Below, one piece after another: positions 1 through 64,000 of a stretch of DNA of 64,000 nucleotides. This DNA comes from Sulfurimonadaceae bacterium (GTDB taxonomy: Bacteria > Campylobacterota > Campylobacteria > Campylobacterales > Sulfurimonadaceae). Positions within the stretch are counted from its first letter, which is position 1; the number at the start of each line of letters is the position of its first letter. The stretch covers positions 1 to 64,000 of the forward strand of contig JADGDM010000002.1 in NCBI GenBank assembly GCA_016744905.1, written 5' to 3'. The position numbers and the translations under genes were made by a program. The notes below the pieces were generated by a model. The model was not told where the DNA came from, did not search any database, and saw nothing but the letters and a program-made list of their open reading frames with translations.

Positions 1-1055
1 GCTAAAGTCTCACCCGTTACCGTCATCGCATTCGCACGAAATACTGTACCACGTTTAGAGATCTCTTTCATAACCGCATTAACACCACCCGCGCGGTTGA
101 TATCATCCATATGAACTGTACTTAATGATGGAGAGATTTTAGCGATATGGGCAACTTGCTCACCGATCACGTTAATATCTTTGATATTAAAATCAACCTC
201 TGCCTCTTTAGCAATAGAAAGAAGATGAAGCACCGTGTTTGAACTACCACCCATCGCCATATCGATAACAAATGCATTGTTAATTGCATCTTTATTTAAG
301 ATATTACGCATATTCCATTTAGGATCTTCTTCTTTAACCATAGCAACGATACGACGTGCGGCTTCTTTAACCATCTCAATACGCTCAGGCGTCATGGCTA
401 AGATGGTTCCATTACCAGGAAGGGCAACACCCATCGCTTCACATAGTGTGTTCATAGAATTCGCAGTAAACATACCTGAACATGAACCACCACTTGGACA
501 CGCTTCACATTCGATCTCGTAAAGCTCTTCATCGCTCATATTACCCTCAGCGTGAACACCAACCGCTTCAAAAGCCGTTGCTAAATCAATAGGTGTACCA
601 TCAGCCTTATGACCTGCTTGCATTGGACCACCAGAAGCAAAGATAGTTGGAACGTTTACACGCAACGCACCCATCAACATACCCGGAACAATTTTGTCAC
701 AGTTAGGAATACAGATCAAACCATCAAGCTTGTGTGCGTTCATAACAGTTTCAATAGAATCCGCAATCAACTCACGAGAAGGTAATGAATACAACATTCC
801 ATCATGACCCATAGCAATACCATCATCAACACCAATAGTATTAAACTCAAATGGAACACCACCCGCTTCACGAATAGCCTCTTTTACAACTCTTCCATAC
901 TCTTGAAGAAAGAAGTGTCCAGGAATAATATCGATGTGAGAGTTTGCCACCCCAATAAACGGCTTATCAAAATCTTCATCTTTAAGTCCAGTTGCTCTTA
1001 AAAGTGAGCGGTGTGGGGTTTTATCAAACCCTTTTTTAATTGTATCACTACGCAT
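1..1055 (-). CDS. ilvD: Dihydroxy-acid dehydratase, N-terminal part (cut by window edge)
   Basis: The enzyme dehydrates 2,3-dihydroxy acids to 2-oxo acids in branched-chain amino acid synthesis and carries an Fe-S cluster. The visible N-terminal 351 residues start [19 protein letters not shown] and include the family signatures [46 protein letters not shown] and [12 protein letters not shown], with the cluster cysteines in place. The ATG lies at 1055 on the minus strand and the frame stays open to base 1, so the C-terminal part lies outside the window. Small open frames on the plus strand across this stretch are antisense shadows. Confidence 0.97.
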
Positions 1056-1141
1056 ATTTGTCCTTTAAATTTATCTTTTTTATTGTTGTTCTTTATATAT
1101 AGTGAGATTATAGCTAAATTTAAAAGAATTTGCACAAAGGC

Positions 1142-1170
1142 TTTACATTTAATAATTTATCCGATATACT
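1142..1170 (+). promoter_or_regulatory. Sigma-70-type promoter of the tRNA cluster
   Basis: TTTACA (1142-1147) and TATACT (1165-1170) are separated by exactly 17 bases, a near-consensus -35/-10 pair. The predicted start near 1177 lies about 14 bases before the first tRNA. Strong promoters of this form are typical of stable RNA operons. Confidence 0.75.
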
Positions 1171-1190
1171 TCCACCTCAACAATACATGT

Positions 1191-1265
<75 letters not shown>

Positions 1266-1312
1266 TTATTTTGAAAAATTAGACTATAAAAATTGTTAAT
1301 TATTTATGTTAC

Positions 1313-1399
1313 GCCCGGATGGCGAAATTGGTAGACGCAGGGGACTTAAAATCCCCCGGTAGCAATACTGTGCCGGTTCAAGTCCGGCTCCGGGCACCA
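1313..1399 (+). tRNA. tRNA-Leu (TAA)
   Basis: This is a class II tRNA with a long variable arm. GCCCGGA pairs with TCCGGGC, the anticodon loop contains CTTAAAA (anticodon TAA), the T-arm has GGTTCAAGTCC, and the CCA end is encoded. Confidence 0.95.
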
Positions 1400-1438
1400 C
1401 CATATTTAATAAACAAACTTTTAATAATTATATATTAT

Positions 1439-1512
1439 GGCGCCATCGCCAAGTGGTAAGGCCGGAGCCTGCAAAGCTTCTATCCCCAGTTCAAATCTGG
1501 GTGGCGCCTCCA
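1439..1512 (+). tRNA. tRNA-Cys (GCA)
   Basis: GGCGCCA pairs with TGGCGCC, the anticodon loop contains CTGCAAA (anticodon GCA), the T-loop is AGTTCAAATCT, and CCA is encoded at 1510-1512. Confidence 0.95.
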
Positions 1513-1532
1513 CATAATCTATAACTAAACAC

Positions 1533-1623
1533 GGAGGATTGGCAGAGTTGGTCGATTGCACTGGCCTTGAAAGCCAGCGAAGTGTCAAAGCTTCCCAGGG
1601 TTCGAATCCCTGGTCCTCCACCA
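1533..1623 (+). tRNA. tRNA-Ser (TGA)
   Basis: This is a class II tRNA with a long variable arm. GGAGGAT pairs with GTCCTCC, the anticodon loop contains CTTGAAA (anticodon TGA), the T-loop is GGTTCGAATCC, and CCA is encoded at 1621-1623. It is the last gene of the cluster. Immediately downstream, an 11-bp direct repeat (TATTCTATATA twice, about 1657-1679) lies in AT-rich sequence. Confidence 0.95.
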
Positions 1624-1740
1624 CCTACATAAACAATCAAAAACACAACTAAATAGTATTCTATATAATATTCTATATAGCTCTTTTAATCCCTACTTAT
1701 AGGTCTATAAAACACACTTATATCTCTCAATCGCTTACAA

Positions 1741-2375
1741 TTACTCATATTTTACTGTAAAAGCATCAAAAGCCTGTGCACTTAATTTTGGAAATTCAAA
1801 TAAGGGCACATGTCCACTCTCTTCAATAATTAAAAGCTCACTTCCTGCAATGCGCTCTTGAAATAATTGAGCATTTTCCACATAAACAGCTCTCTCTTTG
1901 GCATCCTAAATAATCAAGCTTGGTACTTTTACTTTCTCCACCATTTTACTAAAATCCAGTTCTGGAGTGACTGCATTAAAAACAATTTTCTCTATCTCTT
2001 TGCACCCACATTTTTCTTCTGTTACATACGAAATTATAAATCCTGGAATACAAGGAGGTTTATTCATTCCAAGTGATAACAGAGTTTCAAACTCCTCTTA
2101 TGTACAGACATCGATCATAGGATTTTTATAATCCTTACTCAACAATATATCCAACTCACTGTCTATACTCTTCAAACCCAGAGAATAAAAAAGTGTTAAA
2201 CTTTTGACACTTCTATAAAATATCACACTGCAAACCAAGGTGATCCCTCCACCCATAGAGTTCCTTAAAATGTGAATATTGGTAACATTAAAGGCATCTA
2301 AAATTCACGTAACACCTTTGTTTAAATCACTCTATACATGTCTAAATCTGCACTGCACGTTTAAAATTTGCCTAT
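1741..2375 (-). pseudogene. Decayed alpha/beta-hydrolase gene
   Basis: No intact gene is present here, but the minus strand still reads as the second half of an alpha/beta hydrolase. The nucleophile elbow is recognisable as NIHILRNSMGGG (normally GNSMGG, about 2240-2290). It is followed by a cap-like stretch PPCIPGFIISYVTEEK and the C-terminal strand and His loop KVPSLII-stop-DAKERAVYVENAQLF ... EESGHVPLFEFP, ending at a normal stop at 1741. In-frame stops interrupt it (a TAG within LII/DAK near 1906, a TAA before EEFETLLSLG near 2100, and one near 2304). A frame shift separates VLREF from LDAF near 2305. No start is visible, so it is 5'-truncated as well. It fills most of the space between the tRNA cluster and the next gene. 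Confidence 0.85.
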
Positions 2376-2380
2376 TATTT

Positions 2381-4480
2381 TCAACTCTTTCTTTTAATCA
2401 AAATAGAGTTAGGAAGTTGTGACAATTTATTAGAATTATCCAACTGTTTTACTTTTTCATAAATCTCATCTTTCGCATTAAGTTTAATAAACTTGTTTAA
2501 CTCATCTACTTGAGTATAGATACGCATAAAGCGCTCAAAAACCTTCTCCCAAAAAATCAAACTATGCGTTGCGTATTCATACATTTCTTGAATATAAAAT
2601 GGTTTTAAACTATTTCGAATCAACTCTTTACAAGAATCAAATTCAAGGTATTTATCTAAGGCAATTAATATCTCTTTAGGTTTAGCTTTTTGATGTGTTG
2701 CAGCAGCAATTTCAGAGTGTAACTTACCCTCCAATGCAATTGCCTTGGGCAATACTTCTACATACTCATATCTATCCATCATAATAAAAGCTTCGTTATA
2801 ACGTTTCTCCATGATAGTCATATTAAACTCTTTTTTAATTTTAATTCTAAATGCCATCTTTTGGATATCACTTTTATACATAGGAAATGCTTTTAGTTTC
2901 ATGGCAGATTCAACAGCCTTATCAAATCGATGTAAAGACTCATAATCCAACATCTCACTTTTAATATTCTCCGCAATAAGTAACATTTTATTATAGATAT
3001 CTGTATCTTTTAAAAATTCAAACTCGGCTGTGTATTTAAAGTAAAGATCTACATTTTGCTCTTTAATCGCCTTTTCTGATTTTTCAAAAGCATCAACGTT
3101 ATTAAAGAGATGTCCTATAAGACCCTTCTTCTCTACTATTTTTGCAAAAGGCCGTAAGATACCCTCTGCTTTTCTATAATTAGAGACGGGATCATCTTGA
3201 AGTAGTGCCTTTGCACGTTTAAAAGTATTATTCCAAATAACCTCTAGTTTCGCATAAGACTGCGTTCCTTGTAGAACGGGAAAATCATGTGCCAATAAAA
3301 ATGCAACCGAAAGTTCTCTGGCTTGTACTGCATTATAAAATTCAACCAACTCAGCTGAGTATTTTAAATAAGTTTCAAATTCTACATATCTTTTATCATT
3401 CATAAAAACAGACATCAGTTCACGTGCACGAGGGATATGGTTTTGAGAGATCATATTTATCGCATCTTGTAAACTCACATCAAATTGCGTAAAAATAAAG
3501 TCTGAGTAACTTGGATGTGTTTTTAAAAATATATTCTCTTCGCAGTAGCGCTGTACTTCAGCCACATTATCAACTTTTATGGCCACTTCAAAAGCATCAA
3601 TATGATACGCCATATCAATTATCTGTACGACTCCATTAACAAAACCAAAAAAGATAATACTTTTATTGATATTGACACTAGAGACACCCTTATATACCAA
3701 CTGATACGTGAAATCTATTTCATATGTCTGTATATTGAAAAAATAGATATCTGTAGAACGACTCGTAATTAAGATATATGTTTCATTAATACGTTGTAAA
3801 GCGCTAGGCCAATGGGCAAGAAGGTTTTTTTCAAAGATTTTCTCTTTAGTTGAAATATCATAGACACTGATACTCCCATCATCTTGTGCCGTCATAAATC
3901 TCTTTTTATCTAAAAAAAGCATCGCCTCTATCACCGCTTTAGAAGTAAAGATATACACTTCTTTAGATCTTTTAATATCAAATACCGTAGTACTTTTATT
4001 AAAAGATGAATAAATTAAATAACGTTCACCCTCACTAAAGCATAGTGTATTAATATAATCAGGCTTGGGTTTAAAAAGTAGCATAGGTGCTAAATGTGGC
4101 ATCGTGTAGAGACTACATCGCCCGTTCACATCCCCAAGAGCCAAATACTTTTCACTTTTAGAAAATAGCGAAACCTCAATATCAGCATCACCATCATAAT
4201 AGAGACGCTCTTGTTTTAAAGCATCACTATACGTATAGATCAATAGCTTATGATCTCCCGTACTTGGAAACAGTACTCTAGAGTTTCTACTGGCCGAAGT
4301 CGCCTTAGAATAGCTATGAATCTCTTGCGTCGTTGTTGAGAGCTCATTTTTATATACCCTCTTATATTCACTATCATAATAAAAAACTTCTATACGATTA
4401 TTGGCAATAACCAAACCCTTATCATCCCCTTTAATAGAAACAATACTGGCGGCATGATGAAGTTCATTCAGTAGTTTCAT
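2381..4480 (-). CDS. Beta-propeller (WD40-like) plus helical-repeat protein
   Basis: The first roughly 280 of 699 residues form degenerate WD40-type blades, for example GDVNGRCSLYTMP, AQDDGSISVYDIS and GFVNGVVQIIDMA. The rest is helix-rich with no predicted membrane segment, containing repeated units such as YAKLEVIWNNTFKRAKALL. It is a paralogue of the 717-residue protein at 19058-21211, with the same order of propeller then solenoid and shared helical signatures. Its start overlaps the stop of the upstream PAS-domain gene (TAATG), so the two are probably co-transcribed. No signal peptide is seen, so a cytoplasmic scaffold is likely. The biochemical role is unknown. Confidence 0.85.
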   Translation of the reverse strand: MKLLNELHHAASIVSIKGDDKGLVIANNRIEVFYYDSEYKRVYKNELSTTTQEIHSYSKATSASRNSRVLFPSTGDHKLLIYTYSDALKQERLYYDGDADIEVSLFSKSEKYLALGDVNGRCSLYTMPHLAPMLLFKPKPDYINTLCFSEGERYLIYSSFNKSTTVFDIKRSKEVYIFTSKAVIEAMLFLDKKRFMTAQDDGSISVYDISTKEKIFEKNLLAHWPSALQRINETYILITSRSTDIYFFNIQTYEIDFTYQLVYKGVSSVNINKSIIFFGFVNGVVQIIDMAYHIDAFEVAIKVDNVAEVQRYCEENIFLKTHPSYSDFIFTQFDVSLQDAINMISQNHIPRARELMSVFMNDKRYVEFETYLKYSAELVEFYNAVQARELSVAFLLAHDFPVLQGTQSYAKLEVIWNNTFKRAKALLQDDPVSNYRKAEGILRPFAKIVEKKGLIGHLFNNVDAFEKSEKAIKEQNVDLYFKYTAEFEFLKDTDIYNKMLLIAENIKSEMLDYESLHRFDKAVESAMKLKAFPMYKSDIQKMAFRIKIKKEFNMTIMEKRYNEAFIMMDRYEYVEVLPKAIALEGKLHSEIAAATHQKAKPKEILIALDKYLEFDSCKELIRNSLKPFYIQEMYEYATHSLIFWEKVFERFMRIYTQVDELNKFIKLNAKDEIYEKVKQLDNSNKLSQLPNSILIKRKS

Positions 4481-5748
4481 TAAATCCCTTGAGGTACCGC
4501 TTCTAAACAGATTAACAATTCATCGCTATCAATTTTAGAAAGTCTTAGTGCATACAATGATCCATTAAGGCCACCTAAGCACTCTAGTATCAATGGTTCA
4601 TCGCTATAAAGTTCATTATAAATATCACTCCACAGTTTGGGAAAAGAATCAAAACGCATTTGAGACTCTTTTGTTAAAAGCTTAAGGACCGAGAGTTGCA
4701 TACTTTGCAATTCATTTAAAAGTTCTGCTTGATCAAATGGATCGATAATTGATTCCAGTTTATCGTTATATTCGATAATCACATTTTCTTTATTAAGTAT
4801 ACCTGCTGCCAAAGGGATCATCGCTAAAAGCTCACTGATTTTAGAACTTTGAATCTGTTCTAACCTTGAGTTTTCCTCTTTCGCTTGCATATCTCGTAGA
4901 AGTTGATCATGTTCAACCTCTTTAGTAATGTCTCTTTGTAAGGCGATATACTCAGTAATTTCACCTTTTTTCCCTAAAATTGGAGAAATAGTACTATCAA
5001 CGTAGTAGAGACTTCCATCTTTTTTACGATTACAAACAACGGCATTAAAACGTTTTTTAGAAGATATGGTTTTCCATAAGTTGGTATAAAATTCTTTAGG
5101 CGTATTTGGATTACGCAAAGCACGGAAGGTTCTACCTATCAGAGATTCACGTCTGTATCCACTATACGTACAAAACTGATCATTAACATAGGTAATAAAA
5201 CCATCTAAGTCCGTCACAACTATTCCATTTATTGAATCAACTATCTTTTTATAATCATCGAGTAGTTTTTTCTCATGAAGAACATTCTCTTTTTCTTGAA
5301 TAATTTTATCAAGCTGAAGATTAAAATAAATCGCTAAAACATCCGATAGATTGTATTCAAAAATCGTAGAAAAATTGTCTAAAATAACATTGGTTTGTTC
5401 TTTATCTGCAATAATTCTCTGAAATAAAAATTCGCGAACAACAGAACTAAGATCCATATAAATAAGAAATATCTCATTTATTTTCAGACCTTTTTCATCA
5501 AAGTATTCAACCAGCTGTTCTGCATAAGGACAAAACTTCAAGCTCTCTGTTTGTTCGATAATATCAAAGGTATAACTAAGTATACGGATACCTATAACGT
5601 TGACCATATCATCTGCACAAAGCTGATGCTCTTGCATTAAAGTAGAAGTTGCTTCTTTACTACACCACGAAATCAATATATCATCAATGCCATCTATAAA
5701 ATGAGGAAGGTACTCTTCGAGTTTATCTGGTTCAAAATTACTATACAT
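4480..5748 (-). CDS. PAS-domain sensor protein without kinase domain
   Basis: An N-terminal helical domain of about 170 residues, vaguely like RsbRD-type or globin-like sensory helices, precedes a linker and a PAS/PAC domain (VVTDLDGFITYVNDQFCTYSGYRRESLIGRTF, with the PAC tail EYIALQRDITKEV). A coiled coil and a C-terminal domain of about 110 residues follow. No histidine kinase, GGDEF or methyl-accepting domain is present, so output is probably by protein contact. The partner may be the propeller protein encoded immediately downstream with a 1-base overlap. The start is uncertain: ATG at 5748 is used here, while a TTG at 5787 would add 13 residues, and neither has a clear ribosome-binding site. 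Confidence 0.8.
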   Translation of the reverse strand: MYSNFEPDKLEEYLPHFIDGIDDILISWCSKEATSTLMQEHQLCADDMVNVIGIRILSYTFDIIEQTESLKFCPYAEQLVEYFDEKGLKINEIFLIYMDLSSVVREFLFQRIIADKEQTNVILDNFSTIFEYNLSDVLAIYFNLQLDKIIQEKENVLHEKKLLDDYKKIVDSINGIVVTDLDGFITYVNDQFCTYSGYRRESLIGRTFRALRNPNTPKEFYTNLWKTISSKKRFNAVVCNRKKDGSLYYVDSTISPILGKKGEITEYIALQRDITKEVEHDQLLRDMQAKEENSRLEQIQSSKISELLAMIPLAAGILNKENVIIEYNDKLESIIDPFDQAELLNELQSMQLSVLKLLTKESQMRFDSFPKLWSDIYNELYSDEPLILECLGGLNGSLYALRLSKIDSDELLICLEAVPQGI

Positions 5749-5895
5749 ATTAACTATACTAGCACTTTTAAATTTAAAACTTATCAATTTATTAGTTTAT
5801 ATTATAATTATGACAAAACATCGAAACAGACTAGTAATTTAGCTATTTATAAATTTAACTAGGTAATATAACGATAAAAATCACTAAGGAACATT

Positions 5896-6210
5896 ATGCA
5901 CCTAACCAACATCGAGACGATACCTGGGAAAACCATTACGGAACATTACGGAATTGTCTCCGGATCCACTGTGCGCGCTAAACATGCAGGTCGTGATATT
6001 ATGGCTGGATTAAAAAATATCTTTGGAGGCGAGCTTAAAGGCTATACCGAACTCTTAAGCGAGTCACGTGATGAGGCTTTAGAACGTATGAAAGAACAAG
6101 CGCGCTCACTCGGAGCCAATGCAGTTGTCAATGTACGCTTTTCAACCTCATCAGTGGCCGCAGGTGCCGCAGAGCTTTATGTCTATGGAACGGCGGTCAG
6201 TGTAAACTAA
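5896..6210 (+). CDS. YbjQ-family (UPF0145) protein
   Basis: The 104-residue protein matches the YbjQ/DUF74 family throughout. It has the N-terminal strand TIPGKTITEHYGIVSGSTV, the central helix signature AGLKNIFGGELKGYTELL, the stretch ARDEAL-like ESRDEALERMKEQARSLGANAVVNVRF, and a C-terminal AYGTAV-like strand (YVYGTAVSV). The family is often labelled heavy-metal-binding, but I see no dedicated metal ligands. A good AAGGAAC site precedes the ATG. Its TAA overlaps the ATG of the next, membrane-anchored YbjQ paralogue (TAATG), beginning a three-gene operon. Confidence 0.9.
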   Translation: MHLTNIETIPGKTITEHYGIVSGSTVRAKHAGRDIMAGLKNIFGGELKGYTELLSESRDEALERMKEQARSLGANAVVNVRFSTSSVAAGAAELYVYGTAVSVN

Positions 6211-6671
6211 TGGATGAAGGGACTGAAATAATTATCAATATTTTCCTTATTCTTATTCCTATTGTTTTGGGATATTTTATTGGTAAACATTTGGAGAAAA
6301 AGCACTATATCTCAATTAAAGAGCGTGAAAAAGAGTATGCCCATATTCCAACGATAGGACTCAAGCATCCCCTTCAACCTGATTTGGTAACTGAATCCAA
6401 ACTCGTTAGTGGTAGTGTGGTTATCTCAATAGATCATTTTAAACGTCTTGTCGCAGCCTTGCGTAACATCTTTGGTGGAAATATTGCGGCCTATGAGTCA
6501 CTGATTGACCGAGCGCGCAGAGAAGCGATATTACGTATGAAAGAGCAGGCCTTAGATGCTGATGAGATTATCAATATCCGAATTGAGACTTCTTCTATCT
6601 CTAAAAACTCTCGCAAGGGAAGTATCGGTAGTGTTGAAGCTTATGCATATGGAACGGCATTAAAGTATTGA
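6210..6671 (+). CDS. Membrane-anchored YbjQ-family protein
   Basis: The 153-residue protein starts with a single hydrophobic segment (residues about 6-25, IINIFLILIPIVLGYFIG) and a charged linker. A YbjQ domain follows: KLVSGSVVISIDHFKR, AALRNIFGGNIAAYESLI, REAILRMKEQALDADEIINIRIET and EAYAYGTALKY. It is a paralogue of the soluble protein encoded just upstream, with one anchoring helix added. The gene overlaps both neighbours, so the soluble YbjQ, anchored YbjQ and M48 peptidase are probably made together. The domain most likely faces the cytoplasm, but orientation is not certain. Confidence 0.85.
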   Translation: MDEGTEIIINIFLILIPIVLGYFIGKHLEKKHYISIKEREKEYAHIPTIGLKHPLQPDLVTESKLVSGSVVISIDHFKRLVAALRNIFGGNIAAYESLIDRARREAILRMKEQALDADEIINIRIETSSISKNSRKGSIGSVEAYAYGTALKY

Positions 6672-7447
6672 AATTCAACACCTCATTGCCTGATGATGAT
6701 GTCAATGTCAGTAAAAGTTCAGCACTTTCAGATTTGACATGGATGGTTTTAGGGACGATGCTAATTCTTCTCTTTTTATACTTTACCCTTGGTTCACTCA
6801 TCGAACTTGGTGTCAAAAATATCTCCGTCAAAAATGAACAGAAATTTTTCTCCTACCTCCCTATCGATACACTTTTTAAAGAAGAGAACAATCAAAGCAC
6901 TCCCTATCAAAAACTACTTGATGAATCAGCCCACTGTTTTAATTCTCCCTACCACTTCATTCTCAATCTCAGTGAGGACAATGTATCCAATGCCTACGCC
7001 CTACCCGGTGGGTTTATTATCATAAACCAAGGACTGATACATAAAGCTACTTCTGAAAATGAACTCTTTTTTGTCCTCGCACATGAAGTAGGTCATTTTA
7101 AAAATCGTGATCATTTAGAGGGAATTGGTCGTGGTTTTATGGCGATTACCTTAAGTGCTATGATGGGTCTCTCTGATGCCAGTGAATTGATGAGTACCTC
7201 TTTAAACTTTGGTGAAAGTCACTTCTCAAAAAGTGCTGAGAGTGAAGCAGATCTTTATGCGGTAGACATGATGATGTGCAGATATGGTCATTCTACTGGT
7301 GCGACTGATTTTTTTAAACACCTTCCCAGTGATAGTCAAAATACACTCTTTTCGAGCCATCCTAAAACACTCGAACGTATTAAAAATTTAGAATCTTATA
7401 TCAAGAAAAAGAACTATCCAGTAGGAACGCTTAAAAGTTTTCGTTAA
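6668..7447 (+). CDS. M48-family membrane zinc metallopeptidase
   Basis: The zinc site HEVGH begins at residue 139 (LAHEVGHFKNRDH). The third ligand is the Glu in SAESEADLYAVDMM, and SHPKTLERIKNLE is typical of the M48 C-terminus. A transmembrane segment lies at residues about 24-46. ALPGGFIIINQGLI is the usual M48 strand before the helix. The start is a TTG overlapping the TGA of the preceding YbjQ gene. The family degrades or trims membrane-associated or periplasmic proteins. Its translational linkage to two YbjQ proteins suggests that these regulate or present substrates to it. The 3' end overlaps the convergent oxygenase gene by 17 bases. Confidence 0.88.
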   Translation: MKFNTSLPDDDVNVSKSSALSDLTWMVLGTMLILLFLYFTLGSLIELGVKNISVKNEQKFFSYLPIDTLFKEENNQSTPYQKLLDESAHCFNSPYHFILNLSEDNVSNAYALPGGFIIINQGLIHKATSENELFFVLAHEVGHFKNRDHLEGIGRGFMAITLSAMMGLSDASELMSTSLNFGESHFSKSAESEADLYAVDMMMCRYGHSTGATDFFKHLPSDSQNTLFSSHPKTLERIKNLESYIKKKNYPVGTLKSFR

Positions 7448-8048
7448 CTCTGAACCAACCGGCAATAGAGTAGCGAGCACAGTTTGAGATCAATACTTCA
7501 TGCGGAAATTTTTCACTTAAAAATATCACCACCACACCCTTGCGTGGTTGCACTTTTTTAATAACTTCACTGCCATCCTCACTATAAATAAGCATCTCTC
7601 CTCCATCATCTTCTTTCCAGTCAGGATTGAGATAGACCACTGTTGTTAATTTTCGATTTGATCTGCCTTTAAAGGCATCAACATGCTTTTGATAAAAGGC
7701 ACCTTTTTCATACAGTGCGAAGTGTGTTTCATAATCATACAAGCCCATATAAAGACGTCGATTTATCGCTTCTCTAAGTGAGTCTCCCCATGCAAGAAAG
7801 GCTTCCTCAGCCTCTCCAGAACCATCAATCCAATGAGTTTTATCACTACGAATCTTTTGTGCCAAATGTTCTTCAGATCCTCGTCCAATTTGTGCTTCTG
7901 TAAGTTCATCATCTTTCAAACCTTGTGCACGTGAACACAAGCCATCAATAATATTCTCAGAAATCAAAGTATCAAATATTATATACCCCTCGTCCACTAA
8001 GGCATCTGCTATCAAGTCTGCTGTATTTTCATCTATTGTGTTTTTCAT
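7431..8048 (-). CDS. 2OG-Fe(II) oxygenase family protein
   Basis: The C-terminal half is a double-stranded beta-helix oxygenase of the SM-20/prolyl 4-hydroxylase type. It has an HxD pair (YQKHVDAF), the downstream His (KFPHEVLI) and the 2-oxoglutarate Arg (ARYSIAGWFRVN). The likely reaction is hydroxylation of a protein or small molecule using Fe(II), oxygen and 2-oxoglutarate, with the substrate unknown. The ATG at 8048 was chosen because the alternative at 8075 would overlap the start codon of the divergent DUF429 gene. The full length is about 205 residues. Confidence 0.88.
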   Translation of the reverse strand: MKNTIDENTADLIADALVDEGYIIFDTLISENIIDGLCSRAQGLKDDELTEAQIGRGSEEHLAQKIRSDKTHWIDGSGEAEEAFLAWGDSLREAINRRLYMGLYDYETHFALYEKGAFYQKHVDAFKGRSNRKLTTVVYLNPDWKEDDGGEMLIYSEDGSEVIKKVQPRKGVVVIFLSEKFPHEVLISNCARYSIAGWFRVNENF

Positions 8049-8073
8049 GACAATATTATAGTAGAATGCGCCC

Positions 8074-8748
8074 ATGAATAAAACTATATTGGGTATCGAT
8101 CTTGGTGGCTGTATGAGTGGAAACTCAGCTTATGTCTTAGCGCGCTATGAAAATGAAAAGATTGTTGTCACAGAACACTTTAAAGAGCCAAAACATAAAG
8201 ATCATCTTGAGTGTGAAAAGTACTTGATAGAGACACTGAACAGACTCCGTCCAGATATGATTTGTATTGATGCACCTTTAAGCTTGCCTAGAGTTTTAAT
8301 AGACCCTGCATTTATTCCAAAACAAAGAGTTGGCAAAGGTGAGGTTTTAAATCCTTTTCTTTTTCGTGATACGGACTATTTTTTATATAAAGAATTTGGA
8401 CTTAAACCCATGCCTCCTGCGGGAGACCGTATCGGTCGTTTGACTGCGCGTGCGGTCTCTTTACTTAGACAACTTAAGTATGATGGCAGCGCGCTGGAGA
8501 TAGAGGGTAAATATGTACCTATCTATGAGGTCTATCCTAAACAGATTGCACACCATTTGGATCTTTTACCTTATAAAGACACGCCAGAGAAAACACTCAG
8601 CGCGCTGGGTCTAACGTTAGAAGACTATGATGAACATGTCATTGATGCACTGCTGTGTGTGTACGCAGGTTCAAAGATACTCAAAGGTGACTTTATAGGC
8701 ACCGATAAAGAAACAAAAAAAGAGGGCTGGTGCTATCCAATAATATGA
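8074..8748 (+). CDS. DUF429 family protein (predicted nuclease fold)
   Basis: The 224-residue protein starts with an RNase H-like strand (ILGIDLGGCMSGNSAYVLA) and continues with the conserved IDAPLSLP and GDRIGRLTARAVSL segments and a C-terminal HVIDALLCVYAG. These match DUF429, a family proposed to have an RNase H-like nuclease fold, although no activity is established here. It starts within 30 bases of the divergent oxygenase gene and overlaps the downstream transporter gene (ATGA). Two perfect CAGCGCGCTG palindromes lie inside it. Confidence 0.82.
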   Translation: MNKTILGIDLGGCMSGNSAYVLARYENEKIVVTEHFKEPKHKDHLECEKYLIETLNRLRPDMICIDAPLSLPRVLIDPAFIPKQRVGKGEVLNPFLFRDTDYFLYKEFGLKPMPPAGDRIGRLTARAVSLLRQLKYDGSALEIEGKYVPIYEVYPKQIAHHLDLLPYKDTPEKTLSALGLTLEDYDEHVIDALLCVYAGSKILKGDFIGTDKETKKEGWCYPII

Positions 8749-9620
8749 ATGAAAAACACTTTACAATCTTACTTATCTTTGCCATGTTTTTATGGGGTGT
8801 GGGCTGGAGTGCTTTGAAATTTCTCACCCCAAATATCTCTTATGAAGTGATCTCTTTTTGGCGTTTTTTCATTATGTTTCTCAGTTTTTTACCCATCATC
8901 TACTTTTTCAAAGAGCCTATTAAACTGAGTAAAAAAAGTATCTACTATGTCCTTATTGGTGCCGTGTTAAACGTTACTTTTATGATATTGGCATTTTTAG
9001 GCGTAAAGTATGGAAGCGCTGGTGGGGGTGGTGTAATTATCACCACACTTAGCCCAATCCTCACCTTTTTAGTTATGGCAATCATCTTAAAAAGGATGTT
9101 GCCTAATGCCCAGATTATCGCACTTTTTCTCGGTCTACTCGGTGGTCTTTTAATGATTCAAAGTGATACACAAAATCTTATCTCATTTTTTAATAGTGCA
9201 GAATTTTTCTTTCTACTGTGTGCGTTAACATGGGCTTTTGTTGGGGTCTTAGCACAATATTCAGGGTCAACCATCCACCCTATCCACTACAGTTTTTTAA
9301 TCTCGATTGTTGCAACAATCATTCTCTTCTTTATGGCACTTCCCTATGATATATTAAGTGTATTTGATGAAGGTTTGGAGTTTTGGATGGCATTAATTTA
9401 TTTAGGGGTTTTAGGACAAAGTGTAGCAACAACAATATTTTTTGTAGCCTCTAGTAAACTGGGTTCAGCAAAGGCAAGTTCATTTATGTTTTTAGTCCCT
9501 ATCTTTGCGCTTATCTCCGCTTACGCACTCCTAGGAGAAGAGATGAAGCTGCACATTATCTTAGGTGGGAGTATTTCACTCTTCTCTGTCTTTTTAATTA
9601 ACAGAGCTAAAAACAGTTAA
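8745..9620 (+). CDS. EamA/DMT-family inner-membrane transporter
   Basis: The protein is about 291 residues long with ten hydrophobic segments arranged as two EamA repeats. The second begins near SAEFFFLLCALTWAFVGVLA. Family features include FLWGVGWSALKF near the N-terminus and FLVPIFALISAYALLGEEM near the end of repeat two. Such proteins export amino acids, nucleobases or other metabolites, and this substrate cannot be read from sequence. The ATG at 8745 overlaps the preceding TGA (ATGA), which favours it over the upstream GTG at 8730. Confidence 0.88.
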   Translation: MNEKHFTILLIFAMFLWGVGWSALKFLTPNISYEVISFWRFFIMFLSFLPIIYFFKEPIKLSKKSIYYVLIGAVLNVTFMILAFLGVKYGSAGGGGVIITTLSPILTFLVMAIILKRMLPNAQIIALFLGLLGGLLMIQSDTQNLISFFNSAEFFFLLCALTWAFVGVLAQYSGSTIHPIHYSFLISIVATIILFFMALPYDILSVFDEGLEFWMALIYLGVLGQSVATTIFFVASSKLGSAKASSFMFLVPIFALISAYALLGEEMKLHIILGGSISLFSVFLINRAKNS

Positions 9621-9964
9621 ATGATGTCGTAGATTTTTTCTAAAGGACGACCAATAACGGCCTTATCCCCTTTAATAATAATCGGACGCTCAATCAATTT
9701 AGGATTTTCTACCATTGCATTGATTAAGATTTTTTCATCTTCGATGCAGGCCAAGTCCATCTCTTTATAAATAGCCTCTTTTGTCCGCATCAACTCACGC
9801 GCAGAGATACCAATCATCTTTAATAATGAAGCAATCTCTTCATACGTTGGATTTACATCAAGGTACTTAAATACCTCACACTCAATCTCTTTTTCTTCTA
9901 AAGCCTTCAGTGCTTCTCGAGATTTTGAACAACGTGGGTTATGCCAAATAATTACTTTACTCAT
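9617..9964 (-). CDS. ArsC-family (glutaredoxin-type) reductase
   Basis: The 115-residue protein has the thioredoxin-fold active site WHNPRCSKSREAL, with the single catalytic Cys of ArsC-type arsenate reductases. It also has the C-terminal block ERPIIIKGDKAVIGRPLEKI, where the Arg residues would bind the oxyanion. The reaction would be arsenate to arsenite using glutathione/glutaredoxin. The YffB-like relatives have no proven arsenate activity, so the physiological role is open. No ars operon surrounds it. Its stop overlaps that of the convergent DMT transporter. Confidence 0.87.
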   Translation of the reverse strand: MSKVIIWHNPRCSKSREALKALEEKEIECEVFKYLDVNPTYEEIASLLKMIGISARELMRTKEAIYKEMDLACIEDEKILINAMVENPKLIERPIIIKGDKAVIGRPLEKIYDII

Positions 9965-9985
9965 TGCCTATCCTTTTGTTTAAAT

Positions 9986-10870
9986 TTAAAATAAATTTTC
10001 TTTCTCTCGTTCTCGTTTACAGTACTCTTTTGCTTGATTTAATTTGGCCTTGTGAACAGGGTCTGCCAGTGCATCAGGATTTACATTTTTAAGATAATAC
10101 TCCACATAACGACACAGGTCTAATGAACCTATTATATTGGAATCTTTTTTAAATTTTTGAATCTCATTTGAGCGCTCAGAGTTTTTAAACAGTGATTTAT
10201 TGAACTCATATCCGAAGTAGCCAAGGGATTGTTTATATTGATGATCTAACTTCTCTTTTACATTTTTAAAAAATTCTAAAAATTCCACTTTATGGGCATT
10301 TTCAAAAGCCTCTAAAACATCAAAAATTGCTTCCATCTCTTTTCTAGAAGTCCCCAATCTATGAACAGCATCAACATGTCCTCTACGGATATGTTTAAGC
10401 GTTCCTTCAAATTCTTCTTTCTCTTCTTTGTTAGAAAATTGATTCTCTTTGAGACGTACTTCATAAGATTTTTTCTGATTGTTTAGCTCTTGCTCTTTTA
10501 GGATGAGAAGCTGTATCTCTGCCTTCAGAGATTCATACTTTTTTTGTTCTGCTTTATAATCATCTTGCGCATTTAAAAAATCTTGTTCATACACTTTTGC
10601 AGCGAATTTACTCTTTTTTATAAACTCAGAATGACTTTTATCAAGATGCATAATACTTTGAAATTTTGTTAAAAGCTCTTTATTGTAAATACCCATATCT
10701 ATCTCTTTAAACATTCCTGCCGCAGAGAAAATAAAATCTTTAAAAATAGCGTATTTAAAACTGTCATCAAAATCAAATCCAATGGCATTGAAATATTTTT
10801 TAACTATGAGGATATCATCATTAAAATATTGTAAGACAATAGTGTTTTGTGGGACGCTTAGAGTAATCAT
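9986..10870 (-). CDS. Hypothetical coiled-coil protein
   Basis: This 294-residue soluble protein has no family I recognise. The central part (about residues 75-190) is strongly charged, Lys/Glu-rich and heptad-like (for example KYESLKAEIQLLILKEQEL), indicating a long coiled coil. The N-terminus (SVPQNTIVLQYFNDDILIVK) looks globular, and the C-terminus ends KREREKENLF. No signal peptide or membrane helix is seen. The gene lies between the ArsC-family gene and asnB, on the opposite strand to asnB. Confidence 0.6.
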   Translation of the reverse strand: MITLSVPQNTIVLQYFNDDILIVKKYFNAIGFDFDDSFKYAIFKDFIFSAAGMFKEIDMGIYNKELLTKFQSIMHLDKSHSEFIKKSKFAAKVYEQDFLNAQDDYKAEQKKYESLKAEIQLLILKEQELNNQKKSYEVRLKENQFSNKEEKEEFEGTLKHIRRGHVDAVHRLGTSRKEMEAIFDVLEAFENAHKVEFLEFFKNVKEKLDHQYKQSLGYFGYEFNKSLFKNSERSNEIQKFKKDSNIIGSLDLCRYVEYYLKNVNPDALADPVHKAKLNQAKEYCKREREKENLF

Positions 10871-10944
10871 GCATAGTAACTTTATAAATTATTTTCCACT
10901 ATAATAGCATCAATAGACTATAAAATTTGTTAAAGAGAGTGAAC

Positions 10945-12741
10945 ATGTGTGCACTATTTGGAATTGTCGGTTCTTATGAACAAAGCGTAGCATTAAACAG
11001 TGTTCAAACCATGCAGCATAGGGGACCTGACAGCTGTGAAGTTATTACACAAACTAATCTTTTCTTTGCACACAGCGCGCTACATATCCAAGAAAAAAAT
11101 CCAAAAAAACGACAACCACGACGTTCATCTGATATTATAATTTCATTTAATGGCGAAATCTATAATTTTCAGACTTTAAAAGAGACCCACAACTTATCAC
11201 ATAACAGTGATGAGTTAGATGTTATTTTAGAACTCTATAAACGCTATAAAGAGACATTTGTCTCCTATCTTGATGGAATGTTTAGCATTGCTATTTTTGA
11301 TCAAAATAGACTCTATCTTTTCAGAGACAGATTTGGTAAGAAACCGCTTTATTATCTTCAAACTGAACACACATTTATATTTGCTTCTGAGATCAAAGCC
11401 CTTAAACCACATCTTAAATCACTCTCTTTAAATAATGATGCTCTGCTCTCTTATCTCAACTTCCTCACCCCTACGACGCCACACACTTTTTATGAAGGGA
11501 TACAGAAACTCGACTCAGGCACTATGCTTATGTATAAAGATGGAAAGTCTAAGATAAAACCTTATTACAATCTTTTAGAGACCCCTTTAAAAGAACACTC
11601 ACGCACGTCTTCTAGTAAAGAGATTCAAGGATTATTGGAGCACTCAGTAGAACAGAGAATTCAAGCTGATGTGCCTATCGCAGCGCTACTCTCCGGTGGT
11701 ATAGACAGTGCGCTGATTAATGCCATCGCTAAAAACCAAGGTCACGCTTTACCTACGTACACCTTGGGCTATAAAGAGTATCAAAAATATGATGAGCGCG
11801 CTCAGGCTTCCAGCACTGCTGACTTTCTTGGTCTTCAAAACACACAAGTAGAGATCTCTCAAGAAGATTTTTTCTCTGCACTGCCTCAGGTTTTAAACAC
11901 ACTTGACGAACCTTTAAATGATCCCGCAGCAGTACCCCTATATATCTTAATGCAAAAAATAAAAGAAGATGGCTATAAGGTTGTTCTTAGTGGTGAGGGC
12001 AGTGATGAAATCTTTCTAGGTTATAGACAGTACTTTGAGTTTTTAGATATTGAAAATATTAAAAAACTGCGCCATAAAAACTGGATGAAAAACTATCTCA
12101 AAGAGAACTTTTCACATAAACGTGAATGGGTTTGGTACAAAAGAGTATTTGAAGGCAGCACCCTTTTTAGAGGATCTAGTGAACTTTTTAATGATGAACA
12201 GTTGAACAAACTTTTACGTCAAAACATTCCAGATAATAACTCTCTAAGCTTTTTCTCAGAACAAGAGAAGACCTTCAAAAATTCACGTTTTGAAGAGGAG
12301 AGCTTTTGGTACACGTATCGTGATCTCAAACATCATCAAGGAGAGTACTTTTTAAACAAGTTAGACAAAATATCTATGGCACACTCACTTGAAGCGCGTA
12401 CACCGTTTCTAGATCATCACTTGGTCGAGTCTGTTTTTTCTCTTGATCCTAAGATACGTATCAAAGAGAATCGAACCAAACATCTTCTCAAAGAGATCGC
12501 AGCCAATTATCTTAGCCCTGAAATCATAGCGCGCAAGAAAAAAGGATTTTCAAACCCCTATATGGAATATCTCAATAACTCTAGCGCGCTGGACATCATT
12601 ACACAGGTTAATTCAAAGACGAGATTATTTAAAGATGAATCGTTAAAATTCTATCTAGAAGGGTCTAAAAAAGGGAGATTTAAACATCATGTTTGGGGTC
12701 TGTTTGTACTCTCACACTGGCTGCGTGAGAATCTTCTTTAA
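10945..12741 (+). CDS. asnB: Asparagine synthetase (glutamine-hydrolysing)
   Basis: The protein makes asparagine from aspartate, ATP and glutamine. The start is the ATG giving MCALFGIVGS, because Cys2 must be N-terminal as the glutaminase nucleophile. A TTG at 10927 would bury it. The class II glutaminase domain shows MQHRGPDS, SFNGEIYNF and FRDRFGKKPLYY. The synthetase domain has the PP-loop LLSGGIDSALI, the loop VVLSGEGSDEIFLGY and the C-terminal RTPFLDHHLVE ... RTKHLLKEIA. The length (598) fits the AsnB type. The gene stands alone after a coiled-coil gene on the opposite strand. Confidence 0.93.
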   Translation: MCALFGIVGSYEQSVALNSVQTMQHRGPDSCEVITQTNLFFAHSALHIQEKNPKKRQPRRSSDIIISFNGEIYNFQTLKETHNLSHNSDELDVILELYKRYKETFVSYLDGMFSIAIFDQNRLYLFRDRFGKKPLYYLQTEHTFIFASEIKALKPHLKSLSLNNDALLSYLNFLTPTTPHTFYEGIQKLDSGTMLMYKDGKSKIKPYYNLLETPLKEHSRTSSSKEIQGLLEHSVEQRIQADVPIAALLSGGIDSALINAIAKNQGHALPTYTLGYKEYQKYDERAQASSTADFLGLQNTQVEISQEDFFSALPQVLNTLDEPLNDPAAVPLYILMQKIKEDGYKVVLSGEGSDEIFLGYRQYFEFLDIENIKKLRHKNWMKNYLKENFSHKREWVWYKRVFEGSTLFRGSSELFNDEQLNKLLRQNIPDNNSLSFFSEQEKTFKNSRFEEESFWYTYRDLKHHQGEYFLNKLDKISMAHSLEARTPFLDHHLVESVFSLDPKIRIKENRTKHLLKEIAANYLSPEIIARKKKGFSNPYMEYLNNSSALDIITQVNSKTRLFKDESLKFYLEGSKKGRFKHHVWGLFVLSHWLRENLL

Positions 12742-12763
12742 AGAGTAGTAAAGTTCTACTCTT
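12741..12763. terminator. Hairpin between convergent asnB and GAF genes
   Basis: AAGAGTAG and CTACTCTT form a perfect 8-bp stem with a 7-base loop that overlaps the stop codons of both convergent genes. No clear U-run follows in either direction, so terminator strength is uncertain. Confidence 0.45.
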
Positions 12764-13247
12764 CAAACATCAGTGCCAACTCTAAGGTTCCGCTGATGTA
12801 GTTCGCAAAAAAGTTTAATACGTCCACGTCGGAAAGGTTAAATTCCCCTTCTAGCTTATTTAGAAGTTGTAAAATTCCGATGACTTCATGTTTAGAATCG
12901 AAGATAGGAATACTCAAAACATTACGTGTTTTAAATCCACTTTTCTCATCAATTTTTGCCATAAAATCTTCGTTTTCATAAGGGTTATTTTCAATAATAG
13001 CCTCATGCTTTTCAAAGGTTTTTCCTACGATCCCAGAGTCTAAACCAAGGGCAATACGTCCGATACCATCGGCATACTTTGTCCACAACATTTTAGTATC
13101 ACAATCAACCATAAAAAGTGAACAGCGCTCTGCTTTAAGCAGTTCACGCGCCTCTTCAGAGATCGTAATAAGTGCTTTTTCTAGATCTTTTTCTTGAGTT
13201 AACTCTCGTGCAAAATCTGCAATCTGTCCATATATTTCTCTACTCAT
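12756..13247 (-). CDS. GAF-domain protein (downstream copy)
   Basis: The 163 residues are essentially one GAF domain: ISEEARELLKAERCSLFMVD, the YADGIGRIALGLDSGIVGKTFEKHEA loop, and NVLSIPIFDSKHEVIGILQLLNK. It is a paralogue of the GAF protein at the other end of this operon (15514-16032). No output domain is attached, so it would act by binding a ligand and contacting a partner. The ATG overlaps the stop of the CBS gene by 8 bases. It is the last gene of the GAF / DUF1538 / PII-like / CBS / GAF operon. Confidence 0.88.
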   Translation of the reverse strand: MSREIYGQIADFARELTQEKDLEKALITISEEARELLKAERCSLFMVDCDTKMLWTKYADGIGRIALGLDSGIVGKTFEKHEAIIENNPYENEDFMAKIDEKSGFKTRNVLSIPIFDSKHEVIGILQLLNKLEGEFNLSDVDVLNFFANYISGTLELALMFEE

Positions 13248-13650
13248 CTTCTGACGCCATATCCATTAAAACTTCGGCGATATCATTCATCGCTATAATC
13301 CCAACCATCTCACCACCAAAGGTAACAATCAGACGATTCACTTTTTGCTGTACCATCATTTTAGCGGCGTACCTAATATGTAATTCCGCCATCACTTGTA
13401 GTATCGGCTTTGTGGAGATATCATAAACATTTAAAAGGTCCATATCCCCATCTTGCTCAAAAATCGCATTTAAGATGTTAGTATAGGTCACAATCCCATA
13501 CGCATCATGCTCATCACGACGTTGAACAATCACCGACTTTACATTTTCTCGTTTCATCAACTGTAAAAGCTCACGTACTCCCGCAAATGCAGAAATAGTC
13601 ACAACCTTATCTTTAGGCGTCATAATATTTTTAACGTAGATATCTTTCAT
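13240..13650 (-). CDS. CBS-domain pair protein
   Basis: The ATG at 13650 (MKDIYVKNIMTPKDKVV) follows a GGAAG site. A further upstream frame exists but would overlap the PII-like gene. About 136 residues form two CBS repeats: NIMTPKDKVVTISAFAGVREL ... YGIVTYTNILNAI, then ILQVMAELHIRYAAKMM ... MVGIIAMNDIAEVL. CBS pairs usually sense adenosine nucleotides and regulate channels, transporters or enzymes. It lies just downstream of the PII-like gene of a DUF1538 permease, which suggests a regulatory role in that transport system. Confidence 0.88.
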   Translation of the reverse strand: MKDIYVKNIMTPKDKVVTISAFAGVRELLQLMKRENVKSVIVQRRDEHDAYGIVTYTNILNAIFEQDGDMDLLNVYDISTKPILQVMAELHIRYAAKMMVQQKVNRLIVTFGGEMVGIIAMNDIAEVLMDMASEDE

Positions 13651-13651
13651 T

Positions 13652-13999
13652 TTACACTTCCTCTCTGATTTGATTTTCAAACTTTTCAAGTTGTTTGGGC
13701 GCAATGCCAGCTAAGTGTGAGATAGGCATTGACAATACCATCCCATGACCTGTATTTTCAAGATCTAATCCCTTGTTCAACGCTTTCATCACTTTCAAAC
13801 AGGTATTTTTTTCTAAAACAAAAAAGAGCAGAGACTCTGAACGTTCATAAGTAAGACCAAAAAAGGTCTTTTTCTCATTAAGACCAATTCCATTTCCCTG
13901 AGTAATAGTTACCCCACCGGCACCATTTTCCTTAGCAATATCTATTGCCTCATTCTCTTTTTCTTGCGCAACAATCGCAATCAAAATTTCAAACTTCAT
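13652..13999 (-). CDS. PII-like regulatory protein linked to DUF1538 permease
   Basis: The 115 residues follow the PII fold pattern, with a first strand MKFEILIAIVAQEKENEAIDIAKENGAGGVTITQGNG and a second half FFVLEKNTCLKVMKALNKG. The T-loop region (GNGIGLNEKKTFFGL) and the usual PII uridylylation motif do not match classical GlnB/GlnK, so it belongs to the looser PII-like group. The gene directly abuts the stop of the DUF1538 permease gene. Trimeric PII-like proteins often gate neighbouring transporters, as GlnK does AmtB, and that role is inferred here. Confidence 0.8.
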   Translation of the reverse strand: MKFEILIAIVAQEKENEAIDIAKENGAGGVTITQGNGIGLNEKKTFFGLTYERSESLLFFVLEKNTCLKVMKALNKGLDLENTGHGMVLSMPISHLAGIAPKQLEKFENQIREEV

Positions 14000-15499
14000 C
14001 TACTTCTCCTTATCTTTGTGTTTTAATTTTATTTCTGAAAGTATCCCGTATGCCATCACCGTAATCATGGGGAACAACGAGGCAAAAGCGATCAAGCCAA
14101 AGCCATCAATCAAAGGACTACGTCCCTCAATATTTGTCGCTAAGCCTAAGCCAAGTGCTGCAACTAAAGGAACGGTTACTGTTGACGTTGTTACTCCGCC
14201 TGAGTCATAAGCGATAGGGATAATATATTTGGGTGCCAAAAATGTCAATATAATCACAAGAGAATAACCCACAATAATATAATAATGAATCGGATCACCC
14301 GCAACGATGCGGTAGGCACCCAAAGAGATACCTACAGCCACCCCAATCGCTACAGTTAAGCGTAAAATGAGTTGGTTTATTTTACCCTTAGAGATATCTT
14401 GTACCTTATGTGCAATGGCTAAGAGAGCAGGTTCTGCCATGGTAGTTGAAAAACCTATCGCAAAACCAAAAAGGTAGATATAGAAGTGATTGTTTTGTTG
14501 GGTAAGCTGGCGCGCCATAGTCTCGCCAATCGGGAAGAGTCCCATCTCTAAACCTTCAATAAAAGCATAAAGACCTAAAATTACAAAGACTATACCTAAG
14601 GCTATTTTGTCCAAATTTGGTACCGATTTTTTGATGATAAGATACTGAAATGAAAAGATAACAACCAAGATAGGAAAAACATCTTTTACCACAGAAAAAA
14701 GATCCATAATTAACCCGACAATAACCTCTGATGTACTTTTCACTACCTCTTGTGTAACGTTATCTGCCAGCGCGCTGACTGCGTGAACCTCACCAAAGCT
14801 GTAGACAAAAAGCCCATATGCTTGCACAAATATCATAGGCGTTAGTGAGGCGAAAGCAATCAATCCAAAGCCATCTATAACAGGGTTTCTTCCACGAATA
14901 GCACTTGCAAGCCCTACCCCTAAAGCGGCAACGAGCGGTACGGTGACAGTCGAAGTCGTTACTCCCCCTGAGTCATAGGCCAAGCCAACAATCTCAACGG
15001 GGACAAAAAATGTCAAACTGACAACTAAAACGTAACCCGTGATGATATAGTAATGAATAGGATGACCCGTTAAAATCCGAAACGTTCCTAAGGCGATAGC
15101 AAAACCAACAGAGAAAGCAACGGTGATACGTAAAAAGAAAGCATCAATTTTTCCCTCAGAGATAAAAGCAGCCTTATTGGCGATGGCGATCAGTGCGGGT
15201 TCTGCGATGGTGGTGGAAAACCCTATCAAAAAGGCAAAAGAGAGCAACCAAAAAACGGAGCCTTTTTTAGCAAACTCATGCGCTAAATTTTCTCCGACAG
15301 GAAAGATACCGATTTCCAGACCTTGAATAAAAACAGCCAAACCCACTGCAACAATCAAAAACCCTAAAGCGATAGAACCAAGGTTTTCAGGCACACTCTG
15401 AATAATAAAAATCTGAAAAAAACCAATCACTACAATGATAGGGAGTAAATCCATAAAGGAAGATTTTAACAATTTTACAAGTAACTTCAGCTGCTCCAT
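14000..15499 (-). CDS. DUF1538-family duplicated membrane permease
   Basis: The 499-residue integral membrane protein is an internal duplication. Each half carries a nearly identical signature, beginning [20 protein letters not shown] at about residues 174 and 420, and a GFSTTxAEPALxAIA helix end earlier in each half. These identify DUF1538, a family of predicted transporters of unknown substrate. Acidic and Ser/Thr residues in the [11 protein letters not shown] repeats are conserved in both halves and could line a two-fold symmetric site. It is flanked by GAF, PII-like and CBS genes on the same strand. Confidence 0.88.
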
Positions 15500-15513
15500 T
15501 TTTATATGTTACT

Positions 15514-16032
15514 TTAGTGACTAAGTTCTAAGTCTTCATCATCACGAAAAATGATAGCCAACTCTAAATATCCACTGATATAGTGAGAAAAGAAGGTTAG
15601 AAATTTCACATCTTCTTCATCAAATCCTACATCTTTTTTGTTTAAAAGCTGAATGACGCCGATGAGTTCACGAGAAGAGTTAAAAATAGGCGTTGCTACA
15701 ATATTACGGGTAATATATCCAGTTGAGTGATCAATATCAGAATTGAAACTGCTGTTGTTATAAGGATCGTTTTCAATCAAAGAGTTTTTAGACTTTACTG
15801 TCAAACCTACAATCCCTTTATTTGCAGGCAAAACAAGTTTTTCTATCCCATCAGAAAGCGTTGTCCAGAGCATCTCTCTTTTGCGACTGTAGATATACAT
15901 CGTACATCTCTCCGCATTGATAAGGTTTTTAGCGTACTCTGAAATCATCGGTAAACCACGCTCAATAGAGGTGTTGTCCAACAAGGCGTGACCAAATTCT
16001 GCGAGAGTATTATAAGACTTTACGTATTTCAT
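15514..16032 (-). CDS. GAF-domain protein (first gene of DUF1538 operon)
   Basis: The 172-residue protein is a single GAF domain (ISEYAKNLINAERCTMYIYS, SDGIEKLVLPANKGIVGLTV, IVATPIFNSSRELIGVIQLLNKKDVGF). It is clearly a paralogue of the GAF protein that ends the same operon, with shared blocks ERC, IVG and GVIQLLNK. It lies 14 bases upstream of the DUF1538 permease gene and probably begins the transcript. A ligand-sensing partner of the permease is an inference from position only. Confidence 0.87.
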   Translation of the reverse strand: MKYVKSYNTLAEFGHALLDNTSIERGLPMISEYAKNLINAERCTMYIYSRKREMLWTTLSDGIEKLVLPANKGIVGLTVKSKNSLIENDPYNNSSFNSDIDHSTGYITRNIVATPIFNSSRELIGVIQLLNKKDVGFDEEDVKFLTFFSHYISGYLELAIIFRDDEDLELSH

Positions 16033-16221
16033 AAACTGACCTTCAATAAATATGCATCTATTATATTGCGAAAGAGGTTAAAACTCTCTATGTTTATTTT
16101 TAGATGATTTAGTTTAGCAACTTTTGGTTACAAAAATATTTTTTACTATGTTTTTATATTATCCAAGGCTATTTAATCTATTCTTTAGTAAAATGCCAAA
16201 AAAATAACTCAGGATTTATAC

Positions 16222-16869
16222 ATGAAAAAAATAGTCTCATCTCTAATAGTGTTTTTTCTATTTAGCGCAATTGCCAATGCATCAGATGGCGTCAGATCAG
16301 GTTTGATTCTGAGTCTAGGAGTTGGTGGACATTCAACGACTATTGTTGAAGGTAGCGATAGCGAATCGGGTCTAGCAACATCATTTAAAATTGGTTATGG
16401 ATTTGGAAGTCAATTTTCACTTTATTATTTAAGCAATGTTGCATGGTTCTCTAAAGACTATACAGACGGTTATGGATACACCGAATCCAATCTTTTTACA
16501 TCTGGCATCGCTGGTCTTGGCGCTTCTTATTACTTTAGTCCAAACTCTGAGTCCCTTTATCTTTCTGCTGCCTATGGATTTAACAGTTTTAATGATTTTT
16601 CTAATGGCGAAGCTATCGCAAGCGGTACAAGTATGATGCTGGGGTTGGGGTATTCTACTGGTCACCTTCAATTTGAAGTTGATTATATACCAGGCACTTT
16701 AAGTGAAAATTCTATCGGAGATCCTATTGATGTTGTGACAGAGAGTCTTATGCTCACCATAAATTACCTTTGGTACAGTGGTCCAAGTCCCGAACCTACA
16801 CCCACTGAGTATAAAAATCAAAATAATAACAACCCTACTCTAGAAGATTCTGAAGAGATTATCTATTAG
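16222..16869 (+). CDS. Small outer-membrane beta-barrel protein
   Basis: A clear signal peptide (MKKIVSSLIVFFLFSAIANA, cleavage after ANA) precedes alternating aromatic/polar strands such as FSLYYLSNVAWFS, YYFSPNSESLYLSAAYGFNS and SLMLTINYLWYS, typical of an eight-stranded porin-like barrel. An unusual Pro/Asn-rich hydrophilic tail of about 28 residues (PSPEPTPTEYKNQNNNNPT) follows the last strand, so the C-terminus is not the usual terminal Phe/Tyr of the barrel strand itself. The function is unknown. About 190 bases before it hold no gene. Confidence 0.75.
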   Translation: MKKIVSSLIVFFLFSAIANASDGVRSGLILSLGVGGHSTTIVEGSDSESGLATSFKIGYGFGSQFSLYYLSNVAWFSKDYTDGYGYTESNLFTSGIAGLGASYYFSPNSESLYLSAAYGFNSFNDFSNGEAIASGTSMMLGLGYSTGHLQFEVDYIPGTLSENSIGDPIDVVTESLMLTINYLWYSGPSPEPTPTEYKNQNNNNPTLEDSEEIIY

Positions 16870-17064
16870 AGACGCTCCTCTTTAAAAGACTCTCAGAGCA
16901 GCAGCTCTCATTAACCCTCAACAAGTAGTTGATACACACTTTCTTCACAAATAAAATACACCCTATAGAAACTATTCATTACAATAAGTTTAATTTAGTA
17001 GAAAAATCATCAAGATAAAATGTAATTGTAAGTAAAATAGGTTTTCACACAATAAGGATTATTT

Positions 17065-18255
17065 TTGAAATTATTTTATGCACTACTACTGATCACTCTA
17101 TTTACAAGCACACTAAGTTCTGAGTCATTTGAAGACTTTAAAAACGGTGGCGACTCTAGCATGAAAGAGTTTGAAGCTTTTAAGAAAAAAGAACTCTCTG
17201 AATTTGAGAAGTATAAAAAAGAGATTGATGCGGCTTATTCATCGTATAAAAAAGAGTTGGGTGTTTTTTGGGAAAAGCCTGAACTATCCACTAAAAAAGA
17301 TTGGGTTTCATATTCTGGTGATAAAAAGACAAAAACAAAGGTTGACTTTAAAAATAATGTTATTGTCATCGAAACCATCGCCACTTCAAAAAAAGAAGCC
17401 GAAGCAAAATTAAAAACTGCCCTAGCACGGAGTATCACTATCGATACAAAAAAAGCGGTTGAGAGTGATGCGCTTCAAAGTAAAATTTATAAAATTTCAA
17501 AAAAAGCATCTCACAGCGTAAAAAATTCAAAAGTTAATACTCAACCTATTTTAGCCCCTGTCGTTTTTTCCGCAAAACCTAGTAAAAAAAGTGTCAAAAA
17601 GTATGTTAACAACAAAGTAAAAAAAGAAGAAATAAAGACAAAACCATCAAAAATCCACACCGCAAAAGTTTACAGTGTGAGCGTTGCTCTACCAAAAAAC
17701 ACAACACTAAAACGTTCTGCCGTTTTTGAAGCAGAAGTGAGAAAAAATGCCAAGCGTTTTGATCTTCCTGTACCCCTTATCTTTGCCATCATGCATACAG
17801 AGAGTGACTTTAACCCTTTTGCAAAATCACACATCCCTGCCTTTGGTTTGATGCAGATTGTTCCACGTTCAGCAGGTGTGGATAGTAATAATTTTCTTTA
17901 CAAAAGCAAGGCACGTCCAAGCTCATCGTACCTATATAATTCAAACAACAATATCGAAATGGGCAGTGCTTATCTACACATCGTTTACTATCGCTATTTA
18001 CGTAGTATCAAAGATCCCACCTCAAGACTTTACTGTACTATCGCCGCTTACAATACAGGCTCAGGAAATATTGCTTACGCTTTTACAGGTAAATATAACA
18101 TGAAAAAAGCAGCCCCTAAAATCAATGCTATGAGTTCAGACCAAGTGTATGCAAAACTGATGAAAGATTTACGTTTTGATGAACCGAAGCACTATCTTAA
18201 AAGGGTAAAAAAGCGTATGAATTCTTATAAAAATGCATATATGGTTCAACGATAA
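17065..18255 (+). CDS. MltC-like lytic murein transglycosylase
   Basis: A TTG start follows an AAGGATT site. Residues 1-20 are a signal peptide. An N-terminal MltC-type domain has charged helices and the strand WVSYSGDKKTKTKVDFKNNVIVIET. A Lys-rich linker leads to the SLT catalytic domain from about residue 215: the catalytic Glu is in IFAIMHTESDFNP, followed by FGLMQIVPRSAG and IAAYNTGSGNIAYAF. It cleaves peptidoglycan glycan strands with anhydro-MurNAc formation. No lipobox Cys is evident, unlike E. coli MltC. It is the first gene of an operon with a secreted protein, a WD40 protein and an RluA-type synthase. Confidence 0.9.
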   Translation: MKLFYALLLITLFTSTLSSESFEDFKNGGDSSMKEFEAFKKKELSEFEKYKKEIDAAYSSYKKELGVFWEKPELSTKKDWVSYSGDKKTKTKVDFKNNVIVIETIATSKKEAEAKLKTALARSITIDTKKAVESDALQSKIYKISKKASHSVKNSKVNTQPILAPVVFSAKPSKKSVKKYVNNKVKKEEIKTKPSKIHTAKVYSVSVALPKNTTLKRSAVFEAEVRKNAKRFDLPVPLIFAIMHTESDFNPFAKSHIPAFGLMQIVPRSAGVDSNNFLYKSKARPSSSYLYNSNNNIEMGSAYLHIVYYRYLRSIKDPTSRLYCTIAAYNTGSGNIAYAFTGKYNMKKAAPKINAMSSDQVYAKLMKDLRFDEPKHYLKRVKKRMNSYKNAYMVQR

Positions 18256-18257
18256 AG

Positions 18258-19043
18258 ATGATTAGATATTTTTTCGTCTTTACCCTCTTTGTCATCACGC
18301 TTCACGCAGACATCACAATCATCACCTCTCTTTCAGGTATAAAAAATACCGAATACTACTCTCAAAATCGTTTGGCGCAGATGGATAATAAACAAGGGGT
18401 CATCTTAGACTTAGAAAACCGTGAGTTAACCATTATGTTAAAAAAAGAGAAGCATTATACCCATGGAAGTTTTGATTTTTTTCATCGTGAGCTTGCGCTT
18501 TTACTAGAAGGCAATGAAGAGGTTCTCGAAAAAAAATTTAAAAACCTTCGTAAAAGTCTCAACAAGCAAGGGCTGAGTGACAAACAGATTGACACCATGT
18601 TGGCACAGATTGGAATTAATTATAAAAAAGTAGCTGAGTACACTTCTCCTTTGACCCTCAAAAAAACGGCTAGGTCAAAGGTGAGTAATTATCCTTGTGA
18701 TCGTTATGAAATCATCTTTGAAGGTGACCCTATATCTGAAGTGTGTAGTTCACAAAAAGTAAAAGAGTATATTGATAAAGAGATAGATTGCTCTGTTCTT
18801 CAAGAGATCACTCAACGTGTCAACTCAATGACTAAAAACCTCCCTTTTTATTTTGGAAAAAGTGAACACAATCTTTTACAAGATAAGGGCTACATTTTAG
18901 AGTCAGCGCGCAAGTCTATGGGGATGAAACAGATCAGTGTTAAAACACTCAATATCTCAAGGTCTAAAATCAAAGCAAATATTTTTAAAGTACCTGCGGG
19001 TTACACAGAAGTCACACTTCAAGAACTTCTTTTTAAGAAATAG
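18258..19043 (+). CDS. Secreted (periplasmic) protein of unknown function
   Basis: The 261-residue protein has an N-terminal signal peptide (MIRYFFVFTLFVITLHA). The mature part is mixed alpha/beta with LTIMLKKEKHYTHGSFDFFHRELALLLEG in the first third and four later Cys residues (YPCDRYEI, VCSS, DCSV) that could form disulfides in the periplasm. I recognise no family with certainty; it vaguely resembles DUF4412-type periplasmic proteins. The start is two bases after the mltC-like stop, so the two are co-transcribed. Confidence 0.65.
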   Translation: MIRYFFVFTLFVITLHADITIITSLSGIKNTEYYSQNRLAQMDNKQGVILDLENRELTIMLKKEKHYTHGSFDFFHRELALLLEGNEEVLEKKFKNLRKSLNKQGLSDKQIDTMLAQIGINYKKVAEYTSPLTLKKTARSKVSNYPCDRYEIIFEGDPISEVCSSQKVKEYIDKEIDCSVLQEITQRVNSMTKNLPFYFGKSEHNLLQDKGYILESARKSMGMKQISVKTLNISRSKIKANIFKVPAGYTEVTLQELLFKK

Positions 19044-19057
19044 TAGGAGTTAAACTC

Positions 19058-21211
19058 ATGCAAAAAACTGGATCCATTACCTGTAGTGGTGGCGTTATTC
19101 ATACTGAATTACTGGCTCAGAGCAGACTTGCTATAGCAGATGAGAACAGTGCCTTTAAAATTGTAGATCTTAAGCATAACAACAACACACTTTTTGGTTT
19201 AAAACTAAAAACTGCTATCACCACCACCACTCAACATAACATCTCCTTCTCTCAAGATGGAAAACTTTTAGCTTTTAGTGAAATAGGTAAACCCATAGTA
19301 AGAGTCTTAAATGTTGAGCAAAAATCCATTCTTTACTCTTTTTCAAAACATAAAGATGGGGTCGAATCACTTTGTATCTCTCCGAATGGACGTTACTTAG
19401 CTACAGGTGGGATAGATGGAAAAGTCTTTCTTTTTAATCTTATCAATGGTCGATACCTAGCACGATTCTCTTCACATCCTGACTATATATCACAGCTTCG
19501 TTTTAGCCCAAATGGAGAGTACCTTACATCAACAGGTTATGAGGGTGGGTTGATTGCTACCAACACACATACCTATACTTTAGCAAAAAAAATTCGTCCC
19601 CATAAAAATCGTGTTGCCTACTTTATCTATGGTAAAAAAGATGAGATTATCAGTGGTGGTGTTGATGGAGAGCTTGTTATTTTAAATTATAAAACAAAGG
19701 CCATCAATAAGCGTTTTATGTCCCCTCATGGACAGATCAGCGCGCTTTGCCTAACAAAAGATGCCAAATATCTTTTTGTAGCAGGCATACAAAATTACAT
19801 TGCTGTTTATGAAACAGATCAATATAGTGAACTCAGTTCTCACTATATCAAACTTGAGTCCAAAGCCAATTCTCTAGAAATAAGTGAAGATGGACAATCT
19901 TTACTCATTGGATGTGAAAATTCTAAGCTTGAAGTTTACAAACTTTTTGACACCAAAGAGTTGACGACCAAACTCCAAGAGAAAGATTATAAAGCGGCTC
20001 AAGAGATCATCAAAAAAGACCCTCTGATAGAGAACACCAAAGAGAAACAGATGTTTGATACTATCTGGGAGAAAAGTTTTAATGCGGCTATGAAACTTCT
20101 TATCAAAGATGATGAACCACGTGCCAGCGCACTGCTAACTCCATTTTTTAATGTATCAAAACTCTCATCACTTGCTATTAAACTACTTGATAACTTCAAA
20201 CACTATAAAAAGTTAAAAGAGCTTATATCAGGTAAAAAGCTCAGTGCCGCTTACTCTTTAGTACAGCAACATCCTTACCTAGAAGAGACTCCTGTTTATC
20301 AAAAACTAGAACAACACTGGGAGAGTAGTTTTGCCCGTGCTAAAAAAATAATGTTGACAAAAAATGATGCTCCAACGGCGAAAATCGCCCTACAAGACTT
20401 TATGAATGTTCCAAGCAAAACACCTATTATTCAGATACTACTTAATGATATCAATACCTTTAAATCACTTATCTCAGCGATAAAGAAAAAGGATTTTCAA
20501 AGTATTTTAGCCATCATCGCAGCGCACCAATATCTAAAAAACACTTCTGAATACCAAGAAGCGATGCAGATGGCAGAAAAGATTATCGATATTGCCAACG
20601 CAAAACTAAGGGAACACGACTACCACAGTGTACAAGTTTATGCAAAGCTAATTCTTTCAGTTCCTCATCTTCAAGAACAAGCACAGTCTCTTAAAGACTA
20701 TGCCTATGGTGCAGCTCTATTTATGCACGCCTATAATGAAGCAGATAAATTTGCCTGCTTAACTCTTTTAGATAAGTACCCTTTTCTTGAAGAGATGAAA
20801 GAGGCTGAAGAGATCGAAGAGATGTGGAGAGAGATGATGTTGGTCTGTGAAGAGGCTTCTTATAACGGAAATATAAAAGTCATCAAAGAGACTCTAGGAG
20901 ACTTTATCAAAATTGAATCACGCAGTGAAATTATCGCTTCGTATCTTAAAACTTCTTATCTCTTTCAAGTCAAAAAATTTGCAACATCAAAACAGCTCTC
21001 CAATCCAGATGTCGTCAAGGGACTAAAACTCTATCTGCATCTGTTTAATTATGATCAAGATATCGGTCTGCTTATCAAAAAATTACGTCAAGTAAGAGGT
21101 TTCGATTTTGATCTGGGTGACAATGAGATGGAGGAGAAAGATGAGTGTAACTGGCTAGAAGTCTGTGGCAGTAATCCAGCAAACCTCATTTTTTCTAAAA
21201 GTAAACAGTGA
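19058..21211 (+). CDS. WD40 beta-propeller plus helical-repeat protein (paralogue)
   Basis: The first roughly 300 of 717 residues carry clear WD40 repeats: HNISFSQDGKLLAFSEIGKPIVRVLNV, SLCISPNGRYLATGGIDGKVFLF and LRFSPNGEYLTSTGYEGG. From about residue 310 the protein is an alpha-solenoid with repeated helix pairs such as EKQMFDTIWEKSFNAAMKLL and YQKLEQHWESSFARAKKIML. The domain order and helical signatures match the protein at 2381-4480. No signal peptide is seen. It sits between genes for a periplasmic protein and an RluA-type synthase, whose GTG overlaps its TGA. The function is unknown. Confidence 0.85.
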   Translation: MQKTGSITCSGGVIHTELLAQSRLAIADENSAFKIVDLKHNNNTLFGLKLKTAITTTTQHNISFSQDGKLLAFSEIGKPIVRVLNVEQKSILYSFSKHKDGVESLCISPNGRYLATGGIDGKVFLFNLINGRYLARFSSHPDYISQLRFSPNGEYLTSTGYEGGLIATNTHTYTLAKKIRPHKNRVAYFIYGKKDEIISGGVDGELVILNYKTKAINKRFMSPHGQISALCLTKDAKYLFVAGIQNYIAVYETDQYSELSSHYIKLESKANSLEISEDGQSLLIGCENSKLEVYKLFDTKELTTKLQEKDYKAAQEIIKKDPLIENTKEKQMFDTIWEKSFNAAMKLLIKDDEPRASALLTPFFNVSKLSSLAIKLLDNFKHYKKLKELISGKKLSAAYSLVQQHPYLEETPVYQKLEQHWESSFARAKKIMLTKNDAPTAKIALQDFMNVPSKTPIIQILLNDINTFKSLISAIKKKDFQSILAIIAAHQYLKNTSEYQEAMQMAEKIIDIANAKLREHDYHSVQVYAKLILSVPHLQEQAQSLKDYAYGAALFMHAYNEADKFACLTLLDKYPFLEEMKEAEEIEEMWREMMLVCEEASYNGNIKVIKETLGDFIKIESRSEIIASYLKTSYLFQVKKFATSKQLSNPDVVKGLKLYLHLFNYDQDIGLLIKKLRQVRGFDFDLGDNEMEEKDECNWLEVCGSNPANLIFSKSKQ

Positions 21212-21882
21212 AAATTACACTTCTCTATGAAAACAGTGATTTTCTAATTGCCTATAAACCAGCAGGACTGAATTTTCACTCCGAAGAGGAGATAGGATTT
21301 GCCAGCTTACTCAAAGAGCAGTTAAACCTAGACGTCCTAAATCCCGTTCACCGACTCGATAAAGTCACATCGGGCATGGTTATTTTTGCTAAAAATCTCT
21401 CCACAACACAAGCATTTCAAATTCTTTTTGAAAGTAAAACGATCTCTAAATATTATCTCGCACTCAGTACAAAAAAACCACGTAAAAAACAAGGTTGGAT
21501 AAAAGCAGATATGAAAAAAGGTCGCCGTGGCTCTTGGATGCTCGCACAAACAAAAGAAGACCCGGCCATCACACACTTTTTAAGTACCAATATCGCTGAA
21601 AATCTACGTGCTTATTTGATTCGACCCTATACTGGAAGAACCCATCAGATACGTGTAGCACTTAAAAGTATCGGCGCACCAATTCTCGGTGATGAACGAT
21701 ACAGCGCACTAGAAGAGGCCAAGAAAGAGGATCGAACATATCTTCATGCTTACGCGCTTAAATTCACTCTCTTAGATGAAGAGTATACATTTGTCCATCC
21801 CCCTAATGAGGGCAAAAAATTCTGTTCTGAAGAATTTTTAAACTACCTACAAAGTATTAAAGAACCCTTTACTCAGCTCTAG
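21208..21882 (+). CDS. RluA-family RNA pseudouridine synthase
   Basis: The 224-residue protein has the catalytic motif HRLDKVTSGMVIFAKN, with the nucleophilic Asp in HRLD, plus RPYTGRTHQIRVALKSIGAPILGDERY near the C-terminus, both diagnostic of the RluA family. It isomerises uridine to pseudouridine in rRNA or tRNA, and the target base cannot be assigned. No S4 RNA-binding domain is present, consistent with the short members of the family. The GTG start overlaps the preceding TGA. Confidence 0.9.
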   Translation: MKITLLYENSDFLIAYKPAGLNFHSEEEIGFASLLKEQLNLDVLNPVHRLDKVTSGMVIFAKNLSTTQAFQILFESKTISKYYLALSTKKPRKKQGWIKADMKKGRRGSWMLAQTKEDPAITHFLSTNIAENLRAYLIRPYTGRTHQIRVALKSIGAPILGDERYSALEEAKKEDRTYLHAYALKFTLLDEEYTFVHPPNEGKKFCSEEFLNYLQSIKEPFTQL

Positions 21883-21920
21883 AAAGTGTAATGGTACTTC
21901 TTTTGCTTACTCTACTGCTC

Positions 21921-21947
21921 TAAACTATCTGACAAATATGACGATAT
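21921..21947 (+). promoter_or_regulatory. Sigma-28 (FliA) promoter of fliD
   Basis: TAAA (21921-21924), 15 bases, then GACGATAT (21940-21947) matches the flagellar sigma-28 pattern TAAA-N15-GCCGATAA, with the CGATAT form common in Campylobacterota. It lies about 70 bases before the fliD start and matches the spacing of the promoter at 45020-45046. Confidence 0.75.
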
Positions 21948-22015
21948 ACCTTCATAAGAAATCTAAACAATTTAGAAGACAATCTACATTAGATAATAAA
22001 AATAAAGGAGTTATC

Positions 22016-23755
22016 ATGCCAGTAGTAAGCTCACTAGGTATCGGATCAGGTGTTTTAACCGCTGATATTATTGATAAACTCAAAGAAAATGAAAAATCTG
22101 CGACGGTTACACCAATAGAGACTAAAATTACAGCTGCACAACAAAAAGAAGATGCAATGTCTCTTTTGGAGTCACTTGTCACTACCTTTAAAAGTAACGC
22201 TTCTGCATTGAGTCAAGATACACTCTATCAAAAAAGAACGGTGAGTAGCGGGACAGATGATGTTACCGTTACCGCTAAAGATGGTACCTCAATTCAAAAT
22301 TTAAGTATCACTGATATCGCATTGGCCAAAACTTCCGTGCAACAATCAGGTTCATTCGCTGATACCACAAGCACTATTGCCTCAGGTGTTGGCTCAATGA
22401 ATATTAATATTGATGGCAAAGATATTGCCATTGAATACAATGCAGGAAGCACTTTAGAGGATTTGAAAAAATCAATCACTGATTCTGATGCGAACAACTA
22501 TCTTACAGCCAGTATCTTACAAGTTGGTGAAGAAGAATACACATTGGTGCTGACTTCAAAAGATACTGGGTTAGATCAAAATATCACCATTACGGATGAT
22601 ACTGGAAATCTTGATACCAGTCTCTTAAGTACGACACATAAATCTGGGACCTTTGCCGCTGCTGATGACTTTATTGCAAACAGTGGTAGTACTGGGACCT
22701 ATGACATTACAGTAGGTACTGAAGCACCTATTTCACTTGCTTACGATGACACCACGACATTAACACAATTGATGGAGAGCATTAATAGTGATGCCTCTTT
22801 ACAAGATGTGGTTCATGCCAATATCGTACAAGAGGGAGAGTTCGACTTTAAATTGGTACTTACTCCTATTGGTACTCAAAAAGATGCAACCATTACAATA
22901 GCAGATACTGTTACAACGGGTTCAGGTATGCTTGTGGGCATTACAGATGGAGCAATGGCTGTAGGTAACCTCAATGAGGTTCAAGCCGCAACTGATGCCT
23001 CATTTAAATATAATGGAATCACCATCACTAGAGATACCAATAGCTTTGATGATGTACTCTCCGGAGTCAGTATCACACTCAATACCGATGGAGGTAGCTC
23101 TGACATTAGTATTACGCAAGATAGACAACCTATTATTGATGAGTTAAACACCTTTGTTGCCAGCTATAACACTTTGATAAATGAGCTCGGAGACATGACA
23201 GGTGCGGATCTGGATAATGGAAAGGTCGGTGTATTTAATGGAGACAATACGGTTCGATCCATTGGTCGAGATATTACACGTCTTATTACCTCTGTTAATG
23301 CTGATGGACAATCTCTAGCACAGTACGGAATTGAACTCAATGAAAACGGTGAAATGAGTTTTACTCCTGGAGGTGTAGACAGTGAAGTTGATGATGGTTT
23401 TGACTATTTAATGGATCAAGACTCAGCTGCTGTTGCAACATTTTTTAGCGGCTTAACTACCGTCGATGATCTTGGCAATAGTAGTCGCCAAGTAGGGATA
23501 TTTGAACAACTCAATATCGATTTACTTAAAGTGACTAAAAATAATGGAACACTTGATCTCTACACAACAGGAATCAAAACTGAAGTGACTTCACTCTCTG
23601 AGCAACATGAAAAAACACTGGCTCTACTTGAAGCGCGCTACGAGACTATGACAAAACGCTTCATCGCTTATGATGGTGTTATCAATAGTCTCAATGCACA
23701 GTCTGCTTCTCTCACCCAACAAATAGATATGGCAATCGCCGCAGCACAAGGTTAA
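22016..23755 (+). CDS. fliD: Flagellar hook-associated protein 2 (filament cap)
   Basis: FliD forms the cap at the filament tip under which flagellin polymerises. The ATG at 22016 (MPVVSSLGIGSGVLTADII) follows AAAGGAG at an ideal distance; upstream in-frame codons have no such site. The N-terminal FliD_N domain and the C-terminal domain with the coiled-coil end (FIAYDGVINSLNAQSASLTQQIDMAI) are intact, giving 579 residues. Threonine-rich internal repeats (DDTGNLDT, IADTVTTGSG) fit the variable D2/D3 region. It is the first of three late flagellar genes under a sigma-28 promoter. Confidence 0.95.
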   Translation: MPVVSSLGIGSGVLTADIIDKLKENEKSATVTPIETKITAAQQKEDAMSLLESLVTTFKSNASALSQDTLYQKRTVSSGTDDVTVTAKDGTSIQNLSITDIALAKTSVQQSGSFADTTSTIASGVGSMNINIDGKDIAIEYNAGSTLEDLKKSITDSDANNYLTASILQVGEEEYTLVLTSKDTGLDQNITITDDTGNLDTSLLSTTHKSGTFAAADDFIANSGSTGTYDITVGTEAPISLAYDDTTTLTQLMESINSDASLQDVVHANIVQEGEFDFKLVLTPIGTQKDATITIADTVTTGSGMLVGITDGAMAVGNLNEVQAATDASFKYNGITITRDTNSFDDVLSGVSITLNTDGGSSDISITQDRQPIIDELNTFVASYNTLINELGDMTGADLDNGKVGVFNGDNTVRSIGRDITRLITSVNADGQSLAQYGIELNENGEMSFTPGGVDSEVDDGFDYLMDQDSAAVATFFSGLTTVDDLGNSSRQVGIFEQLNIDLLKVTKNNGTLDLYTTGIKTEVTSLSEQHEKTLALLEARYETMTKRFIAYDGVINSLNAQSASLTQQIDMAIAAAQG

Positions 23756-23759
23756 TATT

Positions 23760-24134
23760 ATGTATAACAATAACGCTTACAATACTTACTCACAGAACAA
23801 TGTCAGTGTAGAATCACCTCAAAAACTGATACAAATGCTTTTTGAGGGCGTACTTCGTTTTAATACTCTAGCAAAAAGTGCCATCAATAAAGGTGACATC
23901 GAGAAGAGAACCTACTGGGTCAATCGCTCAAATGCCATTTTCTCGGAACTTATTTCAACTTTGGACTACGACCAAGGTGATATTTCTCACTATCTTAATG
24001 GTCTTTATGCCTACCAAATGCAAGAGCTCTCTTTGGCCAATATCAATAATGACCCTAAAAAACTAGACGATGTCAACCATGTTGTTAAAGGTCTTTTAGA
24101 TGCATGGAGAGATGTTAATGAAGTGGCTCAGTAA
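23760..24134 (+). CDS. fliS: Flagellin export chaperone FliS
   Basis: The 124-residue all-helical protein begins with the family signature NAYNTYSQNNVSVESPQKLIQMLFEGVLRF and has SNAIFSELISTLDYDQG. FliS holds flagellin monomers unfolded in the cytoplasm before export. It starts four bases after fliD, so the two are co-expressed, and it will serve the two flagellins encoded 16-20 kb further on. Confidence 0.95.
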   Translation: MYNNNAYNTYSQNNVSVESPQKLIQMLFEGVLRFNTLAKSAINKGDIEKRTYWVNRSNAIFSELISTLDYDQGDISHYLNGLYAYQMQELSLANINNDPKKLDDVNHVVKGLLDAWRDVNEVAQ

Positions 24135-24375
24135 ATTTAAAATTGCTATTGCGGAAGAAAATCCAATAGAGATTGGGAAACTTCTAAAAGAGGTACCTAT
24201 TTTTAAAAGTAGTGTAAAAGCTACCGAAGCACTTTTTCTTATCAAAGAAGCTGATAAATTGATGCAACGCCTTCAATCTGAAAACTTAGAGATGAAAAAC
24301 AAACTTAAAAAACATATCGACTTTATGAAGTCTACCCAGAATAACGCCCCTTCAAACCTAGATATCTCCCAATAA
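24118..24375 (+). CDS. Small helical protein, candidate FliT-like chaperone
   Basis: This short (85-residue) protein is predicted to be all-helical, with a basic C-terminal half (KEADKLMQRLQSENLEMKNKLKKH). The ATG at 24118 overlaps the end of fliS by 17 bases; an earlier ATG at 24100 would give six more residues. Its place directly after fliD-fliS is where FliT-type chaperones for FliD are found in many flagellates. The sequence similarity alone is too weak to prove it. Confidence 0.6.
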   Translation: MKWLSKFKIAIAEENPIEIGKLLKEVPIFKSSVKATEALFLIKEADKLMQRLQSENLEMKNKLKKHIDFMKSTQNNAPSNLDISQ

Positions 24376-24383
24376 ACCTATCT

Positions 24384-24400
24384 TTGGAACCTTTTTTGCT
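24384..24400 (+). promoter_or_regulatory. Sigma-54 (RpoN) promoter of the pse operon
   Basis: TTGGAACCTTTTTTGCT matches the -24/-12 consensus TTGGCAC-N5-TTGCT, with the invariant GG and GC exactly 10 bases apart. It lies 34 bases before pseB. The -12 element is the left arm of a perfect palindrome (TTGCTTAT-A-ATAAGCAA, 24396-24412), which could also serve as an operator or weak terminator. Confidence 0.75.
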
Positions 24401-24430
24401 TATAATAAGCAAAGAAATTCTCTAGGATGA

Positions 24431-26565
<2,135 letters not shown>

Positions 26566-26574
26566 GAGTACTTT

Positions 26575-27267
26575 ATGAAAATCGCCATCATCCCCGCACG
26601 CGGAGGAAGCAAAAGAATTCCTCGTAAAAATATTAAACTTTTTCATAATCAAGAGATGATTGCTTACAGTATTAAAACAGCCATAGAGAGTGGTGTATTT
26701 GATAAAATCATTGTCTCAACAGATGATGAAGAGATCGCAGATGTGGCTAGAAAATATGGAGCAGAAGTACCTTTTATCCGTCCAGCAGAACTGAGTGATG
26801 ATCATACGGCTACCATTCCTGTTATTGCACATGGCATTGAAAACTGTGGAATTGATATTCAAGATATCGACGCGGTTTGTTGTATCTATGCGACTGCGCC
26901 TTTTGTCAAAGCGTACTACATAAAAGAGGCCTTAGAGAAACTGACAGAACAAAAACGTGATTATGTTTTTAGTGCAACCTCTTTCCCCTTTCCCATCCAG
27001 CGCGCTATCAAAATAGACAAAGAAGAAAATATCTCTATGTTTCAGCCTGAGCACTTTAACACACGCAGTCAAGACCTTCAAGAAGCCTATCATGATGCGG
27101 GTCAGTTTTATTGGGGAACACCTCAGGCATGGCTAGGAGATGTCCCGATATTTTCACAAAACTCAGCCATAATTGAACTGCCTCGATACTTGGTTCAAGA
27201 CATCGACACCTTAGAGGATTTCAAGCGCGCTGAGTTGATGTATGAAGTGCTGATGAGACATGAATAA
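26575..27267 (+). CDS. pseF: Pseudaminic acid cytidylyltransferase
   Basis: PseF activates pseudaminic acid to CMP-Pse for transfer. The nucleotide-binding start AIIPARGGSKRIPRKNIK is diagnostic of CMP-sialate synthetases. It also has ATAPFVKAYYI and DAGQFYWGTPQAW, which place it in the Pse subgroup, and the ending VQDIDTLEDFKRAELMYE. The length is 230. A TAGGAG site precedes the ATG, and it overlaps pseG by 8 bases. Confidence 0.95.
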   Translation: MKIAIIPARGGSKRIPRKNIKLFHNQEMIAYSIKTAIESGVFDKIIVSTDDEEIADVARKYGAEVPFIRPAELSDDHTATIPVIAHGIENCGIDIQDIDAVCCIYATAPFVKAYYIKEALEKLTEQKRDYVFSATSFPFPIQRAIKIDKEENISMFQPEHFNTRSQDLQEAYHDAGQFYWGTPQAWLGDVPIFSQNSAIIELPRYLVQDIDTLEDFKRAELMYEVLMRHE

Positions 27268-28219
27268 AAAGATACTTTTCCGTTGTGACAGCTCATCACT
27301 TATTGGGCATGGTCACACCCGTCGCTGTCTTGTTTTTGCCAATCAGTGCGACGAAAATGATATCAGTTTTGCCACACAAAGTTTAGAAGGCAACATAAAT
27401 CATCTTATCCCCTATGCCCACCATTTTTTGAAATCAAATGACATTCAAGAGCTTTCTGCACTGATTAACAGAGAAAAAATAGACCTGCTTATCTTAGATC
27501 ATTATGCGATTCATTATGAAGATGAGAAAAAGCTCAAAACACTGACGGGTGTGAAAATACTCAGCTTTGATGACACCTATGAAAGACATTACTGCGATAT
27601 TTTACTCAACCACAACATTGGTGCTAAGGAAGAAAAATACAGCGCGTTAAGCCCAGACTTCACCAAACATCTCTGCGGTGAAAAGTACACGCTTATTAAA
27701 AAAAGTTTTCATCCTAAAAAAGTCTCTCTAAAGTCAAAAAAACATTTAGATATTTATCTCTCTTTTGGTGGGACAGACCCCTTTAATCTTCTACAAAATT
27801 TTATCCGAGATTTTAAAAATGTACAACATACCTTTCATATTACCACTACCTCAGCCAATGTCAGCCTATCTCAGCTAAAACAACTCAGTTTTATTCATAG
27901 AAATTTCAAACTCTATATTGATCAAGACAGTATCGCTGAAGTGATGCAAAAATGTGACTTTGCCATCATAACACCCAGTGTGAGTGTTGCCGAAGTTTTA
28001 AAGATGCAGATTCCATTTTTAGCCATTAAAGTTATTGATAATCAAAAAGAGATCTATAACTATCTAAAATCTAAACAATTTCAGACCCTAGCGCGCTATG
28101 ATAGAGGAAAAATACATCTACTCCTATCTAAAATAAATACTACTTTGCCGATCTATACAAAAAGAAAACTGATACTAAGATCAGGGAAGCAACTATGCAA
28201 TCAAACCCTATTAAGTTAA
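27260..28219 (+). CDS. pseG: UDP-2,4-diacetamido-2,4,6-trideoxy-beta-L-altropyranose hydrolase
   Basis: PseG removes UDP from the bis-acetamido altrose before condensation. It has a GT-B-like fold. The catalytic His is in SLIGHGHTRRCLVFA; LLILDHYAIHYEDE, SFDDTYERHYCDILLNHN and LSFGGTDPFNL follow. The length (319) is normal, and it overlaps both pseF and pseH. The order B-C-F-G-H-I follows the reactions except that pseF precedes pseG. Confidence 0.94.
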   Translation: MNKKILFRCDSSSLIGHGHTRRCLVFANQCDENDISFATQSLEGNINHLIPYAHHFLKSNDIQELSALINREKIDLLILDHYAIHYEDEKKLKTLTGVKILSFDDTYERHYCDILLNHNIGAKEEKYSALSPDFTKHLCGEKYTLIKKSFHPKKVSLKSKKHLDIYLSFGGTDPFNLLQNFIRDFKNVQHTFHITTTSANVSLSQLKQLSFIHRNFKLYIDQDSIAEVMQKCDFAIITPSVSVAEVLKMQIPFLAIKVIDNQKEIYNYLKSKQFQTLARYDRGKIHLLLSKINTTLPIYTKRKLILRSGKQLCNQTLLS

Positions 28220-28650
28220 TTAATTATACCGATCTAGATGAGGCACAGATGCGCATGGTACTTTTATGGCGCAATCATAAAAAAGTACGTCAAATGATGT
28301 ACAACAAACATATTATTACACTGGCAGAGCATCTGCACTTTATTGGTGAACTAAAAACACGCAAGGATATGCAACATTTTCTAGTTCAAGGAGATGAATA
28401 CCTTGGCGTTATTAATTTTAAAGATGAACATCTTGGTCTTTTTGCGAACCCTGATATGAAAGGGGTGGGAAAAATATTATTGCAATTAATTATTCAATAT
28501 GGATTTGAAGAGTTAAAACACAAAAGACTCCTTGCAGAAGTCTATGATAATAACACAGTCGCCATTCATCTCTATAAAAAATTTAACTTTAAACAGATCT
28601 CTAAAAATGAAAATATCTTAACCATGGAGCTAAAAAATGAAAATAGCTAA
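28195..28650 (+). CDS. pseH: UDP-4-amino-4,6-dideoxy-beta-L-AltNAc N-acetyltransferase
   Basis: This GNAT-fold enzyme adds the 4-N-acetyl group in the Pse pathway. Motifs include VLLWRNHKKVRQMMY near the N-terminus, GVINFKDEHLGLFANP and the acetyl-CoA region GVGKILLQLIIQYGFEELKHKRLLAEVYDNN. At 151 residues it is slightly short but complete. It overlaps pseG by 25 bases and pseI by 14. Confidence 0.92.
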   Translation: MQSNPIKLINYTDLDEAQMRMVLLWRNHKKVRQMMYNKHIITLAEHLHFIGELKTRKDMQHFLVQGDEYLGVINFKDEHLGLFANPDMKGVGKILLQLIIQYGFEELKHKRLLAEVYDNNTVAIHLYKKFNFKQISKNENILTMELKNENS

Positions 28651-29674
28651 TTTTGATTTGGACAATAACAAAACGTTTATCATTGCTGAACTCTCGGCCA
28701 ATCACAATGGTTCTTTATCCTTGGCTAAAAAAACTATTGCCTCAGCTGCGCGCTCAGGTGCAGACGCCATAAAACTACAAACCTACACGGCAGACACATT
28801 AACCATTAATTGTGATCGTGAATATTTTCAAATCAATCAAGATACCTTATGGGATGGGGAAAATCTATATAGCCTCTATCAAAAAGCCTATACCCCGTGG
28901 GAGTGGCACGAAGAGCTTTTTTTATGTGCAAAAGAGCATGGCCTTATCTGTTTCTCTTCTCCTTTTGACAACAGCGCCGTTGATCTGCTTGAAACACTGC
29001 ATACTCCTGTGTATAAAATAGCCTCTTTTGAGATTACTGATTTGGAGTTGATTGAATACGCCGCTTCGAAGAAAAAGCCGATGATTATCTCAACAGGAAT
29101 TGCGACGCAAGAGAATATTGAAGACGCCATACAAGCTTGTAAAAATGTAGGAAATGAGGAGATTATTTTACTTAAATGTACCTCTGCATATCCCGCTCCT
29201 TTTGAAGAAGCAAACTTAAAAACCATTCAAGATATTGCCATGCGTTACGGTGTTGAAGTTGGATTTTCTGATCATACCTTAGGTATTACGGCGCCTATTA
29301 CAGCCGTTGCACTGGGTGCAAAAGTAATAGAAAAACACTTCATCTTAGATCATGCATTGGGTGGAGTCGATGAGCCTTTTTCTTTGGATGAACAGGAATT
29401 TAAAATGATGATAGACGCAGTACGTGAAAGTGAAAAGCTACTGGGTCGAGTAAGTTATGAAATCACACCAAAGATAGAGAAGTCTCGTACCTTTGCACGA
29501 TCACTTTTTATCATTGAAGATGTCAAAGCAGGAGAGCCACTCACACGTAAAAACATCCGCTCCATTCGTCCTGGTTTTGGCATAAGTCCTAAACATTTAA
29601 AAGAGGTTTTAGGTAAGACATTTAAAGATGATTATAAAGCAGGAGAACCATTACAGTGGGAACTTCTGAATTAA
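28637..29674 (+). CDS. pseI: Pseudaminic acid synthase
   Basis: PseI condenses the altrose derivative with phosphoenolpyruvate to give pseudaminic acid. It has a NeuB-type TIM barrel (AELSANHNGSLSLAKKTI, DAIKLQTYTADTLTI, FSSPFDNSAVDLLE, ISTGIATQENIEDAI, GFSDHTLG and the C-terminal ALGAKVIEKHFILD). An antifreeze-like SAF domain follows (RSLFIIEDVKAGEPLTRKNI). The length is 345. It overlaps pseH and the following unknown gene. Confidence 0.95.
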   Translation: MKIANFDLDNNKTFIIAELSANHNGSLSLAKKTIASAARSGADAIKLQTYTADTLTINCDREYFQINQDTLWDGENLYSLYQKAYTPWEWHEELFLCAKEHGLICFSSPFDNSAVDLLETLHTPVYKIASFEITDLELIEYAASKKKPMIISTGIATQENIEDAIQACKNVGNEEIILLKCTSAYPAPFEEANLKTIQDIAMRYGVEVGFSDHTLGITAPITAVALGAKVIEKHFILDHALGGVDEPFSLDEQEFKMMIDAVRESEKLLGRVSYEITPKIEKSRTFARSLFIIEDVKAGEPLTRKNIRSIRPGFGISPKHLKEVLGKTFKDDYKAGEPLQWELLN

Positions 29675-30660
29675 AAACAATTGTTGTTCTTTCTCATGAC
29701 GCTGGTGCTTCTGAGATACTCTGCGCGCTTATAAAAGAAAATTTTCATAAAGCCATTTGGAAAGTCTTTACAACGACCAATGCCCCTATGGTACAAATCG
29801 CCACAAAAAATGCTATCAACTTCCAGATTATTGACAATTTAAATCTTCAGCTCAGCGCGCTGGAGTTTGACCTCCTCTTTTTTGGAACCTCTTGGCAAAA
29901 CAAAATAGAGCGTGAAGCGGTGCAGTATTGTAAAAAGAACAACATACCTAGTGTTGCTTTTTTAGAACACTGGAGTAATTTTAGGGAACGTTTTGATTAT
30001 CCAGATGAACAGTGGAGAGAAAATCTAGGTGACTTTACTGCACTCAGTGATGAAAAAGCTTTTAACTTGGCGCAAGAGTTTGAGCTCACCCAACCACTCA
30101 AAGTACCAAACTATTATCTAAAAAATCTCAAAAAAGAATCCAGCGCGCTGAGCAATGGAAACTTACTCTTTTTAAGTGAGCCCACACAGGCCGTTGCCCT
30201 TGCCAATTATGGTGATAAAAACTACTGGGGGTTTACCCAGTTCAGCGCGCTGGAAGATATCTTAAAAAACTTTGAAAAATTCAAGTGCCAAGGTTTACAA
30301 ATTCGCCTTCACCCCAGTGAAGATGCTCAGGGTTTTAAAAACATTTTAAAAAAATACCCTCACATCAAAACATTTATCAATCCTGCCTCCTTTATGCCTA
30401 TAGAAAAACAGCTACACAATGCAAAGATGGTGATAGGCTTTGATACGATGGCACTCTATATTGCTGCGCATTTAGGCCTCAGTTTTATCTCTTATCTCCC
30501 CTCAGAGAAAAGAGCCTTTTTACTTCCCCTACCCTCTGCGCATCAGATTCGTAATCTAAGTGCAATAAAAGCACAACATCTTCGTCCATATAAGCTTGAT
30601 ACAGAGGAGTTTGGACTAAATTTTGATACACTAATACAAACAGTTTCAAAGGTAAACTAG
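29656..30660 (+). CDS. Unknown GT-B-like protein in Pse operon
   Basis: The 334 residues have no family I can name. The layout resembles a two-domain GT-B glycosyltransferase: an N-terminal Rossmann-like half (VVLSHDAGASEILCALIKENF, FDLLFFGTSW, PSVAFLEHWSNFR) and a C-terminal half with IRLHPSEDAQGF and MVIGFDTMALYIAAHLGLSFISYLPS. The His-Pro motif followed by a D-T-M-A helix recalls sialyltransferase-type GT-B enzymes. A role as an extra Pse transferase is a guess. The GTG start overlaps pseI by 19 bases. Three perfect CAGCGCGCTG palindromes occur inside it, the densest cluster in the window. Confidence 0.6.
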   Translation: MGTSELKTIVVLSHDAGASEILCALIKENFHKAIWKVFTTTNAPMVQIATKNAINFQIIDNLNLQLSALEFDLLFFGTSWQNKIEREAVQYCKKNNIPSVAFLEHWSNFRERFDYPDEQWRENLGDFTALSDEKAFNLAQEFELTQPLKVPNYYLKNLKKESSALSNGNLLFLSEPTQAVALANYGDKNYWGFTQFSALEDILKNFEKFKCQGLQIRLHPSEDAQGFKNILKKYPHIKTFINPASFMPIEKQLHNAKMVIGFDTMALYIAAHLGLSFISYLPSEKRAFLLPLPSAHQIRNLSAIKAQHLRPYKLDTEEFGLNFDTLIQTVSKVN

Positions 30661-31638
30661 GTGATCAAAGCGGGCATAATCGGTTGTGGAAATATCGCAG
30701 GTTTTTTAGACAACGCACATGATGAGCATGTTGCTACCCATGCACATGCGTATAAAAAACATCCTAAGTTTCAACTCAAAGCTATCGCAGACCCCGACTC
30801 AAGTCAGCGCGCCAAGTTTAAAAATGAGTGGGGTCATAATCTTTATGATTATGAATCTTTAGAGTTGATGTTAGAACATGAAAAGCTTGACATACTTTCG
30901 ATCACTTCACCGACACAGTTTCATCATCAAAACCTGCTAACAGCCTTACGTGATCCACACCTGAAAACCATCATTGCTGAAAAACCTTTTGTCCAAACCC
31001 AAGCTGAACTCACCGAGATCAAACATCTTCTCAAAAAATGTCATAAAAATATTATCATCAACTTTATCCGTCGTTATGATCCAAGTATCTTAAAAATCAA
31101 AGAGATGATAGAAAATCAAGCGTTGGGTGAGATGCTCAGTTTTGATGGCGTTTTTAATAAAGGACTTTATCATAATGGGGCACATATGTTGGAACTCATA
31201 GAGTTTTTATGTCACCCCATTCATACGATTACAGCCCCATCAGCACAAAAAATTGCAGATGATCTGTATGGCTCATTTTTAATTAAAACCAAAATGGCCA
31301 AGGGTGTGATTCAAAACAGTTATGAGATTGGGTACTCTATCTTTGAGCTACAACTGCTCTTCTCTCATGGGCGTATTAAAATTACCAACAGTGGGCACCA
31401 AATAGAAGTAGAGAAAGTTGTCGAATCTCCTTTTTATAAAGGCTACTATAACCTTGCTCTTCAAGATGTTTTAGAAGACACCTTACAGTACAGTCTTTAC
31501 AATAGTGTCCGCTTTACACTACACAAAAAAAAGTCTCAAGAAGCTTTTAATTCACATCTTAAACTTTCACAAAAACTCTTAGACATTAGAGATCATCTTT
31601 TGAGTAAAAAAACATTAAAGTGGGGAAATATTGACTAA
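30661..31638 (+). CDS. Gfo/Idh/MocA-family sugar oxidoreductase
   Basis: The Rossmann motif GIIGCGNIAGF opens the protein, followed by AIADPDSSQRA and the family signature IIAEKPFVQTQAEL with its catalytic Lys (EKP). The C-terminal half is the alpha/beta GFO/IDH substrate domain. Members oxidise or reduce a hydroxyl on NDP-sugars or free sugars using NAD(P). It starts at a GTG directly after the TAG of the GT-like gene and overlaps the aminotransferase gene by 8 bases, so the two probably supply a keto-sugar and its amination. Confidence 0.88.
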   Translation: MIKAGIIGCGNIAGFLDNAHDEHVATHAHAYKKHPKFQLKAIADPDSSQRAKFKNEWGHNLYDYESLELMLEHEKLDILSITSPTQFHHQNLLTALRDPHLKTIIAEKPFVQTQAELTEIKHLLKKCHKNIIINFIRRYDPSILKIKEMIENQALGEMLSFDGVFNKGLYHNGAHMLELIEFLCHPIHTITAPSAQKIADDLYGSFLIKTKMAKGVIQNSYEIGYSIFELQLLFSHGRIKITNSGHQIEVEKVVESPFYKGYYNLALQDVLEDTLQYSLYNSVRFTLHKKKSQEAFNSHLKLSQKLLDIRDHLLSKKTLKWGNID

Positions 31639-32929
31639 ACTGGCCATTCATGGTGGAGAAAAAGTCCGAAGCAGACCTTTCCCTGCCTACAATACTATCG
31701 GAGAAGAAGAAGAAGAAGCCGCTTTGCGTGTTTTACGCTCAGGAAAACTTTCCACGTACCTAGGAACTTGGCATGATGATTTTTATGGTGGTACTGAGGT
31801 TCAAGCACTCGAACGTGAATGGGAGAGCGCTTTTAAAGTTAAACATGCCATCTCCGTAAACTCTGCAACTTCAGGTCTTTACGCTGCTGTTGGCGCGCTG
31901 GGGATTGAAGCGGGTGATGAGATTATTGTGAGCCCTTACACCATGAGTGCGAGCGCTACTGCAGCACTTATTTATGGAGCTATTCCAATATTTGCGGATA
32001 TTGAAGAGGAGTTTTACTGTTTAGATATTAAAGATGTGGAAGCCAAAATCACCCCAAAAACAAAGGCGATTATTATCGTAGATATCTTTGGTGGGGTACA
32101 TGATGTTGAGGCCTTTGCACTTTTAGCAAAAAAACACAATCTCGCACTTATAGAAGATAGTGCGCAAGCTCCAGGTGTTAAGTATAAAGATAATTTTATT
32201 GGAACCCTTTGTGATATCGGTATCTATTCACTTAACTATCATAAACATATCCACGCTGGTGAGGGTGGAATGATTGTGACCAATGATGATGTCTTGGCTC
32301 AAAAACTGCGTCTTATTCGTAATCACGCAGAGGCCGTTTTAGGCGCAAAAGGTTATGAAACCCGTGAAGAACTTCATAACATGGTGGGATATAACTACCG
32401 CATGACTGAACTTGAAGCAGCCATTACCCGTGAGCAGTTAAAAAAGCTTCCTCAGCTTATGCAAGCGCGCCAAAATAACGTCACCTATTTAAATGAAAAA
32501 CTCAAACAAATTCCTTGTCTTAAAATGCCTCGTATCAGAGAAAATTCAGAGCACGCTTTTTATATTCATCCTCTACAATTTGATGCGGATATTGCGCAAG
32601 TACACCGTAATCTTTTTATAGATGCCGTCAAAAAAGAGTTGCCCCGTACCCTACTACGCGAAGAGAGTGAAGTACTTTTAAGTTATGGCTATGTTAAACC
32701 TCTTTATCTTTTACCAATTTATCAAGAACGTATCGCCTTTGGTGAGTACCCTTTTAATCTAAGCGATGTTGATTACACCAAGGTCAAATGCCCTGTTGTT
32801 GAAGAGATGCATTTTCATACACTCATCACTCACGAGTTTATGCGTCCAGGAATGTTAAAAGAAGATATGGATGATGTCGTCGCTGCGTTTGTTAAAGTGT
32901 GGGAACATATTGATGATCTTAGAGACTAA
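31631..32929 (+). CDS. DegT/DnrJ/EryC1-family sugar aminotransferase
   Basis: The 432-residue PLP enzyme is longer than PseC. It has SATSGLYAAVGALGIEAGDEI, the IEDSAQAPGV segment, and the likely Schiff-base Lys in SLNYHKHIHAGEGGMIVTN. It transaminates a keto-sugar, probably the product of the adjacent oxidoreductase. The start is a TTG overlapping the previous stop; no better ATG lies nearby. It overlaps the acetyltransferase gene by 17 bases. Together these genes suggest a second amino sugar or side-group precursor beyond Pse. Confidence 0.88.
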   Translation: MTKLAIHGGEKVRSRPFPAYNTIGEEEEEAALRVLRSGKLSTYLGTWHDDFYGGTEVQALEREWESAFKVKHAISVNSATSGLYAAVGALGIEAGDEIIVSPYTMSASATAALIYGAIPIFADIEEEFYCLDIKDVEAKITPKTKAIIIVDIFGGVHDVEAFALLAKKHNLALIEDSAQAPGVKYKDNFIGTLCDIGIYSLNYHKHIHAGEGGMIVTNDDVLAQKLRLIRNHAEAVLGAKGYETREELHNMVGYNYRMTELEAAITREQLKKLPQLMQARQNNVTYLNEKLKQIPCLKMPRIRENSEHAFYIHPLQFDADIAQVHRNLFIDAVKKELPRTLLREESEVLLSYGYVKPLYLLPIYQERIAFGEYPFNLSDVDYTKVKCPVVEEMHFHTLITHEFMRPGMLKEDMDDVVAAFVKVWEHIDDLRD

Positions 32930-33440
32930 AAGACTTTATCTTAGATCACTTGAACTCCATGATGCTGATGGTGCCTATCCCTCATGGCTAAATAACCCTG
33001 AAGTGACAAAATACAATTCACATGGCAGTAAGTTATACACCAAAGAGATGGCACTAGCGTATATTCATGATGTCAATGTTCAAGCAAATATTCAAGTTTT
33101 TGCCATTATTTTAAAAGAGAATAACCAACATATAGGCAATATTGCTTTACAAAATATTGACCCGCTGACGCAGTGCGCTGAGTTTGCCATATTAATCGGA
33201 GAGCATAGTATCTACGCTCAAGGAATTGGGGAAGAAGCTTCTAAACTTCTAATAAAATATGCTTTTAATGACTTGGCTTTAAAAAAACTATATTGCGGAA
33301 CCAGTGAACATAATATTGGTATGCAAAGACTGGCACAAAAACTAAATTTCACACTGGTCGATATTCAAAAAAATGGGATGCAAAAAAACAGCATTATGGT
33401 CGATATAATAAAATATGAATTAAACAAAGAGGAGACCTAA
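32913..33440 (+). CDS. GNAT-family N-acetyltransferase
   Basis: The protein of about 175 residues starts MILETKRLYLRSLELHDADGAY and has the RimJ/GNAT layout SWLNNPEVTKYNSHG ... ILIGEHSIYAQGIGEEASKLLIKYAF with an acetyl-CoA loop (QGIGEEA). It probably acetylates the amino group made by the preceding aminotransferase. The ATG at 32913 keeps a short overlap with that gene; an earlier frame would extend further into it. TAATG links it to the next amidotransferase gene. Confidence 0.85.
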   Translation: MILETKRLYLRSLELHDADGAYPSWLNNPEVTKYNSHGSKLYTKEMALAYIHDVNVQANIQVFAIILKENNQHIGNIALQNIDPLTQCAEFAILIGEHSIYAQGIGEEASKLLIKYAFNDLALKKLYCGTSEHNIGMQRLAQKLNFTLVDIQKNGMQKNSIMVDIIKYELNKEET

Positions 33441-34570
33441 TGAGACGTTGTAAAACTTGTGTTGAAACAGATACAAGACCGACTATGGAGTTTGATGAAG
33501 AGGGTATTTGCCTTCCTTGTCGCTCCGTCTCACTTAGTGCTAACGAAAAGATTAACTGGGATGAACGGACGAAGGTCTTAGAAGATATTGTTACTTGGGG
33601 GAAAGAGCACAAGGGTTCTGGTTATGACTGTATCATTGGTGTCAGTGGAGGAAAAGACAGTACCCGTCAAGCACTTTTTGCAAAAGAGTTAGGTATGAAT
33701 CCACTTCTAGTGTCGTATAACTATCCCCCTGAACAACAGACCATCATCGGTGCAGAAAACCTTGCAAACTTAGTAGAGTTGGGTTTTGATGTTATTCGGA
33801 TAACACCCTCGCCATTTATCTCTAAAGCTCTTATGAAAGAGTGTTTTTATAAACTTGGTAATCTTTTTAATGCCTCTGAACTGGCGCTCTATGCTTCTTT
33901 ACCACGAACGGCCATTGCGTATAAAATCCCTCTTATTTTTCTAGGAGAAAATCCAGGACTTGCCTTTGGTACTGATGTTGGGTCTAAGGACTACAACGGA
34001 AATCAGATGCGTAAAATGAATACCCTTCAAGGAGGAGATCCTCACCGTTTTAAAACAGACTGGATGAGTGATAAAGATCTCTATTGGTATCGGTATCCAC
34101 TTGATGATGATCGAGAGCGCGCTGACCTTAGAATTGTCTATATGGGTTACTTTCTTGATGACTTTAATGACCATAGCAATGCAGCTTACGCCATGAAACA
34201 CGGTCTTAAAATTCGTGAAGGCGAAGATGCACAACCTGATAATATCGGCGGAACAGGTACATGGACAGCCCTTGATGATGACTTTGTAATCGTAAATCAG
34301 ATGCTAAAGTATATGAAGTTTGGATTTGGAAAAGCCACCCAAGAAGCAGGAGTTTCCATTCGCGCTGGATTGATGAGTCGCCAAGAGGGAATGGAGATTG
34401 TAAAGGCATATGATGGGAAATGTGCACCAAAATATATAAAACAATTTTGTAGCTATATTGATATCGACGAAGATGAGTTTTGGAGAGTAGCAGAAGGCTT
34501 TCGAGATCAACAGTTTTTTCAAAAAGATGAAGAAAACAACTGGCAACTAAAAGATGAGTTATTGGTATGA
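33440..34570 (+). CDS. N-acetyl sugar amidotransferase (WbpG/PseA type)
   Basis: The enzyme converts an acetamido group on a sugar such as Pse into acetamidino with ATP and ammonia. The 376 residues start with a zinc knuckle pair (CKTC and CLPC within the first 30 residues). A PP-loop ATP-pyrophosphatase motif GVSGGKDSTRQALFA follows, then the family segments LGENPGLAFGTDVG and IGGTGTWTALDDDF. It is followed by hisH- and hisF-like genes that would deliver ammonia, as in the wbpG-hisH2-hisF2 and wbuXYZ clusters. It overlaps both neighbours by 1-4 bases. Confidence 0.92.
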   Translation: MRRCKTCVETDTRPTMEFDEEGICLPCRSVSLSANEKINWDERTKVLEDIVTWGKEHKGSGYDCIIGVSGGKDSTRQALFAKELGMNPLLVSYNYPPEQQTIIGAENLANLVELGFDVIRITPSPFISKALMKECFYKLGNLFNASELALYASLPRTAIAYKIPLIFLGENPGLAFGTDVGSKDYNGNQMRKMNTLQGGDPHRFKTDWMSDKDLYWYRYPLDDDRERADLRIVYMGYFLDDFNDHSNAAYAMKHGLKIREGEDAQPDNIGGTGTWTALDDDFVIVNQMLKYMKFGFGKATQEAGVSIRAGLMSRQEGMEIVKAYDGKCAPKYIKQFCSYIDIDEDEFWRVAEGFRDQQFFQKDEENNWQLKDELLV

Positions 34571-35190
34571 AAATAGTAATTATTGATTACAAAATGGGCA
34601 ATACCCAATCTATTCAAAATGCACTCTCTTTTTTAGGTTATAACACCATTATCAGTCATAATTATGATGAGATAGAGGACGCAGATGCACTAATTTTACC
34701 AGGCGTTGGTGCCTTTCATCAAGCCATGCATAATCTGCAAGAGCTGCATCTGATAGAACCTCTAGAGCGGCATGTTATAAAAAAGAAAAAACCTATTTTG
34801 GGAATCTGCTTAGGTATGCAAATACTGGCTAAAAGCTCTAGTGAGATTGAGATAACTGAGGGTTTAAACTGGATAGATGCCAAAGTCCAACAAATTCCTT
34901 CAACAGAACTAAGTATTCCTCACGTAGGTTGGAACTCCATTGAAGTGAGGAAAGACAATTCACTTTTTAAAAATATCTCATCTGATACCCACTTTTATTT
35001 TGATCACTCTTTTCACTTTATGGCAAGAAATAAAGATATCTCTTCAACCACCCTGTATGGTCAAGAAATTGTTGCTTCCATACAAAAAGAGAATATTTTT
35101 GCCACACAATTTCATCCAGAAAAGAGTCAGAGCGCTGGACTTAAACTTCTAAGAAATTTTTTAAATTATGTAGAGGACAACAGATGTTAA
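34567..35190 (+). CDS. hisH: HisH-type glutaminase subunit for sugar amidotransfer
   Basis: This class I glutamine amidotransferase (207 residues) has the nucleophile Cys in PILGICLGMQILA, His and Glu in ATQFHPEKSQ, and DYKMGNTQSI at the N-terminus. It releases ammonia from glutamine for its HisF partner. No histidine biosynthesis genes lie nearby and it sits between two sugar amidotransferase genes. It is therefore most likely the dedicated paralogue for acetamidino-sugar synthesis rather than the histidine enzyme. Confidence 0.9.
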   Translation: MKIVIIDYKMGNTQSIQNALSFLGYNTIISHNYDEIEDADALILPGVGAFHQAMHNLQELHLIEPLERHVIKKKKPILGICLGMQILAKSSSEIEITEGLNWIDAKVQQIPSTELSIPHVGWNSIEVRKDNSLFKNISSDTHFYFDHSFHFMARNKDISSTTLYGQEIVASIQKENIFATQFHPEKSQSAGLKLLRNFLNYVEDNRC

Positions 35191-36053
35191 AACAAAGAGT
35201 CATTGCGACACTCATTATAAAGAACAACATTGTTGTTCAAAGTATTGGTTTTAAAAAATATCTTCCTGTAGGACGACTTGATATTGCTGTTGAATATTTA
35301 AATAGATGGGGTATTGATGAAATTATCATTCTTGACATCGATGCGAGTAGAAATCAAACCTTAATCAGTACAGATTTAATACAAAAAGCTTCTCAGTCTT
35401 GCTTTGTTCCAATCTGTGTTGGTGGTGGTATTAAAAGTATTAAAGATATTCAAAATTTGTTGAGCAATGGTGCAGATAAGGTCAGTATTAATCATCATTT
35501 TTTACACGCACCTTCTTTTATTAAAGAAGCGGTCTCGACCTTTGGTTCTCAATGTATTGTTATCACTTTTGATGTTCAAAAAATTAATGGTCAGTATCTT
35601 ATCTATGACTACCTCAATGATACTATTTTTGAAAGTTTAGAGCATGGCCTAAAATTAGCTCAAGCATATAATGTAGGAGAGATTCTTATTAATAATGTGG
35701 ATCGTGATGGTATGAAGACAGGTCTTGATAGTGAGCTTGCTAACATTGTCACCTCTTTCTCGTCACTCCCTATTATGATGCTGGGTGGAGCAAAAAATCC
35801 ACAAGACCTTCTTGATGGCATCAAAAATCCAAAACTCTCAGCTGTCTGCGCTGCTAACTTTTTCCACTTTACTGAACATAGTGTGAATATTGCCAAAAGT
35901 TTTATCAAAAAAGAGGTTAACTATCCTATTCGTCATGAGAGCCATGTTCAATATAAAGAATTTTCTTTTGATACAGATGGACGTATTTTAAAAAGAGATG
36001 ATAGAGAACTCTCACAACTTCTTTTTGAAGTTCAAGAGGAGGAGATTATATGA
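35184..36053 (+). CDS. hisF: HisF-like ammonia-channel subunit
   Basis: The (beta/alpha)8 barrel resembles HisF: PICVGGGIKSIKDI, GADKVSINHHF, VITFDVQKING, ILINNVDRDGMKTG and MMLGGAKNPQDL. The first strand reads IATLIIKNN where true HisF has an IPCLDV-type strand with the catalytic Asp11, so that Asp is missing, while the Asp on strand five is kept. It also has about 30 extra C-terminal residues. Loss of the cyclase residue fits a protein that only channels ammonia to an amidotransferase. It overlaps hisH and the following gene. Confidence 0.87.
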   Translation: MLKQRVIATLIIKNNIVVQSIGFKKYLPVGRLDIAVEYLNRWGIDEIIILDIDASRNQTLISTDLIQKASQSCFVPICVGGGIKSIKDIQNLLSNGADKVSINHHFLHAPSFIKEAVSTFGSQCIVITFDVQKINGQYLIYDYLNDTIFESLEHGLKLAQAYNVGEILINNVDRDGMKTGLDSELANIVTSFSSLPIMMLGGAKNPQDLLDGIKNPKLSAVCAANFFHFTEHSVNIAKSFIKKEVNYPIRHESHVQYKEFSFDTDGRILKRDDRELSQLLFEVQEEEII

Positions 36054-37255
36054 AGTACTGCAAGAGATGTCTCTATCCTGAAAATCATGCCCTTAATCTT
36101 ATTATTGATAAAGAAGGTATCTGTAGTGGGTGTCGAGTACATGAAGAAAAATTCACTATTGATTGGGAAGCTAAAGAGGCTAAGCTCATTCAACTGCTTG
36201 ACGCGTATAGAAGTGAAAGTTCACTAAATTATGATTGTATTATTCCTGTTAGTGGTGCGAAAGACTCCTATTTTATTGTTGACTTAATCAAAAACAAGTA
36301 CAAACTCAACCCTCTTTTAGTCAGTTACAACAAACACTACAACAGCCATGTTGGTAATCGTAATTTGGCTTATCTCAAAACCATCTTTAATTGTGACGCA
36401 GTTGAACTGATTGTTCAGCCACAAAAAGTGAAGAAAATCACCCGTGTTACTTTAGAAAAAATGGGCAGTATCTACTGGCATATACTCGCAGGAGAGACTG
36501 TATTCCCTGTTCAAATTGCAGTTAAATATAAGATACCACTCATCATCTGGGGTGCGCATCAGGGTCTCGATCAAGTAGGTATGTTCTCCCATCATGATGA
36601 AGTCGAGATGACACGTAAGTATAGAAAAGAGCATGATCTTATGGGTTATGAAGCAGAAGATTTACTCGATGGTTCAAGTCTTGAACAAAATGATATTGAG
36701 CAATATGTTTATCCTCATGATAAAGAGATAGAACAAGTGGGTGTAAGAGGTATCTATCTGGGTAATTATATCCCTTGGGATACCAAGGCTCAACATGAAA
36801 AAATGATAGAAAAATTTGACTATGAGACAATGCCTCAGCAACGTAGTTTTGATCTCTATAACCATGTAGACTGCTTTCACTACCTCGGTCTACATGACTA
36901 TATCAAGTACCTAAAATTTGGTTATTCTAAAATAAATGATCATGTAGCACGTGAGATACGATGGGGACGTCTTCATAAAAGAGAAGCCTTAAAACTAATA
37001 CAGCGCTACCAATCTATTCAACCTGAGGATTTATCCCTATTTTTACAATGGCTAGATATAAGTGAAGCGGAGCTTTTTAAACTTATAGATGCTTTTAAAA
37101 CAGACACTGTTTTCAGCATTGACACTCAAGAGTACAGTGATAATCATCTACAGAAAATTGAACAAAAGAATAAGTTAAACTTTATTCTAACAAAAAACAA
37201 AAATCCAAAATTAAAAGAAGATCAATATACGCTTATTGAAAAAGCATATCTTTAA
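36050..37255 (+). CDS. Second N-acetyl sugar amidotransferase homologue
   Basis: The 401-residue protein is related to the enzyme at 33440-34570, with an N-terminal CKRC/CSGC zinc pair and a PP-loop reading PVSGAKDSYFIVDLI (Ala replaces the second Gly of SGGKDS). A matching IIWGAHQGLDQVG segment follows. The C-terminal extension of about 40 residues is Lys/Asn-rich. It may act on a different sugar or on a second position while sharing the HisH-HisF pair. The altered PP-loop leaves activity open. Its 3' end is separated from the methylase gene by 38 bases with an AAAGGA site. Confidence 0.85.
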   Translation: MKYCKRCLYPENHALNLIIDKEGICSGCRVHEEKFTIDWEAKEAKLIQLLDAYRSESSLNYDCIIPVSGAKDSYFIVDLIKNKYKLNPLLVSYNKHYNSHVGNRNLAYLKTIFNCDAVELIVQPQKVKKITRVTLEKMGSIYWHILAGETVFPVQIAVKYKIPLIIWGAHQGLDQVGMFSHHDEVEMTRKYRKEHDLMGYEAEDLLDGSSLEQNDIEQYVYPHDKEIEQVGVRGIYLGNYIPWDTKAQHEKMIEKFDYETMPQQRSFDLYNHVDCFHYLGLHDYIKYLKFGYSKINDHVAREIRWGRLHKREALKLIQRYQSIQPEDLSLFLQWLDISEAELFKLIDAFKTDTVFSIDTQEYSDNHLQKIEQKNKLNFILTKNKNPKLKEDQYTLIEKAYL

Positions 37256-37293
37256 TCAAATAAACACTAAAATACAGCAATTAAAGGAAAGTA

Positions 37294-37917
37294 ATGAAAG
37301 ATTATAAAACTGCACAAGAATCATTTTGGGCTGGAGAGTTTGGAAACAGTTATATTAATAGAAATGAGTCTGAAGAGTTAATAGCGAACAATACTATGAT
37401 GTTTTCAAAAATTTTAGACAAGGTTTCTAATGTAGAATCAATTATTGAATTTGGTTCTAATGTAGGAATGAATCTTTTCGCACTTAAAAACTTACTTCCT
37501 AAAACCAAACTGTCTGCTGTCGAGATCAATCAAAAAGCAGTTGAAGTGCTTCAGGATTTTCCAGACTTAAATGTTTACCCTATGTCTATTTTTGATTTTA
37601 AAGATGAAAATTCACGTGATTTTGTTTTCACTAAAGGGGTACTTATTCACATCAATCCTGATGAACTTCAAAATGTTTATGAAATTATGTATCAAACTTC
37701 TAAGCGTTATGTATGTATGGTGGAGTACTATAATCCTTCTCCTGTTGAAATTGATTATCGAGGCCATGATGCGCGTTTATATAAACGTGATTTTGCTGGT
37801 GAGATTATGGAAAAATATCCAGATCTCAAACTTATTGACTATGGATTCTTTTATCATAGAGATCCCAGACATGAGCAAGAAGATATGACTTGGTTTTTGA
37901 TGGAGAAAAGAAGCTAA
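37294..37917 (+). CDS. Pseudaminic acid biosynthesis-associated methylase
   Basis: This class I SAM-dependent methyltransferase (207 residues) has motif I IIEFGSNVGMNLFAL, AVEINQKAVEVL after the second strand, and DFVFTKGVLIHINPDELQNVY. The start KTAQESFWAGEFGNSYINRN and the block ARLYKRDFAGEIMEKYP belong to the family seen beside Pse genes (TIGR03587). It may methylate the nonulosonate or its amidino group. TAATG couples it to maf. Confidence 0.9.
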   Translation: MKDYKTAQESFWAGEFGNSYINRNESEELIANNTMMFSKILDKVSNVESIIEFGSNVGMNLFALKNLLPKTKLSAVEINQKAVEVLQDFPDLNVYPMSIFDFKDENSRDFVFTKGVLIHINPDELQNVYEIMYQTSKRYVCMVEYYNPSPVEIDYRGHDARLYKRDFAGEIMEKYPDLKLIDYGFFYHRDPRHEQEDMTWFLMEKRS

Positions 37918-39923
37918 TGGAAAACTTTGAATCAATGGCAATAAATACTTTTCAAAATAATATTCAATACTTTGAAAAGAATCATCCTGATTTACACCGT
38001 CGAATACTCGCTTATGAAGCAGCTCTAGAACTTCAACAATATACAGAACGCTACTCACTAGAATACTTAGATGGTTATTTTGATGTTAAAGACCTATCAA
38101 CTGAAACTTACTTATATAATACTGATAGCAATCAGTACTCTAGTGCCCTGGTTGATACAGTGGGCTTAAAACGAACAGGGCATATTTTTGAAGCTTTAAG
38201 CCATATCCAACTGGATCAAACTAGCGCCAATATTATAGATGTCAGTCAATTAACATTTCATAATACATTATGGGCAACAGCAAAGATCATTAGATATAAC
38301 CAAGACTACACTCAACAAACCAATAATACTATGAATAATGTTTCAAAGATTATAGTCCTTGGATTGGGCCTGGGTTTACATCTACAAAACTTTAAAGAGA
38401 AGATGGGTGCCCAAGTTCTCTTTATACAAGAAGATGATTTTGAACTATTTAAGCTCTCATTATTTACCTGTGATTATGCACAACTTGCAACAAATGCAAC
38501 ACTTTATTTTTCAATTATGGAAGAGACTACTCAATACAGACACTCCTTTATTTCATTTTTAGATGAAGCCTTTAATCATAATAGTTACTTAAAATATATT
38601 CCTTTTTTTGGTAATTATGAGACAAAAACAAAAGAGTTACAACAGTTTGTTCTTTCACAAAACCATATTATGTATCCCTATAATGCCTTTTTATTGCGTT
38701 ATCTCAATGCCCCAAGATACCTCGTTCAAGAGTATGCCTTTATCGATGTTTCAAAACGTAGAACGAATAATATTTTTTCTCAAAAACCTGTATTGATAAT
38801 AGCTTCTGGTCCTTCTACTGATAAGAACATGCAATGGATAAAAGCAAATCATCATAGATTTATTATTGTTTCCATGCTTTCAACGTGTAGACTTCTTCAA
38901 AAACATGATATTAAACCAGATATTGTCATGCATATTGATCCAGGTATAGCTGAAACTGATACTCTTTTTAGTGGACTGGGTGAAGACTATTTTGATGATA
39001 TGTTATTATTATTTGCTTCAAATGTTGATACCAATACTGTCTCTAGATTTAAAAGAGAACAACTCTTTTTTATTGAGCAATCTACTCAATATAAAAAGAA
39101 CTTTAGTAGCTTAACTGCACCAAGTGTTGGTGAGTATACCTATGCCTTACTATTGGTTTTTGGAGTTAAAGAGCTGTATCTTCTAGGTATAGATTTAGCG
39201 TTGGACGCGGACAGTTTACAGTCACACAGTGGCGATCACCCTTTCGCCGTTCAAGGAACAAAAGATGAGACACTTGAGAGTAGCCCATCTTTATCTATTA
39301 ACGAAGATCTAATTACTGTTAAAGGAAACTTCAGAGAGACCATCCCTACATTAGCAGCTTATAATATCTCTATTAATGAATTTTCAAATTTTTCAAAAAC
39401 TTTATTGACAGATAATGAGAATATCTATAATTTAAGTGATGGTGCTTATCTACACGGGGCTACACCAGCCTCATCTGAGAGTATTAATACGTCTACATTA
39501 GACGTATTAGATAAGAGTACTATTTACACAGAGTTACATAATTTCTTCGTTTCTATATCGAATGCTGAATTTAGGGATGATGATAAAAAAATACTTGTTT
39601 ATCAACTCAAAGAAGCAAAAAAATTACGTAAAATCATTAAGAACTATACACGTACTCAACATACACAAAGTGGTGAATACCTTACAGAGGTCGGTAATTT
39701 ATTATTTGCTCTATCTGACATGCAAGGTAAAAGTAAATCTGATTTATCTGAAGTCTTTTATTACTATTTCAAAATCTCTTATTGTTATATAACAGATCTA
39801 TTTAATACTCAAGATCTACCAAATATTCCAGATAGGATTCAAGAAATTAATACAATATTAATCAATCAAATTGAAAAAATATCGTCAATATATATTGAGA
39901 GTTTGGAAGAGTATTTAGAGTAA
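37917..39923 (+). CDS. maf: Maf-family flagellin glycosyltransferase (motility accessory factor)
   Basis: Maf proteins transfer nonulosonic acids to Ser/Thr of flagellin in the cytoplasm. The 668-residue protein has an N-terminal domain, then the DUF115/MptE-like core with VLIIASGPSTDKNMQWI, IIVSMLSTCRLLQKHDIKPDIVMHIDPG, and APSVGEYTYALLLVFGVKELYLLGIDLAL. A helical C-terminal domain follows. The start is the ATG in TAATG with the methylase stop. It ends just before a perfect 15-bp hairpin shared with the convergent flagellin. Confidence 0.92.
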   Translation: MENFESMAINTFQNNIQYFEKNHPDLHRRILAYEAALELQQYTERYSLEYLDGYFDVKDLSTETYLYNTDSNQYSSALVDTVGLKRTGHIFEALSHIQLDQTSANIIDVSQLTFHNTLWATAKIIRYNQDYTQQTNNTMNNVSKIIVLGLGLGLHLQNFKEKMGAQVLFIQEDDFELFKLSLFTCDYAQLATNATLYFSIMEETTQYRHSFISFLDEAFNHNSYLKYIPFFGNYETKTKELQQFVLSQNHIMYPYNAFLLRYLNAPRYLVQEYAFIDVSKRRTNNIFSQKPVLIIASGPSTDKNMQWIKANHHRFIIVSMLSTCRLLQKHDIKPDIVMHIDPGIAETDTLFSGLGEDYFDDMLLLFASNVDTNTVSRFKREQLFFIEQSTQYKKNFSSLTAPSVGEYTYALLLVFGVKELYLLGIDLALDADSLQSHSGDHPFAVQGTKDETLESSPSLSINEDLITVKGNFRETIPTLAAYNISINEFSNFSKTLLTDNENIYNLSDGAYLHGATPASSESINTSTLDVLDKSTIYTELHNFFVSISNAEFRDDDKKILVYQLKEAKKLRKIIKNYTRTQHTQSGEYLTEVGNLLFALSDMQGKSKSDLSEVFYYYFKISYCYITDLFNTQDLPNIPDRIQEINTILINQIEKISSIYIESLEEYLE

Positions 39924-39954
39924 CTTGTATACCTCAAAAGAGGTATACAAGTTA
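39921..39954. terminator. Bidirectional terminator between maf and flagellin
   Basis: TAACTTGTATACCTC and GAGGTATACAAGTTA form a perfect 15-bp stem around an AAAA loop. It begins in the maf stop codon and lies 5 bases beyond the convergent flagellin stop, so it would end both transcripts. Confidence 0.85.
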
Positions 39955-39959
39955 CAGAT

Positions 39960-42377
39960 TTACTGGAGTAGTTTTAGAACATTCTGCTGAACAGCATTTG
40001 CTTGAGACATAGCATAACTACCAGACTGAGCAAGAATGTTCAGTTTAGAGAAGTTCGCACTCTCTGCTGCAAAGTCAACATCACGAATTTGTGATTCCGC
40101 TGCTTTTACATTTACTTGCGTTACAGAAATATTGTTAATAGTTGAAACAACTTGATTTTGAACAGAACCTAAATCAGAACGAATTGAATCAAGATCTTTA
40201 ATCGCACTATCAACAGTATCCATTGCTTTCATAGCACCTTCAAGCGTTCTTACATCAATATCAGAAAGGGCTTGAAATTCAGTATTTGAAAGCCCAACTG
40301 ATCCAGAATTATCAGTATTGATGGCTATCTGTGTATCGGCTTTAATTAAGGCACCTGTAGTACCTGTTCCTCGCAGTAGCGTCATATCTTCAGATAAGGT
40401 TACTGCTGCTCCTAATGTTATATCAGAAGTCAACTGTGTACCTGCCGCAATCGCCGCCGCACCTGATTGAGCCGCGGTTAAGTCCGTAGTTACTACCGTT
40501 CCTGCTTTTAATACAGTCGCAGCAGCAAGAATACTTCCGGCTTTAAACGTCATGTCATCTTCAAGATTAAAGTCGGCATTGGCAGTTACCACAGCTCCAA
40601 TAGTTGAGCCTTTTGCAAACTGAGTATTTGCAGTCAATACTGTTCCGGCTTTTACATCCATCTCAACAGAAGTAGTTACCGCAGCATTATTAATAGTATC
40701 TCTACCTAAGGTTGATCCTGCTTTTAAAGTTGATCCAGAAATAATTAAACTACCTGCTTTAAGCACAGTATCTTCAACCATAGTTGTTGAACCTGTTGTA
40801 ACAAGGTCCGCACCAGCAATTGATCCAGTGTTAATAGAAGAAGAAGCGGCTACTTGAGACTGTGTACTACCATCAGTCACATAATTTAAAGTCATATCTG
40901 CAGTAAGGGTCAAATTATTTCCAACCGACAAAGTAAGTGCACTTGAAAGTACTTGTCCTACTGAGTATGATGTTCCATTATCAACAAAATCTTGTTGAAG
41001 AATCGTACCAGCACCTAAGATACTGCCTGCAAGAAGTGTAGAACCTGCCGTTAATAACATATCTTCTGCAATGGCTAAATTCACATTATTATGTGTTAAT
41101 CCACCAATAGAACTTCCTTGCTCAATACTTGTCGCAGAAAGTAAAGTAGTCCCTGATTTCATAACCGCATCTAATGTAGTTGCTACAGCATTACCTGCTG
41201 ATACAACTACGTCACCACCAATAGTTGTTCCTGCTTTTAAATCAGACCCAATGGCGATAATTGAACCGGCTGCCAATTTAGAATCGACAACGGTACTTGT
41301 TGATGCATTAGAAGTAACAGTGGCACCAGTTGCACCAGCGCCAACACCAAGAACTTGGAATTCAGAAGCGCCCGCTTGAACTAACTCAATATGTCCAACT
41401 GTAGACATGTCTTTACCTGAACTACCAAGAACACCAGAAACACCACCAGTAACTTCAATCGCTCTACCATCATTTGATGTTAAACTTAATGCTCCATTAG
41501 AAGTCAATGTTGCAGTAACACCTGTCTCCGTAGTTTTTCCATTAATTGCTGCTAGTAAAGTACCAGAATTATCATTATCTTCTACAACAACTGCTCCAAT
41601 ATTTACACCATTTACAGCGAAATCAGCACCTGTAGAACCAGCTGAAACACTTGCTGCTGATGTTGATTCAACAATTGCTTGAGCTCTAATACCTGTATCA
41701 CCTGAGTTACGATTGATTTCAGCTGCTAAAGCACCTAAACCATTTTTAGGATCATTGTTATACTGAATATCTACAGATTTCATCTGTACACTTTCACCAG
41801 TTAAGTTAGAGTTCATTGTTAATTGAATTGTACCAACACCTACTTCTAAATCAGAACGTGTAGTGTGACCTACTTTTGTAGTTTCTGCAGAAGCGATAGA
41901 AGTCTTAATTGATTCATTTGCATTAGCCCCCAATTGGAACTCTTTATTAGTAAAGGTTCCTGATAAAAGTTTTTGACCATTAAATGAAGTTGTTGTTGCA
42001 ATATTTTGTAACTCTTCCATTAATCTGTCAATATCTTTTTGAATGGCTAAACGAGAGTTTGTATTTTGACCATCACTTGCAGCTTGAACTGATTTCGTTT
42101 TGATCGTATCTAAAATTTTTGAATACTCATCAAGAGCACCATCAGCTGTTTGAATCAGACCAATAGCATCATTCCCATTGTTGACAGCTTGTGCCAATGA
42201 AGAAGCTTGTGAACGTAGCTGATCAGCGATAACCATACCAGAAGCATCATCGGCTGCTTTTGTAATACGTAAACCTGAACTCAGTCTAGAAAGAGAATCA
42301 TCCATATTTCTATTATTCATTGTAGCGTTCGTGTGTGCACTCATTGCTGCAATATTTGTATTAATTCTAAAACCCAT
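39960..42377 (-). CDS. flaB: Flagellin, sigma-54 copy, with repetitive insert
   Basis: The conserved flagellin ends are intact: the N-terminal D0/D1 start MGFRINTNIAAMSAH with LSRLSSGLRITKAADDASGM, and the C-terminal SDLGSVQNQVVSTINNI ... ANAVQQNVLKLLQ. At 805 residues it is far longer than the usual roughly 500. The extra length is a middle region (about 190-700) of short degenerate repeats built on AGS/T-x-L/I-x-x-GT. From about residue 159 to 586 it is identical to the flagellin upstream. A sigma-54 promoter match precedes it, as for Campylobacter flaB. The symbol is assigned by that analogy. Confidence 0.93.
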   Translation of the reverse strand: MGFRINTNIAAMSAHTNATMNNRNMDDSLSRLSSGLRITKAADDASGMVIADQLRSQASSLAQAVNNGNDAIGLIQTADGALDEYSKILDTIKTKSVQAASDGQNTNSRLAIQKDIDRLMEELQNIATTTSFNGQKLLSGTFTNKEFQLGANANESIKTSIASAETTKVGHTTRSDLEVGVGTIQLTMNSNLTGESVQMKSVDIQYNNDPKNGLGALAAEINRNSGDTGIRAQAIVESTSAASVSAGSTGADFAVNGVNIGAVVVEDNDNSGTLLAAINGKTTETGVTATLTSNGALSLTSNDGRAIEVTGGVSGVLGSSGKDMSTVGHIELVQAGASEFQVLGVGAGATGATVTSNASTSTVVDSKLAAGSIIAIGSDLKAGTTIGGDVVVSAGNAVATTLDAVMKSGTTLLSATSIEQGSSIGGLTHNNVNLAIAEDMLLTAGSTLLAGSILGAGTILQQDFVDNGTSYSVGQVLSSALTLSVGNNLTLTADMTLNYVTDGSTQSQVAASSSINTGSIAGADLVTTGSTTMVEDTVLKAGSLIISGSTLKAGSTLGRDTINNAAVTTSVEMDVKAGTVLTANTQFAKGSTIGAVVTANADFNLEDDMTFKAGSILAAATVLKAGTVVTTDLTAAQSGAAAIAAGTQLTSDITLGAAVTLSEDMTLLRGTGTTGALIKADTQIAINTDNSGSVGLSNTEFQALSDIDVRTLEGAMKAMDTVDSAIKDLDSIRSDLGSVQNQVVSTINNISVTQVNVKAAESQIRDVDFAAESANFSKLNILAQSGSYAMSQANAVQQNVLKLLQ
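40621..41903 (-). repeat. Identical tract shared by the two flagellin genes, copy 1
   Basis: This 1,283-base stretch inside the first flagellin appears base-for-base identical to 43197-44479, judged by line-by-line comparison of most of it. Both flanks differ at synonymous and replacement sites. It covers roughly residues 159-586. Confidence 0.85.
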
Positions 42378-42432
42378 TTTAAATCCTTTAATAATGGAAT
42401 AACATCCATGTAAATTATGTTAAAGGATAAAA

Positions 42433-42449
42433 AGCAAAAGGTGTACCAA
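42433..42449 (-). promoter_or_regulatory. Sigma-54 promoter of the downstream flagellin
   Basis: On the minus strand, TTGGTACACCTTTTGCT matches TTGGCAC-N5-TTGCT with GG and GC 10 bases apart. It lies about 56 bases before the flagellin ATG at 42377. An AAAGGAT site sits just before the ATG. Confidence 0.8.
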
Positions 42450-42497
42450 TTATGACAAAATGATTAAAAAAATTAAATTAAGAAGATAAGAAGAAGT

Positions 42498-42517
42498 AAA
42501 TCTCCCGAAGGAGATTT
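42498..42517 (-). terminator. Terminator of the upstream flagellin
   Basis: AAATCTCC-CGAA-GGAGATTT is a perfect 8-bp stem 19 bases beyond the stop of the upstream flagellin. A pyrimidine-rich run follows in the transcript direction. It separates the two flagellin transcripts. Confidence 0.7.
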
Positions 42518-42535
42518 GAGGTTAAAAGTCTAAAA

Positions 42536-44953
42536 CTACTGAAGTAGTCTAAGTACGTTTTGTTGTGCTGCATTTGCTTGAGACATAGCATAACTACCAG
42601 ACTGAGCAAGAATGTTCAGTTTAGAGAAGTTCGCACTCTCTGCTGCAAAGTCAACATCACGAATTTGTGATTCCGCTGCTTTTACATTTACTTGCGTTAC
42701 AGAAATATTGTTAATAGTTGAAACAACTTGATTTTGAACAGAACCAAGGTCTGCACGAATTGAATCAAGATCTTTAATCGCACTATCAACAGTATCCATT
42801 GCTTTCATAGCACCTTCAAGTGTTGTTACATCGATATTAGCTAAGGCTTGAAATTCAGTATTTGAAAGCCCAACTGATCCAGAATTGTCAGTATTAATCG
42901 CTATCTGTGTATCGGCTTTAATTAAGGCACCTGTTGTACCATTTCCTCTTAGTAGCGTCATATCCTCAGATAAGGTTACTGCTGCACCTAAGGTAACATC
43001 AGAAGTAATTTGAGTACCTGCAGATATAGCCGCCGCACCTGATTGAGCCGCGGTTAAGTCCGTAGTTACTACCGTTCCTGCTTTTAATACAGTCGCAGCA
43101 GCAAGAATACTTCCGGCTTTAAATGTCATGTCGTCTTTAAGATTAAAGTCGGCATTGGCAGTTACCACAGCTCCAATAGTTGAGCCTTGAGCAAATTGAG
43201 TATTTGCAGTCAATACTGTTCCGGCTTTTACATCCATCTCAACAGAAGTAGTTACCGCAGCATTATTAATAGTATCTCTACCTAAGGTTGATCCTGCTTT
43301 TAAAGTTGATCCAGAAATAATTAAACTACCTGCTTTAAGCACAGTATCTTCAACCATAGTTGTTGAACCTGTTGTAACAAGGTCCGCACCAGCAATTGAT
43401 CCAGTGTTAATAGAAGAAGAAGCGGCTACTTGAGACTGTGTACTACCATCAGTCACATAATTTAAAGTCATATCTGCAGTAAGGGTCAAATTATTTCCAA
43501 CCGACAAAGTAAGTGCACTTGAAAGTACTTGTCCTACTGAGTATGATGTTCCATTATCAACAAAATCTTGTTGAAGAATCGTACCAGCACCTAAGATACT
43601 GCCTGCAAGAAGTGTAGAACCTGCCGTTAATAACATATCTTCTGCAATGGCTAAATTCACATTATTATGTGTTAATCCACCAATAGAACTTCCTTGCTCA
43701 ATACTTGTCGCAGAAAGTAAAGTAGTCCCTGATTTCATAACCGCATCTAATGTAGTTGCTACAGCATTACCTGCTGATACAACTACGTCACCACCAATAG
43801 TTGTTCCTGCTTTTAAATCAGACCCAATGGCGATAATTGAACCGGCTGCCAATTTAGAATCGACAACGGTACTTGTTGATGCATTAGAAGTAACAGTGGC
43901 ACCAGTTGCACCAGCGCCAACACCAAGAACTTGGAATTCAGAAGCGCCCGCTTGAACTAACTCAATATGTCCAACTGTAGACATGTCTTTACCTGAACTA
44001 CCAAGAACACCAGAAACACCACCAGTAACTTCAATCGCTCTACCATCATTTGATGTTAAACTTAATGCTCCATTAGAAGTCAATGTTGCAGTAACACCTG
44101 TCTCCGTAGTTTTTCCATTAATTGCTGCTAGTAAAGTACCAGAATTATCATTATCTTCTACAACAACTGCTCCAATATTTACACCATTTACAGCGAAATC
44201 AGCACCTGTAGAACCAGCTGAAACACTTGCTGCTGATGTTGATTCAACAATTGCTTGAGCTCTAATACCTGTATCACCTGAGTTACGATTGATTTCAGCT
44301 GCTAAAGCACCTAAACCATTTTTAGGATCATTGTTATACTGAATATCTACAGATTTCATCTGTACACTTTCACCAGTTAAGTTAGAGTTCATTGTTAATT
44401 GAATTGTACCAACACCTACTTCTAAATCAGAACGTGTAGTGTGACCTACTTTTGTAGTTTCTGCAGAAGCGATAGAAGTTTTTACAGTTTCATTAGAGTT
44501 AGCACCAATTTGGAACTCTTTATTTGTAAAACCACCACCAAGAAGTTGTTGACCATTGTATGAAGTAGTTGATGCGATATTATCAAGTTCTTCCATTAAT
44601 CTGTCAATATCTTTTTGAATGGCTAAACGAGAGTTTGTATTTTGACCATCACTTGCAGCTTGAACTGATTTCGTTTTGATCGTATCTAAAATTTTTGAAT
44701 ACTCATCAAGAGCACCATCTGCTGTTTGGATAAGTGAAATAGCATCATTACCATTTTTAACAGCTTGCCCAAGTGAGCTTGCTTGTGTACGAAGTTGATC
44801 CGCGATTACTAGACCAGAAGCATCATCTGCCGCTTTTGTAATACGTAAACCTGAACTCAATCTTGAGAGAGAGTCATCCATGTTACGATTGTTCATCGTA
44901 GCGTTGTTATGTGCGTTCATTGCCGCAATATTTGTGTTAATTCTAAATCCCAT
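42536..44953 (-). CDS. flaA: Flagellin, sigma-28 copy, with repetitive insert
   Basis: The protein is 805 residues with the flagellin D0/D1 ends (MGFRINTNIAAMNAHNNATM, LSSGLRITKAADDASGLV; C-terminal ADLGSVQNQVVSTINNI ... ANAAQQNVLRLLQ). The middle carries the same AGS/T-x-L/I repeat region as its neighbour. Differences between the two proteins cluster in the first 157 and last roughly 220 residues. A sigma-28 promoter match precedes it, as for Campylobacter flaA, so it is probably the major filament subunit. The many exposed Ser/Thr are likely targets of the Maf protein. Confidence 0.94.
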   Translation of the reverse strand: MGFRINTNIAAMNAHNNATMNNRNMDDSLSRLSSGLRITKAADDASGLVIADQLRTQASSLGQAVKNGNDAISLIQTADGALDEYSKILDTIKTKSVQAASDGQNTNSRLAIQKDIDRLMEELDNIASTTSYNGQQLLGGGFTNKEFQIGANSNETVKTSIASAETTKVGHTTRSDLEVGVGTIQLTMNSNLTGESVQMKSVDIQYNNDPKNGLGALAAEINRNSGDTGIRAQAIVESTSAASVSAGSTGADFAVNGVNIGAVVVEDNDNSGTLLAAINGKTTETGVTATLTSNGALSLTSNDGRAIEVTGGVSGVLGSSGKDMSTVGHIELVQAGASEFQVLGVGAGATGATVTSNASTSTVVDSKLAAGSIIAIGSDLKAGTTIGGDVVVSAGNAVATTLDAVMKSGTTLLSATSIEQGSSIGGLTHNNVNLAIAEDMLLTAGSTLLAGSILGAGTILQQDFVDNGTSYSVGQVLSSALTLSVGNNLTLTADMTLNYVTDGSTQSQVAASSSINTGSIAGADLVTTGSTTMVEDTVLKAGSLIISGSTLKAGSTLGRDTINNAAVTTSVEMDVKAGTVLTANTQFAQGSTIGAVVTANADFNLKDDMTFKAGSILAAATVLKAGTVVTTDLTAAQSGAAAISAGTQITSDVTLGAAVTLSEDMTLLRGNGTTGALIKADTQIAINTDNSGSVGLSNTEFQALANIDVTTLEGAMKAMDTVDSAIKDLDSIRADLGSVQNQVVSTINNISVTQVNVKAAESQIRDVDFAAESANFSKLNILAQSGSYAMSQANAAQQNVLRLLQ
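43197..44479 (-). repeat. Identical tract shared by the two flagellin genes, copy 2
   Basis: This is the partner of 40621-41903, offset by 2,576 bases. The first mismatches found are the C/T pairs at 40620/43196 and 41904/44480. Confidence 0.85.
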
Positions 44954-45019
44954 AATAAATCCTTTAAGTGGGTGAGTCTAAGACTCATTCGATTTTCAGC
45001 TTCCTTGCTGATACTAGTA

Positions 45020-45046
45020 CTATCGACAGCTCTCAATAATCCTTTA
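45020..45046 (-). promoter_or_regulatory. Sigma-28 promoter of the upstream flagellin
   Basis: On the minus strand TAAA (45046-45043), 15 bases, then GTCGATAG (45027-45020) matches the FliA pattern TAAA-N15-GCCGATAA. The start codon lies about 65 bases downstream with an AAAGGAT site before it. Confidence 0.8.
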
Positions 45047-45143
45047 ATTAATTCAAAAATTTATCTATTTATCTATTTTTTGCTACACTTTCAAAAAATT
45101 ATTATCTTCTTACATATATATAGAAAGAGAACAAAGGAAAACT

Positions 45144-47372
45144 TTGGATTTAATTATCGTCGAATCACCAGCAAAAGCAAAAACTATTAAGAACTTCCTT
45201 GGAAAAGGATATGAGGTTATCGCCTCTAAAGGACACATCCGTGACCTACCAAAATCACGTTTTGGTATCAAAGTTGATGAAGAGGGCGGCATCAAGGCTG
45301 AATATAGTGTGGCAAAAGAGAATGCGCCTATCGTTAAGCAGATACGCGAGTTGGCAAAAAAAGCAGAAACCATCTATATCGCGACCGATGAGGATCGCGA
45401 GGGTGAAGCTATTGGATGGCATATTGCCCATGCTATTAAAAAAGATCCCCTAGAACTTCCTCGTATTGTTTTTCACGAGATTACTAAAACAGCAATCAAT
45501 CACGCATTAGAGAGTGCACGTAAAATAGATATGAATATGGTTAATGCGCAGCAGACGCGTCGTCTACTTGATCGTATTGTTGGATATAAGCTCTCCCCTC
45601 TATTGGCCTCAAAAATTCAAAAAGGGCTATCTGGTGGACGTGTTCAATCTTCAAGTCTTAAAATTGTTATTGACCGTGAACGTGAGATTAAGGCTTTTAT
45701 TCCTGTGGAGTACTGGAGTATTGATACACAGTTCGCTCCAAATATCGAAGCAACACTAAATACTTTTGAAAATAATAAACTTAATAAACTTTCTATCGAG
45801 ACTAAAGAAGAAGCGCATCGCATCACAGATATTGTCAAAAAAGAGAGTTTTAAAGTCGCAAAAATTGAGACCAAACAGCGTAAGTCATCTACTCCACCAC
45901 CATTTATGACATCTACTATCCAGCAAACTGCCTCAAGTAAGCTTGGATACTCTCCTAAAAAGACCATGATGCTGGCACAATCACTATACGAAGGTGTAAA
46001 AACTCCAAATGGTGTCTCGGGTGTTATTACTTATATGAGAACAGATTCACTGAACTTAGCAGCAGAAGCTGTAAATAATGCACGTGAATACATCTCTACA
46101 CTTTATGGAGATAAATATCTTCCAAAAGAGCCAAAGTCTTATCTTAAAAAAGCGAAAGGCGCACAAGAAGCGCATGAGGCGATTCGTCCTACTATGCTCG
46201 ACTTTACTCCAGCAGTGGCAAAAGATTATCTTAAACCTGATGAGTTAAAACTCTATAAACTAATCTTCGAGCGTTTCTTAGCCTGTCAGATGGAAGACGC
46301 TATTTTTGAACAACAAAGTATCTCTTTTAAAAGTGAAACTGCCCTGTATAAAGCAAGTGGCCGTAAACTGATCTTTGATGGTTTTTATAAAGTAATGGGA
46401 ACAGATGATAAAGACAAATTACTTCCTACCCTTAAAGAGGGCGAAGATATCGCTATCGAAAAAATCAAACCAGAACAACACTTTACGGAGCCACCAGCGC
46501 GCTATTCAGAAGCGAGTCTGATTAAAAAACTGGAAGCAGAAGGAATTGGTCGTCCATCAACTTACGCACCAACCATCTCTACACTTGCTGCACGTACCTA
46601 CATCAACATAGAAAAAAAGCAGTTGGTTCCAACTGAGATAGCTTTTACAGTGACAGATATGCTAGAGAAACATTTTGCTGATATTGTAGATTCTAAATTT
46701 ACCGCAGAGATGGAAGAGATCTTGGATGAGATCGCTGAAAAAGGGAAAGATTGGGAAAAATTACTTCTTGATTTCTACACCCCTTTTATGGAAAAAATTG
46801 CAGAAGGAAAAGAGAAAATTGTCTCTCTTAAATTGGCAAAACCTCTTGGTCGTCCATGTCCAAAATGTGGAGAAGAACTGCTTCTTCGCTCTGGTCGTTA
46901 TGGTAACTTCGTAGCATGTAGTGGTTTCCCAAAATGTAAATACACCGAACAAATTGATGAAGATGGGAATCCTGCGGAAAAGCCTAAAGATGAAGTCAGT
47001 GAAGAGAAGTGTGAAAAATGTGGCGCAGAGATGGTCATTAAAAATGGTAGAAATGGTAAATTTCTAGCCTGTTCAGCTTATCCTGAATGTAAAAACACCC
47101 GTTCACTTGAACATGAGGCAAAAACTTCTGAAACACCTTGTCCAGATTGTGGTGGAAAAATTCACTACAAACAATCACGACGTGGCGCATTTTGGGGATG
47201 TGAAAACTATCCAAAATGTACTTTTATCTCAAAGTTTGAACCAACCACTATCAAATGTAGTGAAAAAGATTGTAAGGGTGTTTTAGCCCCAAGAACCTAT
47301 AGAAATAAAGAAGTTTACGAATGTACCTCATGTAAGGTACGTACCCCAGCTGAAGAGATCGAGAAAAAATGA
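45144..47372 (+). CDS. topA: DNA topoisomerase I
   Basis: The enzyme relaxes negative supercoils through a 5'-phosphotyrosine link. The Toprim domain opens the protein (IIVESPAKAKTIKNFLGKGY, DEDREGEAIGWHIA). The catalytic Tyr297 is in VITYMRTDSLNL, and GRPSTYAPTISTL is present. The C-terminus holds three clear four-Cys zinc ribbons (CPKCGEELLLRSGRYGNFVAC and two like it) plus a fourth degenerate CSEKDC...CTSC ribbon. The length is 742. The start is TTG (DLIIVESPAK frame) after an AAAGGA site; no ATG fits. Confidence 0.97.
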   Translation: MDLIIVESPAKAKTIKNFLGKGYEVIASKGHIRDLPKSRFGIKVDEEGGIKAEYSVAKENAPIVKQIRELAKKAETIYIATDEDREGEAIGWHIAHAIKKDPLELPRIVFHEITKTAINHALESARKIDMNMVNAQQTRRLLDRIVGYKLSPLLASKIQKGLSGGRVQSSSLKIVIDREREIKAFIPVEYWSIDTQFAPNIEATLNTFENNKLNKLSIETKEEAHRITDIVKKESFKVAKIETKQRKSSTPPPFMTSTIQQTASSKLGYSPKKTMMLAQSLYEGVKTPNGVSGVITYMRTDSLNLAAEAVNNAREYISTLYGDKYLPKEPKSYLKKAKGAQEAHEAIRPTMLDFTPAVAKDYLKPDELKLYKLIFERFLACQMEDAIFEQQSISFKSETALYKASGRKLIFDGFYKVMGTDDKDKLLPTLKEGEDIAIEKIKPEQHFTEPPARYSEASLIKKLEAEGIGRPSTYAPTISTLAARTYINIEKKQLVPTEIAFTVTDMLEKHFADIVDSKFTAEMEEILDEIAEKGKDWEKLLLDFYTPFMEKIAEGKEKIVSLKLAKPLGRPCPKCGEELLLRSGRYGNFVACSGFPKCKYTEQIDEDGNPAEKPKDEVSEEKCEKCGAEMVIKNGRNGKFLACSAYPECKNTRSLEHEAKTSETPCPDCGGKIHYKQSRRGAFWGCENYPKCTFISKFEPTTIKCSEKDCKGVLAPRTYRNKEVYECTSCKVRTPAEEIEKK

Positions 47373-47890
47373 AAATAGGCGTTCTCTCTGATACCCATAA
47401 AAAAACAGCACTGTCACAAGACATCATCACTCAATTACTGAATGATGGGGCTGAATTTTTTATCCACGCTGGAGATATTGTCAAAACTGAAAACTTAGAC
47501 CAACTAAAAAATAGCGGCAAAAAGTATGTAGCTGTTTATGGGAACAATGATGCCCATCTTGTTGAAGTCCATAATCAATACAACCTTCAACAAGAACCGC
47601 ACCTATTTAAACTGGCTAAGACTACTTTCAAACTAATGCACTTACCGTATTATATGAGTCCCGACACCGAGATTGTCATTTTTGGACATACCCATGAATT
47701 TGAGTGTGACTTTAAAAATGGTACCCTATTTTTAAATCCAGGTGAAGCGTGTGCGCGTAATGACGGTCGTAGTGAGTGTGTACTGTTAGAAGTTACCCCC
47801 GATGAATTTAAAATAAAACATTATTCTAAAAAACCTAAAGATCAAAAATATAAAACGCAGAAGTTCTGTTTTGAAAGAGAAGTATCATGA
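47369..47890 (+). CDS. YfcE/MJ0936-type metallophosphoesterase
   Basis: The 173-residue protein has the calcineurin-like metal motifs GVLSDTHKK, HAGDIVKTENL, YGNNDAH and the late FGHTHEFE, in the compact layout of the YfcE phosphodiesterase family. The substrate is unknown. It overlaps topA by 4 bases and bioB by 4 bases, so all are in one operon. Confidence 0.9.
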   Translation: MKIGVLSDTHKKTALSQDIITQLLNDGAEFFIHAGDIVKTENLDQLKNSGKKYVAVYGNNDAHLVEVHNQYNLQQEPHLFKLAKTTFKLMHLPYYMSPDTEIVIFGHTHEFECDFKNGTLFLNPGEACARNDGRSECVLLEVTPDEFKIKHYSKKPKDQKYKTQKFCFEREVS

Positions 47891-48732
47891 ATCAAGAGAT
47901 TTTCCTCTGCTCAATATCCAATATCAATAGTGGCACCTGTAGTGAGGACTGTAAGTTCTGTTCTCAAAGTGTAAAGTACCGTGCGGACATTGATCGTTAT
48001 AAACAAAAACCGATTGAAGATATCGTTGAAGAAGCAAAGATTGCCCGTGATTCTGGCGCACTTGGTTTCTGTCTCGTTACGGCGCATAAAGGTCTAGATG
48101 ATAAAACATTAGACTTTGTCTGCAATGTAGCGCGCTCAGTGAATGCAGAAGTTCCAGAGTTACGACTTATCGCTTGTAATGGAACAGCCAGTGTTGAGCA
48201 ACTACTGACTTTAAAAGAAGCTGGTGTTAAAGCCTATAATCATAATCTAGAGACTTCACGTGATTTTTACCCTGAAATTTGTACAACACATCCATGGGAT
48301 GAGCGTTATGAAACTTGTGAAAATGTAAAAAAAGCAGGTTTAGTCCTTATTACTGGGGGTATCTTTGGTTTAGGTGAGCGTCAAGAAGATCGTGTTTCAA
48401 TGATTAAAGCATTGGCTTCACTTGACCCAACTTCTGTTCCTATTAACTTTTATCATCATAATGAAGCTCTTCCACTTACGCCAAATGCACTCACTGTAGA
48501 TGAAGCTTTAGCATTGATTACTTTAACTCGTGAGCTTATTCCTAATGCAGAACGTATTATGGTTGCAGGCGGTCGTGAGCTTATGTTTGGTACGCGTCAA
48601 GAAGAGATTTTTAAAGCGGGTGCGAACTCAATTGTTATTGGTAATTACCTCACTACTTCAGGACGTGAAAAGAATAAAGACTTAAGTATGCTCAGCGCGC
48701 TGGATCTTGAAATTGCACGCACAGTAAAATAA
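47887..48732 (+). CDS. bioB: Biotin synthase
   Basis: This radical SAM enzyme inserts sulfur into dethiobiotin. The cluster motif is CSEDCKFCSQS (CxxxCxxC). YNHNLETSRDFYPEICTTH is the BioB-specific strand, with GLGERQEDRVSM and AGGRELMFGTRQEEIFKAGAN. At 281 residues it is short, as in other Campylobacterota, lacking the C-terminal part of the E. coli enzyme. No other bio genes lie in the window. A perfect CAGCGCGCTG lies near its 3' end. Confidence 0.94.
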   Translation: MNQEIFLCSISNINSGTCSEDCKFCSQSVKYRADIDRYKQKPIEDIVEEAKIARDSGALGFCLVTAHKGLDDKTLDFVCNVARSVNAEVPELRLIACNGTASVEQLLTLKEAGVKAYNHNLETSRDFYPEICTTHPWDERYETCENVKKAGLVLITGGIFGLGERQEDRVSMIKALASLDPTSVPINFYHHNEALPLTPNALTVDEALALITLTRELIPNAERIMVAGGRELMFGTRQEEIFKAGANSIVIGNYLTTSGREKNKDLSMLSALDLEIARTVK

Positions 48733-48742
48733 GAGGTCCTTG

Positions 48743-49897
48743 ATGAGTGATGATGTAACCTTAATTGTTTCTATTTCACTTATCATTATATTTTCACCTT
48801 TTCTTGCCAAGGTATTTAATATACCAACAACCCCTATTGAAATTATATTTGGCTCACTGTTAGGCTACATTGGTTTTATTCATCATAGTGAATTATTAGA
48901 TTTCGTCGCAGAGATAGGATTTTTATATCTGATGTTCATTGCTGGGACTGAGATCGATATTAAAAAAGTACTCTCTACGCCTGCGTCCATGATGCGGCGT
49001 ATTTTTCTCTATCTTGCACTCCTGTACCTCTTTGCCATCGTTTTTTCCTACTACCTTAACCAAGGTAAAATGTTTATGGTTCTACTTCCTCTCATCTCTG
49101 TTGGTTTGGTAGCAACACTCTCTAAAGAGTATGGAAAAACACCTTGGGTCAACTTATCTATGACCGCAGGTGGAATTGGTGAAGTGGTGAGTATCGCTGT
49201 TTTAACTCTCGCTTCCGCCGCACTGCAGCATGGAATGGGATATGAATTTATTAAAATTATTGGTGCATTACTTTTATTTATAGTCATCATCTTATTAATA
49301 TTTAGAGCCTTGCAACTACTCTTTTGGTGGTTTCCTGAAGTCTCTTTGGCACTCATGCCACATGAAGATAATAAAGAACAAGATGTTCGACTCTCTATGG
49401 GCATCTTTTTTTTACTCATAGGAGCCATGCTCTACCTTGATCTGGAATTGGCCTTTGGTGCTTTTATAGCAGGAATGTTTATTCCCACCTTTTTTGATCA
49501 TAAACATGAACTTCCAGAAAAGTTAGCTTCATATGGTTTTGGTGTATTGGTTCCTATCTTTTTTGTTCATATTGGAAGTTCTTTCAGTCTAGAAGCACTA
49601 CTTATCCCAGGACTGGTACTCGCAGCACTTTATATCGCGTTTGGTATGATCGCCATGCGTGTACTCAGCGCGCTGGTCTTTGCCAAATCTTTTGGCTACC
49701 GTAATGCAATTTTAATGGGACTTTCGCACTCTATGCCTTTGACATTACTTATCGCCGTAGCTACATTGGCCTATCATGCCAACAGCATTGATAAGTTTCA
49801 TTACTTTGCTTTTATCTTAGCATCTCTTTTTCAAGTAATTATTGTTATGATTGGTATCAAAGCAATACAAAAAAAGAAAGTAGAGGAAGTAGTTTGA
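48743..49897 (+). CDS. CPA2-type cation:proton antiporter
   Basis: The membrane protein of about 384 residues has roughly 12 hydrophobic segments of the Na+/H+ exchanger fold. FNIPTTPIEIIFGSLLGYIGF and FLYLMFIAGTEIDIKKVL belong to the KefB/CPA2 subfamily. No TrkA-N or other cytoplasmic domain is attached. The ATG at 48743 follows AGAGGT; a TTG one codon earlier is less likely. It is immediately followed by an AMMECR1-domain gene. Confidence 0.88.
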   Translation: MSDDVTLIVSISLIIIFSPFLAKVFNIPTTPIEIIFGSLLGYIGFIHHSELLDFVAEIGFLYLMFIAGTEIDIKKVLSTPASMMRRIFLYLALLYLFAIVFSYYLNQGKMFMVLLPLISVGLVATLSKEYGKTPWVNLSMTAGGIGEVVSIAVLTLASAALQHGMGYEFIKIIGALLLFIVIILLIFRALQLLFWWFPEVSLALMPHEDNKEQDVRLSMGIFFLLIGAMLYLDLELAFGAFIAGMFIPTFFDHKHELPEKLASYGFGVLVPIFFVHIGSSFSLEALLIPGLVLAALYIAFGMIAMRVLSALVFAKSFGYRNAILMGLSHSMPLTLLIAVATLAYHANSIDKFHYFAFILASLFQVIIVMIGIKAIQKKKVEEVV

Positions 49898-49898
49898 G

Positions 49899-50459
49899 AT
49901 GTCTGAATCAATTTTAGTTAGCCTAGCGCGCCAGTCTATTGAAGAAGTTCTAGAAGCCAAACGTATTATAGATGTTAAAGCCATGATTCAAAAACACTCA
50001 ACCTTGGGAAACAGCTATGCGACCTTTGTCAATCTTTATATAGATAATGAGATACAAGGTTCATATGGCTCGTTACATCCTCATAAAACACTTATAGAGG
50101 ATATTATCTATAATGCTAAGTTTGCAGCCTTTGAAGACCCAAATACTCATCCACTTAGTACTTCTCAATATTTACACGCCAGTGTCGAAGTCTCTATATT
50201 ATCAGAACTAAAAGAGATAGTTTATTCAGATTATAATCATTTAGTATCGCAAATTGAGATAGGTGTGCATGGATTGAGTATTTCTGATGGTCAGCGTGCT
50301 GGAACATTAATGCCATATCATTGGAAAAAGTGTCCAGATAAAGTAAGTTTTGTAAATAAACTTTTATCTTTGTTGGAGATTGAAGGTATAGATTCTACCA
50401 TGAAATTTTATAAATATACCGTCCAAAGTGCTCGTGACACGCCTATTTTAAGCCCATAA
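49899..50459 (+). CDS. AMMECR1-domain protein
   Basis: The 186 residues fit the AMMECR1 fold: LVSLARQSIEEVLEAK at the start, NAKFAAFEDPNTHPLS, SVEVSILSELKEIVYSDYNHL, IGVHGLSISDGQRAGTLMPYHW. The usual RGCIGSL motif is replaced by IQGSYGSL, so the conserved Arg and Cys are gone, which is unusual for the family. The role is unknown; homologues occur with Memo and radical SAM proteins, which are absent here. It follows the antiporter by one base and its end overlaps the convergent FAD reductase by 17 bases. Confidence 0.8.
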   Translation: MSESILVSLARQSIEEVLEAKRIIDVKAMIQKHSTLGNSYATFVNLYIDNEIQGSYGSLHPHKTLIEDIIYNAKFAAFEDPNTHPLSTSQYLHASVEVSILSELKEIVYSDYNHLVSQIEIGVHGLSISDGQRAGTLMPYHWKKCPDKVSFVNKLLSLLEIEGIDSTMKFYKYTVQSARDTPILSP

Positions 50460-51396
50460 TATAGTGCGCTATAGCAAATCCATGATTTAATCCTAAGGCG
50501 ATTGAACCACCTGACTCTTGAGTAATATCTCCAGCAACAAAAAGATTTTTAACATTTGTCTCATAATTGTCATCATGTACTGGCTTGCCATCAAGCTCAT
50601 CTATCCCTGAACTTTGTAAAAACCCACTGGGTGTGGTTCCTCCAATTGCGTACACAACACGGTCAACAATTTCAATTTCACCATTGGTAAAATTAACTTG
50701 TACTCGACCTTCACTCTCTTCTAATCCTTCAATATCTAAATTCAACATTGGTTTTATCCCACCCATTTTAATTGACTCTTCAATATTTTTTTGATTCAAA
50801 GGACTCGCACGTACAAAACTGTCACGACGATAGCAGATACTCAATTCATTATGTCCACACAAGTCAACCGCATATTCTATAGCAGAATCTCCTCCACCTA
50901 CAATCATTACGTTTTCATTACTAGAACAGTTGTCTAAGGTATAGTCTACTTTTAACTTGATAGAACTTGGAATTTTATAAGAAGGCTTATTTGGTTTTCC
51001 CATACGTCCAATAGTGACAACAACATGAGGTGCTTTTACACTGCCACCTGCAATAGCCACTTCAAAGCCATTATCTATTTTTTCAATTTTCTGAACTTCA
51101 GTATGGGTACGTAACTCTAAGATATTATTGTCTAAAAGTGAATCAAAAAAATCTAATGTACTCTCTTTTGTACCATCCATAAAGTAGATCGTTCCATCAA
51201 GTTCTACTTCTTGACCTTTCCAATCTTTATCAACACGTTTTTTATCTTTATAAAATTTACGTATTGTTGCATTATGATTTTCATCTTTTTCTAAAAGGAG
51301 TATATTTCTCATGCCTAAAACGTAACTCTCTACTGCCGTTGCAATTCCAGCTGGACCTGCACCTATAATAATAAGATCATATTTTTTTTCAGACAT
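50443..51396 (-). CDS. FAD/NAD(P)-dependent oxidoreductase (YpdA-like)
   Basis: The FAD-binding GAGPAGIATAVE and NAD(P)-binding GGGDSAIEYAVDL motifs are in the order of thioredoxin reductase-like flavoproteins, with the terminal FAD segment NLFVAGDITQESGGSIALGLNHG. No redox CxxC pair is present, so it is not a thioredoxin reductase. It resembles YpdA-type bacillithiol disulfide reductases or ferredoxin reductases. The gene is divergent from a BFD-like [2Fe-2S] gene about 125 bases away, which may be its electron partner. Confidence 0.85.
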   Translation of the reverse strand: MSEKKYDLIIIGAGPAGIATAVESYVLGMRNILLLEKDENHNATIRKFYKDKKRVDKDWKGQEVELDGTIYFMDGTKESTLDFFDSLLDNNILELRTHTEVQKIEKIDNGFEVAIAGGSVKAPHVVVTIGRMGKPNKPSYKIPSSIKLKVDYTLDNCSSNENVMIVGGGDSAIEYAVDLCGHNELSICYRRDSFVRASPLNQKNIEESIKMGGIKPMLNLDIEGLEESEGRVQVNFTNGEIEIVDRVVYAIGGTTPSGFLQSSGIDELDGKPVHDDNYETNVKNLFVAGDITQESGGSIALGLNHGFAIAHYIMGLK

Positions 51397-51492
51397 GTTT
51401 TCTCCTGTTTTTAACTGTAATTAGTGTATCACATTTGTCTAGATAAACGTTAAATAGCACACTATTTATATCATTTTATTAAAAAAAAGTGT

Positions 51493-51498
51493 TATACT
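51493..51498 (+). promoter_or_regulatory. Extended -10 element before the BFD-like gene
   Basis: TATACT sits 22 bases before the start codon, in T/A-rich DNA typical of Campylobacterota promoters, which often lack a clear -35. No good TTGACA-like box is seen upstream. Confidence 0.45.
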
Positions 51499-51520
51499 AT
51501 CTCAAAAAAGTGCGGAGAAA

Positions 51521-51745
51521 ATGATGATTGATATGTCTAGAGAAGTATGTGTATGTAATGGTGTAACAGCGAAAGAAATCCGTGATTATATTGTGAATGA
51601 GAATGTCACTTCCTTACAAGCACTTTTAGATCAAGATGATTTACCCTTAAATGACAAATGTGAATCATGTCTTGAAGAGGGTTATGAAAATGATGGTTTT
51701 AATATTTCACTGATATTTAGTCTTACTCAAAAAGGTAAAATATAG
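51521..51745 (+). CDS. BFD-like [2Fe-2S]-binding protein
   Basis: The 74-residue protein matches the bacterioferritin-associated ferredoxin fold with four Cys ligands arranged CVCNGV ... CESC. It binds a [2Fe-2S] cluster and could transfer electrons to or from the divergently encoded FAD reductase. The ATG follows GCGGAGAAA. An unrelated hypothetical gene starts in its stop codon (GTG overlapping TAG). Confidence 0.85.
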   Translation: MMIDMSREVCVCNGVTAKEIRDYIVNENVTSLQALLDQDDLPLNDKCESCLEEGYENDGFNISLIFSLTQKGKI

Positions 51746-52116
51746 TGTACTACGTCATTCAGCATAATTTTAATGATCAATCCAAGCATTACATCGCTTT
51801 TAAAGTTCCAAAATATATTACCAACACCAATAACAAAAATATAATTTTTGAATTTAATATAGAGGGTAAAATAAAGAGAAAATGGTCAAATAAAGAAGAT
51901 ATTATCTTGTTAACAGATGATCAAGAGGTTTTTTCCAAGGTCGTAAAACAACTGAATATGATTGCAGATCGACATAAAAAAGTTATTCAAGAAGCTCAAA
52001 CTACATTGGCGCATGAGATAAAAGCTTTTGCATCAGCCATGGAAGATGAATTTGTTAATATTTCTCATCAGAAGTTAGAAAATGAAATTGTTGATCTTTT
52101 GGATGGCTTCAGATAA
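51745..52116 (+). CDS. Hypothetical protein
   Basis: The 123-residue protein has no family I recognise. The first half is strand-rich (YYVIQHNF, HYIAFKVPKYI), the second half is charged and helical (ADRHKKVIQEAQTTLAHEIKAF ... DLLDGFR). The GTG start overlaps the TAG of the BFD-like gene, so the two are co-translated. No signal peptide or membrane segment is seen. Confidence 0.6.
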   Translation: MYYVIQHNFNDQSKHYIAFKVPKYITNTNNKNIIFEFNIEGKIKRKWSNKEDIILLTDDQEVFSKVVKQLNMIADRHKKVIQEAQTTLAHEIKAFASAMEDEFVNISHQKLENEIVDLLDGFR

Positions 52117-52142
52117 AAAGTAGCAGTTAAAATGATTCAAAG

Positions 52143-52166
52143 AAACCAGAGAAAGTTCTCTGGTTT
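52143..52166. terminator. Bidirectional terminator hairpin
   Basis: AAACCAGAG and CTCTGGTTT flank a 6-base loop (stem 9-11 bp). It lies between the convergent hypothetical gene and the pyruvate oxidoreductase beta gene. Confidence 0.65.
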
Positions 52167-52182
52167 AAAGCAGAAGTTAGAA

Positions 52183-53136
52183 TTAAACTTTTGCTTCTTC
52201 GCGACGTTGTAGGTATTCCCAGTTTCCATCGATACGATCTTGCCACTCTTGGATCATATGTTTATATTGATCTTTGAAAAGGTGTTTGAAACGACCTTGA
52301 GCCGCTAAATATTCCTCTACAGGAACAATATTTTTAGGACGGTAAGTAATATTCAACTCTTTACCATCAATGATTTCATATAGTGGAAATACTAAAGAGT
52401 CTGTTGCTAAGTCAGAAACTGCAATAGTATCTTCTGGTGCAAATTTCCACTCAGTTGTACATGCTGACATCGCATTTAAAAATGTTGGCCCTTCAGCTGC
52501 AAGACCATGTTGAATAGCCTTAACCATGTTTTTCCATTTATTTGGAGCTACTTGAGCTACATATGGAGAACCATGTGCTGCCATGATTTGCATCATGTCT
52601 TTTTTATTACGTTTTTCACCATAAGAGTGTGTTCCAGCTGGAGTTGTAGTATTACTTCCACCAATTGGTGTAGCAGATGAACGTTGTCCACCTGTATTTG
52701 CATATACTTCATTATCAAGAACAACGTGCATCATGTTATGACCACGCTCAAAACATCCAGAAATCCATTGGAAACCGATATCGTAAGAAGCACCATCACC
52801 TGCAAAAGATACAAATTTAGGATCTCTATCTTGTTTTAGACGACCTTTAGCCTTAAGTGCTTTATGCATTGCTTCAGCACCTGCAACTGCAGTTGAGCCA
52901 TTTTCGAAACCGATATGGATCCAAGATGAATCCCATGAAGTGTACGGATAAACTGCCGTACATACTTCAAGACAACCTGTAGCTGCTGAAAGTACAAGAT
53001 CATCATTTGTTGCATTTAAAACTTCACGCACAATAATTGAGTGCGCACAACCTGGACATAAAAGATTAGCACCTTCAAAACGATCCGCTGAAGTTGAAAA
53101 ATCTTTTAGATTTTTAATTTTTTTAATTTCGCTCAT
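52183..53136 (-). CDS. porB: Pyruvate:ferredoxin oxidoreductase, beta subunit
   Basis: It carries the thiamine pyrophosphate site: GDGASYDIGFQWISG and DNEVYANTGGQ, plus Cys residues for the proximal Fe-S cluster including CPGCAHSIIV. With PorA it forms the catalytic core that oxidatively decarboxylates pyruvate to acetyl-CoA, or runs in reverse. The ATG at 53136 follows AAGGAG; an in-frame codon at 53172 lies inside porA. It is the last gene of the por operon. Confidence 0.95.
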   Translation of the reverse strand: MSEIKKIKNLKDFSTSADRFEGANLLCPGCAHSIIVREVLNATNDDLVLSAATGCLEVCTAVYPYTSWDSSWIHIGFENGSTAVAGAEAMHKALKAKGRLKQDRDPKFVSFAGDGASYDIGFQWISGCFERGHNMMHVVLDNEVYANTGGQRSSATPIGGSNTTTPAGTHSYGEKRNKKDMMQIMAAHGSPYVAQVAPNKWKNMVKAIQHGLAAEGPTFLNAMSACTTEWKFAPEDTIAVSDLATDSLVFPLYEIIDGKELNITYRPKNIVPVEEYLAAQGRFKHLFKDQYKHMIQEWQDRIDGNWEYLQRREEAKV

Positions 53137-53146
53137 GCGGTTCTCC

Positions 53147-54370
53147 TTATAGGTATGACAGTTTCGGACCACGTACGCCGATAAACTGCTGTAATGGAGT
53201 TAAAACTTTACCTGCATCGGCATTCGCTTGTAACTCTGTATATAAATCTACTAAATGTTTCTTAGTTAAATCACGACCACCAAGACCATAAACATAACCT
53301 GAAAGTGCAGCTCTCGTATCTGAATTAAATAGTGCTCCTGCCATTTCATTAAATAACATACCTGGTGCGCCACCTGGTGCTGAACGATCTAGTGTAGCAA
53401 TGGCTTTAACACCTTCAAGTGCTTCTTTGATCTGCATGAAAGGGAAAGGACGAATAAGACGAATACCGACTACACCCGCTTTAATTCCTTTAGCACGCAT
53501 CTCAGTTGCAACTTCACGAGCTGTTTCAACAGAAGTACCCATACAGACAACCGCTACGTCAGCATCATCCATATCATACTTTTCAACGATATTGTATTTA
53601 CGACCTGAAAGTTTTTCGAATGCATCAAATGCATTTTGAACCTTAGGGAATACCTTAGTCATAAGGTCATTATGTTGACGAGCTTTATGCTCAAAATGCC
53701 AATCTTCCTCAGTTTGAACACCATGACTAACAGGATGATCAAGATCAAGCATGTCATTCATCGGTTGAAAGTCACCAACAAAGTTGTAACCTTCATCATC
53801 AGTTAAAGTTTTTACACCTTGAGCTGTATGTGAAGTCATGAAACCATCTTGGTGAATCATACAAGGTAAACGTACATCATGATCTTCCGCAATTTTGAAT
53901 GCGATAAAGTTCAAGTCATACGCATCTTGTGGACAGTAAGCATCTAGTTGAATCCAACCGCTATCACGTCCAAGATACATATCAGAGTGGTCACCATTTA
54001 CATTAAGTGGTGCCGCTAGTGCACGGTTAACAACATTTAAAATAATTGGTAAACGCATACCAGATGATTGGTAAAGTGTTTCTACCATTAGAGCAAAACC
54101 TTGTGAAGAAGTTGCAGTTGCAACACGTCCACCAGCAGCAGAAGCACCGATACATGCAGACATAGCAGCATGCTCAGACTCAACCATTACATATTGGCCT
54201 TCTACAAAGTTATCCGCTTCAAATTTTGCATAACCTTCAACGATAGGTGTTGATGGAGTAATTGGGTAAGCAGCTACAACGTCAATTTGACATTGTCTTA
54301 ATGCTTGTGCAGCAGCAAAGTTACCATCCCAAACTTCGATGTCACGTAGTTCCATTTTATCAAATGCCAT
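53147..54370 (-). CDS. porA: Pyruvate:ferredoxin oxidoreductase, alpha subunit
   Basis: The 407-residue protein has the POR_N domain (AAYPITPSTPIVEGYAKFEAD, ESEHAAMSACIGASAAGGRVATATSSQG) and the C-terminal domain II (LIRPFPFMQIKEALEGVKAIATLDRSAPGGAPGMLF). It forms half of the substrate and TPP pocket. The length and order fit the four-subunit Campylobacterota enzyme. It overlaps porD by one base. Confidence 0.95.
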   Translation of the reverse strand: MAFDKMELRDIEVWDGNFAAAQALRQCQIDVVAAYPITPSTPIVEGYAKFEADNFVEGQYVMVESEHAAMSACIGASAAGGRVATATSSQGFALMVETLYQSSGMRLPIILNVVNRALAAPLNVNGDHSDMYLGRDSGWIQLDAYCPQDAYDLNFIAFKIAEDHDVRLPCMIHQDGFMTSHTAQGVKTLTDDEGYNFVGDFQPMNDMLDLDHPVSHGVQTEEDWHFEHKARQHNDLMTKVFPKVQNAFDAFEKLSGRKYNIVEKYDMDDADVAVVCMGTSVETAREVATEMRAKGIKAGVVGIRLIRPFPFMQIKEALEGVKAIATLDRSAPGGAPGMLFNEMAGALFNSDTRAALSGYVYGLGGRDLTKKHLVDLYTELQANADAGKVLTPLQQFIGVRGPKLSYL

Positions 54371-54765
54371 TATTTTTCTCCCTCGTCTTTTTCAGGCCAG
54401 CCAGCTAGTGCTACTTCGTCCTCTATATGTTCATCAAACATTAAAAGTGATTTAGGATTTGTAGGACATACTTCCACACAAATTCCACAACCTTTACAGT
54501 GATCCATATCAATACCGATCATTTTTTTATCACGTGAAATAATTGACATATCTGGACAAAAAATCCAGCAAAACTGACAATCAATACAGTAATCTTTATG
54601 AAATACTGGCTTATCAATACGCCAGTCAGCTACACTTGCAGTAAATGAGTTACTGCTTGAGTATGCACGGTCTTCTTGCATCGTTGTTGCAATATTCTCT
54701 GCTTTTCCATCAAATGAACGAAGCATTGCACCAATTTCGAATTCATCCCATCCTTTTGTTGCCAT
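54370..54765 (-). CDS. porD: Pyruvate:ferredoxin oxidoreductase, delta (ferredoxin) subunit
   Basis: The 131-residue protein carries two [4Fe-4S] motifs, CIDCQFCWIFCP and CKGCGICVEVCP, preceded by about 60 residues without cysteines. It passes electrons from the TPP site to external ferredoxin or flavodoxin. It lies between porC and porA. Confidence 0.94.
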   Translation of the reverse strand: MATKGWDEFEIGAMLRSFDGKAENIATTMQEDRAYSSSNSFTASVADWRIDKPVFHKDYCIDCQFCWIFCPDMSIISRDKKMIGIDMDHCKGCGICVEVCPTNPKSLLMFDEHIEDEVALAGWPEKDEGEK

Positions 54766-54775
54766 CAGACGCTCC

Positions 54776-55333
54776 TTATTTTACTTCATCGTATGCACGT
54801 TGGATAGCCAACATATTTGCATCAATGATTTTTTGAGGTAATTTTCCAAGTACACGAATCATGTTCTCTTTAAAGAATTCAATATCGTACATTTTGGAAA
54901 TTTTCATGAAAGCACCCAACATAGGTGTATTTGGAATCGCACGACCAATAGTCTCTTGCGCAATTTTAATACAATCAACAGTATGAACGTTTTTACCTTC
55001 AAGTTTTGGCTGAGACGCTACTAACTCTTCAGCATTCATATGCGTAGTAATGATAAATACTGTATCCGCTTTCGCATTAACAGTTACATCAGTTGTATAC
55101 ACTAAAGCAGGATCGATTACAAAAACATAATCAGGCTCCATATATTTTTCATGATTCATAATTACTTCATCATCAACACGATTGTATGCAGTCATCGCTG
55201 CTCCACGTTTTGCAGAACCGTAAAATGCGAACGCTTGAACTTGCTTACCTGTTGTTGATACAACATCAGCCAAACCTTTTGCTCCCGTTACAGCACCTTG
55301 TCCAGCACGACTATGCCATCTAATTTCTAGCAT
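54776..55333 (-). CDS. porC: Pyruvate:ferredoxin oxidoreductase, gamma subunit
   Basis: The protein of about 185 residues starts MLEIRWHSRAGQGAVTGAKGLADVV, a family signature, with FAFYGSAKRGAAMTAYNRV following. The ATG at 55333 follows AAGGAG; the GTG two codons earlier is less well placed. It is the first gene of the por operon, in the porCDAB order known from Helicobacter. Confidence 0.94.
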   Translation of the reverse strand: MLEIRWHSRAGQGAVTGAKGLADVVSTTGKQVQAFAFYGSAKRGAAMTAYNRVDDEVIMNHEKYMEPDYVFVIDPALVYTTDVTVNAKADTVFIITTHMNAEELVASQPKLEGKNVHTVDCIKIAQETIGRAIPNTPMLGAFMKISKMYDIEFFKENMIRVLGKLPQKIIDANMLAIQRAYDEVK

Positions 55334-55455
55334 ATACACTCCTTTAGGTTATAAAGAATTTTTCAATAACTATAATTGAATTCTAAATGTTCTGTATTTT
55401 AGGATACTAACTCTTAAATAAAGCTTTCAATTAAAAGGTTGTAAAATATGGGGGT

Positions 55456-56103
55456 TTAAGTGTGACTTTTAAGGAGTTTTTGAAGACGTTTTACCGCATT
55501 AAATGCATCATCATCAATAAGGTCAGTTAATGTGGATAATTGCTCTAAATTATCATATCCACTTAAAACACCTACTGCGCCGATATTTGCACTTTTCGCA
55601 GAACCTAAATCAAGACGCGTATCGCCAATAATCCAAGCATCATTTTTATCTACACCCAGCGCGCTGAGTGCTTTTTCAATAGGTTCTGCATGAGGCTTAG
55701 GATTTTCAACATTTTCACGTCCAATTAAGACCTCAAAATAGTCCATTAAATGAAAGTGTTTCATAAGGACTTTTGAATAGGTTCCAGTTTTAGTAGTCAC
55801 TATCCCTAATGTCGCAAAAGTTGAGGCCAACTCAACTGCTTCACGAGCCTTGGGAAGTAGCACTGTTTTTTGAGTAGAGATCACACGATAATATTCTTTA
55901 TAAGTATCTACATAATTCCAAACTTCTTTGTCACATACACCTAAACGTGCATACATCACATCAAGAGGATGTCCAATGAGTTCTTTAATATCTTCATCAT
56001 TAGGATGTTTTACTTTATAAAAATCAAAGGAGTGGTGGAAGCTCTCCAAGATCGCTTCCGTAGAGTCTATTAATGTACCATCAAGGTCAAAAAGAATGGT
56101 CAT
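55456..56103 (-). CDS. HAD-family phosphatase (Gph/PpaX-like)
   Basis: The 215-residue enzyme has motif I ILFDLDGTLIDST, motif II LGIVTTKTG, motif III Lys in ENPKPHAEPIEKAL and motif IV WIIGDTRLDLGSAKSANI. A helical cap follows motif I. The closest functional names are phosphoglycolate phosphatase or pyrophosphatase PpaX, but the substrate is not certain. TAATG couples it to the nitroreductase gene upstream. A perfect CAGCGCGCTG lies within it. Confidence 0.88.
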   Translation of the reverse strand: MTILFDLDGTLIDSTEAILESFHHSFDFYKVKHPNDEDIKELIGHPLDVMYARLGVCDKEVWNYVDTYKEYYRVISTQKTVLLPKAREAVELASTFATLGIVTTKTGTYSKVLMKHFHLMDYFEVLIGRENVENPKPHAEPIEKALSALGVDKNDAWIIGDTRLDLGSAKSANIGAVGVLSGYDNLEQLSTLTDLIDDDAFNAVKRLQKLLKSHT

Positions 56104-56789
56104 TAATCTAAGAAAGTAACCGCTTCATCTAAGCTAGCGCGCTCAGGCTGATAAGCATTTTGAATCGCATCTTTATCTTCATATCCTAGTACAACACTAT
56201 ACAGAAGCGCTAGATTTTCAGGAACTTCCATCGTTTTAGCAATAATCTTTCCATACTCAGTTGTAGAACCTTGTGGGCATGAATCAATACCAAATTCTTG
56301 AGCGGCCAGCATCAATGTTTGCATATACGCACCACAATCAATAAGTGCGCCCTCGGAACCATCAATAAGTGCCTTATCTACATAGACAAAAACCACTGTC
56401 TGCGCACCAAACCATCGGTAATTGTCATGCCAAAGTTTTTCACGCATAGCATTGTCTTTACGATCAACACCCATTTTCACATAAAGGCCTGCGCCCGTTA
56501 CAATACGACGTTTTTTATACGGGTTGATCCACTTAACAGGATAATATTGTATCTCTTGTTCTAATCCACCACCAGCTTTAATATGATCAATAACATCACT
56601 TCCAATTTTTGAAAGTAGTTCTACATTACGAACTGCGTAAACCGTCCAAGGTTGCATATTTGCCCCGCTTGGAGTACGCTGTGCAGCTGTTAAAATTTTA
56701 TTTAGTGTCTCATCATCAACAGGTTTTGCTAGATATTTACGCTTTGAAGATCTTTGTGTAATTGCATCGATTACATTAATATTTGCCAT
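56103..56789 (-). CDS. Nitroreductase-family FMN oxidoreductase
   Basis: The start (ATG 56789, MANINVIDAITQRSSKRKYL) follows TTGGAG; a longer frame upstream lacks a site. RTPSGANMQPWTVYAV is the FMN-binding signature, and LMLAAQEFGIDSCPQGST is the second FMN region. It uses NAD(P)H to reduce nitroaromatics, quinones or flavins, with the natural substrate unknown. It is translationally linked to the HAD phosphatase. Confidence 0.88.
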   Translation of the reverse strand: MANINVIDAITQRSSKRKYLAKPVDDETLNKILTAAQRTPSGANMQPWTVYAVRNVELLSKIGSDVIDHIKAGGGLEQEIQYYPVKWINPYKKRRIVTGAGLYVKMGVDRKDNAMREKLWHDNYRWFGAQTVVFVYVDKALIDGSEGALIDCGAYMQTLMLAAQEFGIDSCPQGSTTEYGKIIAKTMEVPENLALLYSVVLGYEDKDAIQNAYQPERASLDEAVTFLD

Positions 56790-56844
56790 AGGTTTGTGCT
56801 CCAAGAGAAAAAAGTTTCGCAATTATACCAAAATTCTCTTGAAC

Positions 56845-58347
56845 TTATTTTTCCCATTTTATATAGTTATGCATAATACCAATCACACTTGGTTCAATAG
56901 GGTGTATTTGCTTATTTACTACGGTGATAGAATTGGGAATATATAAAAAAAGATACGCATTATCATCGACAATTTTCTTAAAAATATCTCTTTGTATTTG
57001 TGCTATTTTATTTTTATCCACTTGTAGTTGCATCTTTTCTATTAATCTATCGACTTCAATATTTCCATAACCAATAAAATTAAATCCACCAGATTTGTCA
57101 CTACTAGAGTGCCATGTTGAATAAGGGTCAGGAGTAATACCCAATGACCATCCTAATAAAACAGTATCAAAATTACGAGGAAAAACAACCATATTTAAAA
57201 ATGCCTGCCACTCCATGATTCGTAGCTTTACCTCTACGCCTATCTGCTTAAGTTGATGTTGTAAAATGACGGCAGCATTGGGGCGGATGGAGTTAGAGTT
57301 GGAAGTAGCTATTTCAAAACTAAAAGGATTTTCTTCATCATATCCCGCTTCATTAAGCAGTCTCTTTGCACGCTCTATATTTTGTGTCGGTGTCTTTACA
57401 TCAGGATTGAATGCATTTGTTTTTGGATGGAATGGACCCTTACAAACCTGTGCATGTTTAAAAAATAAAATATCGAGTAACTCTTGTCTGTTTATTCCTA
57501 AAGATATGGCTTCACGCACACGATCATCTTTGAATTTTTCTCGCTTGAGATTAAATCCAAGATACGTATACGACATATCAACATCTTCAATGATCTGAAA
57601 CTTATCTTCAAAACCCTCATCTAATTGACGTTCATATTGCATCGCTTGCAGTGAACCCATATCAATAGCAGAAGTTTTCAACATCAAAAAGCGGGTCATA
57701 GGATCAGCCACAACATGATAAGAGATTTTATCAATTTTTGGACGCCCTTCAAAATACGCATCAAAAGCCAACAATTCAATATTTTTTGAAAACTCAAGTT
57801 TACCCAGTTTAAAAGGTCCTGTACCTACAGGATGTGTATTAAAAGGACTACTCATAATATTTTTATCATTGCGTAGAATATGCTCAGGTAATATGCCCAT
57901 CATCCATGTTTCTAATGCTTTAAAATAGGGTTTTTTATATGTCACTCGAAGTTTATAGCGGCTCACTATTTCCACAGACTCAACCATACGGAAGATTGAA
58001 GTATAGGAGGTCACAACATTGGGAGCATTGATTAAATCATAGGTAAACTTTACATCTTTGGCACTAAAATTTTCCCCATCATGCCATTTAACATCTTGAC
58101 GTAGATTAAAAATTAGTGTTTTATTATCTTCAAAATAATAGTTTTTTGCCAGATCACCAATAATATTTTTAGCCTCTTTATCATATTTTAATAAGGCATT
58201 AAAAATATGTCCTGCAATCTCTGATGAGGCAGAGTCTGTAGCCAGTATAGGATTGATTCGTGAGGGGTTAGAAGAGGTGCTCAAGTGCAAAGTTGAGGCA
58301 CTTAAGCTTGAAAGTAGCGCTAAAAAAAGAAGATAACGCTTAATCAT
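56845..58347 (-). CDS. Peptide/nickel-type ABC transporter substrate-binding protein
   Basis: An N-terminal signal peptide (MIKRYLLFLALLSSLSAS) precedes a 480-residue SBP_bac_5 domain. LRQDVKWHDGENFSAKDVKFTYD is the family signature, and VREAISLGINRQELL and LLGWSLGITPDPYSTWHSS follow. Ligands of this family are peptides, nickel chelates or other small molecules. No permease or ATPase genes lie nearby, so its partners are elsewhere. The Cys of a lipobox is absent. It follows a YdgA-like gene by 6 bases. Confidence 0.88.
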   Translation of the reverse strand: MIKRYLLFLALLSSLSASTLHLSTSSNPSRINPILATDSASSEIAGHIFNALLKYDKEAKNIIGDLAKNYYFEDNKTLIFNLRQDVKWHDGENFSAKDVKFTYDLINAPNVVTSYTSIFRMVESVEIVSRYKLRVTYKKPYFKALETWMMGILPEHILRNDKNIMSSPFNTHPVGTGPFKLGKLEFSKNIELLAFDAYFEGRPKIDKISYHVVADPMTRFLMLKTSAIDMGSLQAMQYERQLDEGFEDKFQIIEDVDMSYTYLGFNLKREKFKDDRVREAISLGINRQELLDILFFKHAQVCKGPFHPKTNAFNPDVKTPTQNIERAKRLLNEAGYDEENPFSFEIATSNSNSIRPNAAVILQHQLKQIGVEVKLRIMEWQAFLNMVVFPRNFDTVLLGWSLGITPDPYSTWHSSSDKSGGFNFIGYGNIEVDRLIEKMQLQVDKNKIAQIQRDIFKKIVDDNAYLFLYIPNSITVVNKQIHPIEPSVIGIMHNYIKWEK

Positions 58348-58353
58348 AACTGT

Positions 58354-59727
58354 TTAGAGCTTTTTGCCATTAACAGTAAGTTGTTGATCTTTAACCACAA
58401 TATCAAATACAATATTGTTTCCATCTTTTTTTGCAAAATTATCCAACATCGCTCCTTGAGGAGATTGTGCTTTTAAAAACTCATAAAGTTTTTCTTGAAA
58501 TGACAGTTTACTGCTTAAGTCGATGTTGTTCATTAGTGCCATAGGATTGGCTAATTTTTCTTTGAGCTTAGGATCTGCATTCAGTACAATATGTAAATCA
58601 TGATCAAATCCTTTTAATGTTTTTGTATCTGCTAAAGTGAACTCGTCAACACTAAATTTATTAAGATCAAACTCTAAACCTTTTTCAAGTAAAACTAAAA
58701 TCGCTTCTGACATCAACAGTGTTGCTTGGCCTGTTGGCGCATATTGAAGCTGAGATGCAAGTTCTTGAATCTTCTTCGCATCATCTTTATTTAGTTTATT
58801 GAGTGCCATATCATAGTCAACATTTTTAGCACTAAATTTTTCACCCTCGTTGTCCATCTCTAGTTCATGCAGTTGCATTGTAGACTTTAGACTCATATAT
58901 GCATCTTTAATCTCTGAAAGGTATGTGAAACTCAAGCCATCAAATTCTACTTTTGCTTTTCTCTGCGCTTGTTTAAGATCAATCTCAAAATCATCAATCA
59001 TTAATGCCAATTTATAATTGGTCACTGATTCAAAAATATTAGCTGTATTTAAATTTTCTATTTTAACTTTAACTACTGCGCCTGCCGCATCAACTGCGTT
59101 TATTTTAATAGTTTTAATATTACTCTCGATTTGAGAAGGTTCCATTAAAGTACCCTTCCCTTTAAATTTTGAACCAACCAGTACTAAGTGTGCGTTGGAG
59201 CCATCTTTAAAATCCAACTTCTCATCAATATCTTTAATATGTCCTTTAAAACTCATACCTGATACTGAATAGTCAATATGATAAACCAACATCTGATCAT
59301 CTAATATTTTTGTTAATTGCTTATGAAAAACTGGATCATCTGCCAATATATCTGCATTAATCTCTTTTGATAGGGCAATAGGAAAAATATCTACTGAGAT
59401 ATCTGAAAGAACCGGGATATTGCTATATGATACATCAACACCAACCTTGGTGTCATCAACTAAGGCTGCTACATAAGGAGGGACTTGAGATTTTGAAAGT
59501 GTCCCTAGGTACTTTACAAATTTCTGCGCATCCTCAACACCAAGCACATAGCTTGTTTGCGTATTCATATATGAAGATTTACTCTCCTTATCTACGCTTA
59601 GACCATTGAGTTCTAAAATAGCGATACGACTATCAATAGTTTCACTCATTCCTTTGTTTCCAATAAGTGGTAAAAGTGCGATTACCGCAACTACAATCAG
59701 CATAGTAATTATTATTTTTTTATTCAT
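58354..59727 (-). CDS. YdgA/DUF945-family membrane-anchored protein
   Basis: The 457-residue protein has an N-terminal uncleaved anchor (KKIIITMLIVVAVIALLPLIG). A long strand-rich region follows that matches DUF945/YdgA in layout, including YDMALNKLNKDDAKKIQEL and the C-terminal NIVFDIVVKDQQLTVNGKKL. The role in other bacteria is unclear. It is upstream of and probably co-transcribed with the substrate-binding protein gene. Confidence 0.78.
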   Translation of the reverse strand: MNKKIIITMLIVVAVIALLPLIGNKGMSETIDSRIAILELNGLSVDKESKSSYMNTQTSYVLGVEDAQKFVKYLGTLSKSQVPPYVAALVDDTKVGVDVSYSNIPVLSDISVDIFPIALSKEINADILADDPVFHKQLTKILDDQMLVYHIDYSVSGMSFKGHIKDIDEKLDFKDGSNAHLVLVGSKFKGKGTLMEPSQIESNIKTIKINAVDAAGAVVKVKIENLNTANIFESVTNYKLALMIDDFEIDLKQAQRKAKVEFDGLSFTYLSEIKDAYMSLKSTMQLHELEMDNEGEKFSAKNVDYDMALNKLNKDDAKKIQELASQLQYAPTGQATLLMSEAILVLLEKGLEFDLNKFSVDEFTLADTKTLKGFDHDLHIVLNADPKLKEKLANPMALMNNIDLSSKLSFQEKLYEFLKAQSPQGAMLDNFAKKDGNNIVFDIVVKDQQLTVNGKKL

Positions 59728-59822
59728 TTGAAGCCTTTAACGCAATCAAAAAATTGCCTTTAATAAATTTTCGGAAGTATAACGGAAAATGGATAATGGA
59801 GAGGTTATATAAGAGGAGGTTA

Positions 59823-59848
59823 TTTAGCGTCAATGAACTGACGCTAAA
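59823..59848 (-). terminator. Terminator of the carbonic anhydrase gene
   Basis: TTTAGCGTCA and TGACGCTAAA form a perfect 10-bp stem with a 6-base loop, starting 6 bases after the carbonic anhydrase stop. Confidence 0.7.
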
Positions 59849-59853
59849 AGGAG

Positions 59854-60630
59854 CTAATTACTTTCTACTTTTCTATCGTGTAGTTCTTGAACGGGACGCT
59901 CATTATCTACATAAAATTTTCTAAAGTGTTCAATTTGCTCTTTAGATGCTGTTTGAGGTTGTTTTAAAAGATACCACTGTACATTTTCAGAACATGGAGG
60001 TGTTGTTAGAGAACCTACATAGTGATAATAGTGAGACGTATCTTTTGGTAATAGATCTTGAGGGTCAACATCTACTGTTTTACCTACATTGTTGATAACT
60101 GTATCTAAAATCTCATGTGACTCACCCTCGTCAAAAAACACTGCTACAACAGCCAACTGTTTTGTGATTGGATTTTGGTGAACCATGTGAACAACCATAT
60201 CGTAGCGTTTTCCGCCAACAGTATGTTCACTTTTTCCATGGAAGTGGAATTGTAAAAGATTGAAAATTTCACCATGAAGTGAAATTGATCCACCTTTTTG
60301 AGGCGTAACTTTAATAGAGTGACCATTATCAATAATCGCTGCCATTGTATGGAAATCTTCATGCATAGTTAAATCATACGTATGGTCCATAGAGACACTT
60401 TTACCAGGAATAATATTTACTGGAGATTGGTGAATACCTGATCCACATGTCTTAGAAAATTCTTCCCAGTGCGCTGGACCATGTTCTACATAATCCCAAT
60501 GCTTTTCGTGACCCACTGGATGCTTTGCTTCATTTTCCGCTTTTGCTGCTGCACTTGGTTCTGCGTTTCCACATCCTACAAATAGAAGTGCTGCTGCACT
60601 TGCTGCTAATATTGTTTCTTTAAGTTTCAT
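59854..60630 (-). CDS. Alpha-type carbonic anhydrase, lipoprotein
   Basis: The N-terminus is a signal sequence with a lipobox (LLFVGC-GNAE), so the enzyme is probably anchored to a periplasmic membrane face. The mature domain has CGSGIHQSPVNI, the zinc ligands in LLQFHFHGKSEH and VHMVHQNP, and YHYVGSLTTPPCSENVQWYLL, all diagnostic of the alpha class. The length is 258. It hydrates CO2 to bicarbonate and is followed upstream by an OprD-type porin gene 15 bases away. Confidence 0.93.
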   Translation of the reverse strand: MKLKETILAASAAALLFVGCGNAEPSAAAKAENEAKHPVGHEKHWDYVEHGPAHWEEFSKTCGSGIHQSPVNIIPGKSVSMDHTYDLTMHEDFHTMAAIIDNGHSIKVTPQKGGSISLHGEIFNLLQFHFHGKSEHTVGGKRYDMVVHMVHQNPITKQLAVVAVFFDEGESHEILDTVINNVGKTVDVDPQDLLPKDTSHYYHYVGSLTTPPCSENVQWYLLKQPQTASKEQIEHFRKFYVDNERPVQELHDRKVESN

Positions 60631-60644
60631 TCTTTTTCCTTGTT

Positions 60645-62000
60645 TTAAAATTTATAATTGGCGATAACACGATACTGTTGAAAGGCGTCAATCTGCGATA
60701 TGTTTCCTGCTTCATCTGCAGAGGCAGCATGTTTAACAAAAATCCCTTTAAAGGCTATCGAATAATTGTCTTTTGTGTATTTCACGACGGCATTTAAATC
60801 ATGAATATAACCCAAATCAAAGGCTTCATTGTCTCCAACTACATAAGAGAGTGTTGTTTTAAAGCCCTCAATACCACTAAAATCATAACCTTGAACATAA
60901 GCCAATTTATAAGACTGTGTTCCCCCAATATAAATACTGTCTGCCTTAAATGCTTGTCCATAGTTTGAACTAAAAAGTACATTTGAGGTCATATTGTTTG
61001 TATATAAAGGTGTTCCATCCCATGGTAAAACCAAAGAATCATGTGTGCCCTCTTTAGCACGTACCAGTGAGTAAGCCATAGTGATTTTACTTTCAAAATG
61101 TGCAAAATCACCTTTAAGAGAGAGTGAATCTGCACTGATACGTTTTGCACCAGTAACAGAACCTACCTCTTGAAGATTCTCATCTGCATTACCAACACTG
61201 CGTTGAATAATTCCCTCAGCCATTAAGTTGTATTGGAAACCTTTTTGAGTAGTTCGCTTGTAGCCAATAACCCCATAAAAAGAGTTCATAAAATCTTGTG
61301 CATAATAATTAGTTGCTTCAATCTTAAAGCCATCCATATTCCAGCCAAGTTCACTCACAACTACATCAGCTCCAGCATGACCAATAATGGCTTGAGTATT
61401 GGTACCCAGCGCATGCTCCACGATATTTGTAAAAACATTTGAAGTGCGTTGTTTAAAATCTGTTAAGTAAGAGAGACTGATATCAAGTCCAAAATCTTTG
61501 TTGTCATAATTAAAAACACTACCTTGAACTGCAGAGGGTAACATACGTACCTCTTTGGCATGAATCAATGGAGTTTTTATAACTTGTCGTCCATAATTGA
61601 TATCATAACTTTTACCGGTATAAGTAATGACTGCTTCACCAAGAACTGAAAATGACTGCTGCGCGATCTCACCACCGGCACTGCCTTCAAGTCGGACACC
61701 ATTGTCTCGACCTAAGATAGAAGTATCTACCACATTAGGAAGTGCAAAACCATTGGTTGTCATAAATGTTACTTTGGCATAAAATCCATATAACTTAGAA
61801 GTTTTATACCCCAGTTGACCACCAATAGAGTTCGCATGTGCTGAACTGTTTGCTTTATTTGATATACCTTGCTTATCTGTTTCAATATAAAAATATTTAA
61901 TATTACCAAACGCTTCACCATCAGAGACAAAGTTTGTAGTATCACTTTGTGCTATTAGTGATGCACACAACAACGCGCTGGCTAAAAATATTTTTTTCAT
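60645..62000 (-). CDS. OprD-family outer-membrane porin
   Basis: The 451-residue protein has a signal peptide (MKKIFLASALLCASLIAQS) and beta strands throughout, ending in a terminal Phe (RVIANYKF), as porins require. GNIKYFYIETDKQ and FSVLGEAVITYTGKSYDINYGRQVIKTP resemble the OprD family common in Campylobacterota. It admits small molecules across the outer membrane, possibly linked to the neighbouring carbonic anhydrase. Confidence 0.85.
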   Translation of the reverse strand: MKKIFLASALLCASLIAQSDTTNFVSDGEAFGNIKYFYIETDKQGISNKANSSAHANSIGGQLGYKTSKLYGFYAKVTFMTTNGFALPNVVDTSILGRDNGVRLEGSAGGEIAQQSFSVLGEAVITYTGKSYDINYGRQVIKTPLIHAKEVRMLPSAVQGSVFNYDNKDFGLDISLSYLTDFKQRTSNVFTNIVEHALGTNTQAIIGHAGADVVVSELGWNMDGFKIEATNYYAQDFMNSFYGVIGYKRTTQKGFQYNLMAEGIIQRSVGNADENLQEVGSVTGAKRISADSLSLKGDFAHFESKITMAYSLVRAKEGTHDSLVLPWDGTPLYTNNMTSNVLFSSNYGQAFKADSIYIGGTQSYKLAYVQGYDFSGIEGFKTTLSYVVGDNEAFDLGYIHDLNAVVKYTKDNYSIAFKGIFVKHAASADEAGNISQIDAFQQYRVIANYKF

Positions 62001-62190
62001 TAAAACTCCTGAGATAGAATTTTATCTAAAGAAAGTTTTATTTAACTTTAATCTTTAAGGGTAGGTGACTTTAGCTCTTAGGCAAGTGTAGTTCAGAAGC
62101 ACTTAGGAAGCATTCAAGATACTATCAAGAGAAAGTTGCGGCTTATAAAAGTTGATTAAGTTGAGAATAAATAGGGAGTTGGAAATAGAT

Positions 62191-62208
62191 ACAGCGCAAG
62201 CGCGCTGT
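62191..62208 (-). terminator. Hairpin after rpsI
   Basis: ACAGCGC and GCGCTGT form a 7-bp GC-rich stem with a 4-base loop, 17 bases beyond the rpsI stop. One arm overlaps a GCGCGC palindrome copy. Confidence 0.55.
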
Positions 62209-62225
62209 AAAGAACAGTGAAACGA

Positions 62226-62615
62226 TTAACGCTTACTGAATTGTGGAGAACGACGTGCTTTACGACGACCTGGTTTCTTACGCTCAACAACACGTGAATC
62301 ACGAGTCATCATGCCTTCAGGCTTAAGAATAGATCTGAAAGATTCATCATATTTCACTAGTGCACGAGAAATTCCGTGACGTAGTGCATCTGCTTGACCA
62401 CCGAAACCACCACCTAAAGTAGAAGCAACGATATCAACTGATGTATCTTGTTTAGTTAAAGCAAGTGGTTGCTTAACACGAAGTTTTTTCGCTTCAAGTC
62501 CACCTAACCATGCGTCTAATGAAAGACCATTGATTGTGATGTTACCTGTACCTGGAGTTAACCAAACTTTTGCGATTGACGCTTTACGGCGTCCTGTTGC
62601 GTATGTTTTTGCCAT
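62226..62615 (-). CDS. rpsI: 30S ribosomal protein S9
   Basis: The 129 residues begin [19 protein letters not shown], with [21 protein letters not shown] and the conserved C-terminus [26 protein letters not shown]9 contacts P-site tRNA through its C-terminal tail. The gene follows rplM by 11 bases, the usual pair. Confidence 0.97.
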
Positions 62616-62626
62616 GTATTAATTCC

Positions 62627-63049
62627 TTACTTAGCTAGCTGTGCAGTGTGAGGATGCTCAGCACCTGCATAAATTTTTAGTTTTTTAAGCATAGCACGAC
62701 CAAGTTTTGTTTTTGGCATCATACCACGTGCAGCTAATCTATAAAGTTTTTCAGGATTTTTTTCTAATAGTTCAGTCATCTTTACAGATTTAGTACTACC
62801 AAAGTATCCACTGTGAGAAAAATATTCTTTATCAGCGATTTTACCTGCACCTTTAAATACTGCTTTAGAAGCGTTAATGATTACTACGTAATCACCACAG
62901 TCAACGTTTGGCGTAAAGTAAGGTTTGTTTTTACCACGAAGGCTAGTTGCTACTTCAGTCATCATACGACCGAATGTTTTACCTTCAGCATCAATCAAAA
63001 TCCATTTTTGATCAATTTGCTCGGGAGTTGCAATTTTTGTAAATTTCAT
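62627..63049 (-). CDS. rplM: 50S ribosomal protein L13
   Basis: The 140-residue protein starts MKFTKIATPEQIDQKWILID at the ATG at 63049 after an AAAGGAA site; a longer frame to 63091 has no site. TFGRMMTEVATSLRGKNK, GDYVVIINASK and MMPKTKLGRAMLKKLKIY are family blocks. It forms an operon with rpsI. Confidence 0.97.
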   Translation of the reverse strand: MKFTKIATPEQIDQKWILIDAEGKTFGRMMTEVATSLRGKNKPYFTPNVDCGDYVVIINASKAVFKGAGKIADKEYFSHSGYFGSTKSVKMTELLEKNPEKLYRLAARGMMPKTKLGRAMLKKLKIYAGAEHPHTAQLAK

Positions 63050-63101
63050 ACTCGAGTTCCTTTTATTTGATGGCGGAAGTATAACCACCATAAACTTAAG
63101 A

Positions 63102-63120
63102 GAAGCTTAGTTTAAGCTTC
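63102..63120 (-). terminator. Hairpin after the phosphatase gene
   Basis: GAAGCTT and AAGCTTC form a 7-bp stem around a 5-base loop, 15 bases beyond the stop of the right-edge gene. The U-run is weak. Confidence 0.45.
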
Positions 63121-63135
63121 ATCAAAGTTAAGGAT

Positions 63136-64000
63136 TTAAAGCTGGTTCAGGAAGTAGACGCCGTTTGCCTTGTGATTATAATAGATACCTAAACTAGAGT
63201 CACGAGACATAGAGACGCCTCGTCCATTGAAATTTTTATGTAGGCCAAAAACATTTTTTAATATTTCAGTATTAAACCCCGTCCCTTGATCTTGGATATG
63301 CGTTAAAAGATATGAGGTGCCATTGGGATTAACTATTTTATATAAATGAATATCTATACTTGAAATTTGTTTTTGCTCTGCTGCTAAAAGATATTCAAAA
63401 TATTCATCATTTTCTAAAAGTTGGTGTTTTTGACTATTACTGATTCCTAAAGCTCCATGTTCATACGCATTCATACAAAGTTCATTAAACGCCAAACAGT
63501 TTCGAATAGACGTTTCATCATTACTAAAATAGTGGCGAATAGTATTTTCATACCAGATATTGGCTTCTTCAACAGAAGCAAGTTTGGCTTCTATTGTTAA
63601 TGAAGCCAACTCTTCTTCTAAAGAGAGTTGATGTAAAAATATAAAAGTAATATCATCTTCTTGAGTACCCAAACGTTGTTTAATACTTTGTCGTAAATCT
63701 TCACGTGTCATAGAAGATTTAAAATCATCTTCTATATATTTCGAATAGGTCTCATTTTCATCTTTTACAGGATTTTCATTTAATCCATCACTGTACATCA
63801 GTAACTTACTATGATGTCCAAGATTAATAGTTTTAATATTTACACTAATCATGTATTTATTAATAGGAGGATTATTAGAAGGCAAGCGTTCAATTCCTCC
63901 CTCTTTTGTCATTAGTAAGATAGCGGGCATCGAGTAAGATGCATACTGTAAAGAGAGCCCCGTAGAATCAATAAGAACTACGGATAAGGAGACAACTTCC
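63136..64000 (-). CDS. SpoIIE-type phosphatase with HATPase domain (N-terminus cut by window edge)
   Basis: The frame is open to base 64000, so the N-terminal part is outside. The visible part starts with the end of a PP2C/SpoIIE phosphatase domain (VVLIDSTGLSLQYASYSMPAILL, KLLMYSDGLNENP, EDDITFIFL). A GHKL-type ATPase domain then follows (CLAFNELCMNAYEHGALGI, HIQDQGTGF). Such fusions act as anti-sigma and phosphatase switches in stress or motility control. The target is unknown. Confidence 0.82.
   Translation of the reverse strand, partial: EVVSLSVVLIDSTGLSLQYASYSMPAILLMTKEGGIERLPSNNPPINKYMISVNIKTINLGHHSKLLMYSDGLNENPVKDENETYSKYIEDDFKSSMTREDLRQSIKQRLGTQEDDITFIFLHQLSLEEELASLTIEAKLASVEEANIWYENTIRHYFSNDETSIRNCLAFNELCMNAYEHGALGISNSQKHQLLENDEYFEYLLAAEQKQISSIDIHLYKIVNPNGTSYLLTHIQDQGTGFNTEILKNVFGLHKNFNGRGVSMSRDSSLGIYYNHKANGVYFLNQL

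Follow-up and report, generated by a model that had tools for sequence, protein, structure and literature searches.

The pseudaminic acid operon of a Sulfurimonadaceae bacterium carries two paralogous sugar amidotransferases, here called ATa and ATb, arranged around one HisH/HisF pair, and the same type of cassette, ATa-hisH-hisF-ATb, occurs in 10 genomes from three phyla. Across these genomes the PP-loop of ATb has drifted and that of ATa has not. As to general function, we are highly confident that the four genes form one acetamidino-forming module acting on a pseudaminic-type sugar. The more specific proposal that ATb is a HisF-docked partner of a catalytic ATa is given an even chance, and it is only tentatively, at somewhat less than that, that we regard ATb as a pseudo-amidotransferase subunit without ATP chemistry of its own, passing ammonia or substrate to ATa.

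The window, that is, the whole stretch of 64,000 nucleotides that was analysed, contains a complete pseudaminic acid pathway, the presumed source of the acceptor sugar. Its genes pseB, pseC, pseF, pseG, pseH and pseI (24434..29674, + strand) each exceed their NCBIfam cut-off, with 538.6, 491.7, 342.8, 199.9, 106.9 and 513.1 bits, respectively. They are followed on the same strand by tailoring genes (29656..33440) for an uncharacterised 334-aa protein, a Gfo/Idh oxidoreductase, a DegT-type aminotransferase and a GNAT acetyltransferase, which the neighbourhood comparison found in most of the pseudaminic acid loci that have the cassette. The cassette itself consists of four consecutive + strand genes in the order amidotransferase, hisH, hisF, amidotransferase, as the initial annotation had stated; their ends overlap at 34567/34570, 35184/35190 and 36050/36053, which makes joint translation probable. 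Downstream lie a pseudaminic acid biosynthesis-associated methylase (37294..37917, +; TIGR03587, 291.8 bits, over cut-off) and a Maf/PseD-type flagellin glycosyltransferase (37890..39923, +; PF20157 54.0 and PF01973 106.8 bits), and two flagellin genes are located in the same window on the strand opposite to the operon. A second nonulosonate locus, on contig C57, encodes a LegB-like dehydratase, LegC (556 bits), a NeuD-type acetyltransferase and a NeuB-type synthase (511 bits). The genome contains no third amidotransferase beyond ATa and ATb.

ATa (376 aa; 33440..34570, +) and ATb (401 aa; 36050..37255, +) score 297.8 and 326.5 bits, both above the curated cut-off of 203.2 bits for the N-acetyl sugar amidotransferase model TIGR03573 (WbuX); no Pfam model matched either protein, and a tblastn search against plasmids returned distant amidotransferases only. 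ATa displays the PP-loop SGGKDS (residues 69-74, about 33644-33661), a zinc tetracysteine of the form CXXC...CXXC (C4, C7, C24 and C27) and no deviation across 15 widely conserved columns. ATb retains the zinc tetracysteine (C4, C7, C25 and C28), deviates at three of 16 widely conserved columns and, as the initial annotation had noticed, reads SGAKDS for SGGKDS in its PP-loop (residues 68-73, about 36251-36268). SGGXDS, the motif given as the hallmark of the amidotransferase family (PMC10607449), is present in ATa and absent from ATb. The change is mild, since four of the five fixed letters of the motif are retained; judged by its sequence, ATb is filed as a divergent homologue of TIGR03573 rather than as a proven family enzyme.

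The HisH-like class I glutaminase (207 aa; 34567..35190, +) passes TIGR01855 with 225.5 bits against a cut-off of 105.4 and possesses the catalytic Cys-His-Glu motifs GICLG and QFHPEK. The HisF-like barrel (289 aa; 35184..36053, +) begins with MLKQRVIATLIIKNN, in which Ile occupies the position of Asp11 (codon 35214-35216) and is followed by Ile12. At its other end the protein extends 45 residues past T. maritima residue 244, where canonical HisFs extend six; this C-terminal tail (residues about 245-289; 35916..36050, +) corresponds to the extra residues mentioned in the initial annotation, which was likewise right about the Ile-Ile pair. The AlphaFold model has a mean pLDDT of 85.8, with a confident barrel and the last 12 residues disordered. 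The best model for the protein is TIGR03572 (WbuZ), at 226.6 bits under a cut-off of 299.7 that is passed in two of 200 genomes of the order and missed by nearly all its WbuZ-type HisFs; against the true-HisF model TIGR00735 it reaches 172.5 bits, far under 294.55. It also falls outside the cyclases by its Ile11, although Asp130 is kept. Besides D130, the window HisF retains R5, E46, K99 and E167, which we take to be the ammonia gate residues of HisF, and has Gln at the position of Lys19.

In the true HisF cyclase, Asp11 is the general acid and Asp130 the general base (PMC11350729), and both are present in the nine informative canonical sequences. Among 49 amidotransferase-linked HisFs, Asp11 is lost in 41 and Asp130 in the other eight, while all 49 retain R5, E46, E167 and, apart from two with Arg instead, K99. 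The loss of Asp11 is therefore real but not unusual, and the idea that it is special to the window was discarded. Since the gate is kept and one catalytic Asp is lost throughout, the role of ammonia conduit, already suggested in the initial annotation and supported here by the retention of the HisH catalytic residues as well, applies to the group as a whole. Gln19 occurs in all ten two-amidotransferase cassettes and also in seven of the 39 other amidotransferase-linked HisFs; because T. maritima HisF with the K19A change is almost unimpaired as a cyclase (PMC11350729), Gln19 alone says little. Eight of the ten cassette HisFs carry a C-terminal tail, 24-45 residues long and with conserved positions, which is missing from the two cassettes whose ATb loop reads VGDAED. 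The pair is not a substitute for a missing canonical his operon, a possibility that had been raised: a separate canonical HisF (370.8 bits) is encoded on contig C12, and contig C95 has a separate HisH gene ahead of a HisA-like one.

The four-gene order, which had been called unusual, is indeed uncommon, but it is not unique. Core ATbs, the ATbs of these cassettes, occur in six of the 228 genomes of the window's family, a complete set, and always in the order amidotransferase, hisH, hisF, amidotransferase (the window, G417, G1304, G170, G1262 and G1433). The other genome sets are drawn samples, and they provided the same order in G053, from the same taxonomic order, in a MAG labelled Deltaproteobacteria whose NCBI lineage is Myxococcota (L013), and in G1052 (L160), sampled from the same phylum as a Planctomycetota MAG (L012) in which hisH, hisF and ATb are followed by a second amidotransferase; these phylum assignments rest on the sampling group of each genome or on record titles. 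Two amidotransferases on one HisH/HisF, the central observation of the initial annotation, thus extend well beyond the window. Neither the three-phylum cassette nor its PP-loop drift was found described in the literature searched.

The phylogeny that had been proposed as a check separates the two amidotransferases. In a tree with the PP-loop columns masked, which omits 17 remote rows of an earlier tree, the ten core ATbs form one clade (support 99/99) and nine of their ten partners group in the ATa clade (98/94); the remaining partner, from L012, sits on a long branch whose position is uncertain. No core ATb without an adjacent second amidotransferase was found among the loci compared. Within the first seven cassettes the divergences of ATa and ATb are correlated (r 0.66, 1 of 5040 permutations), which would follow from the cassette moving as one piece. 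G340 (L094), at one stage counted as a core ATb, was dropped when it moved to a sister group once more sequences were added. Most of the closest relatives of the core clade are lone amidotransferases with intact loops, encoded beside HisF, and in two genomes ATb relatives are fused to HisF, with TIGR03572 matching at 1-243 and TIGR03573 from 308. These HisF-adjacent relatives and fusions suggest that the ATb line contacts HisF, and further that ATa joined later, whereupon ATb could have dropped catalysis and kept the HisF contact.

Of the 68 amidotransferases compared that lie outside the core ATb clade, 67 have the complete SGGXDS motif of the PP-loop and all 68 its third-position Gly, and the cassette ATas read SGGKDS in every locus. 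The third Gly is lost in seven of the ten core ATbs (replaced by Ala in four, Thr in one and Asp in two), although related sequences are not independent and the changes on the tree number at least three, their direction being open. The altered loops are SGAKDS (the window and G1262), TGAKDS, SGARDS, SGTGDD and, twice, VGDAED; the intact ones are SGGKDS once and SGGRDS twice, and these three members rule out a uniformly degenerate ATb. Intact loops belong to the near relatives G417, G1304 and G170, and among the three intact members is that of L093, a relative with full synteny to the window. Because G1262 has SGAKDS too, the loop of the window is not a sequencing error and not confined to this genome. 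VGDAED is shared by G053, of the Campylobacterota, and a Planctomycetota genome whose proteins are 64% identical, which makes it a maintained state rather than a fresh lesion.

The zinc cysteines, D62 and N105 are retained in all core ATbs, and in two independent locus pairs ATb has dN values of 0.29 and 0.32, near the 0.25 and 0.28 of ATa, from which we conclude that ATb is under constraint; synonymous distances are saturated, and the rate comparison is one of dN only.

According to the mechanism that we propose, HisH, with its intact catalytic residues, would free ammonia from glutamine, and the ammonia would pass through the HisF barrel, a predicted conduit lacking the cyclase acid Asp11, a step to which the group-wide conservation of the gate and the loss of one catalytic Asp lend support. 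ATa, as its family suggests, would then activate an N-acetyl group with ATP through its SGGKDS loop and admit the ammonia. ATb would be a paralogue retained for binding the HisF tail, the substrate or ATa, its ATP chemistry relaxed in the lineage of the window and lost in other lineages; as a pseudo-subunit, it would dock HisH-HisF mostly via the HisF tail. An ATb with a necessary amidination of its own would be expected to conserve its ATP site as strictly as ATa does. The site is less conserved although the protein persists, and this leads to the partner role. The recurrence of the cassette, the conserved HisF tail, the constant pairing of the ATb clade, the loss of the third Gly in ATb beside an ever-intact ATa, the constraint on ATb, the HisF fusions, the correlated divergences and the Ctu1/Ctu2 precedent all argue for that role, as does the Legionella pneumophila enzyme LpNASAT, a dimer in the crystal and in solution (PMC10607449). 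Against it stand the three intact core ATb loops, including that of the syntenic L093, the mildness of SGAKDS, the absence of the HisF tail from the two VGDAED cassettes and the poor conservation of the LpNASAT dimer contacts within the family (PMC10607449). ATb may still be active in the relatives with intact loops and in the window.

The initial annotation had suggested a double amidination as a new glycan; ATa and ATb would then both be active and amidinate two N-acetyl groups of one nonulosonate with a shared HisH/HisF. ATb does exceed its family cut-off, its motif departs by one Gly to Ala substitution only, the ATb loops of G417, G1304 and G170 are intact, and the tailoring genes at 30661-33440 (dehydrogenase, aminotransferase and acetyltransferase) could add an N-acetyl site. 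We nevertheless consider this reading unlikely, and it is not the preferred one, because ATb loops are altered or lost in seven of ten cassettes and ATa loops never, and because G137, G388 and G091 share the tailoring genes yet encode just one amidotransferase in that slot and lack HisH/HisF there. A literature search found no 8-amino nonulosonates on flagellin, and two amidotransferases per organism are already known from C. jejuni PseA/PtmG (PMC4195440).

The C. jejuni precedent, where Cj1316/PseA and Cj1324/PtmG serve pseudaminic and legionaminic acid (PMC4195440), would translate here into one amidotransferase per sugar, ATa for the pseudaminic and ATb for the legionaminic-type sugar or the reverse, again on a shared HisH/HisF. 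The second, legionaminic-type locus on C57 and the lack of a third amidotransferase fit such a division of labour. It is improbable all the same, given that G170, a genome rated 100% complete, has the cassette and a single nonulosonate synthase, which also weakens the claim of two amidinations, and that ATa and ATb both fall apart in the tree from the PseA-like and PtmG-like sequences of the C. jejuni-like locus L103. That ATb is a functionless, decaying duplicate, as its altered PP-loop and three deviant columns might suggest, is very hard to reconcile with its full-length frame, its intact zinc site, its presence in all 10 cassettes and its dN near that of ATa in two independent comparisons.

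To our knowledge, the mechanism by which WbuY/WbuZ-type HisH/HisF pairs hand ammonia over to sugar amidotransferases has not been worked out, and the second paralogue, the HisF tail and the natural HisF-amidotransferase fusions point to likely contact surfaces. If ATb is a partner of ATa, acetamidino formation joins tRNA thiolation as a process in which a PP-loop enzyme is split into catalytic and non-catalytic members, and we know of no earlier case of such a pseudo-amidotransferase heteromer, if real, in sugar amidination. If both amidotransferases are active, a doubly amidinated flagellar sugar is predicted.

The cassette resembles the WbuX/WbuY/WbuZ, WbpG/HisH2/HisF2 and AglXYZ modules (TIGR03573, TIGR03572, NF038364), in which a sugar operon likewise encodes an amidotransferase together with HisH and a HisF-related protein, and throughout this group, as in the window, HisF is devoid of Asp11. 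Those modules have one amidotransferase per HisH/HisF, whereas the cassette has two, and its HisF differs from theirs in its tail, its Gln19 and its score under the WbuZ cut-off. C. jejuni PseA (Cj1316) and PtmG (Cj1324) are also two amidotransferases in a flagellar nonulosonate region with the pseudaminic acid pathway, and the C. jejuni-like L103 has one amidotransferase-linked HisH/HisF, beside pseA; however, PseA and PtmG each have a sugar of their own, are separated by about 5 kb and share the SGGKDS loop, and ATa and ATb belong to other clades. The best structural and sequence match of ATb is the L. pneumophila NASAT, PDB 8wex (Foldseek E 2.3e-24, TM 0.75; phmmer E 1.4e-36, 24% identity), the sole solved relative, a dimer with a zinc tetracysteine whose PP-loop is SGGKDS where ATb has SGAKDS. 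The Ctu1/Ctu2 (Ncs6/Ncs2) tRNA thiolase is a pair of PP-loop paralogues that are both required in vivo; loop conservation is weaker in Ctu2, which nonetheless retains its zinc sites (PMC4014090, PMC10067955). It differs from ATa/ATb in reaction and family, so that the likeness is one of arrangement only; by this analogy, the best reading is that ATa and ATb would work like the Ctu1/Ctu2 heteromer without belonging to it.

In the window, pseI, the last of the six pseudaminic acid (Pse) pathway genes, is followed by a tailoring block (29656-33440) encoding a 334-aa protein without a family match, a Gfo/Idh oxidoreductase, a DegT aminotransferase and a GNAT acetyltransferase, through which the nonulosonate could gain an N-acetyl group. 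This block is conserved across many relatives, whether they carry one amidotransferase or two. Two flagellins of 805 residues each also lie side by side in the window (39960-42377 and 42536-44953), and their long central domains are almost identical, likely as a result of gene conversion or recent duplication. A second nonulosonate locus of the same genome, of the legionaminic type (L112; contig C57, 5000-16911), encodes a GlmS-like enzyme, a LegB-like dehydratase, LegC, a NeuD-type acetyltransferase and a NeuB-type synthase.

Three loci from relatives that share this Pse operon, L085, L090 and L095, each have a single amidotransferase of another clade (at 7181, 7719 and 6554, respectively), without HisH/HisF, in the place taken by the four-gene amidotransferase-hisH-hisF-amidotransferase cassette. 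A second type of amidotransferase-linked HisF keeps the catalytic Asp11, has Asp130 replaced, mostly by Glu, and carries Lys or Arg at position 9 (L076:5660, L077:9207, L078:6224, L097:6007, L098:7104, L102:7295, L158:8875 and L164:5922).

Some N-acetyl sugar amidotransferases are fused to other domains. HisF and the amidotransferase form a single polypeptide of ~690 residues, with hisH adjoining, in L149 (10034-12106) and L151 (6709-8760). In L082 (7930-9768) and L101 (10438-12480), the amidotransferase domain is fused to a GlmS-like class II glutaminase domain beginning MCGIFG, an alternative ammonia source for the same chemistry.
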